Shown: positions 1 through 64,000 of the stretch, one piece after another
How positions within the stretch are numbered: position 1 is the stretch's first letter
Layout: the number at the start of each line of letters is the position of its first letter
Assembly: GCF_964204645.1 (NCBI RefSeq)
Contig: NC_134032.1
Span: 10,224,275 to 10,288,274 of the forward strand
Direction: 5' to 3'
DNA length: 64,000 nucleotides
Source of the DNA: Tubulanus polymorphus
Taxonomy: Eukaryota > Nemertea > Palaeonemertea > Tubulaniformes > Tubulanidae
Notes under the pieces: generated by a model
What the model saw: only the letters and a program-made list of their open reading frames with translations
What the model was told of the DNA's origin: nothing
The model's database searches: none
Made by a program: the position numbers and the translations under genes

Positions 1-193
1 AAAGTCGTGTCTTCGTGAATACCCCCGAGACATCGTCGAATCATATTTCCGTAGGTACCTCCCGAAAAGATGGCTGTCTACTTTATCAAAATCATAATAC
101 CCTATAGAGAAAAGAAGTGTCCCTCTATAATTCTCCATATGACATCAATTTTCTACCCCTAGTTGTATTCTTCTTTAACCCGTTGTTTTGAAG

Positions 194-3100
194 TCATTGA
201 TGCGTTTATCGTGGCTGTGGATCATTTAGTCAAAGCTACCAAGTAAGTTATACTTCAATGCATGACACACATTGTACTACTACTACATCGGCACTTTAAG
301 AGCAAATGCTGTCAAAAAAAGAATATTGTGTAAAAGTTATTTTCAAATGTGATATATATTCACAAATATCAAATATGCAACTAGTTTGAATTTTAGTTCA
401 TCCATTACTGAGGAATTCGACTTTCAAATCGGCAATTTCGGCACGTGCTCACTGTTATTGTTTATGTTAGCAGATGCGCGTTTCTGACGTCATCTCTGAC
501 AAGCGCTCGACACACCTTACAGTCATTTCACTAGACATTTCATAGGGTATTTAATCATTTTAGAAGTGTTTTTGAATTTTGAACTCTTATCAGTTGCTAC
601 TGTTGGATATGACATGGTAAACGTATATTAGAGAGTAGCGCTATATGCAGCGAACAAACGATGTTTATTTGATCAATTATACATAGGCTACGCTCATTAA
701 CATCATAAGATGAAATAGTGCCACTGCGGGTAATATGGAGTATATATGCACGAAGTGAAGGATAAATGAATGACTAATTTAAAGCTAATTAGAGATACTT
801 TTTTCGATCAGACAGATCTCAGGTCGTTATATATAGGCTATACTTAGATTTCTTATCGTTAAGAAATCGCGGAAAGTGCAATTTGATAGCAGTTGCCCTT
901 TAAGTAGTCTCTTAATAAACATGAATGTGTTATGTATTGATAAGCCTGCATCCAATTCCACAGTTGTGAGTTAAGGTTTGATTCTACAATAAACCAATTG
1001 AGAGTGAACTCATTCTAACTCTTAAACCTTCCAGTGCCGACTAATAAATACCCAAAAGCGCTGGAGATAATTTGAAAATTTTAATGAATTCAACCCCAGT
1101 GCGTTTTAATGGACATATGTGCGCTTTAGTACATCTACACCGCAGTGCAGTGTATCATTACACCACAGTGCAATGTATCATTAGTTCGAAGATGTCTCCA
1201 TCTTTCAGTAGAGGTAAAAACTTATAAGCAATAACATTGATACACTGAGCTGCGGTTGACTGGCAAAGCCCATCGCCGATTGATACGCCGCACTATGGTG
1301 TAGATGCATTGAGAGGTTAAAGAGTCAAACATTACCCACAACCATGGAGCCGGGTCCTGCACATCTTGGGCTAATTTAATTAGATGTCTGTCTATGAAAT
1401 AGATTGTGTCTTTTCAGAGGTAAGCGAGGTATATCCGGTAAACGATTGATATTGTTCAGCAACCTCGCCGGTGAATTCGGAGACGATAAAATCGATGAAG
1501 TCATCGCCGGAATGAAAGCGGAGAATGTGGAGCTCAGCGTCATGTAAGTGTCTTATCCACATGTGACATGCGTACGCGCATTTCAGAAAATATTCAGCAT
1601 AAAAGCGAATCATATAAAAGTGTCACCTTGTAAAAGGTGGCTGCCTTTATGACCGTATGACATCATCAAGACTTGATTTCCGAACTGCCTCTGCGAAATT
1701 CCCGCGTCTCTGATTCGTAATTATACATTTTACAGCGGACCAGATTTACCGGATGCCGACGACGATGACATCGATGAGGACGGGGGTGGCGGAGGGGAAC
1801 CTAGTAACGGAACAGGTGACCACTCGAAATCTAAAACGCCTCAACAAATCGCTGGCGAGCGAATGATTCGACATATTCTAAAACAGGTCGAAGGCGACAG
1901 TTATTCGTTCAGGTAAATTCGAAATTAAAAATGGGCGGTAACCGCGGCGTTAAAGCTGACAGTAGTTTTGATAGTTGTTTTTATTTTTGTCGCAGTGAAG
2001 CGTTGCCGGCCTTAAGCTTTTTCCAGACTCGGCAAGTTAAACAGACCGCGTGGAAATGTCAACTGGACATCGCCGGCCAATTGAAAATACCTGTTTGTGC
2101 TTATACGAAGGTAACTCTATAAATTCTTCTATCACACCCTCTAGTTGTTACCCCTAAAGCCAAAGATGGCTGGCGCTTAAATCCCCCTATGACATCATTA
2201 AATTGTGAATAGGGTGCTAGAGAACTGATAATGAATAGCTGAACGACATCATCTAAAGCTTTATTTAGAAAATGGCTGCCTCATTAGATCACCTACGACG
2301 TCATCAAATTGGGCCCAAAAGACACTTGAAGAAAATATGGCTGCCCCTCTAAATCCCCAATGATATCAATAACCTTCTACAGGAATTAGCCACCTCAATA
2401 AATCCTGTAATGACACTATCATCAAATTGCTCCCCCATGAAATACCTTCTAATACTATACTGTATTCTCCCAGTCGAACACATCGTTGATATTTTCCTTT
2501 ATTTTTTTTGAAAACATTGGGGAGCGTTAACTCGGTATTTATTCCAGTAAACCCTCCTCGCCCCTTGAAATTTGCACTCACCTCGCATAATTTGATAGCC
2601 TTCCAGCTGATAATGGCCACCTCAATTGATACAATGCACTAAATCAGATGACTTCATCTAATTAACACTTGTTTGTTTCAGGTGACAGAAGCGAAAGTGA
2701 AATCGATGAAAGACGTTTACGCCAAAGACGCCGACGCCGAAATCCAGAAAGAGCGAACATTTCATTTGAACGACGAAGCAGAAACCGAGGTCGAAGCCGA
2801 CGACACGGTTCAAGGTCACCGGTACGGTTCGACGCTCGTTCCATTCTCGAAGGAAGACGCCGAAAATATGAAATACACCGCGGAGAAATGTCTGTCGGTT
2901 TTAGGATTCACAAAGTCATCGCAAGTATGTATAACGTCCGTTCCTGTCACCAGGGTTTGTCGCATAGTTTGAAATGTCTCAGATAACTCGGGAAGTCAAG
3001 GTTCCTTTACAGCCCCTTAAATCCTCCAAAAGACCTTCAAATTCCAAAATTCAATTTTGTGGGTCCAAAACCCTGAATGTTGTGGTTGTAGGAACCCTTG

Positions 3101-6100
3101 ACTTGCAATGAGTTAATTCCTTTCGAATATCTAACTCTATAGGATCAGATTTTAACCTAAAAAGATGGAATTCGGTCCTTGCCTCAACAGTTGTTACAGT
3201 AGACTCCTGTGTACTCTCAAGACAATCGCCTCGTATAATCACTTGCCCGTTCTACAAATTTTCTTACTGCAACTCATTGTTATAACAAACCATCCCTGCT
3301 CGGACTTTGCTGAAATTTTGTGTACTTTGGAAATTTTGTGTACTTTGGAGAGAATTCGTTGGTTCCACAAGATCTGAGACAAGCGGAGTCTACCTATGTA
3401 GTTTGTATCGAATTAACTCTGTAACTCACAACTGTGATGTGGGTGTTATGTTGTTCTGTACGCTTAGAAGTGCCACATAGTGGATCATCTGTGATTTTGA
3501 ATGAATTTTAAATTCTTTTTTTGTTTCTCGAAGATTCGGCGGCACCACTTTATCGGTACGAATGTGATGGTTGTTTGCGCTGATAAAGGGGACGAGGTGA
3601 GTCGTTTAATCGCTTCAAATCCCGGTTGGAAAAAATTTTTAGAATACGTGTATATTTATGTGCAACCGAACAGGTGATAATATCTAGATACGATTGAAAA
3701 CCTGATTAAACCGCGGCTACTGAATACTGCTATGTTATGAGCTTAACCCTTTCAGTGATGAAAAATTAATACCCGAAAGTGCCAGGGATAATTTGAAAGT
3801 TTTAAAAAATTCCATCCCAGTATGATGATTAACAGCATATCGCTTTAGTGCGTCTACACTGCGGTGCGGTGTATTAAAAGTAACTAGTTTGTTTGACAGG
3901 TGCTGTCATCTTTCAATACAGATTCAATACTATTCACTAATAAAATCATTGCACCTCGACGCGGTGTACTAGTGAAGTCCATCGCCGATTGATACACTGC
4001 ACTGCAGTGTTAGCACACTGAATTGGTCAGTTGATAAGTATTTTGATTAATTTTGTTTTTCGCGGAACTGCAGGTGGCCGGCGTCGCGCTCTCCGCGCTG
4101 ATACACGCGCTGTACGAGACGAGCTTCACGGCAATCGTGCGTCGGGTTTACGCGAACCGCTCGGCGCCGAAACTAGGCTTCCTCACGCCTCAAATTAAAC
4201 CCACTCGCGAGTGTCTGATTTACAGCGAACTGCCGTTCATGGAAGACGTCAGGCAATTCACGTTCGGATCGCTGCCGATCAGCGACGATATACCGGACGC
4301 CGTGAAAAAACATCAACCTTCCGGTAAGATCACTCAACCCCCTTATTACGCAGAAACTTCTAGAAAAAATTCGGGGGAAACTCAGGGAATTTGACGATTC
4401 TCATTTTACCAAAAACCTCGAAAAACTCAACGGAATTCGGATCCGAATGATGTTATCGATAGGGTGTTTCTTCTTTACCAGTATGTGATTCAATGAAAAG
4501 TTTATGAATTGCGACATTTTAAACCTAGAAATTTCTCTGATTCACTCGGGGAATTTTATGTAATCACATGGAAAAATCGGGGAAAACTTGTAGAATACGC
4601 AAATGGGCAGAAAGTGCAGGGTTCATAGCGGTGCTTGAAACTCGGGGAATAAGACTGATCACGGAGACTATGAACCCTGTAAGACATTCGAGTGTTTTAC
4701 ATTTCATGTATGCAGATAATCAGTTGTCGGCGATGGATAAATTAATCGACGAAATGGATTTAACTCAAGTCGTCGCGGACGAAGACGACGGAGAAAAAAC
4801 CGAGGCGTTCAAACCGAAATTGACGTTCAATCCGTACATACAGCGATTATATCAGGTCAGAACTTTTCAAGTGAACTGTGATCATTACCGTGGACTCGGC
4901 TCGCCTTGAGAATCTCATGGGGCAATCAGATTCTTTCCAACGTACAGGCATTCTAGGACTGACATAGCTGCTATGTCTGCCCTAGATTGCCCGTACGCTA
5001 AGCGGGGATGGGTGGTTATCACGGTGAATTGTTTACGAACGAAACCCATGATTTGATGATTAAACGATTTATTTTCGGACAGTTACGAAATTTCGACTGA
5101 ACTTTATCAGAGAGACAAAGATTTTACAAGGGAAATTGCAAAATTGTAAGTTGTTAATTCGATAGCTGATGGGATTTGTTCGTTAACTCTGAATACTTAG
5201 ATTAATATCAATCTACCACGAACCAGTCATGATGAATAATTGTAGTTCGGAAATTTGTAATCACGGGGCACATGATAATCTGAGGTAATCAACCATATGG
5301 TAAACATAGTCTCCTGTATTTTATTTACCCGTTCATTATCAACATATAAAATGTTAATGGAGAAATTTTGAAAATCTTGGAATATTTGACGGCAATGTAG
5401 TGTCTATTGGAGGTACTGATATATAAACTCTACCCCGCAGTGCAGCGTATTGCTGATATTTCATAAAATTCGATAAGTTCTTGGACAGAGTGAATGCTTT
5501 ACTGGAAAGGGTAGGGATAAGTCAGGAGATTTTCTTTTCTTTAAAAAAGTCGAGTAATAGTTGGGGAAATTTGTAAAAAAATAGCTGAAATCAAGGAGTT
5601 TGTTGAGATTGCTAGATCGCACATAAAATCAATCAGTTTCCAGCCAAGTCTTGCGTATTGGACTGCGTTAATTGATTGGATTCTTAGCAGATCAAATCAG
5701 GGAAAACAACGTGCATGTCAGGGAACAGTCAATGAAAAAGCAAGTCTGGTTAAAGTGGGCACCCTGTATATTTCAATAGACACTTGAACTAAAGAAATTA
5801 CATGAGTACACTGCACCGATGGGTACATCGAATGTAGGGTGGGTTGATTTTAGTAACACATCGCACCATGGGGCACAGGTAGATTTTGATGAAATTGTGA
5901 AGGTCTCGACGGTATATTTTCCTTGCAGTGTTTACAGCACCGCGTCGAGAACCCCGACGATCCGTTACCCGAGTTGAACCCGCTCGTCGCGAACTATCTG
6001 AAACGGCCGCAGGAAGTGACAACGAACTGCGAGCGGACGATCGACGAGATGAAGACGCTGTTTCCGCTCGAGGTCATCGTGCAGAAGAAACAGGACGAAA

Positions 6101-9068
6101 ACGTGTTTCAAAACGAGTGAGTTTCGTTCGATCCTGAATGCAGACGGTAGACTTCGCTCAAGTCGAGGTCTTTATTTGGAAAGTGAAAATCTATTCAACG
6201 TGAGAGCGACATCTGAGTTAGATAGTGCGGCAGTAGACTCTGCTCAAGTTGAGGTCTTTTTAGATTGAGTGAAAGTTTGATAGACTTGAACGCGATATTT
6301 TGGAAGTAAGATCCTTTTAAAAAACATGTATCCAACTTGAGAGTGATATCTGAGTACAGTAGCCTCAGCTCAAGTTGAGTCTTATGAGTTGTGAGTGATA
6401 TTCGAGTTGGATGCTACTGAAGACTGCTCAAGTTAGGTCATTCGACTTGAGACCGATATCCGAGTTGGATGGTACAGTGTAGCTTGAGTCAGGTCTTTTG
6501 ACTTGAGAATGATACCTCTGTTCGTTGGTACAGTAGACTCGTACACTGTTCAACTTGGATCTTTTTACCAAGTTCTTGAGAGCGATATATCTCTGTTGCA
6601 TGATTGTATGGTACAGTAGACGTATGTAATAACTTTTCGAAAATGATTTTCTATGTTATATCATTTTGTATAATTTTTACAGTCAAATGGATAATGGGCC
6701 GACTGCTAAAAAGCCGAAACTTGATAATGATGCTGATGTAATCGCTGGAAGTATGGCCGACATTCCCAAAATGAAAATTACGGAGGTACGCATTTCGAAA
6801 AGTTTACCGGAAAAATTGGGTATGCGTAACTTTGAAAATATTGTAGGGACTGTGTTTTGACTTCGAAGAAACATGACCAGACGCAGCTCATTTCAGTCCC
6901 AAACCAAATCTAATGAATTCTGACTGATCTTATAGTTCTAATAGATCTTTGTACTAAAGTCTGTATCTTAAAACCCGGTCTAAGCTATGCACACATAAAA
7001 TGGTTTTTGTTGGTGATATTTTAGGTTAGTACAGTAACTCCAGTTCAAGATTTCTTATATCCCATTGAAAATTCAGACTGTGATCTTATTAGTTTCAATA
7101 GATCTTTGAACTTAAGTCTGGATCTAAAACCCGGTCTAAGCTATGTACGTACACGTAGAATGGTTTTTGTCGATGATGTTTTAGGTCGGTACAGTCACTC
7201 CGGTTCAGGATTTCTTAAATCTCATCGGCCAGAAAGATCAGGACAATTTCACTGAAGGTAAAAAGAAATTTCTCGGCCTTTCAGCATAAAAAAAAGGTTC
7301 GGTTACTATCAGGGCTGAATTTTGTGAAAAATCTGAGCTTGAAAAGTGGTTCAATTTGAATTGTTGAGCCTGTTGAAATGAAAAACCCCGATAATATGTG
7401 TGCTTGAACTGAAAAGATGGTTTGAATCTGAATTTGTATTTACAGCCTGTAAAATGATGCAGAAACAGATCATACAAATCGTGCTATCGTCATTCGGGTC
7501 TCAGTCGTATCAGAAAGCATTTGACTGTGTGCGAGCGCTCAGAGAACAGTGCGCTAAGGTCATCGTCGTTCGTTATTTGCCTTGTCGTCGATTCTCGCGA
7601 GAAAAAAAATCGACAAATTTTTTTTGTGGAAATTTTGAAGTAATTCGTTCGTTTTTGTTTTGCAGAATTCCGAAGTCGACTTTTTCAACCGATTTCTCCG
7701 CGAAATGAAGGATACGATGGCCGACAAAAATCGCAAAGATTTCTGGGATAAAATTGTCTCTGGTGGGTGGTAGAAAATTGATCGCTTCCATTTTAGTCCA
7801 GACATTAATGCCCTTTTTCTACCTATAGGCAAAAAACGCTGAAGGCAGGGTTCGAAAAACGTTTAGCACAATATCTGTATGGTTTCGATTTGATAGAAAT
7901 TGATATTGATAAATAACAATTAAGGGTGGCTACTTACCTGGAAATCAGGGAACAGTCAGGGAAATTTCTTTTTAAAGAGTAGGGGAATTTTGTAAAATAG
8001 CTGAAAGTCTGGGAAAAATTTGTTGAGATTGCTAGATCGCGCTTAAAATCATACAGTCTCCGTCTACCGAGGTATATCTTAAGTATTTGAGTGTTTTAAT
8101 TGATTGGATTCCTAGCAGATCAAGTCAAGGAGAGAAAGCAAGTGAAATTAAAGTGGCCACCGCGCGATTAAGATTTCGGGAAAATATCAATATTTTCCAA
8201 AACAAATCTCAAAGATATTTCAACATCGTTATTGCAGATAAGCTAACGCTGATCAGTCATAGCGAATGTGCGGAGAGCAACGTTTCCGAAACCGACGCCG
8301 TGAACTTCCTCAAAGCAGACGTCGCCAAACCTGAATTGACCGAACCGGAACCGTCTGCTGACGATGCCGACGACCTTGTAAGTTCCTGAAATGAATTCAA
8401 ATGACGCATTGAATTCGATAGTCCCTTCCCCAGACTACTGTTACTATTTCAGAGTATAATTATTACTCTTTGGAGGGTTTGATTACTACGCACATAATGA
8501 AAATACAGTCAGCCCCCCGATATACCGCCAACATCGGTGCAGAACGATTTTGGCGGTATGGAGAGAGTATTTTTACTAAGTATTCGTATAGAGATGTACA
8601 TTGAGAAAACCTGATGGTCGGCGGGGGTGGTAGTATATGAAAGGGCGGTATATCGTGGGTTGACTGTACTCTCAATTTCACTATTATTTCCTGTTCATTT
8701 TCACTTAATCTATTATTTTCGATGCCAAGTTACCATCATTTGTGCCGAAAACTACTGCAAAGGGAGACACTAAGGTTAGGTAGTCTGATCAACTGTCCTC
8801 TATCTTAGATGGCTCCCATTCCCTCTTCCCTTCCTCTAAAATTCTATCCTAAGTAAAATGGCGTTTGTGTTCAAGCGTGAAAAATTGTAAGTCTCAGAAT
8901 TCAGATTTGAAGGTTACATCCAGTTCAAGAAATGCCCTGTCCATCTACTGGCATGCGAGGTCTAAGCCCTCTTCCCACCCTGAATAACAATTAAAATGAA
9001 TTTTTGATAATACATTTAATTGAAAAATTTTTGATTTTGTTTTTTTTTTCCAGTTGGATATGATGTAA
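194..9068 (+). CDS. XRCC5: XRCC5 / Ku80, 5'-truncated by the window
   Basis: Ku80 pairs with Ku70 to bind broken DNA ends in non-homologous end joining in the nucleus. Exons that join in phase: 194-242, 1418-1543, 1736-1912, 1996-2110, 2682-2924, 3534-3596, 4074-4323, 4716-4855, 5929-6116, 6683-6785, 7185-7257, 7446-7558, 7666-7762, 8238-8377, 9054-9068, about 630 codons. Recognisable Ku80 blocks in order are the end of the vWA domain ([28 protein letters not shown]), the Ku beta-barrel core ([50 protein letters not shown]), the bridge ending [21 protein letters not shown], the C-terminal PK-binding helical domain, and the tail DDADDLLDMM that matches the DNA-PKcs docking motif. The N-terminal ~130 residues lie upstream of the window. 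A possible AATAAA is at 9735-9740. The last exon is repeated at 16329-16343. Confidence 0.96.
1026..1316. mobile_element. piggyBac-like MITE, flanked by TTAA
   Basis: A 291 bp element in an XRCC5 intron has TTAA on both sides (1022-1025 and 1317-1320) and ends resembling CCCTTTCAGTGC in inverted orientation. Related copies with the same internal CACCGCAGTGCAGTGTAT words lie near 3747-4034, 24996-25287 and 28973-29253. TTAA target duplications are typical of piggyBac elements; no transposase is encoded. Confidence 0.72.
3747..4034. mobile_element. piggyBac-like MITE copy 2 (right end decayed)
   Basis: TTAA at 3743-3746 is followed by CCCTTTCAGTG and the same interior as the 1026-1316 element. 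The right end has diverged. It lies in the XRCC5 intron upstream of the exon at 4074. Confidence 0.6.
5506..5773. mobile_element. MITE of the GGTGGCCAC-ended family (hAT-like), copy in XRCC5 intron
   Basis: The interior words AGATTGCTAGATCGC, TTGATTGGATTCTTAGCAGATC and CAGGGAAAACAACGTGCATG recur at 7923-8163, 12866-13069, 20141-20344, 24604-24878, 28218-28480 and 30128-30371, all in the same orientation. Better copies end in AGGGTGGCCAC and its inverse. No coding capacity. The hAT assignment rests only on the terminal sequence type. Confidence 0.6.
6130..6620. repeat. Degenerate minisatellite in XRCC5 intron
   Basis: Six to eight diverged units of roughly 60-70 bp are built around GTAGACTCTGCTCAAGTTGA, GGTCTTTTGACTTGAGA and GCGATATCTGAGTTGGATG. 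They fill most of the intron between the exons ending 6116 and starting 6683. Confidence 0.6.
6915..7226 (+). repeat. Tandem duplication of an XRCC5 intron-exon junction (decayed pseudo-exon plus real exon)
   Basis: Two ~155 bp copies (about 6915-7068 and 7069-7226) share AACCCGGTCTAAGCTATG, AATGGTTTTTGT and the exon start. The second copy holds the real exon 7185-7257. The first keeps an acceptor-like TTTTAG and an open frame ([11 protein letters not shown] against [11 protein letters not shown]) but has no obvious donor at the matching place. Confidence 0.75.
7923..8163. mobile_element. hAT-like MITE with GGTGGCTAC/GTGGCCACC ends
   Basis: A ~240 bp copy of the family described at 5506, with recognisable inverted ends AGGGTGGCTAC and AGTGGCCACC. 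It lies in the XRCC5 intron before the exon at 8238. Confidence 0.6.
8505..8666. mobile_element. TA-flanked MITE (pogo/Tc1-like ends)
   Basis: A 162 bp element begins CAGTCAGCCCCCCGATATACC and ends GGTATATCGTGGGTTGACTG, with TA on both sides (8503-8504, 8667-8668). A related, partly decayed copy starts at 53332 with CAGTCAACCCCCGATATACC. TA target duplication and CAGT ends fit the Tc1/mariner/pogo superfamily. Confidence 0.72.
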
Positions 9069-10105
9069 GAAGAAAGTTCCAACCTTTATTCGAGTGAAAT
9101 TCAAGGCAGCATCCGAATATTCCGCGCATAAAAAAATGTTTTAGATTGTTAAACGTGTGCACATGTGTGCATGCAAGTTTATTGGACTTGGTTGTGTAGA
9201 ATCCTGAAAAAATTTAGGCCCCTACTGAAAGTTCAACAGAAAGTTTGTTGGAACTGTTTAAATTTCTTTTTACCGCAAATTCAGTTAAAGGGTGGGTGGA
9301 TCGAGCTGTCACCACTTGAGCGGTACACGTGGATGAACGAAGTTCAAATATGAAAGGATCCTTTATTTCGGACGTACGGAAAATTACATTTTGAATCTCC
9401 ACACATGCTCAGATTGCTGGATTGCAGGCTAGCAGAAAAATTTTCTTGGGCGCCCCTCAAACCCAGCCCTCTATGGTGTTGTGATAGTGGAACGAGCAGT
9501 ACCCAGTAGGGACTGAGTTCCACAGAAATCCCACAAAATCATATTAATTAGTCCTGTTTTGATATTCATTAATCTTGTAATATTCACGAAACTGGTTAGA
9601 ATATTTACCTGTATTATTCATGGCTCAATGTTAATTAAAAATGTATTAAATATTATGTTTTCTTTCATTAAAGTTTTACTTTTGTATAGATTTAGTTAAA
9701 GCGTAAGAATCATCGTACATCATTTGTATATGTGAATAAAAAATACTATGAAAAATGAGTTGAATTTTTATGCTTTTGGTTGTGAGGAGATGCAGTGCGG
9801 AGTAGGCACGGTGATGGTCAAGTTCATAATGTGGTCCATGGTTGTCTCATAATAGTACCTAGGATACTGGGGTCAAAAACCTTTTTTATCAGGCCCCTGC
9901 AGGTTGTCTGGGTCCGAGAATCTAAACCATGGGATGTAAAGCTAGGCGTACACACTAAATTTTGCAGTGTTCTACAATCGTAGTGCACTTAATTTCTTGT
10001 TGACAGTCTTGCTATGGTCCTACCGGACTTTTCGCTGCCACTACAGATTGAGAAAGTCCATATCCGTAGATTAGTGACAACCTTCCTTGACAACATACAA
10101 ACAAG

Positions 10106-10290
10106 ATGGCGACCGCAGGTAAAGTTTGGGTCGGTTCTCGACTTGTTTCTGAAATTTCTCGGGGTATTTGAATTATTTTGACGTGACATCGCCGCAATAA
10201 TTCTACTTCAAATATTTCAGGTCACAGACCCAATAGAATTCACGAGTTGTCGCAACCGAAACGAATAACGAAAGGTTTTATCGAAGACCG
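10106..10290 (+). pseudogene. Orphan THEG/SPMAP2-like exons 1-2 in unit A
   Basis: ATG exon 10106-10118 (M-A-T-A) and exon 10221-10290 (RPNRIHELSQPKR block) are identical to 17381-17393 and 17496-17565. No matching exons 3-6 lie between here and the second copy. A transcript starting here would have to run through unit B to reach exon 3 at 32498. It is either an alternative promoter and first-exon set, a dead fragment, or a product of misassembly. Confidence 0.7.
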
Positions 10291-11280
10291 GTAAGTTGAT
10301 TGAAACACTCGCTTGCCACAGCCGATCATCTTTCTTTAAATTACTTTCGCCGTAATTTTGCAGCCCAGTGGTTCTACTAAACTTCGCCTTTTTCCACTTC
10401 TGCTGTTATAATGTCACAGCATCAATAGTGTCGACAGTCAATAATGTCTCAAATATTTTTGGGCATTTTGGTTGCGCTACCGATATTAGTTGCCCATTTT
10501 CTAGGTTTATAGGCCTATCAACATTTAGAAAAAATAGTGCCTGAATGATTGATTACAATTTTGAAAAAATGGAGGCCTGGTGGTGGGTAAGTTGCATCCT
10601 ATCGGAGGGACCAGGCCAGATAGAAGACCAGTTTTCTTTCAGTTCCGCTGACTTGCACTTAGGCCTAGGCCCTATAGGCCTATAATAGAACTATCTGTAC
10701 TCGTTTTGGGTATTAAACAAATCTTCAGAAATTACATGAAGTCCTGCAAATGCAGAGCGCAATTTTTTTTACGACATGATCTGTACAAATCTGAAAGATC
10801 CAACTTTTTATAGTAGAAATATTAACGGTTCTCGCTTAAACCTATAGCGTATAGATTACTAATTCAACTGTATAAATATGTAATCAGGGATTATTCGTAG
10901 TCGTAATTCAATTATTGGTGTCTTGACACCCGACTGACAATAATACAATAACAGCGCTTATAATGACCAGTGTTTGACCAGTACTTGACCCTGAGACAAA
11001 TATTGAATCTAACATACGATTAACATACAGTATTGTATTCATTCACCGTTAGATCACGGACTCTAGTAGGCCTATAAACCCGTTTGAGACTCCCCTGTTA
11101 ATAAATACAGTAAGGATTAAATTTTTGTGGCTCGAAAATACTTCTGCGGCTCTTCGCGTAGGAAACAATAGTTTTAATTAGACGAGAAGATACACAATAT
11201 CCGTGTATGATGATAACGAGAGAAATCCCACAATAACGAAGCCAAGATTGAAAAATTCTATATCAGAATGATAGTATATA

Positions 11281-11335
11281 AGGAGCGACGAGTTTCGGCT
11301 AGCAACTGTTAGCCATCATCAGGCATACTGAAGTT
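11281..11335 (-). ncRNA. Hammerhead-ribozyme-like motif (unit A)
   Basis: On the minus strand CTGATGA (11322-11316) is followed by a 5 bp stem GGCTA/TAGCC, then GAAAC-TC-GTC. A 2 bp stem III (AC/GT) would place a GUC cleavage triplet before a possible stem I (AGTAT/ATACT plus GC/GC). An extra U between CUGAUGA and stem II departs from the canonical core. Minimal hammerheads of this kind are known from Penelope-like elements. An identical copy is at 18556-18610 and a relative is near 59240-59310. Confidence 0.4.
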
Positions 11336-11647
11336 TTACTTGTTTTAAGGAAATGATACCTCGTTTCTCATCTCAATCGGCCAGGTCATTTTGTGAACTG
11401 CTATAGAATTTGTAATCAGTACATTTCTATAGTGCTAATTGCTCGGTCTGTTATGGTTAGCTTGATCGTGATTTCAAAAAAAGTTATCTTCTTTATCTTC
11501 TTGTCATCTAGATAAACAAGCCAACCTATGATAAGGCTTACAAGACACATTGACATTTACAAGTACAACAAACATGTGATAAACCGGTACGACTAATTCC
11601 GATTGGATTAAATTGAATTAAGATGAATTATTAGGAATTGCGAAGTT

Positions 11648-11884
11648 TCATTGCCGCTGATATGAATCCGAAAACACTAGAGTTACAACACGACTATTAC
11701 TTAATAGAATTTTGATTTCATCGATATTTGACAAAAGATAGATGTCTAGTCCTAAAATAGCATTGATCTTAGAAAAAAGGTCATTATGTAGATCAACGTA
11801 TTTGAGACAAATGCACACGAAATGTACCTCTGTTTCAACTTCATTCGATGTACATGCAACACATATTCTTTGTTCAATTGGCAA
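11648..11884 (-). pseudogene. Non-LTR retrotransposon C-terminal fragment (unit A)
   Basis: The 78-codon frame has the pattern R-x-C-x2-C...E-x-HF-x3-C-x2-Y-x2-L, typical of the zinc-knuckle tail downstream of reverse transcriptase in LINEs. No reverse transcriptase motifs lie upstream of it, where the (TA)n tract begins. It sits inside ~830 bp (about 11480-12307) that is absent from the matching place beside TIMP C. The identical copy is at 18923-19159. Confidence 0.5.
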
Positions 11885-11889
11885 TATAG

Positions 11890-11891
<2 letters not shown>

Positions 11892-11968
<77 letters not shown>
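11892..11968. repeat. (TA)n microsatellite, unit A
   Basis: About 38 uninterrupted TA units directly adjoin the LINE fragment. The tract has the same length in unit B (19167-19243). Confidence 0.97.
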
Positions 11969-11975
<7 letters not shown>

Positions 11976-12619
11976 CTCGAAATTAATAAATGCTTCCTCT
12001 AAGCCGTTAATGATAAAATTGAATTATATTAACAGACTTGAGAACATGGAACTATGTTATGCACGTAAGCCTACCAATATAGAACAGAAAAGTGCCTCGA
12101 ACAAACTACCGATAATCGCTGCTACATGAAAATTACCGATTTAAACCAGTTAATTATGGCCCCCAAATGCTTGGAAAACGTATCTAAGCACCTATGAATG
12201 TAAAATTTTTCTGGGAGAGTGCCCCCAGACCCCCCGTTCTTGATATGAGCTCGAGCCTTCGGCGCTCGTGCCACCATGCTTTAATTTCGAACCAGCGAGA
12301 ACACTGCGGGTATATAAGAGGTTGGCTGGGTGAAATTTAAAGCTCCACAGAATGAAAAGCGAGGTATCAATTTCTTTAGCCAAAGGGTTTTCTTGGCGGT
12401 GCATCCTCCTTTAGGTGACGCCTCAGCTGAATCTGAACGTAGGCCATGAATTCGACCACCGGAAACGATAACGATTGACAAGCACCTAACGATATAATTT
12501 CGAATCGAAAAAACTCAGTTATTCGAAAGAATCCTTTTTATTTTTGCGGCGGAGTTATAGAATAACGCGTTACATGCCTATATCTCATTGACCGGCCACA
12601 GGGAGGGCGCGTTTGATGA

Positions 12620-14267
12620 TTACGGCTTAACGAGTTGCTCATCGAAGTCGATAGGCATAACTTCGCGTATCATTCCATTTTCCATACCAGTCTGAGTAGA
12701 ACAGTCGATGTCCTTGATGTCAGCTTCTGTGACGCCATAAGGTTGAGAACAGCTACCAAGTCTAGGCGTTCCTTTGTACGTATACACTGAAACAAACAGC
12801 AGTCCGGTGTGTGAATTCAACCTGATCCCGCACAACCGCACAACTTTTTTTGCTAAGGGTTCTTTAAGGTGGGATGGCAACATCAGGGAATTTTCTTTTC
12901 GTTTTTCGAAAAAAGTGAAATTTTGTAAAGTAGCGAGAAATCTGGGAAATTTGTTTGAGGCTGCTAGATCGCGCGTAAAATCAAACAGTTTTCGCTGTGT
13001 TCTTAGCAGATCAGGGAAAACAATGCGCGTGTCAGGGAATAAGCATGTCAATTAAAGGTGGCCGGCCTGTATTGTTTTAGTGCCAGCTGGCTAAATGTTG
13101 CATTTGCCGCGTCATAAGTGCTGAAAAGTGTAAATTATACACAGCTACAGACGATGCATACATACCAAACAAGATGTGTGTTTCTCCTTTTTTGAGGCCG
13201 GGGTAACCGCACAGGGACCCGGTAGCTGCGGTCGACACGACCGTCAGAGGGTTTGCCTCCATGGCATCCGCGGGCTAAAATATTCACGCAAAGTACTCAA
13301 AGATTAATTCAGAGAAAATAAGCTAGCTTAGTATATTATGTATTGGTGTAGAAATATTTCGAATGTTACTAAGGCCTTTTTTCTAATTGTTTGGAGTACA
13401 GAGTTTTTCAAGAAAAGAGTGGGAGAGCGAAGGGAAGAAAAATTGGAATTAAAAATTTGTTTATAATAGGCGTTTTCAAATGGAAGGGAACAGGAAGAAA
13501 AATAAGAATGAATGTTTTTTTTTTAAATTATTACAGTATATTCCGCATAAAACTGCAGGAGAAAACATTAAAAAGGAGTGAAAATTGTGATGAATTTGAT
13601 ATGAATGATGGGAGAAATGAAAAAAAAACTTTTTTGCAAATTACAACTTATTAGATTGAAAATCGGACGGACGTATTAAAAAAAATGTTTCTTTTACTGA
13701 AAATTTGTGACGAAAAACAGAAAAAATCTGTTTTTAATTTGGTGATTTTTGCACAATTCGGGGTCAGGGAGACAGATCCGTATTCCATGTAATTAGAAAA
13801 AGAAGGCCTAAGCGTGTAAATAATGAAAAATCGTAATCAGACATGTTAGTTTGATCGTGAAATCAGAAACTAGATGTATTTTCTTCCAACAGTGCAGTAG
13901 TGATTCAGATGGAAATATGTCAGAGGTTTGTCTACGAGCGTTTAAGAGTCAATGCCTCTCACCTTGTAGTATTTCTCGGCGTCTATCTTATAGAATACCG
14001 TTGCAGCATTGACGTTGCCTGGCGTCCTTTCTTTCGATAGGATTTTCGCTTTCAGGACTTTCGGCATTTATGGAAAAGAAAAACAAGTGATTTTGAATTG
14101 TACGCGTACTTGAACCTATCGATTTCCCTCAGAGATCCAACTGGTGATGTAAACGTACCGTATTTGGAAGTGCAGAATTTGTATTTCAGCGTTCTTTGCC
14201 TGCAGCGACACGACAGGGCGGCCGACGATAAGGCCATGAACACTAATACAGCTAGCAATAGTTTCAT
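12620..14267 (-). CDS. TIMP: TIMP-like single-domain metalloproteinase inhibitor, copy A
   Basis: Predicted secreted inhibitor of metalloproteinases. Coding exons (minus strand): 14159-14267, 13963-14057, 13166-13274, 12620-12786; all join in phase to 159 aa. Residues 1-19 are a signal peptide ending AALS. The mature protein starts C-R-C, with cysteines at mature positions 1, 3, 13, 71, 98 and 114, close to positions 1, 3, 13, 70, 99 and 124 of the vertebrate N-TIMP domain. VLKAKIL follows FCTSKY as in TIMPs, and SLCGY matches their SVCGY. The C-terminal TIMP subdomain is absent. A 143-codon open frame running up from the last exon enters an intronic MITE; the true exon starts at the acceptor next to 12786. 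Poly(A) signal AATAAA at 12542-12537. Residue 2 is Arg, where vertebrate TIMPs have Thr or Ser. Confidence 0.88.
12866..13069. mobile_element. hAT-like MITE in TIMP A intron
   Basis: A copy of the GGTGGCCAC-ended family sits in the last intron of TIMP A and explains the spurious upstream extension of the final coding exon. The identical copy in unit B is 20141-20344. Confidence 0.55.
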
Positions 14268-14343
14268 TGTTTTTTTTTTATCTCTGATACCGAAGACGCA
14301 ACGAAAATGCTGGAGCATTTATAATGAAAATAGAGAAAGCTTT

Positions 14344-14532
14344 GAATGAAGAAGTCCGACAATTCAAATTTGATACGATGAAATTTATCGAAATGAAGCC
14401 GCTGCGTTTTCAGCTGTTGACTAACAGCCATAATCTACCTGGATGATGGCTGTTGACAGCGGAATGTTGTGGTTTCATTTAATGAATTTTATCGTATCGA
14501 ATTTTGATTGTGGGACTTCTTCGTTCATCAAC
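14344..14532. mobile_element. Foldback MITE in the TIMP A 5' intron
   Basis: An imperfect palindrome of ~190 bp. The left arm GAAGAAGTCCGACAATTC is mirrored by GATTGTGGGACTTCTTC, with an inner palindrome around CTGTTGACTAACAGCCAT. The same element, with a more diverged right half, starts near 26776 in TIMP C. The unit B copy is 21619-21807. Confidence 0.6.
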
Positions 14533-14819
14533 AGTTTATACGGATAAGACAGTTTTTTAGACGACTACATGGCAAATTATTTATTGAAGGCGTTATTGAC
14601 GGTATCGTGTGATCCGATTCAAGAAAGATTGTTCGAAAATAATCAGAAAATACGCTGAAATTATTCCAGGAAGTAGTAGATTTTCAAACACTGAGCAGGG
14701 GGTTCGAGACCCCCTTATACTCCCCTCGGGGTAGGCTACCCCTTCCACCTGTAGAGTTTGGTTACAGATTAGAATTCGATGTTAATTGTTTATGAGAACG
14801 AGAAAAAGGTAAAACTCAC

Positions 14820-14888
14820 CTTGTCGAGAAACTTATACGCACAGCGATGACGATAGTAGTTAGCTTGACAGGTAAAAATGGTGACTAG
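14820..14888 (-). other. Predicted non-coding first exon of TIMP A
   Basis: A conserved block downstream of the TATA box ends in CTCGACAAG followed by GTGAG at 14820. It contains no ATG. The matching donors in the other genes are at 22095, 27563 and 31414. The transcription start is estimated from the TATA spacing. Confidence 0.55.
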
Positions 14889-14911
14889 ACGCGAACTAGT
14901 TATTCCTGGGT

Positions 14912-14975
14912 TTATATACGACGGGAATGTAATGACCGTTATTATAGTAATCTATATCCAAACGGTAAATATTGT
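14912..14975 (-). promoter_or_regulatory. TIMP A promoter: TATATAA box and conserved upstream block
   Basis: TATATAA reads on the minus strand at 14918-14912. Upstream, 14933-14975 (GATATAGATT...CTATAATAACGG read on the minus strand) is kept in all TIMP copies although surrounding sequence has diverged. Confidence 0.65.
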
Positions 14976-16328
14976 TGATTGCGTGATCCTAAATATGCGA
15001 CAAACATCGATGATGGGAACCGTCTGAAAAGGGACAGTTACGTAATGGCAATTTAAAAAATGAAAACCTATATTTCTGATTGAAAATAGCACACAACTTT
15101 TGTAAAGCTTTAAGATTGATCATTCTTAAGTTTTAAGGACGATTTGGCCCCGATTTTGGATCAGACTTGAGTTAAATTTGGCCATTACCTAATTAGAGAG
15201 CGCGTTCACACATAAACCAATCACTCGATACTAAAAAATGCTCAAACAAAGCGAAGTTTCCGGTACTAATTGCAATTGACACGCAATAAGTTGACCCGTG
15301 CTAAAATTTAGCTCGGGCCAAACAGGCTTGGGTCCGTTAGGCACTTGTGTGTACATTTTTTTTCTTTGAATATCATGTTTTTTCATGAGATTGAAGTAAA
15401 TTCGCTGCGACGACATCCCGTTAAAAATTGACAATTGGCCGCGGCAATCGATCGCCTCCAACGCGCCTGTGTACACAGCAAACATGACTCTCTTCATTTA
15501 TGAAAATGATCTAGATGTTTCCGCCACTTAACGATGATATTCATATAAAACGATTTCGTATTCGTCACGAATCATTTGACCTCCGGGGGCTCATGATATA
15601 GCTAGTATTCGAAATATATTTAAACGCAGTTACGTCAAAACGAACAACTTATCATGATTTATCATTGATATATCTACATCGAGAAAAATAGACGATATTT
15701 GTGACTTGTCCTCTTAATTATGTCAATATAGACTATTCAGAATGCAAATTGTTTTGTATAAACCATGTGGGAATCTATGTCGATATCAGCAGCATGCCTA
15801 GATTTTGCGCGAATGAGACTGCCAGAAACAATAAAGACTGATTAACACCATGGAAATCGCCAATCGGGGAAAAGTAGGGGAAGTTTCTTTTCTTTGAAAT
15901 AGTCGTGTAAAAGTCTGGGAATTTTGTTTAAAAAAATGCAAGCTGAACCTCGGGAAATAGTCAGGAATATTTGTTGAGGACGCTGGTTAAATACGGTGAC
16001 CAAGTTACCATCATTTGTGCCGAAAACTACTGCAAAGGGAGACACTAAGGTTAGGTAGTCTGATCAACTGTCCTCTATCTTAGATGGCTCCCATTCCCTC
16101 TTCCCTTCCTCTAAAATTCTATCCTAAGTAAAATGGCGTTTGTGTTCAAGCGTGAAAAATTGTAAGTCTCAGAATTCAGATTTGAAGGTTACATCCAGTT
16201 CAAGAAATGCCCTGTCCATCTACTGGCATGCGAGGTCTAAGCCCTCTTCCCACCCTGAATAACAATTAAAATGAATTTTTGATAATACATTTAATTGAAA
16301 AATTTTTGATTTTGTTTTTTTTTTCCAG

Positions 16329-16343
16329 TTGGATATGATGTAA
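16329..16343 (+). pseudogene. Duplicate of the last XRCC5 coding exon
   Basis: This five-codon exon (L-D-M-M-stop) and its polypyrimidine-CAG acceptor are identical to 9054-9068. It could only act as an alternative terminal exon giving the same protein end. Confidence 0.8.
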
Positions 16344-17380
16344 GAAGAAAGTTCCAACCTTTATTCGAGTGAAATTCAAGGCAGCATCCGAATATTCCGC
16401 GCATAAAAAAATGTTTTAGATTGTTAAACGTGTGCACATGTGTGCATGCAAGTTTATTGGACTTGGTTGTGTAGAATCCTGAAAAAATTTAGGCCCCTAC
16501 TGAAAGTTCAACAGAAAGTTTGTTGGAACTGTTTAAATTTCTTTTTACCGCAAATTCAGTTAAAGGGTGGGTGGATCGAGCTGTCACCACTTGAGCGGTA
16601 CACGTGGATGAACGAAGTTCAAATATGAAAGGATCCTTTATTTCGGACGTACGGAAAATTACATTTTGAATCTCCACACATGCTCAGATTGCTGGATTGC
16701 AGGCTAGCAGAAAAATTTTCTTGGGCGCCCCTCAAACCCAGCCCTCTATGGTGTTGTGATAGTGGAACGAGCAGTACCCAGTAGGGACTGAGTTCCACAG
16801 AAATCCCACAAAATCATATTAATTAGTCCTGTTTTGATATTCATTAATCTTGTAATATTCACGAAACTGGTTAGAATATTTACCTGTATTATTCATGGCT
16901 CAATGTTAATTAAAAATGTATTAAATATTATGTTTTCTTTCATTAAAGTTTTACTTTTGTATAGATTTAGTTAAAGCGTAAGAATCATCGTACATCATTT
17001 GTATATGTGAATAAAAAATACTATGAAAAATGAGTTGAATTTTTATGCTTTTGGTTGTGAGGAGATGCAGTGCGGAGTAGGCACGGTGATGGTCAAGTTC
17101 ATAATGTGGTCCATGGTTGTCTCATAATAGTACCTAGGATACTGGGGTCAAAAACCTTTTTTATCAGGCCCCTGCAGGTTGTCTGGGTCCGAGAATCTAA
17201 ACCATGGGATGTAAAGCTAGGCGTACACACTAAATTTTGCAGTGTTCTACAATCGTAGTGCACTTAATTTCTTGTTGACAGTCTTGCTATGGTCCTACCG
17301 GACTTTTCGCTGCCACTACAGATTGAGAAAGTCCATATCCGTAGATTAGTGACAACCTTCCTTGACAACATACAAACAAG

Positions 17381-19164
17381 ATGGCGACCGCAGGTAAAGT
17401 TTGGGTCGGTTCTCGACTTGTTTCTGAAATTTCTCGGGGTATTTGAATTATTTTGACGTGACATCGCCGCAATAATTCTACTTCAAATATTTCAGGTCAC
17501 AGACCCAATAGAATTCACGAGTTGTCGCAACCGAAACGAATAACGAAAGGTTTTATCGAAGACCGGTAAGTTGATTGAAACACTCGCTTGCCACAGCCGA
17601 TCATCTTTCTTTAAATTACTTTCGCCGTAATTTTGCAGCCCAGTGGTTCTACTAAACTTCGCCTTTTTCCACTTCTGCTGTTATAATGTCACAGCATCAA
17701 TAGTGTCGACAGTCAATAATGTCTCAAATATTTTTGGGCATTTTGGTTGCGCTACCGATATTAGTTGCCCATTTTCTAGGTTTATAGGCCTATCAACATT
17801 TAGAAAAAATAGTGCCTGAATGATTGATTACAATTTTGAAAAAATGGAGGCCTGGTGGTGGGTAAGTTGCATCCTATCGGAGGGACCAGGCCAGATAGAA
17901 GACCAGTTTTCTTTCAGTTCCGCTGACTTGCACTTAGGCCTAGGCCCTATAGGCCTATAATAGAACTATCTGTACTCGTTTTGGGTATTAAACAAATCTT
18001 CAGAAATTACATGAAGTCCTGCAAATGCAGAGCGCAATTTTTTTTACGACATGATCTGTACAAATCTGAAAGATCCAACTTTTTATAGTAGAAATATTAA
18101 CGGTTCTCGCTTAAACCTATAGCGTATAGATTACTAATTCAACTGTATAAATATGTAATCAGGGATTATTCGTAGTCGTAATTCAATTATTGGTGTCTTG
18201 ACACCCGACTGACAATAATACAATAACAGCGCTTATAATGACCAGTGTTTGACCAGTACTTGACCCTGAGACAAATATTGAATCTAACATACGATTAACA
18301 TACAGTATTGTATTCATTCACCGTTAGATCACGGACTCTAGTAGGCCTATAAACCCGTTTGAGACTCCCCTGTTAATAAATACAGTAAGGATTAAATTTT
18401 TGTGGCTCGAAAATACTTCTGCGGCTCTTCGCGTAGGAAACAATAGTTTTAATTAGACGAGAAGATACACAATATCCGTGTATGATGATAACGAGAGAAA
18501 TCCCACAATAACGAAGCCAAGATTGAAAAATTCTATATCAGAATGATAGTATATAAGGAGCGACGAGTTTCGGCTAGCAACTGTTAGCCATCATCAGGCA
18601 TACTGAAGTTTTACTTGTTTTAAGGAAATGATACCTCGTTTCTCATCTCAATCGGCCAGGTCATTTTGTGAACTGCTATAGAATTTGTAATCAGTACATT
18701 TCTATAGTGCTAATTGCTCGGTCTGTTATGGTTAGCTTGATCGTGATTTCAAAAAAAGTTATCTTCTTTATCTTCTTGTCATCTAGATAAACAAGCCAAC
18801 CTATGATAAGGCTTACAAGACACATTGACATTTACAAGTACAACAAACATGTGATAAACCGGTACGACTAATTCCGATTGGATTAAATTGAATTAAGATG
18901 AATTATTAGGAATTGCGAAGTTTCATTGCCGCTGATATGAATCCGAAAACACTAGAGTTACAACACGACTATTACTTAATAGAATTTTGATTTCATCGAT
19001 ATTTGACAAAAGATAGATGTCTAGTCCTAAAATAGCATTGATCTTAGAAAAAAGGTCATTATGTAGATCAACGTATTTGAGACAAATGCACACGAAATGT
19101 ACCTCTGTTTCAACTTCATTCGATGTACATGCAACACATATTCTTTGTTCAATTGGCAATATAG

Positions 19165-19250
<86 letters not shown>

Positions 19251-22200
19251 CTCGAAATTAATAAATGCTTCCTCTAAGCCGTTAATGATAAAATTGAATT
19301 ATATTAACAGACTTGAGAACATGGAACTATGTTATGCACGTAAGCCTACCAATATAGAACAGAAAAGTGCCTCGAACAAACTACCGATAATCGCTGCTAC
19401 ATGAAAATTACCGATTTAAACCAGTTAATTATGGCCCCCAAATGCTTGGAAAACGTATCTAAGCACCTATGAATGTAAAATTTTTCTGGGAGAGTGCCCC
19501 CAGACCCCCCGTTCTTGATATGAGCTCGAGCCTTCGGCGCTCGTGCCACCATGCTTTAATTTCGAACCAGCGAGAACACTGCGGGTATATAAGAGGTTGG
19601 CTGGGTGAAATTTAAAGCTCCACAGAATGAAAAGCGAGGTATCAATTTCTTTAGCCAAAGGGTTTTCTTGGCGGTGCATCCTCCTTTAGGTGACGCCTCA
19701 GCTGAATCTGAACGTAGGCCATGAATTCGACCACCGGAAACGATAACGATTGACAAGCACCTAACGATATAATTTCGAATCGAAAAAACTCAGTTATTCG
19801 AAAGAATCCTTTTTATTTTTGCGGCGGAGTTATAGAATAACGCGTTACATGCCTATATCTCATTGACCGGCCACAGGGAGGGCGCGTTTGATGATTACGG
19901 CTTAACGAGTTGCTCATCGAAGTCGATAGGCATAACTTCGCGTATCATTCCATTTTCCATACCAGTCTGAGTAGAACAGTCGATGTCCTTGATGTCAGCT
20001 TCTGTGACGCCATAAGGTTGAGAACAGCTACCAAGTCTAGGCGTTCCTTTGTACGTATACACTGAAACAAACAGCAGTCCGGTGTGTGAATTCAACCTGA
20101 TCCCGCACAACCGCACAACTTTTTTTGCTAAGGGTTCTTTAAGGTGGGATGGCAACATCAGGGAATTTTCTTTTCGTTTTTCGAAAAAAGTGAAATTTTG
20201 TAAAGTAGCGAGAAATCTGGGAAATTTGTTTGAGGCTGCTAGATCGCGCGTAAAATCAAACAGTTTTCGCTGTGTTCTTAGCAGATCAGGGAAAACAATG
20301 CGCGTGTCAGGGAATAAGCATGTCAATTAAAGGTGGCCGGCCTGTATTGTTTTAGTGCCAGCTGGCTAAATGTTGCATTTGCCGCGTCATAAGTGCTGAA
20401 AAGTGTAAATTATACACAGCTACAGACGATGCATACATACCAAACAAGATGTGTGTTTCTCCTTTTTTGAGGCCGGGGTAACCGCACAGGGACCCGGTAG
20501 CTGCGGTCGACACGACCGTCAGAGGGTTTGCCTCCATGGCATCCGCGGGCTAAAATATTCACGCAAAGTACTCAAAGATTAATTCAGAGAAAATAAGCTA
20601 GCTTAGTATATTATGTATTGGTGTAGAAATATTTCGAATGTTACTAAGGCCTTTTTTCTAATTGTTTGGAGTACAGAGTTTTTCAAGAAAAGAGTGGGAG
20701 AGCGAAGGGAAGAAAAATTGGAATTAAAAATTTGTTTATAATAGGCGTTTTCAAATGGAAGGGAACAGGAAGAAAAATAAGAATGAATGTTTTTTTTTTA
20801 AATTATTACAGTATATTCCGCATAAAACTGCAGGAGAAAACATTAAAAAGGAGTGAAAATTGTGATGAATTTGATATGAATGATGGGAGAAATGAAAAAA
20901 AAACTTTTTTGCAAATTACAACTTATTAGATTGAAAATCGGACGGACGTATTAAAAAAAATGTTTCTTTTACTGAAAATTTGTGACGAAAAACAGAAAAA
21001 ATCTGTTTTTAATTTGGTGATTTTTGCACAATTCGGGGTCAGGGAGACAGATCCGTATTCCATGTAATTAGAAAAAGAAGGCCTAAGCGTGTAAATAATG
21101 AAAAATCGTAATCAGACATGTTAGTTTGATCGTGAAATCAGAAACTAGATGTATTTTCTTCCAACAGTGCAGTAGTGATTCAGATGGAAATATGTCAGAG
21201 GTTTGTCTACGAGCGTTTAAGAGTCAATGCCTCTCACCTTGTAGTATTTCTCGGCGTCTATCTTATAGAATACCGTTGCAGCATTGACGTTGCCTGGCGT
21301 CCTTTCTTTCGATAGGATTTTCGCTTTCAGGACTTTCGGCATTTATGGAAAAGAAAAACAAGTGATTTTGAATTGTACGCGTACTTGAACCTATCGATTT
21401 CCCTCAGAGATCCAACTGGTGATGTAAACGTACCGTATTTGGAAGTGCAGAATTTGTATTTCAGCGTTCTTTGCCTGCAGCGACACGACAGGGCGGCCGA
21501 CGATAAGGCCATGAACACTAATACAGCTAGCAATAGTTTCATTGTTTTTTTTTTATCTCTGATACCGAAGACGCAACGAAAATGCTGGAGCATTTATAAT
21601 GAAAATAGAGAAAGCTTTGAATGAAGAAGTCCGACAATTCAAATTTGATACGATGAAATTTATCGAAATGAAGCCGCTGCGTTTTCAGCTGTTGACTAAC
21701 AGCCATAATCTACCTGGATGATGGCTGTTGACAGCGGAATGTTGTGGTTTCATTTAATGAATTTTATCGTATCGAATTTTGATTGTGGGACTTCTTCGTT
21801 CATCAACAGTTTATACGGATAAGACAGTTTTTTAGACGACTACATGGCAAATTATTTATTGAAGGCGTTATTGACGGTATCGTGTGATCCGATTCAAGAA
21901 AGATTGTTCGAAAATAATCAGAAAATACGCTGAAATTATTCCAGGAAGTAGTAGATTTTCAAACACTGAGCAGGGGGTTCGAGACCCCCTTATACTCCCC
22001 TCGGGGTAGGCTACCCCTTCCACCTGTAGAGTTTGGTTACAGATTAGAATTCGATGTTAATTGTTTATGAGAACGAGAAAAAGGTAAAACTCACCTTGTC
22101 GAGAAACTTATACGCACAGCGATGACGATAGTAGTTAGCTTGACAGGTAAAAATGGTGACTAGACGCGAACTAGTTATTCCTGGGTTTATATACGACGGG

Positions 22201-25200
22201 AATGTAATGACCGTTATTATAGTAATCTATATCCAAACGGTAAATATTGTTGATTGCGTGATCCTAAATATGCGACAAACATCGATGATGGGAACCGTCT
22301 GAAAAGGGACAGTTACGTAATGGCAATTTAAAAAATGAAAACCTATATTTCTGATTGAAAATAGCACACAACTTTTGTAAAGCTTTAAGATTGATCATTC
22401 TTAAGTTTTAAGGACGATTTGGCCCCGATTTTGGATCAGACTTGAGTTAAATTTGGCCATTACCTAATTAGAGAGCGCGTTCACACATAAACCAATCACT
22501 CGATACTAAAAAATGCTCAAACAAAGCGAAGTTTCCGGTACTAATTGCAATTGACACGCAATAAGTTGACCCGTGCTAAAATTTAGCTCGGGCCAAACAG
22601 GCTTGGGTCCGTTAGGCACTTGTGTGTACATTTTTTTTCTTTGAATATCATGTTTTTTCATGAGATTGAAGTAAATTCGCTGCGACGACATCCCGTTAAA
22701 AATTGACAATTGGCCGCGGCAATCGATCGCCTCCAACGCGCCTGTGTACACAGCAAACATGACTCTCTTCATTTATGAAAATGATCTAGATGTTTCCGCC
22801 ACTTAACGATGATATTCATATAAAACGATTTCGTATTCGTCACGAATCATTTGACCTCCGGGGGCTCATGATATAGCTAGTATTCGAAATATATTTAAAC
22901 GCAGTTACGTCAAAACGAACAACTTATCATGATTTATCATTGATATATCTACATCGAGAAAAATAGACGATATTTGTGACTTGTCCTCTTAATTATGTCA
23001 ATATAGACTATTCAGAATGCAAATTGTTTTGTATAAACCATGTGGGAATCTATGTCGATATCAGCAGCATGCCTAGATTTTGCGCGAATGAGACTGCCAG
23101 AAACAATAAAGACTGATTAACACCATGGAAATCGCCAATCGGGGAAAAGTAGGGGAAGTTTCTTTTCTTTGAAATAGTCGTGTAAAAGTCTGGGAATTTT
23201 GTTTAAAAAAATGCAAGCTGAACCTCGGGAAATAGTCAGGAATATTTGTTGAGGACGCTGGTTAAATACGGTGAGAATGAAATGTTTGTGGCTCAAATTC
23301 TTGCGCAGCTTGTTGGAACCCAAAAATTATTCGTTTGAAAAAATAATGATACCTCATTTCTCATAATTGGCCGGGTCATTTTGGGAAAAGCTGCGATGAA
23401 ATTTAAAATCAGTTCATTTCTATAGTGCCAACTGCTGGGTCTGCTATGGTTAGCTTGATCATGATTTGAAAAAAAAAATTAATTTACAGGGTTTATAAGA
23501 GGTTGGCTGGGTCAACCTAAAAGCTCCGCGGAATGAAAAACAAGTTATCAATTTCTTTAGGCCTTTTTTAATAGCTTGGTTTACGGGGTAGACCTATTGG
23601 AATATCATTTTGGAGGAGGAAATAAAAAATTTTAAAAGAATTCCCTTAATTAGATAAAATCACTTTTTGAAGGAAGAGAGAACTGTCGATAGGGCAATGT
23701 AGCCTATGTCCAAACAAATGATTCTTGGAAGTTCGAATTCTGCACACTGTGATCAAAACAGAACCTCGCGTTTTTTAATTATCTTCATCAGTCAAGCCAG
23801 GATTCTCATTCGATGGAGACGAAAAAAATTTTTTTGCTCATTTTTTCACTGAATTTGTTCCACGAACGGGAATTTGAAAAAGAAATTAATTTTTATTTGA
23901 CTTTTCTTCAAATTTCGGGAGGCGGTTCCCGTAAACGAAGCTATTCAAAAAAGGCCTTTGGGGGTCATTCATTTATAACGTACGCATTAGGGAAGGGGGA
24001 GGGGTCAGTGCAATTGCATACTGTAAAGCTTAATGTATATGAAAAAATGGCCGATTTTGTGTATAGAAGGGGAGGGGGGTTGAAAAATTCAAATTTTATG
24101 CCTACGTAATTAATGAATGATCCCTTAGCTGAAGGGTTTTATTGGTGCGGTGTATCCTCGGTTAGGCGACGCCTCAGCTGAGTCTGAATGTAAACCATGT
24201 AAACGATGATGATACGGAATTAGACGACCAGAAACAATAACGCCTAACACCTGCAAACACAAACACCTAACGATATTTTTTCAAATCGAAAATATTCAGT
24301 TACTCGAAAGTATCCTTTTTATTTCTGCGAAGAAGTAATAGAATAACGCGTACATCTTATTGAGCGGCCACAGGGCTGTGGCTTTACGAGTTGCTCGGCC
24401 TAATTTCGTGTACGACTCCATTTTCCATACCAGTCTGAGTAGAACAGTCGATGTCCTTGATGTCATTTTCTGTGACGCCGTCAGGTTGAGAACACCTACC
24501 AATTCTCGGTTTTCCTTTGTACATATACACTGAAATGAACAGCAGTGAATACAACTAGATCCCACACAACCGCATTACTTTTTTGCCAAGGTTTCCATTT
24601 AGCGGGGTGGCCAAACTTACGTGGCAATGGAGGGAACGTCAGGGAATTTTCTTTTCTATACAAGAGTCGGGGAATATAGTTGGGGAATTTTATGAAATAG
24701 CTAAAAACCGAGGAAATTTGATTGATGCTGCTAGATCGTGCGTAAATCAGTTTCCGTCTAGCCTATGTCTTACGTATTTGACTGTGATGATTGATTTGAT
24801 TCTTAGCAGATCAAAAGTCAGGGAAAACAACGTGCATCTCGGGGAATAAGGAAGTAAAATTAGGTCGGCCAGCTTGTAGGGCTTTAGTGCCAGCTGGCTA
24901 TTGCCTTCACTCCAAGCAGTTACAATGTCTATCATGGGCTCGATTCACAAGCAAAATACTGTTTTTTTCCGCGCCACAAGTGCTGGAAGGTGTGAACCAT
25001 TTCAGTGCATCTACACCATAGTGCGGTGTATAAATCGGTGATCTTGGATTTTGCTAGTACACTGCACTGCAGTGTATTGCTGTTATTAGTAATAAGTTTT
25101 TATCTCTATAGAAAAACGGCAGCACCTGTCAAACATAGTGAAATATTAGTAACTATTGATACACCGCACCACGGTGTAGACGCACTATAGTAGACTTCCC

Positions 25201-28200
25201 GCTCTTCAACACACTAGGGTGAAATTTATCAAAATTTTCAAATTATCTCCAGCACTATAGGGTATCATTTAGTCAGCACTGAAAGGGTTAATAAGGGCTA
25301 TATACAGCTTCAAACCATGCATACATACCAAACAAGATGTGTGTGTCTCCTATTTTGAGACTGGGGACACCGCACAGAGACCCGGCGGAAGCAGTCGATA
25401 CGAGCGTCAGAGGGTTTGTCTCCATGCCATCCGCGGGCTAAATATCCGCAGCGAAATATAATCAAATGCATAGTACTTTAAAATCAATTCAGAGAAAATA
25501 AGCTAGCTTAATATATTATGTATTGGTGTAGAAATATTTAGAATGTTACTAAGGCCTTTTTTTAATTGCTTGGGGTATGGAGTTTTTCAAGAAAAGAGTG
25601 GGAGGGTGAAGGGAAGAAAAATTAGAATTAAAAAAGTTTTCAATAGGTATTTTCAAATGGAACAGGAAGAAAAATAAGAAATAATGTTTTTTTTTTTAAT
25701 TATTTGAATATTTTCCTCATAAAACTGCAGAAGAAAATTAAAAAGGAGTGAAAATTGTGATGAATTTGATTCTAATGATGGGAGAAGTGAAAAAAGAACT
25801 AACTTTTTTCGCAAATCACAAGATTGAAAATTAAGATGAACATTTTAACTTTAACAAGTCGCTAGATTGAAAATCAGGACTGACTGACTGACTTATTTCT
25901 TTTATTGAAAATTTGTGATGAAAATACGAAGGAAGACTTATAAATGAGTCAGTTTTCGTCAGTTTGATGATGTTTGCTGAATTCTGGGAGGCAGATCCGT
26001 ACTCCAAGTAATTAGAAAAAGGCCTTAGCGTGTAAGTAGTTAAAATATCGTAATCAGACATGTTAGTTTGATCATGAAATCAGAAACTAGATGTTTTTTC
26101 TTCCAACAGTGCAGTAGTGATTCAGATGGAAATATTCCAGAGGTTTGTCTACGATCGTTTGAGTCAAAGCCTCTCACCTTGTAGTATTTCTCAACGTCTA
26201 TCTTATAGGATACCTTTGCAGCAAAAATGTTGCGCGGCCTCCAATGTCTTGATTCAATTTTCGCCTTCACGACTTTCGGAATTTATGAAGAAAAAAAAAC
26301 AAGTGATTTTGAATTGTACGCGTACTCGGGGTCCGATCTAAGGAATAAAAACCATCTGAAATTTTACTTGCCCCCTCAAAAATCTATTTGCCCTACACAA
26401 GCAGTCCAACTGTTGTATCGATTGGAAAATGGCTTCAAGATATAAAAACACACTAGCCTGAGGGACAATTGATAATGACAACCTACTTGCCCTAATGATT
26501 ATATACCTTGTCCTGGGCAATCGGACAAGTGCTTAGAATGGACCCTGGTACTTGATAGATCCAAGCGGCAACATGAACCTACCGTATATGGAAGTGCAGA
26601 AATGATATTTCAGCGATCTTTGTCTGCAGTGACACGACAGGGCGGCCGACGATAAGGCCATAAACACTAATACAGCTAGCAATAGTTTCATGGTATTTTC
26701 GAATCTCTGATACCGGAGACGCAATGAATATGCTGAAACATTTATAATGAGAATACATCTAATTATTTTTTTTAAGTGAAGAAGTCCGACAATTCGAATT
26801 TGATACGATGAAATTTATTAAAATGAAACCACAGCGTTTTCAGCTTTTGACTAACAGCCATTATCATCATCATTCCAGCAGCTGTTGATGGCTGTTATTC
26901 ATCAGCTGAAACGTTTTTGTTTCAGTTATGAATCTTTAATAAATCTTAAATCCTCTATTTATCACATTTGCTCAATATAGGCCTATTTCAAAGCAATCAT
27001 CTGCATTGTCATTCGCACACCTATTCTGGTAGTGGGAGTGGCTGATTTTCAGGGGGTGAATGTAAAAATGAAAGGGGTGACCGCCCCTCTAAAACCTGTG
27101 GTGGAGAACACTGAATGCCCTTAAAAATTGGATGATCATCGGGTTTACTGTCTGGGTCTGCCTATGCATAATTGCTTAATCACCGCTACACGACCTTTTC
27201 ATCTGCTTAAATTATTTATATCGATTGCTGAAATATGCGCTCCAGTCTCTATTGTTCATTAACAGACGATGGCTGTTAATCAACACCTGAAATGTTATGT
27301 TAGGTTCCAAGGTACGTTTCCAGATATTGGAGCAGAGGGGGGTCAAACACCGTGTTTCCGAGTTTCAATTTTTTTCACCTACAGTAATTTCTGGCGGATG
27401 CTGAAACAGCGATTGATTAGAATTTTGGTTAGTTACCGGTAATTAGATCGATATCACCGTCGGAAAGTTTTCAAACACCGAGCAGACGTGGTACCCCTTT
27501 CCATCTTACAGTTTGGTTACAGATTAGAGTTCAACGTTTTACGAGAAATAAGTAAAACTCACCTTGCCGAGAAACTAAAACGCACAGCGGCGGCGATAAT
27601 AGAAAAAATGGTGACTAGATATTCTGGTTATTCTGGGTTTATATACGACACACAGGAATGTAATGATTGTTATTATAGCAATCTATATCGTAACGGTAAA
27701 TATCAATGAATGCGTCCTAAATATCCAATAAACATCGATGATGGGAACCGTCTAATTTGATACGTAACAATTTGATACGTCCAATTTGATACGGGACAGT
27801 TACGTAATGGCAATTTTAGAAAAGAATACCCATATGTCTGATTGAAAATAATAAATGTGGTGGTCGTAAAGCTATAAAGTATGATCGATTTTAGATTCAA
27901 AGGCGCGATGACACGGGGACGATTTGGTCCGGATCGGACTCGAGTCAAATTTGGCCCGTGCCTAATTAGAGAGCGTGTTCACGCGTAAATCACTCACTCG
28001 ATGCTAAACAATGCTCAAACAAAGCGAAGTGGGTCATTTCAGGAACCAGTTGCAATTGACACAAGTTGCAATTTCTCACTCCAGTTGCAATTTTTCGCGG
28101 ATGGAAATTGTTTTGTATGATCCTTGTGCGGGAATCTATGTCGTTATCAGCAACGTAAACCTCGCGTGTAACGCAAATGTGACCGCCACGAACAATGATG

Positions 28201-31200
28201 ACTCGTTAACACACGGAAATCGGGGTAAAGTCAGGGAAATTCCTTCTTTTTTTTAAAGTCAGGGATTAGTCAGGGAATTTTGTTAGAATAAAGCTAAAAT
28301 TAAGGGTAAAGTCGTGGATATTTGTTGAGATTGCTAGATCACACGTGAAATCAAACAGTTTCCGTTTGTATCTTACGTATTTGACTGTGTTAATTGAATG
28401 GATTCTTAGTAGATTGATTCAGGGAAAACTACGTGCATGTAGGGGAATATTGCAGGGATAAAACAAGTCTAATAAAACTTTTTTTTAAAAACAATAATTA
28501 TTTTCTTCCTTTTTAGATTTCTTCAATAATTCAATCAACAATTATCAATATTAAAGTTTATTTTTGCGAATAATTGTCTTTCATTTCTGCAGTGAAAGCT
28601 TGATATAATAACACATCAATACGACTGCGTGGTCAGTGTTTATGGGTTCACTAGTTGCTTGTCGAAATCGATTATCTCGATTGTATCTTTTATGTGATGA
28701 TCCATATCCGTTGTGGTAGAGCAGTCGATGTCCTTGATATCATCTTCTTTGACGCCACGAGGCGACGAACATATACCGATTCTCGGCGCGTTTTTGTACA
28801 TATACACTGAAAAAAAATCGGCAATCCATATTGAAAATGTATTGGTTTGAAGTAAGTCTGCTACTACAGTGCTGCTGGGTGCTATTTTTGTGGAAAAATT
28901 AGATTTTTTTTTAAAGACAAATATCGTGAAATATTGGAATGATCCACAATCTGTATGAACCCTTAGATTTAAACCATTCCGTGCTGCCTAATTAATACCC
29001 GAAAATGCTGGGGGGGTGGAATTCAAAAATTCCACCCCACTGTGTTTTTAAAGGGCATACCACTTTAGTGCGTCTACACCGTGGCGTGGTGTATTGTAAG
29101 TTACTAATATTTCACTTTGTTTGACAGGTGCTGCCATCTTTCATTAGAGATAGAAAACTGATTACTAATAAAATCAATACACCATTATGCGATGTACTAG
29201 CAAAGTCATCACCGATTGATACACCGCACTGCGGTGCCGACACGCTGAAAGGGTTTAGAGTAAAATGTTTGATAACTCTAATACGGTACATACCAAACAA
29301 GATGTGTGTTTCTCCTTCTTCAAGATAGGTGACTCCACACAGGGACCCGGCAGCTGCGGTCGATATGAATTTCACAGGGTTGCTTTCCATGCCATCCGTG
29401 GGCTAAATATTCGCAGTGAAATATAATCAAACAATGCGCTTAAGAATCAATTCAGAGCTGTTTGAATATCAGGTCTTTTTTATTAATTACTAGGAGTATG
29501 GTTTCTTTTTTCAAGAAAAATTGTAGGGTACATTGAATTTTTTCATGACAGGCATTTCGAAGTGGAAGGGCATATGAAAGAAAAAATTAAAATTTTTTTT
29601 CATCGTTCTAGAATTTTCCATGTCATAAAATCTAAGAAGGATTGTCGAAAATTAATTCTAACAGGAGTGAAAATTGTGATGAATTTGATTCAAATGATGG
29701 GAGAAATGAAACAAACTTTTTGCAAAAAGCTCGATTGAAAATTCAAATGACCATAACAAAGAAAATTTTTTTTGGGGGGGGGAAATTGTGATGAAATTAT
29801 GGAGGACAAATTTTTTTCAATTTATTTCTTCTAATAATATTTCTTGAGTTAATAGTGATTTTAATGGGAATATGCTTTATGATTCAAAGTTTTCTTAAGG
29901 GTATTTTCTCGATATTTGTGTTTTGATTAGTTGATTATATCGACTTACCTTGTAGTATTTCTTTACGTCTAACGTGTAGACAATATTCGCCTGGTTGATG
30001 TTGCCCGGTGACTGTTTTTTCGTCAGGATTTCCGCTTCCACGACTTTTGAGAAATGAAAAATGAGTGATTTTGAATTAGGTAATTGAACATATCAATTTC
30101 CTTATAGCTCTTCCAGTTACATGAATAAGGCGGCCACTTGCACCTGGAAATCAGGGAAAGGTCGGGGAATTCCCTTTTCTTTAAAAAAAGTCAGGGAATA
30201 GTCGAGGAATTTTGGAAAAAGCTAAAAATCAGGGACATTTTTTAGGATTGCTAGATCGCGCGTAACATCAAACACCGTCTATGTCTTACGTATTTTCTGT
30301 GTTAATTGATTGGATTTTTTAGCAGATCAAGTCATGGAAAACAAAAAAAGTCGAATAAAAGTGGCCGCCCTGATCAACCTACCATATTTGGAAGTGCAGA
30401 AATGATGTTTTAGCGATCTTCCACCGCAGCTACACGACAGTACAGCCGATGATAAGGCCGCGAACACTAATACAGCTAGCAATAGTTTCATGGTTTTTTT
30501 TCCGAATCTCTGATACTGAACACGCGACGAAAATACTGAAACACCTATAATAGAAATAAAGCAATTTATTCGTTTTTCAAGAATGTACGTAAATCCGATC
30601 GGGTCAGCGGTAAATACATCTAAATCAAGAAAACTAACTTGAAAGTTTTTTGTTGACTTCAAAAAAATAACAAATTACTCCCTAATACTATTGAATAACA
30701 TAATATGATATTAAGGACCACTAAGTTATTTTAAATTTTAATATATCGACAATTGAATTGAATTGACCTGCTAACCCTATTATTTATGATGTAGTGCACA
30801 TCCTCTCAAAATTAATCATTAAAAAGACATGAAAAACTATCGAATGGAAAATAAAAAGGAGTCAAATATCTTAGAAAAAATATCTTAAAAAGTCTTTATA
30901 TGTATTTGATTACGAAGTGAACGCCAAAATTGTAATTGTTATTTTGAAACGCCAATATTGATGATGTAGTGCGCATCAAATCACAGAGAACCCCTTAAAT
31001 AATGCACACTAGGTATCAATGTATATATCAAACATTTTTTCAACTATTTTTACGGCATCAAAGAATTAGATGAAAATTGTATCATATATGCGATGTGATG
31101 GAAATTGACTGGAACGAATTCGACTGAAAAATTTGATTGTATCCACTAAAATGAAAAATGAATATTTCTGGATATTCATAGGCCGATACCATTCATGTCA

Positions 31201-34200
31201 CTCCCTAATCTTCTACTGCCTAGTTCTATTGATATGTTGAGAATCCCACAATGATAACGAAAAAAAATTATGTTATATTCATCTTCAGGAATTTACCAAA
31301 CTGTTTTGTGACTGTTAGAATATAATCGAAACATTGAATAAATGACAAGCTCAAGGAATGCTGATTAGAGATTATTGATGTTAATTGTTTATGAGTATTA
31401 AAGAAAAACTCACCTTGTCGAGAAGCTAATGCGCACAGCGATGACGATAATATTTGGCCAGACTGTAAAAAATTGGTGACTAGACGCGAACTAGTTATTC
31501 CTGGGTTTATATACGACGCAAGAGAGTAATGGCCGTTATTATAGCAATCTATATCCTAACGGTAAACATTGATGATTGCGTCCTAAATATCTGACAAATA
31601 TTTGTAATGGGAACTGTCTGAACGGGGGACACAACATTATGGCCATTGAGAAAAAAAAGGAAAGAAAACCATATCTCTCTGACTAAATGTCACGCTAAAA
31701 CTAGAAATATGCAAAACTGAAGTATGATTGATTTTGAATTTGTATACGCATAGCAAATATATGTCTCTTCGCTGAATTGAAAATAATCTAATCGTTTAAC
31801 CACTTACTGTGCAACATTATTCATGAACGCAGTAATCATTAGTCAGCGAATCATTCGACCTCCGGGGCTCATGATATAGGTGGTATTTAAAGAATAGTTA
31901 CGCGGTTACGTTTAACCAACAATTTATCGTAGTCTATCATTGATATATTTACATGGGAAATGATAGATGTCGTTTATTACGTCAATATAGGCTAGTCATA
32001 CGAATGGAAATTGTTATGTTTTCGTAAAAACTTCGTAAATCTGTGTTACCATCAGCGAATTACCTAAACGTTGCATGTAAGGCATCGCGTCTGTCAAAAT
32101 AGGTCGAAAAAAGGGTTTGAAATAAACGGAATCATTAATTCGATCTTACATGCTCATTGGGTGTGTCCTTTACAAGCTCGTGCCAGGGAAAAAATCAGAT
32201 TCTGGTTGCAATTTCGATAAAAAAAAGGCAATTTCGGAATTTACTGACCGCCTGAAAATTAGTTTTTCTTATCAATACCCATAAATATTGTCGTGAATCT
32301 TTTCTCGCAATGCAATTTTTCGTTTCCGAATTTTTGCTCGCCGAAAAAATTTTTCCTTTCAATCGCTGGAAAATTTTCTCCAAGAGACAAAAGATAGAAA
32401 TACTCATCAGTCACATCTTTAATACATTTTTTTTTCTAAAGGGAATCTAACCTGTTGTCAATTTGTTTCAAGCGGAAAAAATTCTCTCTAATTTCAGTCA
32501 TTCGGTTTACTGGGTCGATAAACTACCTCCGAAACCGGGTCCAGATGGCGTCACTGTCTGCGGTAAGTATTCGAAAAATAATGGCAATTTTTGAACATAT
32601 ATGACTAACCCTATCAGTACCGACTAACTAACAGCCCTAACTTCTTTTAATGCAAGGTTTCTTCATGTGCCCCACCATCTTGAATTCTTGTATTTCTATT
32701 GTACAATTATCATAACTCGAAATGCTTAATAAATCTATAATTTTTTTTCCAGTTCTTACCCCGCGACAGCAACAGCTTGTTTACAACAAACGCGTTCATC
32801 AGGATTATAGGGGAGACAGGTAGGAACCCTGATAGATACATTTATCTAAGAAAATCTAAATTATTTCTTCAAACAAAACTTGAGTATGCCTCAAGAAATA
32901 TCTAATTATTTCTAGTTTGTAAATTTAGAGTTAAACTACCTGCTGGCAAAACATTCTCCTCAGATCCAATGTAGCTTTGATTCTCCCAGTCCAGAACACT
33001 ATTCCATGGACTTTGCAGGGCATGTCCATTATCCTTGTTCTTCAAAACACCTGGAAAAATAGTTTAATTGATTTATTGTAGTTAAATTGTGTAATTCTAT
33101 TTGTTTTCAAATGTTGATGATCTGAAATTTCCAGGATTTATTCCTAAAGTCCAAGACTTGTTTAAATGTTTGTTTATTTTCACCATATTCGTCTAATTTT
33201 TTCTCCAGCGGCGTCAAAGCGACTCCTGATGTTTTCCTGATCAGGTACCTCAAGCAATCCATTATTTTATATCTAACAATTGTTTTTAACAGCTTTATTC
33301 ATTGGATTTTGATGGGAAAGAATATTTACGATGTTTCTATTCAAATTAGAAGTGTGGAATTTTAAAGGGAATTAAAAATTCATTGTTAAGTGTATTCACA
33401 TAGCGTGGCTGGTGAAGTAGCAAGGCTTTCGATCCCCCAAAAATACAGCAAAATTAAGCTTAACTTTTTGGTGTAATCTATTTTTCGCATTAGTTCAATA
33501 TTTCAAAGCAATTATCAGCATTGATAGAATATTAACATCCAGGGAGCATAGAGGCAGCAGATATTTTATTTTTTGCAAGGATTGGCTTGATTTTCAGAGG
33601 GGTGGATGTAAAAATCAAAGGGCTGACCGCCTCTCTAAAACCTGTTGTTGGCGCAAGAAATCTAACAACTTACGATCGGAATGAAACTTAGATCAGCAAA
33701 ATAACTAACTGTTAACTAACTGTGGCTTAATATACAATTCGTAGAGTATTCAACGACTAAGCATTGACAAATACTAACCCTGACATAACCATTTCAGATT
33801 GTTTCTATCTAATGCCTTTTTTTGATATGTAATTACTGACAAAAGCAGCGGGATTTCAACATCAATAAATGCACTTAAGTTTTACATGCTTTTGAATAAT
33901 GTTGGTGTGTCTTTTTCTTTTAATTTTTGTCTAAACTTTTCGTTAAAATTTGACTGTAGGGTTTAAGTATTTGGATAGAAACCAATTTCAACTCTAGCTT
34001 GTAAAACTTATACCAGTATCTACGCGACTGGATCCAAGTCACGTAAGCTCAAAATAGTTAAGTTTCAGTTATTTTCTGAATTGAAAACATGAAGTAACCG
34101 AAGTAACTAAACTAAAAATTTAAGTGTCTCTTCATAAAACCGGACCTGGGCCCAGTTTTATATTATAGTTCTTGGTTAACAGGGTGGCCACTGACCGGGA

Positions 34201-35028
34201 AAACCTGGGAAAGTCAATGTAATAAAAAAATCAGGGGAAACTAAAGGAATTTGATGAATTTTACCCGAAAAATTAATGAATTTTTAAGTTTTATACCTTA
34301 CAATTTCTCTGAATCACTTAGGGATTTTAGTGTAACCACAAGGACAAATCAGGGAAAACTTAAGGGATTTGAAAATGGTTCAAAATTTGCCATACTGGTC
34401 AAATTTGTTGGTAGAGTTTAAATTTATTCACTGGACTTAAATCTCACAAGAATATTCATCTATTTTCAGACCGAGTCCGATTTGGCCGGTGAGCGGCGCG
34501 GCTAAGAAGGCATCGGCGTCGGCGCATGTTGAGAACCTGGCGCGCCACAAACCCGTGCACCGCCAGTACATGTACGACCGCCCGGTGCAGACCTTCATAC
34601 CGGAATCGGCAAAAAAAGTTGAAGCGACGCCGCGTATCGAAGCCTTGGCGCGCGCCAAAACCTATCACCCGTTGCCGATTCTCGATCTCCGCGAGTGGGA
34701 CTGGTCGGACTGGAACGAACGCGTGCCGAAGAAGGCCTTGTCGGCGCACTGCTCCGGCCGCATCGAAGACTTGGCGCGTGCTAAAACCTTGCACAGAGAT
34801 TTCAGCGCCAACCGTCCGATACAGTGGGACGTGGCGCCGAGCGCGCAAAAGGCGCAGGCCTCTGCGCGTATAACCGCGTTGGCGCTGGCGAAAGCGCGCG
34901 TCAGCCTGAACGACGAGTACGACCCGTATAAGGTACCGCTCGGCGCCAAACATTGCCAGGCGACTCCGCGCGTCCAGGAACTCGCCGTACCACTTCCAAG
35001 GAAATGCCGGCAGAAGAAAATCGTTTAA
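17381..35028 (+). CDS. SPMAP2: THEG/SPMAP2-like sperm microtubule-associated protein
   Basis: Exons 17381-17393, 17496-17565, 32498-32562, 32753-32819, 33209-33244 and 34470-35028 join in phase to 269 aa. The protein carries degenerate THEG repeats: RPNRIHELSQPKR (exon 2), VYWVDKLPPKP (exon 3), TPRQQQLVYNKRVHQDY (exon 4), and in exon 6 SAHVENLARHKPVH, TPRIEALARAKTYHP, SGRIEDLARAKTLH, SARITALALAKARV and TPRVQELAVP. In mammals THEG (now SPMAP2) is germ-cell expressed and sperm-flagellum associated; that role here is by family. Human THEG is longer (379 aa). Intron 2 is ~15 kb and holds TIMP B, C and D on the other strand. Exon 6 is GC-rich compared with its surroundings. A candidate AATAAA is at 35668-35673. 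Exons 1-2 also exist as an identical orphan copy at 10106-10290. Confidence 0.87.
18556..18610 (-). ncRNA. Hammerhead-ribozyme-like motif (unit B)
   Basis: Identical to the 11281-11335 motif. It lies inside intron 2 of the THEG-like gene, antisense to it. Confidence 0.4.
18923..19159 (-). pseudogene. Non-LTR retrotransposon C-terminal fragment (unit B)
   Basis: Exact copy of 11648-11884: zinc-knuckle tail of a LINE next to a (TA)n tract. Confidence 0.5.
19167..19243. repeat. (TA)n microsatellite, unit B
   Basis: Same length and flanks as 11892-11968. Equal length is unusual for a long TA tract in two independently evolving copies. Confidence 0.97.
19895..21542 (-). CDS. TIMP: TIMP-like inhibitor, copy B (identical to A)
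   Basis: Coding exons 21434-21542, 21238-21332, 20441-20549 and 19895-20061 encode the same 159 aa protein as TIMP A: signal peptide, mature C-R-C start and six N-TIMP cysteines. It lies in intron 2 of the THEG-like gene on the opposite strand. Because the 7,275 bp unit is identical, B is either a very recent duplicate or an assembly copy of A. Confidence 0.85.
22095..22163 (-). other. Predicted non-coding first exon of TIMP B
   Basis: Same as the 14820-14888 exon, shifted by the duplication; donor GTGAG at its low end. Confidence 0.5.
22187..22250 (-). promoter_or_regulatory. TIMP B promoter: TATA box and conserved block
   Basis: TATATAA at 22193-22187 (minus strand) and the conserved upstream block 22208-22250, as in copy A. 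Confidence 0.6.
23963..24127. mobile_element. Short MITE with GGGTCATTCATT ends
   Basis: The left end GGGGTCATTCATTTATAACG is the inverse of the right end CGTAATTAATGAATGATCCC. The interior has G-rich runs. It interrupts TIMP 3'-flanking sequence that is continuous beside TIMP A (near 12385), so it is an insertion. A 98-codon open frame across it is not credible as a gene. Confidence 0.6.
24384..26691 (-). CDS. TIMP: TIMP-like inhibitor, copy C
   Basis: Coding exons 26583-26691, 26178-26272, 25329-25437 and 24384-24529 join to 152 aa. Signal peptide as in A; the mature start is C-H-C, and all six N-TIMP cysteines are kept (FCTSIY, SLCGV, GRCSQ, DIDCS). Exon 2 is the most diverged (AKIESRHWRPRN). 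Compared with A, a 13-base deletion near the 3' end shifts the frame, so the protein ends PSNS seven residues earlier, beyond the last cysteine. Poly(A) signal at 24323-24318. Residue 2 is His. A 221 bp MITE lies in intron 1 (26327-26547). It is clearly older than the A/B duplication. Confidence 0.85.
24604..24878. mobile_element. hAT-like MITE in TIMP C last intron
   Basis: A copy of the family at 5506 and 12866, in the same place relative to the TIMP exon as in copy A, so it predates the A-C split. Confidence 0.55.
24996..25287. mobile_element. piggyBac-like MITE in TIMP C intron
   Basis: The right end GCACTGAAAGGG abuts TTAA at 25288-25291. The left end begins at a decayed TGAACCATTTCAGTGC. 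Interior matches the 1026-1316 element. Confidence 0.65.
26327..26547. mobile_element. MITE with GGGTCC...CTAAG ends and an empty site in copy A
   Basis: Ends GGGTCCGATCTAAG and CTTAGAATGGACCC are inverted repeats. GTACT flanks both sides (26322-26326, 26548-26552), while TIMP A has a single GTACT at the matching place, GCGTACTTGAA. Confidence 0.75.
27563..27620 (-). other. Predicted non-coding first exon of TIMP C
   Basis: Conserved CTCGGCAAG followed by the GTGAG donor at 27563. The start is estimated from the TATA box. Confidence 0.5.
27639..27710 (-). promoter_or_regulatory. TIMP C promoter: TATA box and conserved block
   Basis: TATATAA at 27645-27639 (minus strand). The upstream conserved block lies near 27661-27710 with the GATTGCTATAATAA core. 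Confidence 0.6.
28218..28480. mobile_element. hAT-like MITE between TIMP C promoter and TIMP D
   Basis: The interior words AGATTGCTAGATC and CAGGGAAAACTACGTGCATG match the family. Terminal repeats are decayed. Confidence 0.5.
28640..30491 (-). CDS. TIMP: TIMP-like inhibitor, copy D
   Basis: Coding exons 30383-30491, 29949-30043, 29294-29402 and 28640-28806 join to 159 aa. Signal peptide (AALSSAVLS), mature start C-S-C, then GGRSLKHHFC giving cysteines 1, 3 and 13, then SLCGV, GICSS and DIDCS, so the full N-TIMP cysteine set is present. Residue 2 is Ser, as in vertebrate TIMP-2 and TIMP-4. The C-terminus IDFDKQLVNP is alignable to copy A. It is the most diverged paralogue from A (for example EAEILTKKQSPGN in exon 2). 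Poly(A) signal at 28562-28557. A GGTGGCCAC-family MITE sits in intron 1. Confidence 0.86.
28973..29253. mobile_element. piggyBac-like MITE in TIMP D intron
   Basis: TTAA at 28969-28972 on the left; right end CTGAAAGGG followed by TTTA. Same interior as the 1026 element and the same intron position as in TIMP C, so insertion before the C-D split is likely. Confidence 0.55.
30128..30371. mobile_element. hAT-like MITE, best-preserved ends
   Basis: The left end AGGCGGCCAC and right end GTGGCCGCCCT are inverted repeats. The interior carries the shared TTGATTGGATT and TAGCAGATCAAG words. It lies in TIMP D intron 1. Confidence 0.65.
31414..31575 (-). promoter_or_regulatory. TIMP D promoter, non-coding exon and conserved upstream block
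   Basis: TATATAA reads at 31513-31507 on the minus strand. The predicted first exon ends CTCGACAAG with donor GTGAG at 31414. The upstream block 31527-31575 (TTACCGTTAGGATATAGATT read on the minus strand) matches the other TIMP copies. Confidence 0.6.
34180..34400. mobile_element. CAGGGTGGCCACTG-ended element in THEG-like intron 5
   Basis: It begins CAGGGTGGCCACTGACCGGG and has AATCAGGGAAAACTTAAGGG inside. It resembles a second subfamily of the hAT-like MITEs; a decayed relative lies near 4360-4640. The right end is not clear. Confidence 0.4.
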
Positions 35029-37149
35029 TGAAATCATTTGCAGAGGAGATAAAGTATATTATATTTGTGACGGGAGGAACTTTGGTTTTTTCCTGAAATT
35101 CTCTTAAATGTTTTTCATTTAGAATTTTTTCTATCTTCCCTAAAATGAATATTTTCGCCAATATTGTTTATGACGATTGGAAGATTTCATTGTTTTAAGC
35201 TAGATGAACACCCAAACAAGGGCAGATAGTATTTTTTTCAATTCTTCGAATTGAATATTTGTTTGTCAAATAGTAGCTTTACCTTACCTTTACACCGTCC
35301 ATTTCACTCTCCCCCCCTCCTCCCTCGCTTTAGTCAGTAAAGGCTTTAAGTATTTTTATGTTTAAGTTATGTTGCTTTAATTTGTTACGATTTATTTTGA
35401 AAAAATCTTTGTTAATAGATGTAATGTAAGTTTTTTGAATGGTAAAAATGGAAATTTTTCGCTTGTATGTTATTTTCGTCGCTTGTCTTTTTCAAATGAT
35501 AAATGGAAATTTTTTCGCTTGTTTGTTATTTTCATCGCTTGCCTTTTGCCCTACGCATTTATTGTCTTAATGGTTACTGCTGCATCCGATTGGAAAAAGA
35601 AACATTCAACTCCAGGACCCAGTTCCATAGTTCTACGTTGGAAAATTTCTTAGTTAAAAACAATGGTAATAAACTGAATCAATTATTTAACCGAAAATTA
35701 TGAACCTAGCTCCAGTAAAGTTTCATAGTTCTTGGTAAAATTTGACTATAAGGGTCCTTTATGCGAAATCGTGGCTTAAATTAAAGACGAGTCTAAGGTC
35801 TTCTTAGTTCGATCACAAATCTAACAACTTAAGACCAGTCTTACTTACGATCTTGGGCGGGTTGCATAGTCATGGCTTAGACTAAAGAGCGCTCTCAGAC
35901 CAACTTAGTTCTATAGCCGATCTAACAACTTAAGACCAGTCTGAAGTTTTAAGACCACTTTTGGACCCAAGTCACGAATCACTGAACTACTAGGCTCAGG
36001 ATCCAAACAGTAGAAATAATTTATAACTTATCTTAAACTTCGCATCCAAATTTGACCAAGAACAGTGCAACTGGGTCTGTATATATACATAAGTTTGCCG
36101 TGGTTTTTTCTTGAATTTTGTTTTGTAAATATTTTAGCATTTAATCACCGTGTGAATTAAGCTGTCCGATTGTGCCATTTTTCTTAGTCAATATAGAAAT
36201 TTTTAAAGTCATTGCGTGAACTCTGTAGAGTCCACCATTATCGTAATGGTCAGTCTATTTGCCCTCCTAAATTCTGCTGAAACCTAGGTGATAGTAATAC
36301 CTTTGGAAGGTTTTCATTGATTCTATGAAGCTTGGTCTTTGTAACAAAATCAAGTGGTTTTCAAATATTGCCCTGCAGTCCAAGGTATTAAACGTGCCCC
36401 CTCTGGCCGTAACTGTAGGTACCATATTTCGGTATTCAGCTTTGCGTTAATTGAACACTACGTGGGGTCAAATTTGACTCTCGTCAACTGTATCCAGAAT
36501 TTAATTAATCAAGTATTACCAAACCAGGTTTAAGTAGTATCATCCCTAGTGTATTGCGAGGAAGAATGGAAAAGACTGAATTTGTTCTATAACTTTATAT
36601 TTAATCCAAGTAAAATCTGTGATAATTCTAAGTGATTAATCCTGTTGATTGCTGCTGATAATGATTTTAATCGTTTTATCGTGGGTTTTTTTGTAATCTG
36701 ACCCAGAAAAAGACCATTTCTGTTTGGGTCTGATGGTATTTTTGATTGTGTTTGCGGTTGATTGTGTTTTCTATCGAATCAGACTTTTTTCTGAAATAAA
36801 GAGTGTAATTATTGAAATTTCTATTTCGACAAAAAAAATGTATATTTTTTCGTTCGTTTTGTTTTTCTTGTGAGCAGAAATGATTGATACTGTTATTCAA
36901 GTGGTCCTGATGCTGAATAGAGGAGTCTGGTTGTCCCATGCTCGAACCCAGTCTATTGATGAGCGTTCAGAACGTTACTGTGGCTGAATAGAGGATCAGC
37001 AGGTGTGTCCCAGTTCAAACCTACTCCATCGGATCTACCCATCTTCCAGCAAGCTTATCCCAAATTGATCTAATCTCTAATTAAGCTGGTTATGATTAAT
37101 TGATAATCAAAATGATTGTCTATTTAGATGGAAATTGAGAAAATTGATC
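35029..37149. other. Intergenic: THEG-like 3' flank, no gene seen
   Basis: AT-rich sequence after the THEG-like stop. It holds a possible poly(A) signal at 35668 and a decayed copy of the GACTTAAGACC/TTAAGACTGGTC foldback MITE (about 35720-36075; better copy at 51014-51154). Open frames here are short and show no family features. Confidence 0.5.
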
Positions 37150-40100
37150 AAATATTATGAACAATTCACGATCGCCATCTATTGGAATTTTCCGGAACTA
37201 ACTGTTTCTACGATCTAGTTCTTTCAATTTGTTCAAGTATAGTCGTATACACATGCGCCATCTACATGATCGAACAAGCAATTTTTGTGATGCAGTCGTT
37301 TCTTAATATGTTCAAAAACGTTAGACAAATAATTACGTTGCCTAATTAATTAATTTACGATTTGAATATTTTTTGAACTCATAGATGCATTTGAAATACT
37401 ATATATTTTCATTTCGGGAAGTTTTTGTAATATTGTTTGGGGTCTAAAGGATAATTCGATGCTTTACCCCCTCTGTCGGATTTTCACTGAACTAAATTCA
37501 CAATAGATCCTTTGTGTAAATTCGATGTACAATTTCATAATGGTAGATATGATCAATCCAATGTCTGTTCAGCGTCAACCCAAATCGGAATCAGTATCAA
37601 TGGACCAAATATCTCCATCTTTTCTTTAGACAAATAATAGACAAATAACTACGTAGCCAAATCAATTAATTTACGAGCAATTTGAATATGCTTTCAATTC
37701 ATAGATGCACTTAGAATACTGTATATTTTCATTTTGGGAGATTCTTGTGTCTCAATCTGGCGTCTAAAGTGTATTTCAATGCCGTACCCCCTCTGTCGGA
37801 TCACTGAATTAAGATCGCAATAGTTCCTTTGTGTAAATTCTATATGCATTTTCATACGGTATGAAATGATGAATTCGACGTCTGTTCAGCATCAGTGCAA
37901 CTCAGAATCAGCACCTTTGCACCAAACATCTCTGTCTTCTTAATTATCTATTCATCATCACCTGGACAACTGTGAATCAGTACCAGAATAGATCGCGTTT
38001 GCAGCTAACTCTATTCATTCTTAGTGACCAGGATGCTGAATAGGTGATAAGATGTTACAGGTTCGGACCCAGGACCCCCTGGTTATCCGCTGAATGTCTG
38101 GACCACTGTAAATCGGTATCAAAACACCTGGATTGAACTTGGTACACGGTCCCTGGTTTGATTCTGCGTGTTCTGTTGCCATGTGTCCATTTAAATAAAT
38201 GATAACTAGAGGTGCCCCAGGTTCGAGCCAGGTCCGATACTTATCCACGACATTTGCTGAAAAAACCACCCAGACAAAACTCAAGGTTCCAACCTGGGAT
38301 ACTCCTAATTTTTTAGGATATGATAGAACCAATTACGAATTTTTTTACTTATCGATAATTTATTCAACAAATATTTCTAAAAGCAATTAAGTTTTACACA
38401 TTTACGCATTTTGAATATGTTTTCAATTCATAGATGCATTTAAAACACTTTATATTATGATCTCGGGAGGTTTTTGTATTTTTATCTGGCGTCCAAAGTG
38501 TATTTCGATGTTTTACCCCCTCTGTCGGATTTTAACTGAACTAAAATCACAATAGATCCTTTGTGTAAATTCGATATCCATTTTCAATGACGAATTCGAC
38601 GTTTGTTCAGCGTCCGCACAACTCAGTATCAGCACCTTTGCAACAAACATCTCTGTCTTCTACATTATCTATTCATCATCTGGACAACTGTGAATCAGTA
38701 CCAGAATAGACCGCGTTTGCAGCTAACTCTATTCATTCTTAGTGACCAGGATGCTGAATAGGTGATGAGATGTTATCTACAAACGCAGTCTATTTTAATA
38801 CTGATTCACAGTTGGTTCTGAATCGATAGACCAGGCTCGAACCCAGGACCCCCTGGTTATTCACTGAATGTCGGGACCACTCTGAATCGGTATCAAAACA
38901 CCTGGTTTGAACTTGGTACACGGCCCCTGGTTCGATTCTGCGAGTCCTGTTGCTAAATAAATGATAACTAGTGGTGCCCCAGGTTTGAGCCCGGTCTGAT
39001 ACTGATCCAAGAAAAGAAAAAAAACCACCAAGACAAAAGTCAAGGTTCGATTCTCTATTCATCATCTGGACAACTGTGAATCAGTACCAGAATAGATCGC
39101 GTTTGTAGCTAACTCTATTCATTCTTAGTGTTCAGGAGGCTAAATAGGTGATAACATGTTGATAACATGTTGACATGTGTGATAGCATGTTATCTGCAAA
39201 CGCAGTCTATTTTAGTACTGCTTCACAGTTGGTTCTGAATCGATAGACCAGGTTCGAACCCAGGACTCCCTGGTTATCCACTGAATGGCTGGACTACTCT
39301 GAATCGGTATCAAAAATCTGGATTGAGCTTGGTGCCGGGTTTGATTCTGCGGGTCCTGCTGTTGAATAAATGATAACTAGAGGTGCCCCAGGTTCGAGCC
39401 CGGTCTACTGATACTGATCCAAGATAATTTGCTACAAAATCCTCACAGATTACTAGACACAAGGTTCGAACCTGGGATACTCCTAATTGTTAAAGGATAG
39501 GACAGAACCAATATCGATAGTTTTTACTTATCGATGATTTATTTAAAAAATTTCTCAGAACAATAGTTTTATATATCTACATTACATTTGTTAAACCCTC
39601 GACTGCCGGAAAAAGAATCCCTCGACTGCCACAGTAGCATTCTCTACTTACCTCCATATCGATATATGAAAATCTGATACGAATTCTTTACAAAGGATCT
39701 ATTATGATTTTAGTTCAGTGAAAATCCACCAGAGGGGGCAGGGAATCGAAATACCCTAAGACCTAAGAGAAAATGACAAAAACCTCCCGTAATCTTAAAA
39801 TACAGTGTGTTAAATAGATCTATGAATCCAAAACATAATCAAATTACTCGTAAATTAATTATTTTGGCAACGTAATTATTTTCGTAACGTATTTGAACTT
39901 ATTTAGAATGGACCGATATATTCTCAGATATCTGTTTGAGGAATTTCTGGCCTGGAATTTCCATGATTCGGACGTTTCTAAATAAGCTCAAATACGTTGG
40001 ACAAATAATTACGTTGCCAAATCAATAAATTTACGAGCAATCTGAATATGTTTTCAATTCATAGATGCACTTAAAATACTGTATATTTTCATTTCGGGAG

Positions 40101-43100
40101 ATTTTTGTATTTTCATCTGGCGTCTAAAGTGAATTTCGATGCCGTACCCTCTCTGTCGGATTTTCACTGAACTAAAATCACAATAGATCCTTTGTTCAGC
40201 ATCAGTGCAACTCAGAATCAGCACCTTTGCACCAAAAATCTCTGTGTTCTAATTATCTATTCATCATCATCTAGACAACAGTTGGTTCTGATTCGATAGA
40301 CCAGGTTCGAACCCAGGACCCCCTGGTTATCCGCTGAATGTCTGGGCCACTGTGAATCGGTATCAAAACACCTGGTTTGAACTTGGTACACGGCCCCTGG
40401 TTCGATTCTGCGAGTCCTGTTGCTAGATAAATGATAACTAGAGGTGCCCCAGGTTCGAGTCTGGTTTACTGATACGTATCCACAGAACCCAGGACTGCCA
40501 AGTAATGTTCTGAATGTCTAGACCCCTGCTGATTATATGATAACTAGAGGTGGCCCAGGCTGGAGCCCGGTCTGATACTGATCCACGAAATTAGCTGAAA
40601 AAACCACCCAGACAAAAGTCAAGGTTCGAACCTGGGATGCTCCTAATTTTTTAGGATATGATAGAACCAATTACGAATTTTTTTTACTAATCGATAATTT
40701 CGAACAAATATTTCTAAAAGCAATTAAGTTTTACACATTTACATTACATTTAATTAACCCTCGACTGCCAGAGAAAGAATCCATCGACTGCCACAATAGC
40801 ATTCTCTACTCACTATCATATTGATCTATGAAAATCTGTATGAATTCTTCACAAAGGATCTATTATGATTTAGGTTCAGTGAAAATCCGACAGAGGGGGC
40901 AGGGAATCGAAATACCCTTAAGACCTAAGAGAAAATGACAAAAATCTCCCGAAAACATAAAATACAGTGTGTTAAGTGGATCTATGGATCCAAAACATAA
41001 TCAAATTACTCTTAAATTAATTAATCAGGCAACGTAATTATTTTCGTAACGTATTTGAACTTGTTTAGAAACGACTGAATCATAGAAATTCCACGCCAGA
41101 AATCCGTCAAACTGGTATCAGAGAAAAAAGCGGTCGTTTTTAAATACGTTCAAATACGTTACGAAAATAATTACGTTGCCTGGTTAATACGTTAGACAAA
41201 TAATTACGTTGCCAAATCAATTAATTCACGAGCAATTTGAATATGTATTGAATTCATAGATATATTTAAAACACTTTATATTATGATTTCGGAAGTTTTT
41301 TGTATGCTTATTTGGCGTCTTAAGTGTATTTCGATGCTCTATTCCCTCTGTCGGATTTTTGCTGAACTAAAATCACAATAGATCATTTGTGTAAATGCCA
41401 TATGCATTTTCATACGGTAATCAATGATGAATTCGACGTTAGTTCAGTATCAGCGCAGCTCAGAATCAGTACCTCTGCACCAAACATCCCTGTCTTAATT
41501 CTCTATTCATCATACGGACAACTGTGAATCACTACCAGAATAGATCGCGTTTGTAGCTAACTATATTCATTCTTAGTGTTCAGGACGCTGAATAGGTGAT
41601 AACATGTTATCTACAAACGCAGTCTATTTTAGAACTGCTTCACAGTTGGTTCTGAATCGATAGACCAGGTTCGAACCCAGGACTCCCTGGTTATCCACTA
41701 AATGGCTGGACCACTCTGAATCGGTATCAAAACACCTGGATTGAGCTTGGTGCCAGGTTTGATTCTTCGAGTCCTGCTGTTGAATAAATGATAACTAGAG
41801 CCTCAGGTTCGATCCCGTTCTACTGATACTGATCCAAGATAATTTGCTACAAAATCCTCACAGATTAATAGACACGAGGTTCGAACCTGGGATCCTCCTA
41901 ATTGTTAAAGGATAGGACAGAACCAATAACGATAGTTTTTACTAATCGATAATTTATTTTAAAAATTTCTCAGAACAATAGTTTTATATATTTACATTAC
42001 ATTTGTTAAACCCTTGACTGCCGGAGAAAGAATCCGTCGACTGCCACAGTAACATTCTCTACTTACCTCCATATCTATATATGAAAATCTTGATACGAAT
42101 TCTTTACAAAGGATCTATTATGATTTTGGTTCAGTGAAAATCCACCAGATGGGGCAGGGAATCGAAATACCCTTAAGACCTGAAGAAAATGACAAAAACC
42201 TCCCGAAAACATAAAATACTGAATTAAAATCACAATAGATCCTTTGTGATAAGATGTTACAGGTTCGAACCCAGGACCTCTTAGTTATCCGCGGAATGTC
42301 TGGACCACTGTGAATCGGTATCAAAACACCTGGATTGAACTTGGTGCCGGGTTTGATTCTGCGAGTCCCGCTGTTGAATAAATGATAACTAGAGGTGCCC
42401 CAGGTTCGAGCCTGGTCTACTGATACCGATCCAAGATAATTTGCTACAAAATCCTCACAGATTAATAGACACAAGGTTCGAACCTGGGATACTCCTAATT
42501 GTTAAAGGATAGGACAGAACCAATAACGATAGTTTTTACTAATTGATGATTTATTTTAAAAATTTCTCAAAACAATAGTTTTATATATTTACATTACATT
42601 TGTTAAACCCTCGACTGCCGGAGAAAGAATCCCTCGACTGCCACAGTAGCATTCTCTACCTCCATATCGATATATGAAAATCTGATACGAATTCTTTACA
42701 AAGGATCTATTATGATTTTAGTTCAGTGAAAATCCGACAGAGGGGGCAGGGAATGGAAATACCCGATGTATATAATAGTATATATAGTATTGTAAATAGT
42801 TGATGTATATATATATTTCGTTACGTTTTCATTCTCTAAATTTTAATCACTTCAGTGTTGTTTTGTAAATATTTGTATATACATGTGTAATAGTTTTCCT
42901 CCATATACCATGGAAATGGTTGGAGTGTAAATAAATCGTAATCGTAATCGTAATCGTAACCCTTAAGACCTAAGAGAAAATGACAAAAACATCCCGCAAT
43001 CTTACAATACAGTGTGTTCAATAGATCTATGAATCCAAAACATAATCAAATTACTCGTAAGTTAATTAATTTGGCAACGTAATTATTTTAGTTACGTATT

Positions 43101-46065
43101 TGAACTTATTTAGAAACGATCGCTTTATTCTCTGATACCAGTTTGATGGATTTCTGGCATTGAATTTCCAGGATTCGGTTGTTTCTGAATAAGCTCAAAT
43201 ACGTTTGGCAAATAATTACGTTGCAAAATCAATTAATTTAAGAGCATTTTGAATATGTTTTCAATTCATAGATTCATTCAAAACACTTAATATTGTGATC
43301 TCGGGAGGTTTTTGTATTTTTATCTGGCGTCCAAAGTGTATTTCGATGTTTTACCCCCTCTGTCGGATTTTCACTGAACTAAAATCACGATAGATCCTTT
43401 GTGTAAATTCGATATCCATTTTCAATGACGAATTCGACGTTTGTTCAGCATACACACTACTCAGTATCAGCACCTTTGCAACAAACATCTCTGTCCTCTT
43501 CATTATCTTTTCATCATCTGGACAACTGTGAATCAGTACCAGAATAGATCGCGTTTGCAGCTAACTCTATTCATTCTTAGTGACCAGGATGCTGAATAGG
43601 TGATAAGATGTTATCTACAAACGTAGTCTATTTTAGTACTGATTCACAGTTGGTCCATTTTAGTACCGATTCACAGTTGGTTCTGAATCGATAGACCAGG
43701 CTCGAACCCAGGACCCCCTGGTTATCCACTGAATGTCGGGACCACTCTGAATCGGTATCAAAACACCTGGTTTGAACTTGGTCTACGGCCCCTGGTTCGA
43801 TTCTGCGAGTCCTGCTGCTAAATAAATGATAACTAGAGGTGGCCCAGGTTTGAGCCCGGTCTGATACTGATCCAAGAAAAGAAAAAAAAAAACAACCCAG
43901 ACAAAAGTCAAGGTTCGAACCTGGGATACTCCTAATTTTGTATTTAGGATATGACAAAATCAATAACGAATTTTCTTACTTATCGATAATTTATTCAATA
44001 AATATTTCTGAAAGCAATTAAGTTTTACACATTTACATTACATTTACCAAACCCTCGACTGCCAGCGAAAGAATCCCTCGACTGCCGCAGTAGCATTCTC
44101 AACTCACCTTCATATTACTATATGAAAATATGTATGAATTCTTCACAAAGGATCTATAATGATTTTAGTTCAGTGAAAATCCGACAGAGGGGGCAGGGAA
44201 TCGAAATACCCTTTAGACCTAAGAGAAAATGACAAAAATCTCCCGAAATCATAACATACAGTGTGTTAAATGGATCTATGAATTTAAAACAAAATCAAAT
44301 TACTCGCAAATTAATCAATATGGCAACGTTATTATTTTCGTAACGTATTTGAACTTATTTAGAAACGACCGCTATATTCTCTATATCTATTCTTTGGTGT
44401 GAAATGTCTATGATTCAGTCGTTTCTAAATAAGTTCAAATACGTTGGACAAATAATTACGTTGCAAAATTAATGAATTTACAAGCAATTTGAATATGTAT
44501 TGAATTCATAGATGCATTTCAAACACTTTATATTATTATTTCGGGAAGTTTTTGTATTCTTATCTGGCGTCCAAAGTGTATTTCGATGTTTTCCCCCCTC
44601 TGTCGGATTTTCACTGAACTAAAATCACAATAGATCCTTTGTGTAAATGCTATATGCATTTTCATACGGTAATCAATGATGAATTCGACGTCTGATCAGC
44701 ATCAGCACAGATCAGAATCAGTACCTCTGCACCAAACATCCCAGTCTTAATTCTCTATTCATCATCTGGACAACTGTGAATCAGTACCAGAATAGATCGC
44801 GTTTGTAGCTAACTCTATTCATTCTTAGTGTTCAGGACGCTGAATAGGTGTTAACATGTTATCTACAAACGCGGTCTATTTCTAGTACTGCTTCACAGTA
44901 GGTTCTGAATCGATAGACCAGGTTCGAACCCAGGACTCCCTGGTTATCCATTGAATGTCTGGACCACTCTGAATCGGCCCCAGGTTCGAGGCCGGTCTAC
45001 TGATACACATCCAAGATAATTTGCTACAAAATCGAGCAATCTGAATATGTTTTCAATTCATAGATGCACTGAAAATACTGTATATTTTCATTTCGGGAGA
45101 TTTTTGTATTTTTATCTGGCGTCTAAAGTGTATTTCGATGCTCTACTCCCTCTGTCGGATTTTCACTGAACTAAAATCACAATAGATCCTTTGTTCAGCA
45201 TCAGTGCAACTTAGGATCAGCACCTTTGCACCAAACATCTGTCTTCTAATTAGTCTATTTTAGTACTGATTCACAGTTGGTCCATTTAAGTACCGATTCA
45301 CAGTTGGTTCTGAATCGATAGACCAGGCTCGAACCCAGGACCCCCTGGTTATTCACTGAATGTCGGGACCACTCTGAATCGGTATCAAAACACCTGGTTT
45401 GAATTTGGTCTACGGCCCCTGGTTCGATTCTGCGAGTCCTGTTGCTAAATAAATGATAAATAGTGGTGCCCCAGGTTTGAGCCCGGTCTGATGCTGATCC
45501 AAGAAAAGAAAAAAACCACCCAGACAAAAGTCAAGGTTCGAACCTGGGATACTCCTAATTTTGTATTTAGGATATAAGAGAACCAATAACGAATTTTCTT
45601 ACTTATCGATAATTTATTTACAATTATTTCTAAAAGCAATTAAGTTTTGAATAAGAATTCTTCACAAAGGAGCTATTATGATTTTAGTTCAATGAAAATC
45701 CAACAGATGGGGTAAAGCATCGAAATACCCTTTATACATCAAAGAAAATTGTAAGAACCCCCCGAAATGAAAATATATGGTATTTAAAACACATCTATCA
45801 ATTCAAAACATATTCAAATTACTTGTTGATTAAATGATTAGACAACGTAATTATTTGTCTAACGTATTTGAACTTATTTCGAAACGACTGTAATAATATC
45901 TCAAACCGGTTTTACGGGTTTCTGGTAGTTCTAGTTTAGTCTCATAGATGGCGAATGTGTGTAAGCATGCACTTCCAGGAATTGTTAGAGCTAGATCGCA
46001 GAAACACTTAGTTCCGGGAAATTCTAATAGATGGCGATCGTGTATGAATCATTAATAATAGCGTT
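37150..46065. repeat. ~9 kb palindromic repeat complex with inverted ends
   Basis: The outermost ~500 bp are inverted: 37150 onward (CGATCGCCATCTATTGGAAT, then CAGTCGTTTC) mirrors the stretch ending near 46065. Inside, a module starting CAGTCGTTTCT and running to CACAATAGATCCTTTG recurs forward near 37293, 37630, 38402, 39970, 41120, 43170, 44412 and 45030, and inverted near 39640, 40800, 42060, 42660, 44110 and 45655. Between opposed modules are repeats carrying GGTTCGAACC words (about 38020, 38800, 39210, 40270, 41640, 42240, 43640, 44890, 45250). No transposase frame is seen; open frames of 60-118 codons are repeat translations. Confidence 0.8.
42765..42958. mobile_element. Retroposon 3' end with (CGTAAT)n tail
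   Basis: TTTTCCTCCATATACCATGG followed by AAATGGTTGGAGTGTAA ends in a short CGTAAT repeat, and the same end recurs at about 60836-60895. A simple-repeat tail after a constant 3' end fits a non-LTR retroposon. It interrupts an inverted module of the palindromic complex. Confidence 0.5.
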
Positions 46066-46475
46066 TTAGTATAGATTTTATTCGTTTCTATTCATCATTG
46101 AATTGATAAAAAGGATAAGCTTCAGATTGAACAATTTCTGGGTTATACATGAAAGCCGAGTTACATCTATGTGGAACTGCTGCATACATGATGAAGTGAC
46201 CAATATATCAGTTTCAAACATGCCATGGGATGCCTGTGCTTATCCTCTTTCCAGCGTCCATGCCACCTAGAATCAACATCAATGGATTGGGCTCAAACCT
46301 GGGTCACCGTTGTAAGGGATTTAAATTAAAACAATGGTTATTTTACAAAACTTTATTTCTAATAAAAACAAAAAATAAATGACTCAATCAACAAATTGGA
46401 CCAAGTTTCCAAATTTTGAATCGAATAAGGAATAGTTCATTTCCGTGGCAGATCCGAGTCTGCTCGTTGTTTTAG

Positions 46476-49400
46476 TCACACAATTCCCGTCCAACGAATA
46501 GACGTGTACACTAGGTTGCCAGAGGTGCCTTCATCGTCGTCTACCGAGCATAGTAGTAGGGTTTTTTTAACATTCGTGCCCATGCGGCCCATGGACACGA
46601 TCTCCGAGGCGTTCATCGGGCCCGTGTACAGGCGACATACGGCTACGTACATCGAATGATACAGCGCCGGGTCACCTGCGAAAACAATAGAATAAATACT
46701 CCGTTAATTATTAGAATAAGTACGACACATTCAAAACCTGCATTTCAAGTGTGAAACTAAAGTCACGAATCATTTTAGAAAGATTACGGTAATTCTCGAG
46801 CTATTATTAATAGAATGAGTGCGGTTTTCTACTCGTACCCGGATAAACGAGGAAATCGCCGCCGAATTTGTTCCCGCTCGTGAGGAAATAACCTCGCCGC
46901 CAGAGATCCTCGAACACCCGACACCTCACACGCTGTCTGTCAGTTTGAGGATAACTCCACTCAACACGAGATACCTCACCATCAGAGGGCAACCAGTTAG
47001 CTGAAAATATACAACTTATGGAAATACACAATAGAAATAACTAGACTGCCTTCAAAAATCCCCCTATGACATCATCAGATTACCAAAATAGATGCTTCCA
47101 GAAAAGATAGCTGCCTTCATAAATTTTTTTTAACACCCTCAACCTGCTAAGTGCCACGCTGGGCATTATAAGCGGGACCAAATGGGGGAGAGACCAGAGA
47201 AGAACCTTCGACCAAGAAACTCTGTCGCCACCAGGGTTTGAACCTATAAACCCTGGATTGACGAGACCAGTGACGGCGGCTTAAACCACTCGGCCACTGC
47301 ACCTCTCAATATATCACCTATGGCATCATCAGGTTACACTTATATAGATACTTCAAGAAAACATGTCTACATCTATATCCCCCTATGACATCATTTAATC
47401 ACCCCATATACGGGTAGACACTTCTAGAAAAGATGGCTAACTCCTTTCATCTCCATATGACATCTTCAAATTACTTCCTAGCCACTTCCAAGTAAGATGT
47501 CCAATCCACCCCTAATAAATCCATCTATGACATTATCAAATTCACTCCAAGCCACATCCAGTTAAGATTTCAACCTCTGATAAATCCCCCTATGACATCA
47601 TCAAATTACGGCGCCGCTAGATACTCTTACCGGTTGGAATTTGAATCAGAGATTGAGATTCAGTGATTGGTTTGATTTGAATATCATCGACATTAAAATC
47701 ATTATCAGCTTCATCGTCATTATCATCATCGACCCCTGAAGTGACAAGGATAACGAGTGTAAGTAGGTTGCAGCTACCGCCTCAATCCGATCGGGATTCA
47801 AATCACCGCAGACACGAACCTCGTTTTAATTTACGCATTTTTGCCGCCTTCTTTCTCCTTCCTTCGATAATGCGGTCGCGGTTTTTTAAGATAACTCGTC
47901 TCCGTTCGGCTTTACACAACTCGACCTGAAAACCAGACACCCTTCTAGAAATGAATATGGCCACCAGCTTACACCCCTATGACATCATTGTCGACATTCA
48001 AGACAGTTTTGTAGGGTCAAAAGTTGTCCTGAATGGAGGAACTTGACCTGAAGACCCTTCCAGAAAAGATGAATGCCAATGTTATCATCGGAAGTCCCCC
48101 TATAAGAAATTTCAAGAAATAATGTAAACTCCATAAATCCCCCTATGACATCATTAGACTATCCTACCTGTTCTAGGAAACTGTTTTCTCTGAAATGTTT
48201 ATAGTTAGTGACTATTTGGTCTGAAGGGGTCTGCGGTATTTGACTGTCATCCACCAGTTCAGCTACACCTACAAACATATCTCAAGTTAATGAAACGCTG
48301 CCGTTCATTGGGTGTTGTTAATTTAAGTACTGTTGCCAGGCTGTTAATTCGGCAGATCCCTTCGATAGCCTCCAGTCAGTGCTGCCAGCTTCATGGGACT
48401 GTATATAGTTTGAAGTTCTGGCAAGAATAGAGTTAGTTTGTTGGCAGTCGCCTATCAGGCAACCACTCTGTAAAATAAAAGTGATTTATACTATTTCCCG
48501 CAGGTTGTTGTTTTGCATTTGTTGGTTGGTGGAGAAGCTCCAGGATAGACAAGGCATCAACTTCAAAGAGCTCCATTACAGTACATTTTAGTCAATTTAG
48601 ATAATTTGAATTAAACTCTTTAATGCATTGAATCGCTGCCCTCCCCCAACTTTTTAGTATTCAACCATTGTCGTAGCAGAACCCGTGTATCGTCTGATAT
48701 TAAGACTACCTCTCCTTCCCCTGGTTTGAATTAGCCGGGGTGTGAAGGGGCTATTTACCCCTTGGCAGAAGAATAGTCATTCAAAACAGACCTATTTTCA
48801 GTAAAAGGTTCACCTCTTCGGGCAGCAACTCCAAAGGTAACGACAGTTGAACATTTTGCCGCGGTTTTCGTGGTAGACAACCGATCAATGTACCGACGAT
48901 TCTGTGAACTTCGCGCAACTCCTGAGCATCTAAACATTAGAAAAAAAAAGAGTTTCATCATTCTAAAGTTTCAATAAAATCAAATTTTCGCAAAAATGAA
49001 TTCCTTTTCTATACATGTATTGATATTCGAATCTTCGCTTGAATAAATCTTCGATATTTTTGGTGATTTTCTTTGGCCACGGACTTCGCCGAACACAGGT
49101 GCCCCCCGCAAAACCTATGTTTTTTTACAATGTAGAATTCTATATGAGTTGGGAAGGGCACTCGCCTCTATTTATTCATTAAAACTTAAGACTGGCTGTG
49201 CGCTTCACCAAGTTTCCACTTTGACGTATAAGGTTTTTCAGGACGGTGAAAAAAATCGAAGTGGATATTTAACCGTATACGGCAAAGTAATTACATCTGC
49301 TATTTTACCGTACATTATTACTATATAGTATTAACTACTATAGTATTAACTATAGTATTAACAAAAACTACATTTTATTGGGTTAAGGGTTAGGGTTTCG

Positions 49401-49993
49401 ATAGGTTAGTGTCAAGAGGGTCCAGAGGGTTCCGTTCTACCCCTAGGAATAGGATTAGGGTAAGGTGAGGTAATATAGATAGTTAAAACATTCGGTTGGT
49501 TTTCAGCAAGCTTGGTTGTCTAGTGGTATGACGCTATGCTAGTGATTTACTGGCCCGGGTTTGAGTCTCGCTCTATCCGCTCTATTACCTCTGTGCGCAT
49601 GCGCGGCGTTAATCAGCCAATCAGCGACGATGCACGGTAAAATAGTGTAAATAAACACTCAGCCGTATACGGTAAAATATCCACTGCGTGAAAAAATTTG
49701 CCTAAAAATCTTGCGGTGTCTTAAACCGCTGCCTGAAAGAGGGGCTAGCATCAGGAAGGGGTGCCAGCAGTGATGTACTAGCGTAGGTGTAGACGTGTAC
49801 GGTGTACAATGATGCTTCGTTAGATTAAAATTCAATAAAGTCATTTTGATTTGAATTAGAATTTTTATAGTGTAGTGAGTCTGAGAAGAAAATCATTCAA
49901 TCGACGACCAGTATCGACACATTCTGAAGCTCCAATCATATTACCATTCGCATCCCACACATGCCCAGTTCCATCTTTTGCGTAAATCTTCAT
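46476..49993 (-). CDS. TSEN34: TSEN34, tRNA-splicing endonuclease catalytic subunit
   Basis: TSEN34 (Sen34) cleaves the 3' splice site of intron-containing pre-tRNAs in the nuclear TSEN complex. Seven exons join in phase to 286 aa: 49945-49993, 48792-48929, 48168-48268, 47820-47925, 47631-47735, 46839-47000 and 46476-46675. Visible blocks are an N-terminal domain (GHVWDAN-DAQELREVHRIVG, CLPRKPRQNVQLSLPLELLP), a basic helix (KNRDRIIEGRRKKAAKMRKL), an acidic linker (VDDDNDDEADND) and the nuclease domain. The catalytic triad is visible as Tyr in FLVYPG, His in LYHSMY and Lys in VKKTLLLCS. It is slightly shorter than human TSEN34 (310 aa), mostly in the linker. Poly(A) signal AATAAA at 46357-46352. 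The donor after exon 4 (GTTCGT) is unusual. Confidence 0.95.
47040..47600. repeat. Intronic ~65 bp tandem repeat with CCCCTATGACATCATCA core
   Basis: Several diverged units read AAGATGGCTGCC, then CATAAATCCCCCTATGACATC, then ACTTCCAG. Scattered single units occur in introns at about 60-150, 1625-1660, 2150-2420, 47940-48150, 57060-57110, 59765-59860 and 63780-63810. Confidence 0.6.
47123..47306 (-). mobile_element. tRNA-derived SINE in TSEN34 intron
   Basis: The minus strand reads GCAGTGGCCGAGTGGTTTAA (A box) and GGTTCAAACCCTGG (B box), with a Ser/Leu-like tRNA layout. A non-tRNA body and an A-rich 3' end follow. The 5' and 3' acceptor strands do not pair, so it is not a functional tRNA gene. 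Confidence 0.72.
48331..48580. mobile_element. Solo LTR (Gypsy-like), 250 bp
   Basis: It begins TGTTGCC and ends CCATTACA, flanked by a 4 bp direct repeat GTAC (48327-48330, 48581-48584). TATATA lies near 48400 and AATAAA near 48473, in the order expected for an LTR. It lies in a TSEN34 intron. No internal retroviral-type coding sequence is present. Confidence 0.68.
49260..49685. mobile_element. MITE with AGTGGATATTT..CCGTATACGGC ends
   Basis: Inverted ends at 49260-49283 and 49662-49685 (AGTGGATATTTAACCGTATA against the reverse of GTAAAATATCCACT). A tRNA-like stretch at about 49515-49590 (TGGTTGTCTAGTGG A-box-like, GGTTTGAGTCTC B-box-like) sits inside, probably a SINE remnant. It lies in TSEN34 intron 1. 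Confidence 0.65.
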
Positions 49994-50524
49994 TTTCTAA
50001 TCGCTGTCATCAGAGATACACGCCAGAAAAATTTTTTTTCGAAATGAAACAAGCCGCATCAAAAACATCCAGCCGGTGTATAGTTAGATTGTTTACGGCT
50101 AGCAGTAATCAAATTACTTGCGCAATGCATAGTTTCGAGTCCCAATATTTTAAGTTATTATAAAAGGGTAGGTCCCGGGTTCGAATCTATCCTGTCGGTA
50201 TTCGGAAACGGCCGGCTAGTGTATAACTGAAATAGTGTTGGACACAAATATTTTACTAATAAAACATAATCATGCTTCACCAAGAACCTTTGTCTGATGT
50301 ACCACAGAGTGGGTACACTAAGGATCGTAGAGCGACGTAGATCACTGTGGAGCCACACTACAGGACTGGGTGAAAATTATACACGCAACTTTAGGTTGTT
50401 CGGTGGTGTACCAGAACACCGTTTCAAGATGGCGGCTATGTAGAGGGCGCCATGGGACAATACAGTGAGAACAGGACCACCGCATACAACACGGGCCGAA
50501 AGCATCCGTAGCAACACTGGTATC

Positions 50525-50790
50525 AGTAGTATCATCGGTCTCTGAGAGGATCGGACAGTATCACTGGTAACAGTGGTATCGGGGTAGCAGTAGTATCATC
50601 GGTCTCTGAGAGGATCGGACAGTATCAGTGGTATCAGTGGTATCGGGGTAGCAGTAGTATCACCGGTCTCCTGAAGGATCGGGCAGTATCACTGGTATCA
50701 GTGGTATTGGGGTAGCAGTAGTATCACCGGTCTGGGAGAGGATCGGGCAGTATCACTGGTAACAGTGGTATCGGGGTAGCAGTAGACTTT
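50525..50790 (-). repeat. Left arm: ~4 copies of the 64 bp repeat, inverted
   Basis: Units read TCGGTCTCTGAGAGGATCGG, CAGTATCACTGG and TATCGGGGTAGCAGTAGTAT, the reverse complement of the 53940-55650 array. Confidence 0.85.
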
Positions 50791-51013
50791 TTTGCGCCGG
50801 ACACGTTTGATTAAACCGATATTTCGTTATAAAAGATCTCGTTGTAGCGAGGTTTGACTAGTATTACAGTGGAAATTTTATCGGTGGTACATGTATTTAT
50901 TTTCCAGAGTTGCAAAATTTGGTTTCATTTTTTGGTGCGCCGTATCCACTGCCTGGTAATACTCTCCGTACTAAGTTTTTTGACTTTGAATAGTACATAG
51001 CAGCTAAGGATCG

Positions 51014-51154
51014 GGGGCCAGTTGCACAGTTTGTGACTTAAGTCCAAAAGTGGTCTTAAATCTTAAGACTGGTCTCAAGTTGTTAGATTGGCTATAGAAC
51101 TAAGTTGGTCTTAGACTGGTCTTAAGTCTAAGCCATAACTATGCAACTGGCCCC
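51014..51154. mobile_element. Palindromic MITE (GGGGCCAGTTGCA ends)
   Basis: GGGGCCAGTTGCACAG is mirrored by TATGCAACTGGCCCC. The interior repeats GTGGTCTTAAATCTTAAGAC-type words. A decayed copy lies near 35720-36075, and a similar palindrome with GGGGCCAGTTTTATAGAC ends is at 63087-63195. Confidence 0.6.
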
Positions 51155-51553
51155 TGGAAGATTTGTTGAAGGCGTATCAAATTATCTAACTTTATCGGGT
51201 AATCTCAAACTCAAGCGGGTACAGATCAGTCGTCAGGAAAGATATTCAAAAAAATATTCAACGCAGGCTTAAACTGCAAATAACCCTCTTTAAACTCTGT
51301 AAAAATTGGAAATATAGCTTTAAGAGATACTTAGATATTTTGAAATTAATGAATGTTGCGATTTCTTTTACGCGCGGTTAAGATATGCGGTCCTTGGGGT
51401 CACATCGTCAGTGTTCTCAATTGTTGCGTTCAAAAATTCCAAGAAACGCCAGCAAATATCTGCATTTCGTTTCCTTAAAAATGGTGTATAAATTAATTTC
51501 GTCGAGCAAGGGACTGCAGAACTATATGATATTCAATCTAAACTTATGATTAA

Positions 51554-51640
51554 AAATGAGTGCAAATTATCGCAACAATGGGGACCTCGAGGGACCGCCA
51601 CAAAATGGCGCCTAGAAACTGGAAACTTCTTTATTTAAAA
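51554..51640. repeat. Dispersed repeat shared with 63283-63367
   Basis: About 85 bp containing GCAAATTATCGCAACAATGG and AATGGCGCCTAGAAACTGG is nearly identical to the stretch just beyond Cys-rich gene 3. Confidence 0.8.
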
Positions 51641-52015
51641 AAAAATTAGTTAAGTCACAAGTCACTCACTAATTAGTGTTTCTCAATTTTAAACAGCCTA
51701 ATTAAGTATATTGTAAACAAACATATGCATCAATAAACCAATATCAAGATTGCAGATTAAGACTATGGAGAATAAATCATTGCTATTATGTACAATATAT
51801 GATACAATAAAATGTAAAGTAAAATGTAAATGATACCTGAGAAATATAATCACCAATGAAGTCATACAACACAAAAATATCAAAAGCATACAACGCAGTA
51901 ATGTATCAGATCATCACAGTTTTTATAACATTGAATGAACTACCATTGACCACAACTCAGCCTTAGTAGCATTGGTATTGAAAATATTTCACCAATTGAC
52001 TATCGGCTGTGTAAA

Positions 52016-52765
52016 TGAATCCGGGTCATAATACCTCCGCCCAAAATACCTCCACCCAAATATCCCACACCCAGAATCCCTCCACCCAGAATACCCTCAT
52101 ATGTGTCCAAAATACCTCCAGGCCCTAGATCTAATGGGTTTATGCCTGAAGGACAAAAATTTGAACCAATTAGAAATATAATTTTTTAGAATGAATATTT
52201 TGTCCCCCCCCCCAAGTTTTAATTTACAGGCAATACTCAAATAAACCAAAGTTCTATAGTTTAAAAGTAGTTAATTGAGCAAAACAAAGTATAATGTTAA
52301 TTTCAGTGATCATAGTTGCACTTAAATGGAAATGAACTGAATTCAGTGTGTAAAGCGAAATGTAGTACATTGTTTTCTTAGATTATAGGACTAATTAATA
52401 TTCTATAATCTAAATATTGAATAGTTTCCAGAGAAATCTAGCATAAGATTAAAGACATGAGATAAACTAATTAATATTCCCAACCAAAACTAATTGCAAG
52501 TGAACATTGTCATTAATTGTTATTCAATTATTATTCAGTAGGTTTATATATACCGTAATACATTATATATGATCCTATACATGTATAATAGTCAATATTG
52601 GTGGTACTTTAAACATCTAAATAATATAATTATAGTATTTTTTTTAAATTCTGGGTGGAGGTATTTTGGACACATATGAGGGTATTCTGGGTGTAGGGAT
52701 TCTGGGTGTGGGATTTTGGACGGAGGCATTTTGGGCGGAGGTATTATGGGCGTATCCCGTGTAAA
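52016..52765. mobile_element. Nested small foldback element with 11-14 bp repeat arms
   Basis: The left arm (about 52016-52120) is a run of CCTCCACCCARAATA-type units. The right arm (about 52651-52765) is its reverse complement (CTGGGTGGAGGTATTTTGG). The ~530 bp spacer has no gene. It sits inside the larger foldback element. Confidence 0.75.
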
Positions 52766-52879
52766 TAGAAGGTCCATCAAAATACCTATTTGTAAAATTC
52801 AACAACTTAAGTGTCATACTAAGTTGACCAGCACTGAGTAAGGCGGACGCAACTGTACACATATGGATGAAGAGTATAA

Positions 52880-53710
52880 TTTGGTAACAGGTAAAAATCC
52901 CTCCTAGGTAAAAAAAAACCCAAAATCCCCCCAAATTTGATTTCACAGCAAAAGTCAATGAAATACTGTAATATTCTTTCGTTGAAAAACTTTAATAGTT
53001 TTGCAAAAATTTCCAATTTTCCCTGGTGTTTTTCACAATCACCTCGGATAATCTGTGTCTTTTACCGTGCAGTAAAAATCCCCTTGGTAAAAATCCCCAA
53101 TTCTTCAAAGTAGGTAAAAATCCCCCTCCTTCTGAATGTAGTTTAATTTTACTTGAGCCCATTACAGGATCGATAATTCAAATGTAGAACATTTGCGAAC
53201 AATTTGCGGAAGCGTGTAATATTTCATTTTAAAGAAGTAAATCACATTTTGCATTTTCCTGGATACGTCCTCGTCAAGTTTTATTACTATTATATTTTCA
53301 TCACTTGAATTAATTATTTTCTTTTGTAATACAGTCAACCCCCGATATACCATCCACATCGGTGAAGAAAATTTTGACGGTATAGAGAGTATGACGGTAT
53401 ATATCGTGGGTATTTTACTATGTATTTGTTAAGAGATGTACATTGCCCACAATTTAAATTTTTCATCAAATTTCGCAAATATCTGCTCAGGGTAAAGAAA
53501 CGTTCTGTTAATTCTGCTGTTCGCGGTAATCTGGGACAGTTCCCTCTACTTATAATTTTCTTGCCACTTATGGTCAAATAGTGGCTGTGCATCTGTAAAA
53601 TAGACAGTTCGACGATGGTATATAAAACGGCTAGTGGTAAAAATACTCAGGGTTAAATTCCCCTAAAATCCAAATTCCTCAAAGTAGGTAAAAATCGCCC
53701 TCCTTCTGAA
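52880..53710. repeat. Scattered GGTAAAAATCCCC repeats and a TA-type MITE copy
   Basis: GTAGGTAAAAATCCCCCTCC, followed by TTCTGAATGTAGT, occurs near 53110 and 53690 with shorter relatives near 52890 and 53070. A decayed relative of the 8505-8666 MITE starts at 53332. No gene seen. Confidence 0.5.
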
Positions 53711-53939
53711 TGTAGTGTAAGTAGATACAATCTTAAGGTCAATTAATTCATATTTATGATACATATATCTAATTTATTATTGTGGAACATCTTAAGGATA
53801 TCATGATCATACAAACTTTGAATTAAAACATTACTACAAATTAACACAGTTCATCGCACATTTCAAATATACTACACTAGCTTGAATCTTAAATATCTAG
53901 AATTAAAAGTTCACTATTGCTTATAACTTCATGGCATAC

Positions 53940-55650
53940 TGCCCGATCCTCTCCCAGACCGGTGATCCTACTGCTACCCCAATACCACTGATACCAGTGA
54001 TACTGTCCGATCCTTCAGGAGACCGGTGATACTACTGCTACCCCGATACCACTGTTACCAGTGATACTGTCCGATCCTTCTGGAGACCGGTGATACTACT
54101 GATACCCCGATACCACTGATACCAGTGATACTGCCCGATCCTTCTGGAGACCGGTGATACTACTGCTACCCCGATACCACTGTTACCAGTGATACTGCCC
54201 GATCCTCTCCGAGACCGGTGATACTACTGCTACCCCGATACCACTGTTACCAGTGATACTGCCCGATCCTCTCCGAGACCGGTGATACTACTGCTACCCC
54301 GATACCACTGTTACCAGTGATACTGGCCGATCCTCTCCGAGACCGGTGATACTACTGCTACCCCGATACCATTGTTACCAGTGATACTGCCCGATCCTTC
54401 TGGAGACCGGTGATACTACTGCTACCCCAATACCACTGATACCAGTGATACTGCCCGATCCTTCAGGAGACCGGTGATACTACTGCTACCCCGATACCAC
54501 TGTTACCAGTGATACTGTCCGATCCTTCTGGAGACCGGTGATACTACTGCTACCCCGATACCACTGATACCAGTGATACTGCCCGATCCTTCAGGAGACC
54601 GATGATACTACTGCTACCCCGATACCACTGTTACCAGTGATACTGTCCGATCCTCTCAGAGACCGATGATACTACTGCTACCCCGATACCACTGTTACCA
54701 GTGATACTGTCCGATCCTCTCCGAGACCGGTGATACTACTGCTACCCCGATACCACTGATACCAGTGATACTGTCCGATCCTTCTGGAGACCGGTGATAT
54801 ACTGCTACCCCGATAGCACTGATACCAGTGATACTGTCCGATCCTCTCGGAGACCGGTGATACTACTGCTACCTCGATACCACTGATACCAGTGATACTG
54901 TCCGATCCTTCTGGAGACCGGTGATACTACTGCTACCCCGATACCACTGTTACCAGTGATACTGCCCGATCCTCTCCGAGACCGGTGATACTACTGCTAC
55001 CCCGATACCACTGATACCAGTGATACTGCCCGATCCTTCTGGGGACCGGTGATACTACTGCTACCCCGATACCACTGATACCAGTGATACTGCCCGATCC
55101 TTCTGGAGACCGGTGATACTACTGCTACCCCGATACCACTGTTACCAGTGATACTGCCCGATCCTTCTGGAGACCGGTGATACTACTGCTACCCCGATAC
55201 CACTGTTAACAGTGATACTGTCCGATCCTCTCCGAGACCGGTGATACTACTGCTACCCCGATACCACTGATACCAGTGATACTGCCCGATCCTCTCGGAG
55301 ACCGGTGATACTACTGCTACCCCGATACCACTGTTACCAGTGATACTGTCCGATCCTCTCCGAGACCGGTGATACTACTGCTACCCCGATACCACTGTTA
55401 CCAGTGATACTGTCCGATCCTCTCCGAGACCGGTGATACTACTGCTACCCCGATACCACTGATACCAGTGATACTGTCCGATCCTCTCCGAGACCGGTGA
55501 TACTACTGCTACCCCGATACCACTGTTACCAGTGATACTGTCCGATCCTCTCCGAGACCGGTGATACTAGTGATTCCACGATACCACTGATACCAGCGAT
55601 ACTGTCCGATCCTCTCCGAGACCGGTGATACTACTGATACCCCGATACCA
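53940..55650 (+). repeat. 64 bp tandem repeat array, ~27 copies
   Basis: The unit runs GATCCTCTCCGAGACCGGTG, ATACTACTGCTACCCCGATA, CCACTGTTACCAGTGATACT, GCCC. Successive starts at 54201 and 54265 give the 64 bp period. Variation is confined to a few positions (CTCTCCGAG or CTTCTGGAG; GTTACC or GATACC), suggesting recent amplification or homogenisation. Confidence 0.95.
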
Positions 55651-56004
55651 CTGATACCAGTATTGCTACGGATGCTTTCGGCCCGTGTTGTATGCGGTGG
55701 TAATGTCCTGTTCTCACTGTATTGTCCCATCGCGCCCTCTACATAGCCGCCATCTTGAAACGGTGTTCTGGTACACCACTGACTAACCCAACTTTAATGT
55801 TCCAATATAGTTTCAAAATATAAACGCCCTCATTCCGTGACAAATGCCTTTATTTGTCATTCGTATCTATATCAGACATCAAAAATGGAATTAGAATTGT
55901 AATCGGATCCACTTCAAATTATTCTCGAATTTTGGATTTCAAGTCAGAACTGTATATTGTACAAGAAATCGAATTTCGCACCATATCTTTTGCCGACGTA
56001 TTTA

Positions 56005-57247
56005 TTAACCGGAACAATCCTGAAAAAAAATGAATAAAAATAAACACATATTTCTACTCTGACTACAAACTTAGTCAATCTTTCAGACCTACATTAAATA
56101 AGATAGCAATAACAGAGGTGGATTAAGTCCCCCTATTTTTCCAAGATAACATATTATGGCACACTTTAATTTTGTTTTCGAATATTCACTCCTTTTGTAG
56201 TCGGCACCAAGGACGACGTTTTTTTTAATGATTCTTCAATAATGAAAATGCCATATACGGTACTGACACGTGAGTATCGTTGGAAGCTTACAACTCCAGC
56301 TACATGGAACTGAATTTCGTGTCCACGGAAACCGGTGCATTTCTTTCTTTCCTTCTTAACAGGTCGCGTTGGTCGAGAGCCCCGACAGGCGTTAATTGCC
56401 CCTTTGGGACTCGCTCTTCGAGTGCCGGTACTATAATGTGCTTACAACGAAGTTTTTGGGGTTATTCTAAATATCCGGATCTTTGCCCCTGAATAACGGA
56501 ACCTTTTCCATATATAAACTAGGTGATTTCAAACTAAGTGGTGTGCTAAAATAGTCTCCAGACAGGCCTATGCATGACCCTAAAGAGGTCCATGTTCGTC
56601 TTGCTTTAGGCCTACATAGATCGGATCTACTAAAGACTAACATAATCTCGGATTATTCATCTAACAAAGTTACGGCCTTTCTTGTGTTGCCCGACACTCT
56701 GAAAACAGCCAGTTCGTAATTAACACTTGTACAGTTTCATTTACCCCTCCATTCTCTTCTCGCATGGTACGACAGATACATTCAGGCTTGTCGTTATCCG
56801 CGGAGCATTCCTGGTCGGCGTAAAATCGGCACAGTTCGACGCACTCGTCCTCGGTGAGCCCAGTACAGCTTTGTTTACAGAAGCCATCGTCTCCTCGGCA
56901 AGTCTCATCAGCAATCTCACAGAGAGACACGCACGACGCATCTGGTCCACTGGGGCCGTTGCATTTTGTTTCGCAAGATTCCAACGCCCAAGCGTCAAGA
57001 GCCAAATACCCTAAAAAGATACGGCCAAACATTTCAGAAAGAAACTTCGGACATGTTTAAGGAGATGGCTTCATGAATCCCCTTTGACATCAACTAACTA
57101 CCTCTCTGCAGCACCAGCCATGATTCATTAAAAGGATTAGATCACAATTAAGTAAATTAATGGTGTCATAGGGGGAAGTCGACCGATCATGTGCCTACCT
57201 AGAACTACTAATCCACAAATTGCGCATAAACTTTTTCGAGAAGCCAT
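56005..57247 (-). CDS. Secreted cysteine-rich protein, family member 1
   Basis: Not recognised as a known family. Three exons join in phase: 57199-57247, 56745-57010 and 56005-56019, giving 109 aa. A signal peptide (MASRKSLCAICG...ALDAWA) is split across exons 1 and 2. The mature part is rich in Cx3C pairs: Cys 29/33, 43/47, 61/65 and 73/77, plus 54, 85, 94 and 96, with a final Cys in the short last exon (D-C-S-G-stop). Exon 2 reads on without splicing to 56670 (129 aa), but the GTAAAT donor at 56744 and the CAG acceptor at 56020 are matched in all three copies. AATAAA at 55854-55849. A non-coding first exon probably ends at the GTAAGT donor at 57356. Two CX3C-Xn-CX3C units recall helical hairpin folds, which is only a resemblance. 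Confidence 0.72.
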
Positions 57248-57356
57248 CTTCTTTTCTACAAGACCGCTGAAAAAGACACGAAAACGAGTAACTGGGGAAG
57301 ATTGATTGCAGCATAAATCATTCTTTATAGATAAATTATCATGAAATGATACTTAC

Positions 57357-57420
57357 ATTTAACAAGTGAAGAAATGTAGTTGTTCAGTGCTATCGTTGCC
57401 TGGGTCTCAACTGAAGTGAG
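57357..57420 (-). other. Predicted non-coding first exon of Cys-rich gene 1
   Basis: Minus strand ...CACTTGTTAAAT followed by GTAAGTATC. The matching segment of copy 2 (AATGTGAGTATT, donor at 60162) is conserved, with AGGCAACGATAGCACTGAAC-like sequence upstream. The 5' end is unknown. A 92-codon open frame over this region is not conserved in copy 2. Confidence 0.4.
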
Positions 57421-57699
57421 GCACTAGAGATTACGGAACACTCTTGATTTTCTGGAACAAGCTGCATTTGATGGTATCGATATGTACATAAAAAGTTCAT
57501 ACATGCCCATATTGATATAGCTCTACGTATGAGATTTTCATAAGTTTCTATACATTCGCGGCTTATGCATGCATACATACGTACGTACGTGTACATTGCC
57601 TTTAGCGATATGGAACTTAAAGCTTTGAACAGAAATTTCTGCATCAGATCTGCCTTTTCGGGCCTCATGTCATCCCATAAGGATCATCTATTGTAACCA

Positions 57700-58990
57700 C
57701 CTATTGTATCATATTATGTAGTACAGCTTCTTTTTCTCTCTCTTATGCTGCAACCACCATGACACGTAGACACAAACATATCAGTTGATAATAATATCAA
57801 GACAGCGTTTTCTTGTGTTCATCATAGCCTAGAGAACACCATGACAGTTATAACGGTTCTGTAGAGCATCGGTAAATTCTCGTTCAATTTTTTAAAGAAA
57901 ATGGAATTTGAAAGACGTAATTTCTATTTCAAAGAATCAGTACATATTACTAGGCCGAACATATCTATTTATTCTTTATTTGTCATCTGGAAAACCGGAA
58001 ATCAGTATCAATTTTACACGGGTTCTAAAACCTCGCACAAACTGGTTATCATCTATCGGCATCCAGGCCACTAAAATACAAATAGGCCGGGGCTGAAACT
58101 AAACTAGGACTCGTAGTTACCGTCCGTTCATATAGTATCCATCTAAAACGCGGAATCAGTACCAGACCTGTTTCCAACCTGGTACATCCCTGGTTACTGA
58201 TCGGAGATTCCTAGACATTGTTGTAGAGTCACCAGCACTCACTGGTGCTGTAGCAGAATTACAAATACACTACGGTGCTGAATGGGGAGGGACAAACCAA
58301 GGTGCCAAGGATCGAACCCGTTCTATAGATAGTGCACGGTAAATCGCTGCTAGGAGAAAAACTCGCGGACAATAAATAAAGATACTTAATTTCTAAGTTT
58401 AATAAGAACCTATTACGATTTTTTAACTTATCAATAGCTTATTCGTTAGATATTTCAAAACCATTTTCTTTTAGATAATCCATCAATAAGTACATCATAT
58501 TTATTTACATACTTTTACTAAACCCTCGCCTGCCAGATAAAGAATCCATCGACTGCCACAGTAGCTTTCTCAACTCGACCTCCTATTGCTATACACAAAT
58601 ATCTATGAATTCTTTACAAAGGATCTATTGTGATATTAGTTCAGTGAAAATCCAAAAGAGGGGGTAGAACATCGAAATAGACTTTAGACCCCAGCATTAG
58701 CATCATGATCACTAGGAATCATGTCCACCAATAGACCCGGTTCGAATCTAGGACACCGGGCGTGTTGATCGCCGTAGACCCAGGGTTAGAATCTATCCCG
58801 CTAGAATTCAGATAAGTTTATTTGTGAACGGCTTAGCTAGCTGCGGGGGAAACGGGGTTGGACACGTCAACTAATATACTTAGGCAGGTTTCGAGTTCGA
58901 ATCTACGAAGTTTTAATCATTGGGGCCGGTCCAATTTGCTAAGATGTCTTCTTCTCACAGGCCCCGGCACCATCGTACTTTTTTTTACAA
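57700..58990. repeat. Intergenic with fragments of the palindromic complex and tRNA-like repeats
   Basis: 58470-58690 matches the inverted module of the 37-46 kb complex (CTCGCCTGCCAG, AAGGATCTATTGTG, GTTCAGTGAAAATCC). 58700-58900 carries GGTTCGAATC words, with a GCTAGCTGCGGG-type body shared with 50160-50250 and 61960-62170. No gene seen. Confidence 0.55.
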
Positions 58991-59239
58991 ATCATCTAGA
59001 TTACGAAACATTTTTCAGGTGCCAATTAAGTTTGAAAATAACGCAACCATACGATTCAAATATCTTTATTTTGCATTAGTTACTATCTCATCAGACATGA
59101 AAATAAGAATTAGTGTTTTAATCGAATCCACCTTCACGCCTTCAATTATTTCAAACTCCAAAGAGGTAGATGCTAAGTTGGTATCGTGTAATTTCGAATC
59201 TAACAATTAACAATTCTGCAAAGTCCGAAAACGTTTCCT

Positions 59240-59310
59240 ATAGTGCTAGTAATTTAGTCGGCGTTTCGACTATATTCTAATAGTCATCTTCAGCAATATA
59301 ACTCGGACTT
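59240..59310 (-). ncRNA. Degenerate hammerhead-like motif
   Basis: Minus strand CTGAAGA (59293-59287), a 6 bp stem GACTAT/ATAGTC, then GAAACGCC. It has the same extra U before stem II as the 11281 motif. No clear NUH cleavage triplet follows. Confidence 0.25.
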
Positions 59311-59346
59311 TGTCCATCGATAACATTGCGGGATTCTCAATTGCTC

Positions 59347-59467
59347 GTAGGTTTCATCCTCCCTCGGCAGGGATTCGAACCTGATCATGGCATCGCTACA
59401 CTCAGCCGCGGCACGAACCGTGGCTATCTCGATGCCATCAGGTTCGAATCCCCGCCGAGGGAGGATG
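59347..59467. repeat. Long hairpin of two opposed tRNA T-arm-like sequences
   Basis: CCTCCCTCGGCAGGGATTCG plus AACCTGATCATGGCATCG is mirrored almost perfectly by CGATGCCATCAGGTTCGAAT plus CCCCGCCGAGGGAGG, with ~50 bp between. Both arms carry GGTTCGAATCC. It lies immediately 3' of exon 2 of the decayed Cys-rich gene, in its intron 2. Confidence 0.8.
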
Positions 59468-60239
59468 GGTCCGTTAGTCCATCGTTCATTTACCTTACTA
59501 TTCTCCTCCTATCGCATGGCATCGAGGATACATTCCGACTGGTTGTCGCTCGCCTTGCATTTCCACTCGGCGTACGAACGACAAAAGCCATCAGCTCCAT
59601 CACACGCGTCAAAAGCAATAATACAGAAAGACTGACATGATTTTCTATCCTCGGCAAGTTGACACTTTCCTACACAAAACATTCCCCAAGAATCTTTTTG
59701 CGCGCATGCGCCAATCACCAAATACCCTACAACAATACACCAGAAATTTCGGAAAAGTTTGAAAACCCGATGGTTTCATTAACCCCATACGACATCCTCA
59801 AATTACTCCTATAGACACTTCCAGAAAAAGATGTTTGCCTCCATAAATCCCCCTCCTACGACAACGTCCATCTACACCCCCGTCCTGAAGGTTCTTTCAA
59901 AAACATTTATCAACAGATTGAATCACCAAGGTAGGTAATCTAATGATGTCATTATGGGCTAGTCGACCAATCATATGTACCTACCTAAGACTCTACCAAT
60001 CCACAAATGACGCGAAGACCTATTTTTCCTGTAGCCATTTTTTTCGCTGAAAAAGACAGGGAAACGGGAGTAACCGGAGTAAACGGGGAAGTTAGAGAAA
60101 ATTGAATGCTGCATAAGCCAAGACCATTCTCTGAATATTAATGTCATTAAGGTAATACTCACATTCGATAAGAGGAAAAAAGAGTTGTTCAGTGCAGTCG
60201 TCGTTGCCTGGGATTGAACATGAGTGAAGTGCTAGAGAT

Positions 60240-61200
60240 TTTGAAAAGCCAAATAAATGCACCTGCATTTGATGGTTGTGACGTGTACATAAAAATTCCT
60301 TTGTTCATAGAAATTACTTCATATATTTTAAAAATACTTATTAATCATATGATTTCAGAACTTTCTATACATTCAAGGCTTATGTTGTATGTATATTTGA
60401 AATTTTGAACTGAAATTTCATAGTATTATCACTGATCTGTTCGGCTCTGGGATCCAGTTTCAGTGTTGTAAATTAGATTCATACTATGAGTCAGAATTAG
60501 TTTGTTTTTCAATGGGCTAATTCTGTGGGGCATACCCGAAATTCAGACGCATCTATGTTTCGACGCTTCGATACTTCATCGCTGATAATGGGATATTGGC
60601 AACTACAGATGGCGTGACGAGCACTCAAATGATTGCGTAAAAAACTACTTAAATCTAAATACCTTTCGGAACCTTGATGTTTTTAAGAGATCCAACTTTT
60701 AAACTGGCTAAATTTATCAAATTTCGTAGGTCTAGATGTAAATAGATCCCTCCGGTAGTATGGAAATAGTATGTCGTAAATAACGTTCGTTATGTTTTCT
60801 GTTATTTCCTGTTTCTTTAAATAATTGTAAATACTGTTTTCCTCCATATACCATGGAAATGGTTGGAGTGTAATTCGTATTCGTATTGAGCTTTCCTAAC
60901 ACCTTTTTATGTAAAATTTTACAATTACTTAATGCTGTGAATAACAATATCCTAATTGAACTCACTAGATTAGTAAATGTTGGCCTCAAGTTACTCAAGT
61001 AAATTTCATGTATACGTATATATTATACCCATTATTATTCTATTCCATGTGTATTTTTGTTTTCATGTTTTAAGTTTTGTAAATAATACATTTTCATTGT
61101 ATAAATTGATCTAACCTGTAACTCTATGTACCAATGTTTGGTTAGAGAGAAATAAACCATCATATTCTAATTTATTCTGAACTAAACCTAGAATCTACAT
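60240..61200. other. Intergenic, no gene seen
   Basis: AT-rich sequence upstream of Cys-rich member 2. It holds a second copy of the retroposon 3' end (CCTCCATATACCATGGAAAT near 60840, short CGTATT-like tail). No coding signal supported. Confidence 0.5.
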
Positions 61201-61264
61201 TACTATACATTGCGGAGAAAAGATAACACCTGTTTGACGCGTGCAAGGCTGAATCGACGTGGAG

Positions 61265-61585
61265 CATTAGTGCGGTGATATTTCAGTGAAAATCCAACAG
61301 AGGGGGTACAACATCGAAAAACCCTTAAGACCCCTGAGAAAATGACGAAAAACTTCCCGAAATGAAAATATACAGTGACATGAATACGTTGATGAATTCG
61401 AAACATATTCAAATTACTCGTAAATTAATTAAACAGGCAACCTAATTATTTGTCTAACGTATTTGAACTTATTTCGAAACGACTGTTTCATTATCGTCTG
61501 ACACCAGTTTGATGGGTTTCTGGTGTGGAATTTCTACAATTCAGTCGTTTCTAAATAAGTTCAAAATACGTTGCCTGATGAATTG
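61265..61585. repeat. Isolated inverted module plus hinge of the palindromic complex
   Basis: AGTGAAAATCCAACAGAGGG through CGTATTTGAACTTATTTCG to CGAAACGACTG, then a ~60 bp hinge and CAGTCGTTTCTAAATAAG. This is the same order as in the 37-46 kb complex. Confidence 0.7.
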
Positions 61586-61959
61586 ACAAGTAACTTGAAT
61601 AGATTTCGAATGCAAAGGTGTATGCTGTACATTTAACTGGTTACCATCTATTCAGCGTCTTGGTAATGAATTATTTTCTCCACAAAAAATTTACAATTAA
61701 GAAAATATGTAAGGAAGATGGTTGATTTACAATATGGAGAGGGACAACAAGCAAGCTATAAAAGCCGAACACAACAACAAGTGCTGAGGCGAGGTGCCCC
61801 AGTGCGTCCACATACCAAAGAATCATAACAGTCATAGGCACGTGTTCGAACCTCAGGCACTTCTGTTTATCCGATCTATACAACATAAAGACCACTTAAA
61901 GTCACCGTCAACAGACTGGGTTCGAACTACCTCGCGAATCTCCTGTAGACTATGCATTC

Positions 61960-62170
61960 TGCATCAGGATCGCTAGGAATCACGCGTATCAGTGGACCCG
62001 GTTCGAATCTGAGACACCGCAGGTCGTTCTCTCTTAGCGCAGGTCCGGGGTTCGAATCTGTCCCGCCGGAATTCGGATCAGATTATTTGCCAACGGCTAG
62101 CTGTAACCAAAATGCTGTTGGGCTCAACTGATCTACTGATATAGGCAGGTTTTGCCGAGTTAGAATATGT
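61960..62170. repeat. tRNA-like SINE remnant with two GGTTCGAATC boxes
   Basis: CCCGGTTCGAATCTGAGACA and GGGGTTCGAATCTGTCCCGC are followed by a GCCAACGGCTAGCTGTAACC body also seen near 50160-50250 and 58740-58890. No cloverleaf can be drawn. Confidence 0.5.
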
Positions 62171-62216
62171 CAAGTTTGTCCGATCGTTCACGTCTAGGGT
62201 CCGAATAATGCACCAT

Positions 62217-62332
62217 GTTAACAAATAAAAACCCACAGTTAGGTCTGTAAAACAGTTTATTTTTCCGGCAGTATCGAAGCTTTAACTAAACCCCTTTTTC
62301 ACTGACCTAACTGTGGGTTTTTATTTGTTAAC
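62217..62332. mobile_element. Small MITE with perfect 29 bp inverted ends
   Basis: GTTAACAAATAAAAACCCAC plus AGTTAGGTC (62217-62245) is exactly the reverse complement of 62304-62332. Total 116 bp. TGCACCATGT occurs before it (62209-62218) and again at 62366-62375. Confidence 0.75.
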
Positions 62333-62688
62333 TCTACACTGAGATAGAAATCAGTTAATTGCAGTACTGCACCATGTATTAGTTCATTGATCTGGAGTTA
62401 GAATCTGCCAATATTGTCCTTTCCTCCTGAGCCTGGAGCCATCGTTTCTTTTTTTTGGTATTCCAAGGATCTTTTTATTTCAAAAATCATCTAGCTTGCG
62501 AAATGGTTTGTCAGGTTCCAATAACGCACTCGTTTTTGGGATAAAATATCTTTATTTTTCATTCGTAACTTATTGTACATCAAAAAACAGATCGAATTCA
62601 AATTTCAATTGATTTTTAGAGTTTTAGATTTTAAGTCGGAATCGTACAAGAAATTATCGAATTTTGCCACATCTTTTGGCGACGCATT

Positions 62689-63971
62689 CTATTCGTCGGA
62701 ACAATTCTGAAAATGAAATGAATTTAGAATATATATTTCTCCGACTAAATTTAGGCGTGTACTTAGGCCCCTATTTTCATCTGCAAAAAAACATTTTGTT
62801 TTAGAGTCACTCTAGATACTCATGGCATGAAATGGTAATTTTTTTCAAATTGTCGAGGGGAGGGCCACAAACCCTTCCGGCGCTCGGTGTTCGTGTACCG
62901 TAATGTATATACGACTTGGCATAGTTGGTTTCGGGACCCTCCTATTCTAGATTTCTGGATCCGGCTCTGAATACAAAACTTTTTTCCACGCTACGACCAA
63001 ACTAAATTCAAAACAATACTTACCGATAAAAAAGATTTCGAAATTTGAAATTCTAAACTCTGGTGGTAGCTGACAAGAAAAATACTGGGGCCAGTTTTAT
63101 AGACTGGTATCAACTTTAACCCGGGGCTAACTTCATTCATTTTCAATTGAGTTAACCCCCTGGTTAAAGGTAATACCAGTCTACAAATCCGAGCCCTGTT
63201 GTTCTACTTAAAAAAATGTTTAAGGTTTGTAAATTCTATTTTGTAAATATCACTGTGCATCTCGACACAAATAGACCATTGGGTTAAAAATGAGCGCAAA
63301 TTATCGCAACAATGGGGACCTCGAGGGACCGCCACAAAATGGCGCCTAGAAACTGGAAACTTCTTTATTGAATTGAATTAAACCTCGCGACGGGTTTGCC
63401 TTTTTGGTGTAGTGAACAATATACACTGAAAGCAGCCAGGTCCTTTAGTACATTTTTACCCACCTCGCTATTCTCGAGGACGGATTTACGGATACATTCA
63501 GCCGTGTCAGCGGCTTCTATGCAATCAACATCGGCCCTTAATCGGCACAAATTAATGCAGAAGTCTACCTCGAGTTCACAGTGCTGTTTACAGAAGCCAT
63601 CGTTGCCCCCACAAGTCGCATCAGCAATCTCACAGCGAGACACACACTGGTTGCCGCCTGATACGATTTCACATTTTGATTCACAACTAATCACCTCCGC
63701 CCAAGCGCCAAGCGCCAAATACCCTACAACGATACACCCAAACATTTCATTGAAATAAAATTCGGACAAGTTTAAGAAAAGGGCTTCGTAAATCCCCTGT
63801 GATATCATCAAAATACGTACCACTCTGAAGCTTCTGCCAGAAATTGTTAACAAGATTAGAGGATAAGTGTAGGTAATTTAATGATGTCATAAGGGGAAAT
63901 CGACCGATCATGTGCCTACCTAGAACTATCAATCCGTAAATGACGCATAAATTAGTTTTTCCCAAAGCCAT
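62689..63971 (-). CDS. Secreted cysteine-rich protein, family member 3
   Basis: Paralogue of the gene at 56005-57247, function unknown. Exons 63920-63971, 63464-63723 and 62689-62706 join in phase to 109 aa. Signal peptide MALGKTNLC...LALGAWA. The mature part again has Cx3C pairs (CESKC, CVSRC, CKQHC, CINLC) with single cysteines between, ending SVLENSE-NCSDE-stop. The shared stretch EIADxTCxGxDGFCKQ is the best conserved. Reading through the GTGGGT donor at 63463 would give a 136 aa protein whose stop falls at the edge of a dispersed repeat, so the spliced form is preferred. AATAAA at 62556-62551. The ATG lies 30 bases from the window end; upstream sequence is not visible. Confidence 0.72.
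63087..63195. mobile_element. Palindromic MITE (GGGGCCAGTTTTATAGAC ends)
   Basis: GGCCAGTTTTATAGACTGGT is mirrored by ACCAGTCTACAAATCCGAGC, with an inner palindrome TTAACCCGGGGCTAAC/GTTAACCCCCTGGTTAA. It lies in intron 2 of Cys-rich gene 3. Confidence 0.6.
63283..63367. repeat. Dispersed repeat, second copy
   Basis: Nearly identical to 51554-51640, ending AACTTCTTTATT. It abuts the unspliced stop codon of Cys-rich gene 3. Confidence 0.8.
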
Positions 63972-64000
63972 CGTTTTTTCTTATAAGACCACTGAAAAGG

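What the first reader, a model, noticed from the sequence alone, without database searches (positions are those of the whole stretch)
56005..63971. Tandem family of unrecognised secreted Cys-rich proteins built on Cx3C pairs
Two intact 109 aa members and one decayed member share gene structure, a split signal peptide and a 12-13 cysteine pattern with four Cx3C pairs arranged as two CX3C-Xn-CX3C units. I cannot match this to a named domain. A fast-evolving tandem cluster of such proteins suggests a lineage-specific secreted function (mucus, matrix or defence are guesses).
Basis: partly seen in the sequence, partly recalled or inferred. Interest (0 to 1): 0.78.

Follow-up and report, generated by a model that had tools for sequence, protein, structure and literature searches.

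The report
Orphan secreted cysteine-rich tandem gene family
Three neighbouring genes, one of them broken, encode small secreted proteins that keep the same cysteine framework while much of the rest has changed, and that match no known family in the libraries searched; what they do is not known.

Summary
On the minus strand two intact genes, each with three coding exons, encode 109-residue proteins, with GT..AG coding introns and one intron inside the signal peptide. A 5'UTR exon and polyA block are also conserved. The middle copy is broken. All 12 cysteines of mature member 3, including four CX3C pairs, are matched in member 1, against 28 of 69 other residues. Exon-wise searches of the 268-Mb genome found only these three loci. 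For these proteins nothing reached a cut-off in Pfam or NCBIfam, and there was no credible match in PDB or in the viral and prokaryotic collections. dN/dS of 0.48 supports real proteins. Divergence is uneven: the mature region is twice as diverged as intron 1 and the 5'UTR intron. But intron 2 and the upstream flank are no more alike than shuffled DNA, so a conserved or converted 5' half explains this at least as well as venom-like acceleration. AlphaFold weakly favours helices. 'Mollusc' is not supported; a Lox5-type Hox gene suggests a lophotrochozoan. Function is inferred, not shown.

The parts
57357..57432 (-). member 1: inferred 5'UTR exon (5' limit not known), ending at a GTAAGT donor
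   Evidence: conserved in all three copies: 61/76, 57/75 and 61/78 identical columns
57199..57266 (-). member 1 exon 1: inferred 5'UTR tail plus first 49 nt of CDS (57247-57199), first half of the signal peptide
57011..57198 (-). member 1 intron 1 (188 nt, phase 1), inside the signal peptide; 149/188 identical to m3; holds a piece of a dispersed short repeat
56745..57010 (-). member 1 exon 2: rest of the signal peptide and nearly all of the mature protein (12 of 13 mature Cys)
56005..56019 (-). member 1 exon 3: last 4 codons (with the last Cys) and stop
55849..55854 (-). member 1 AATAAA polyA signal, in a block conserved in all three copies
   Evidence: sequence; block aligned
59509..60038 (-). 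member 2, decayed copy: exon-1 frame broken before the donor; exon 2 (from 59726) lacks 16 codons and ends in a stop at 59509-59511; 8 Cys left in the mature part of exon 2
59065..59070 (-). member 2 AATAAA polyA signal
   Evidence: sequence; block aligned
63920..63991 (-). member 3 exon 1: inferred 5'UTR tail plus first 52 nt of CDS (63971-63920)
   Evidence: its 5'UTR exon lies beyond the window in L004
63724..63919 (-). member 3 intron 1 (196 nt)
63464..63723 (-). member 3 exon 2: rest of the signal peptide and mature protein (11 of 12 mature Cys)
62689..62706 (-). member 3 exon 3: last 5 codons (with the last Cys) and stop
62551..62556 (-). member 3 AATAAA polyA signal
   Evidence: sequence; block aligned

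Best explanation
A small tandem family of secreted, acidic (pI about 4), roughly 9-kDa disulfide-rich proteins, restricted to these loci in this genome as far as searched. The mature chain is probably mostly helical: two successive CX3C-Xn-CX3C units, each followed by a further Cys, plus a C-terminal helix tied in by the last Cys from exon 3. The cysteine framework holds the scaffold while many other residues are free to change. I infer an extracellular binding role, most likely a defence, recognition or gland-secreted effector ligand, because the family is orphan, tandem, turning over (one dead copy of three) and its mature proteins differ at more than half of their non-Cys positions. Shown: gene structure, conserved cysteine framework, coding constraint (dN/dS below 1), uneven divergence, no hit in the libraries searched. 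Inferred: secretion (signal peptide by sequence), helical fold, disulfide pairing, function. The uneven divergence is not needed for this reading and is more simply explained by a conserved or converted 5' half.
For: Parallel gene models and splice sites. Twelve matched Cys against 28 of 69 non-Cys identities; mature dN/dS 0.48, bootstrap 0.20-0.89, Fisher P 0.016. m2 pairs give dN/dS 0.60 and 0.65. Only three loci in the genome. Acidic mature chains, charge -13 and -11. Two AlphaFold2 runs, m1 first and m3 first, give similar helix-rich best models (pLDDT 85 and 80).
Against: No transcript, tissue or binding data. Four of five AlphaFold models in the first run scored 44-55 and three of five in the second 42-59; in the second run the first Cys of unit A's second CX3C lies in a strand, not a helix. 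Only two intact copies. Orphan status may reflect the libraries: none of those searched is a collection of lophotrochozoan proteins or transcripts. dN/dS below 1 gives no sign of positive selection.
Confidence: 0.4

Rival explanations
1. Venom-like accelerated evolution: selection has driven the mature region to change faster than neutral DNA, with signal peptide and introns as the slow background.
For: For m1-m3: 5'UTR intron 63/78, exon 1 CDS 39/49, intron 1 149/188, signal part of exon 2 24/26, mature 145/231; introns against mature P 4e-5; mature nonsynonymous sites against intron sites P 4e-4 (with slightly different intron limits). Mature also exceeds intron 1 in the m2 pairs (JC 0.59 against 0.39; 0.65 against 0.32). 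3'UTR JC 0.37. The same kind of pattern is described for snake three-finger toxins (PMC2711939 passages).
Against: Intron 2 (43.6% identity) and the 400-nt upstream flank (47.1%) are within the range of shuffled sequence, so neutral DNA here is saturated and the 5' introns are the exception. Mature dS is 0.96 and dN/dS is below 1. In the m2 pairs the 5'UTR intron (0.53 and 0.59) is about as diverged as the mature region. Intron 1 contains a dispersed repeat, so it is a poor neutral yardstick.
Confidence: 0.2
2. Ordinary constrained secreted or matrix protein; the close 5' half (5'UTR exon to signal) of m1 and m3 reflects gene conversion or regulatory constraint, and the mature region shows the true age of the duplication.
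For: Exon-2 or mature dS is high in all three pairs (0.83-0.96), intron 2 and the upstream flank are unalignable, only m1-m3 is close in the 5'UTR intron (0.22 against 0.53 and 0.59), dN/dS is below 1.
Against: The drop in identity lies inside exon 2 near the signal/mature boundary (24/26, then 53/84) rather than at an intron; one dead copy of three and the lack of relatives are less typical of a housekeeping or matrix gene. The conversion part of this account may be right even if the function is effector-like.
Confidence: 0.25
3. A metal-binding or redox protein of the vanabin type: Cys-rich helical secreted scaffold that binds or reduces metal ions.
For: Best Pfam match of mature m3 is Vanabin-2, E 1.5, 9.5 bits; vanabins are Cys-rich with a bow-shaped fold of nine disulfides (PMC9486056 passages).
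Against: Far below the 25-bit cut-off, absent for m1 and for full-length m3. 12-13 Cys instead of 18 (16 in VanabinX). Strongly acidic, while Vanabin2 binds V(IV) through Lys/Arg. No vanabin match in the genome, though nothing rang in the control genomes either.
Confidence: 0.06
4. A divergent Kazal/follistatin-type protease inhibitor, fitting a neighbourhood that also carries TIMP-like exons.
For: Mature m3 against PDB: best hit follistatin-related protein 1, E 0.08, with similar Cys spacing over one stretch. TIMP-like N-terminal exons stand at about 14, 21, 26.6 and 30.4 kb (named by eye, not by Pfam).
Against: Chance-level E-value; no hit for m1 or for the profile; no Kazal model was reported for full proteins or fragments; a Cys stands where Kazal domains carry a conserved Tyr (motif recalled); helices predicted nearby.
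Confidence: 0.05
5. Spurious ORFs or pseudogenes without a protein product.
For: Member 2 is broken; repeats lie nearby; no transcript data.
Against: Two parallel 330-nt CDS with conserved splice sites, 5'UTR and polyA blocks, 12 matched Cys of which 4 have changed codon synonymously, and dN/dS below 1.
Confidence: 0.04

Closest known systems
alpha-hairpinins (plant antimicrobial peptides)
   Same: CX3C-Xn-CX3C framework holding a helix-loop-helix; precursors with several modules exist (PMC11591084 passages). m1 and m3 carry two such frameworks, with helices predicted in both units.
   Different: An extra Cys follows each unit plus a C-terminal part with 2-3 more Cys; one 9-kDa chain; strongly acidic; animal. 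No sequence homology found.
Vanabins (PF11437)
   Same: Cys-rich proteins with a disulfide-held fold.
   Different: 18 conserved Cys (16 in VanabinX) against 12-13; Lys/Arg metal sites against acidic chains; score far below cut-off.
Snake venom three-finger toxins (as a mode of gene evolution only)
   Same: Conserved signal peptide and cysteines, some introns closer than the mature exons (PMC2711939 passages).
   Different: Other fold, no homology; here intron 2 is unalignable, dS is high and dN/dS is below 1.
Kazal/follistatin-like inhibitors
   Same: Similar Cys spacing over one stretch of m3.
   Different: No model hit; conserved Tyr position is Cys; helices predicted.
GASA/snakin and defensin-like (PF02704, PF10868)
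   Same: Cys-rich; weak hits of decayed member 2 only (E 0.71 and 0.035).
   Different: Below cut-off; absent for the intact members.

Membership tests
alpha-hairpinin | CX3C-Xn-CX3C motif | tested here: met
   two such frameworks in m1 and in m3 (Cys gaps 3,9,3 and 3,7,3; 3,8,3 and 3,6,3); definition from PMC11591084
alpha-hairpinin | peptide or module with a 4-Cys or 6-Cys motif | tested here: not met
   12-13 Cys in one mature chain with intervening and C-terminal Cys
alpha-hairpinin | helix-loop-helix fold with C1-C4 and C2-C3 disulfides (pairing recalled) | tested here: inconclusive
   helices roughly in the expected places in low-depth models; coordinates and pairing not seen
Vanabin | Pfam PF11437 above its 25-bit cut-off | tested here: not met
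   9.5 bits for mature m3, no hit for m1
Vanabin | 18 (at least 16) conserved Cys in the core | tested here: not met
   12 conserved Cys; definition from PMC9486056 passages
Vanabin | vanadium/metal binding and reduction | not testable with these tools
   needs recombinant protein
Kazal domain | Pfam Kazal model above cut-off | tested here: not met
   no Kazal hit reported at E up to 10 for full-length or fragments (HMMER filters apply)
Kazal domain | conserved Tyr in C-x6-Y-x3-C (motif recalled) | tested here: not met
   position is Cys in m1 and m3 (sequences; m3 alignment)
Known solved fold | confident Foldseek or sequence match in PDB | tested here: inconclusive
   no Foldseek match at E<=0.001; best second-look Z 5.4, rmsd 3.2, 62 aligned (SigE N-terminal domain), within the range of common arrangements; models are weak
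Venom/defence-type rapidly evolving secreted family (a mode, not a homology group) | mature region diverging faster than introns and signal peptide | tested here: inconclusive
   faster than signal, 5'UTR intron and intron 1 for m1-m3, and than intron 1 for the m2 pairs, but intron 2 and the upstream flank are unalignable
Venom/defence-type rapidly evolving secreted family (a mode, not a homology group) | dN/dS above 1 in the mature region | tested here: not met
   0.48, bootstrap 0.20-0.89
Venom/defence-type rapidly evolving secreted family (a mode, not a homology group) | expression in gland, epithelium or immune tissue | not testable with these tools
   no transcript data

The most novel reading that the evidence does not exclude
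A new animal protein family and possibly a new disulfide-rich helical fold: one chain with two successive CX3C hairpin units (perhaps an internal duplication), used by one lophotrochozoan lineage as a diversifying extracellular effector or recognition ligand.
Probability: 0.3. Interest if true: 0.62.

Novelty: new variant of a known kind. Interest (0 to 1): 0.42.

Why it matters
Orphan secreted Cys-rich families are common in marine invertebrates (general knowledge), but few come with intact gene models, a decayed copy and measured constraint. If the effector reading holds, the locus is a compact system in which to ask what drives such families (pathogens, prey, mates), whether their 5' halves are kept alike by conversion, and whether CX3C hairpins can be built into larger folds.

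Tried and rejected
Vanabin, Kazal/follistatin, iristatin, GASA/snakin, defensin-like, big defensin, metallothionein, endothelin, DUF7468, N1221 and a PHROG terminase name were weighed and rejected as below cut-off, chance-level or limited to one fragment or copy. Fold matches (SigE N-terminal domain, sigma factors, a MUC5AC stretch) were rejected as middling-Z common arrangements. A seeming fourth copy near 47.0-48.2 kb was only a dispersed short repeat shared by intron 1 and other stretches. Viral and prokaryotic collections: 30 and 109 pattern matches, none confirmed at E<=1e-3.

Accelerated evolution as the leading account was demoted after a recount: with corrected 5'UTR limits and shuffled controls, intron 2 and the upstream flank proved unalignable.

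Internal duplication of the two Cys units: suggestive in m1 (14 of 2,000 Cys-fixed shuffles reach the score) but not in m3 (340 of 2,000), so not claimed.

Organism tests on G000: vanabin PF11437, COX1 PF00115, GH6 PF01341 and cuticle PF00379 gave no match; except for COX1 nothing rang in the control genomes either, so these show little. Patterns APGWGKR, QGRFGRED, FMRFGKR and FLRFGKR gave 0 (backward-read controls 0, 0, 1 and 8); GRFGRE gave 7 scattered matches against 16 in the controls. The Hox pattern gave 4, all on one contig, controls 0. Phylum not resolved.

Literature: ten searches, of which some were aimed at such a family; no listed title or abstract start described it. That is no proof of absence in print.
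Full report
Observation. The three genes lie on the minus strand at the right end of the window. Coding introns are GT..AG with lengths 188/725 (m1) and 196/757 (m3). The three copies share an upstream block with a GTAAGT/GTGAGT donor and an acceptor before the ATG, which I read as a 5'UTR exon and intron, and an AATAAA block downstream. Member 2 is decayed: its exon-1 frame ends in a stop before the donor, and exon 2 lacks 16 codons and ends early. In the next 10 kb the only strong match is m3's own 5' region; the rest are chance-level, and a long unrelated ORF follows.

Chance. Four CX3C pairs are reached in 432 (m1) and 281 (m3) of 20,000 shuffles of the same composition: moderately unusual. 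The conservation is stronger: 12 of 12 mature Cys of m3 are matched in m1 against 28 of 69 other aligned residues.

Genome-wide. Searches of the 267.8-Mb assembly with m1 (104 aa) and mature m3 (78 aa) at E<=10 returned only these three loci, exon by exon: 4 matches with m1, 3 with m3. Such searches may miss remote copies.

Families and folds. Pfam gave 0 families for mature m1, Vanabin-2 at E 1.5 for mature m3 and three sub-cut-off names for member 2. Full-length proteins gave nothing for m1 and N1221 at E 0.16 for m3. Of four fragments, three gave sub-cut-off names and one none. NCBIfam gave none; PHROGs one at E 6.6 for m1. PDB by sequence: none for m1 or the profile, two chance-level hits for m3. 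AlphaFold2 on the three-row alignment: best model pLDDT 85, pTM 0.71, the other four 44-55; with m3 first 80, 79, 59, 49, 42, pTM 0.72. The best models agree on a short helix at the second unit's first CX3C pair, a long helix in each unit and a C-terminal helix; the start of unit A differs. Foldseek found no match at E<=0.001 and the second look gave Z at most 5.4. A new fold is neither shown nor excluded.

Evolution. Nei-Gojobori m1-m3 dN/dS is 0.54 overall (bootstrap 0.31-0.91) and 0.48 in the mature region (0.20-0.89); Fisher P is about 0.015-0.016. The m2 pairs give 0.60 and 0.65 for exon 2. Four of the 12 conserved Cys codons differ synonymously. Divergence is uneven. With corrected limits m1-m3 Jukes-Cantor distances are 0.23 (5'UTR exon), 0.22 (5'UTR intron), 0.24 (exon 1 CDS), 0.24 (intron 1), 0.08 (signal part of exon 2) and 0.51 (mature); the 3'UTR is 0.37. 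The two 5' introns against mature give P 4e-5. For the m2 pairs the mature region exceeds intron 1 (0.59 against 0.39; 0.65 against 0.32) but not clearly the 5'UTR intron (0.53 and 0.59). Against an acceleration reading: intron 2 of m1 and m3 is 43.6% identical, where ten shuffles gave 40-47%, and a 400-nt upstream stretch is 47.1%, where ten shuffles gave 42-48%. Freely evolving DNA around these genes is thus saturated, mature dS is 0.96, and the close 5' half is the exception. Intron 1 also carries a dispersed repeat.

Interpretation. Some introns being closer than the mature exon, with a conserved signal peptide, is reported for snake three-finger toxins (PMC2711939; passages read), and I first read the locus that way. 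The unalignable intron 2 makes a converted or constrained 5' half at least as good an account, with the mature region under ordinary purifying selection. I therefore rest the functional inference on other facts: orphan, tandem, one dead copy of three, fewer than half of non-Cys residues kept, acidic disulfide-rich secreted chain. That favours an extracellular defence, recognition or gland effector (0.4) over a structural or housekeeping secreted protein (0.25), without proving either; venom-like acceleration stands at 0.2.

Mechanism proposed. Signal cleavage after AWA (by sequence), oxidative folding into a compact acidic protein (pI 4.05 and 4.27) with two CX3C hairpin units, secretion, and binding of an extracellular partner through variable surface residues. 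Only gene structure, cysteine conservation, constraint and uneven divergence are shown. The two units may be an internal duplication, but only m1 supports it (14 of 2,000 Cys-fixed shuffles; m3 340 of 2,000).

Organism. A pattern for QNRRMKWKK hit four places within 100 kb of contig 6. The translations read, by eye and from recalled signatures, as Antp-, Lox5-, Scr- and Dfd-type homeodomains in that order. Lox5 is listed among the lophotrochozoan Hox genes (PMC5831810 passages). Bryozoans are reported to lack Scr and Antp, and two phoronids too (PMC10675955 passages), so these look unlikely if my naming is right. FMRFamide is reported from all molluscan classes and [A]PGWamides from all conchiferans except Monoplacophora (PMC6425005 passages), yet exact patterns for APGWGKR, FMRFGKR and FLRFGKR found nothing. 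A mollusc is not supported but not excluded, since variants would be missed. The phylum stays open.

Verdict. A real, small, orphan secreted family, confirmed in detail; novel as a family in the libraries searched, of a familiar kind, function unproven.

Noticed in passing
8725-15999 and 16000-23274: Head-to-tail tandem duplication of 7,275 bp at 100% identity: either a very recent duplication or an assembly artefact.
   Followed up: partly
14055-14318, 21330-21593, 26536-26814, 30330-30674 (minus): Four similar N-terminal exons with signal peptide and a C-x-C...FC start resembling TIMP/NTR proteins by eye; Pfam did not name the one tested. Other ORFs with similar C-terminal ends stand at 12620, 19895 and 28640 (two tested, no Pfam family): perhaps a second tandem secreted family.
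   Followed up: partly
53936-55661 and 50519-50785: 64-bp tandem satellite, about 27 copies at 94% matches, with a short piece in inverted orientation about 3 kb away.
   Followed up: no
4047-8389 (plus): Exons of a Ku70/Ku80-type gene (E 3.3e-14), with a Ku C-terminal-like match just under its cut-off.
   Followed up: no
34441-35028 (plus): THEG (testicular haploid expressed) repeat protein exon, E 1.4e-39.
   Followed up: no
37288-45648: Dense field of direct and inverted repeats of about 330-1,170 bp at 76-96% identity.
   Followed up: no
63284-63372 and 51550-51638: 89-bp stretch 97.8% identical, one copy in intron 2 of member 3: perhaps a recent mobile-element insertion.
   Followed up: no
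2182, 47059, 47378, 47585, 48138, and intron 1 of all three members: Short dispersed repeat of the type TCCCCYTATGACATCATTAAATTAC; it makes intron 1 a poor neutral yardstick.
   Followed up: partly
L004:1949-9946 (minus): Single 2,665-codon open reading frame, acidic-looking, with no Pfam family above cut-off.
   Followed up: no
G000 contig 6, 5399695-5498749: Four Hox-type homeodomains (Antp-, Lox5-, Scr- and Dfd-type by eye) within about 100 kb.
   Followed up: partly
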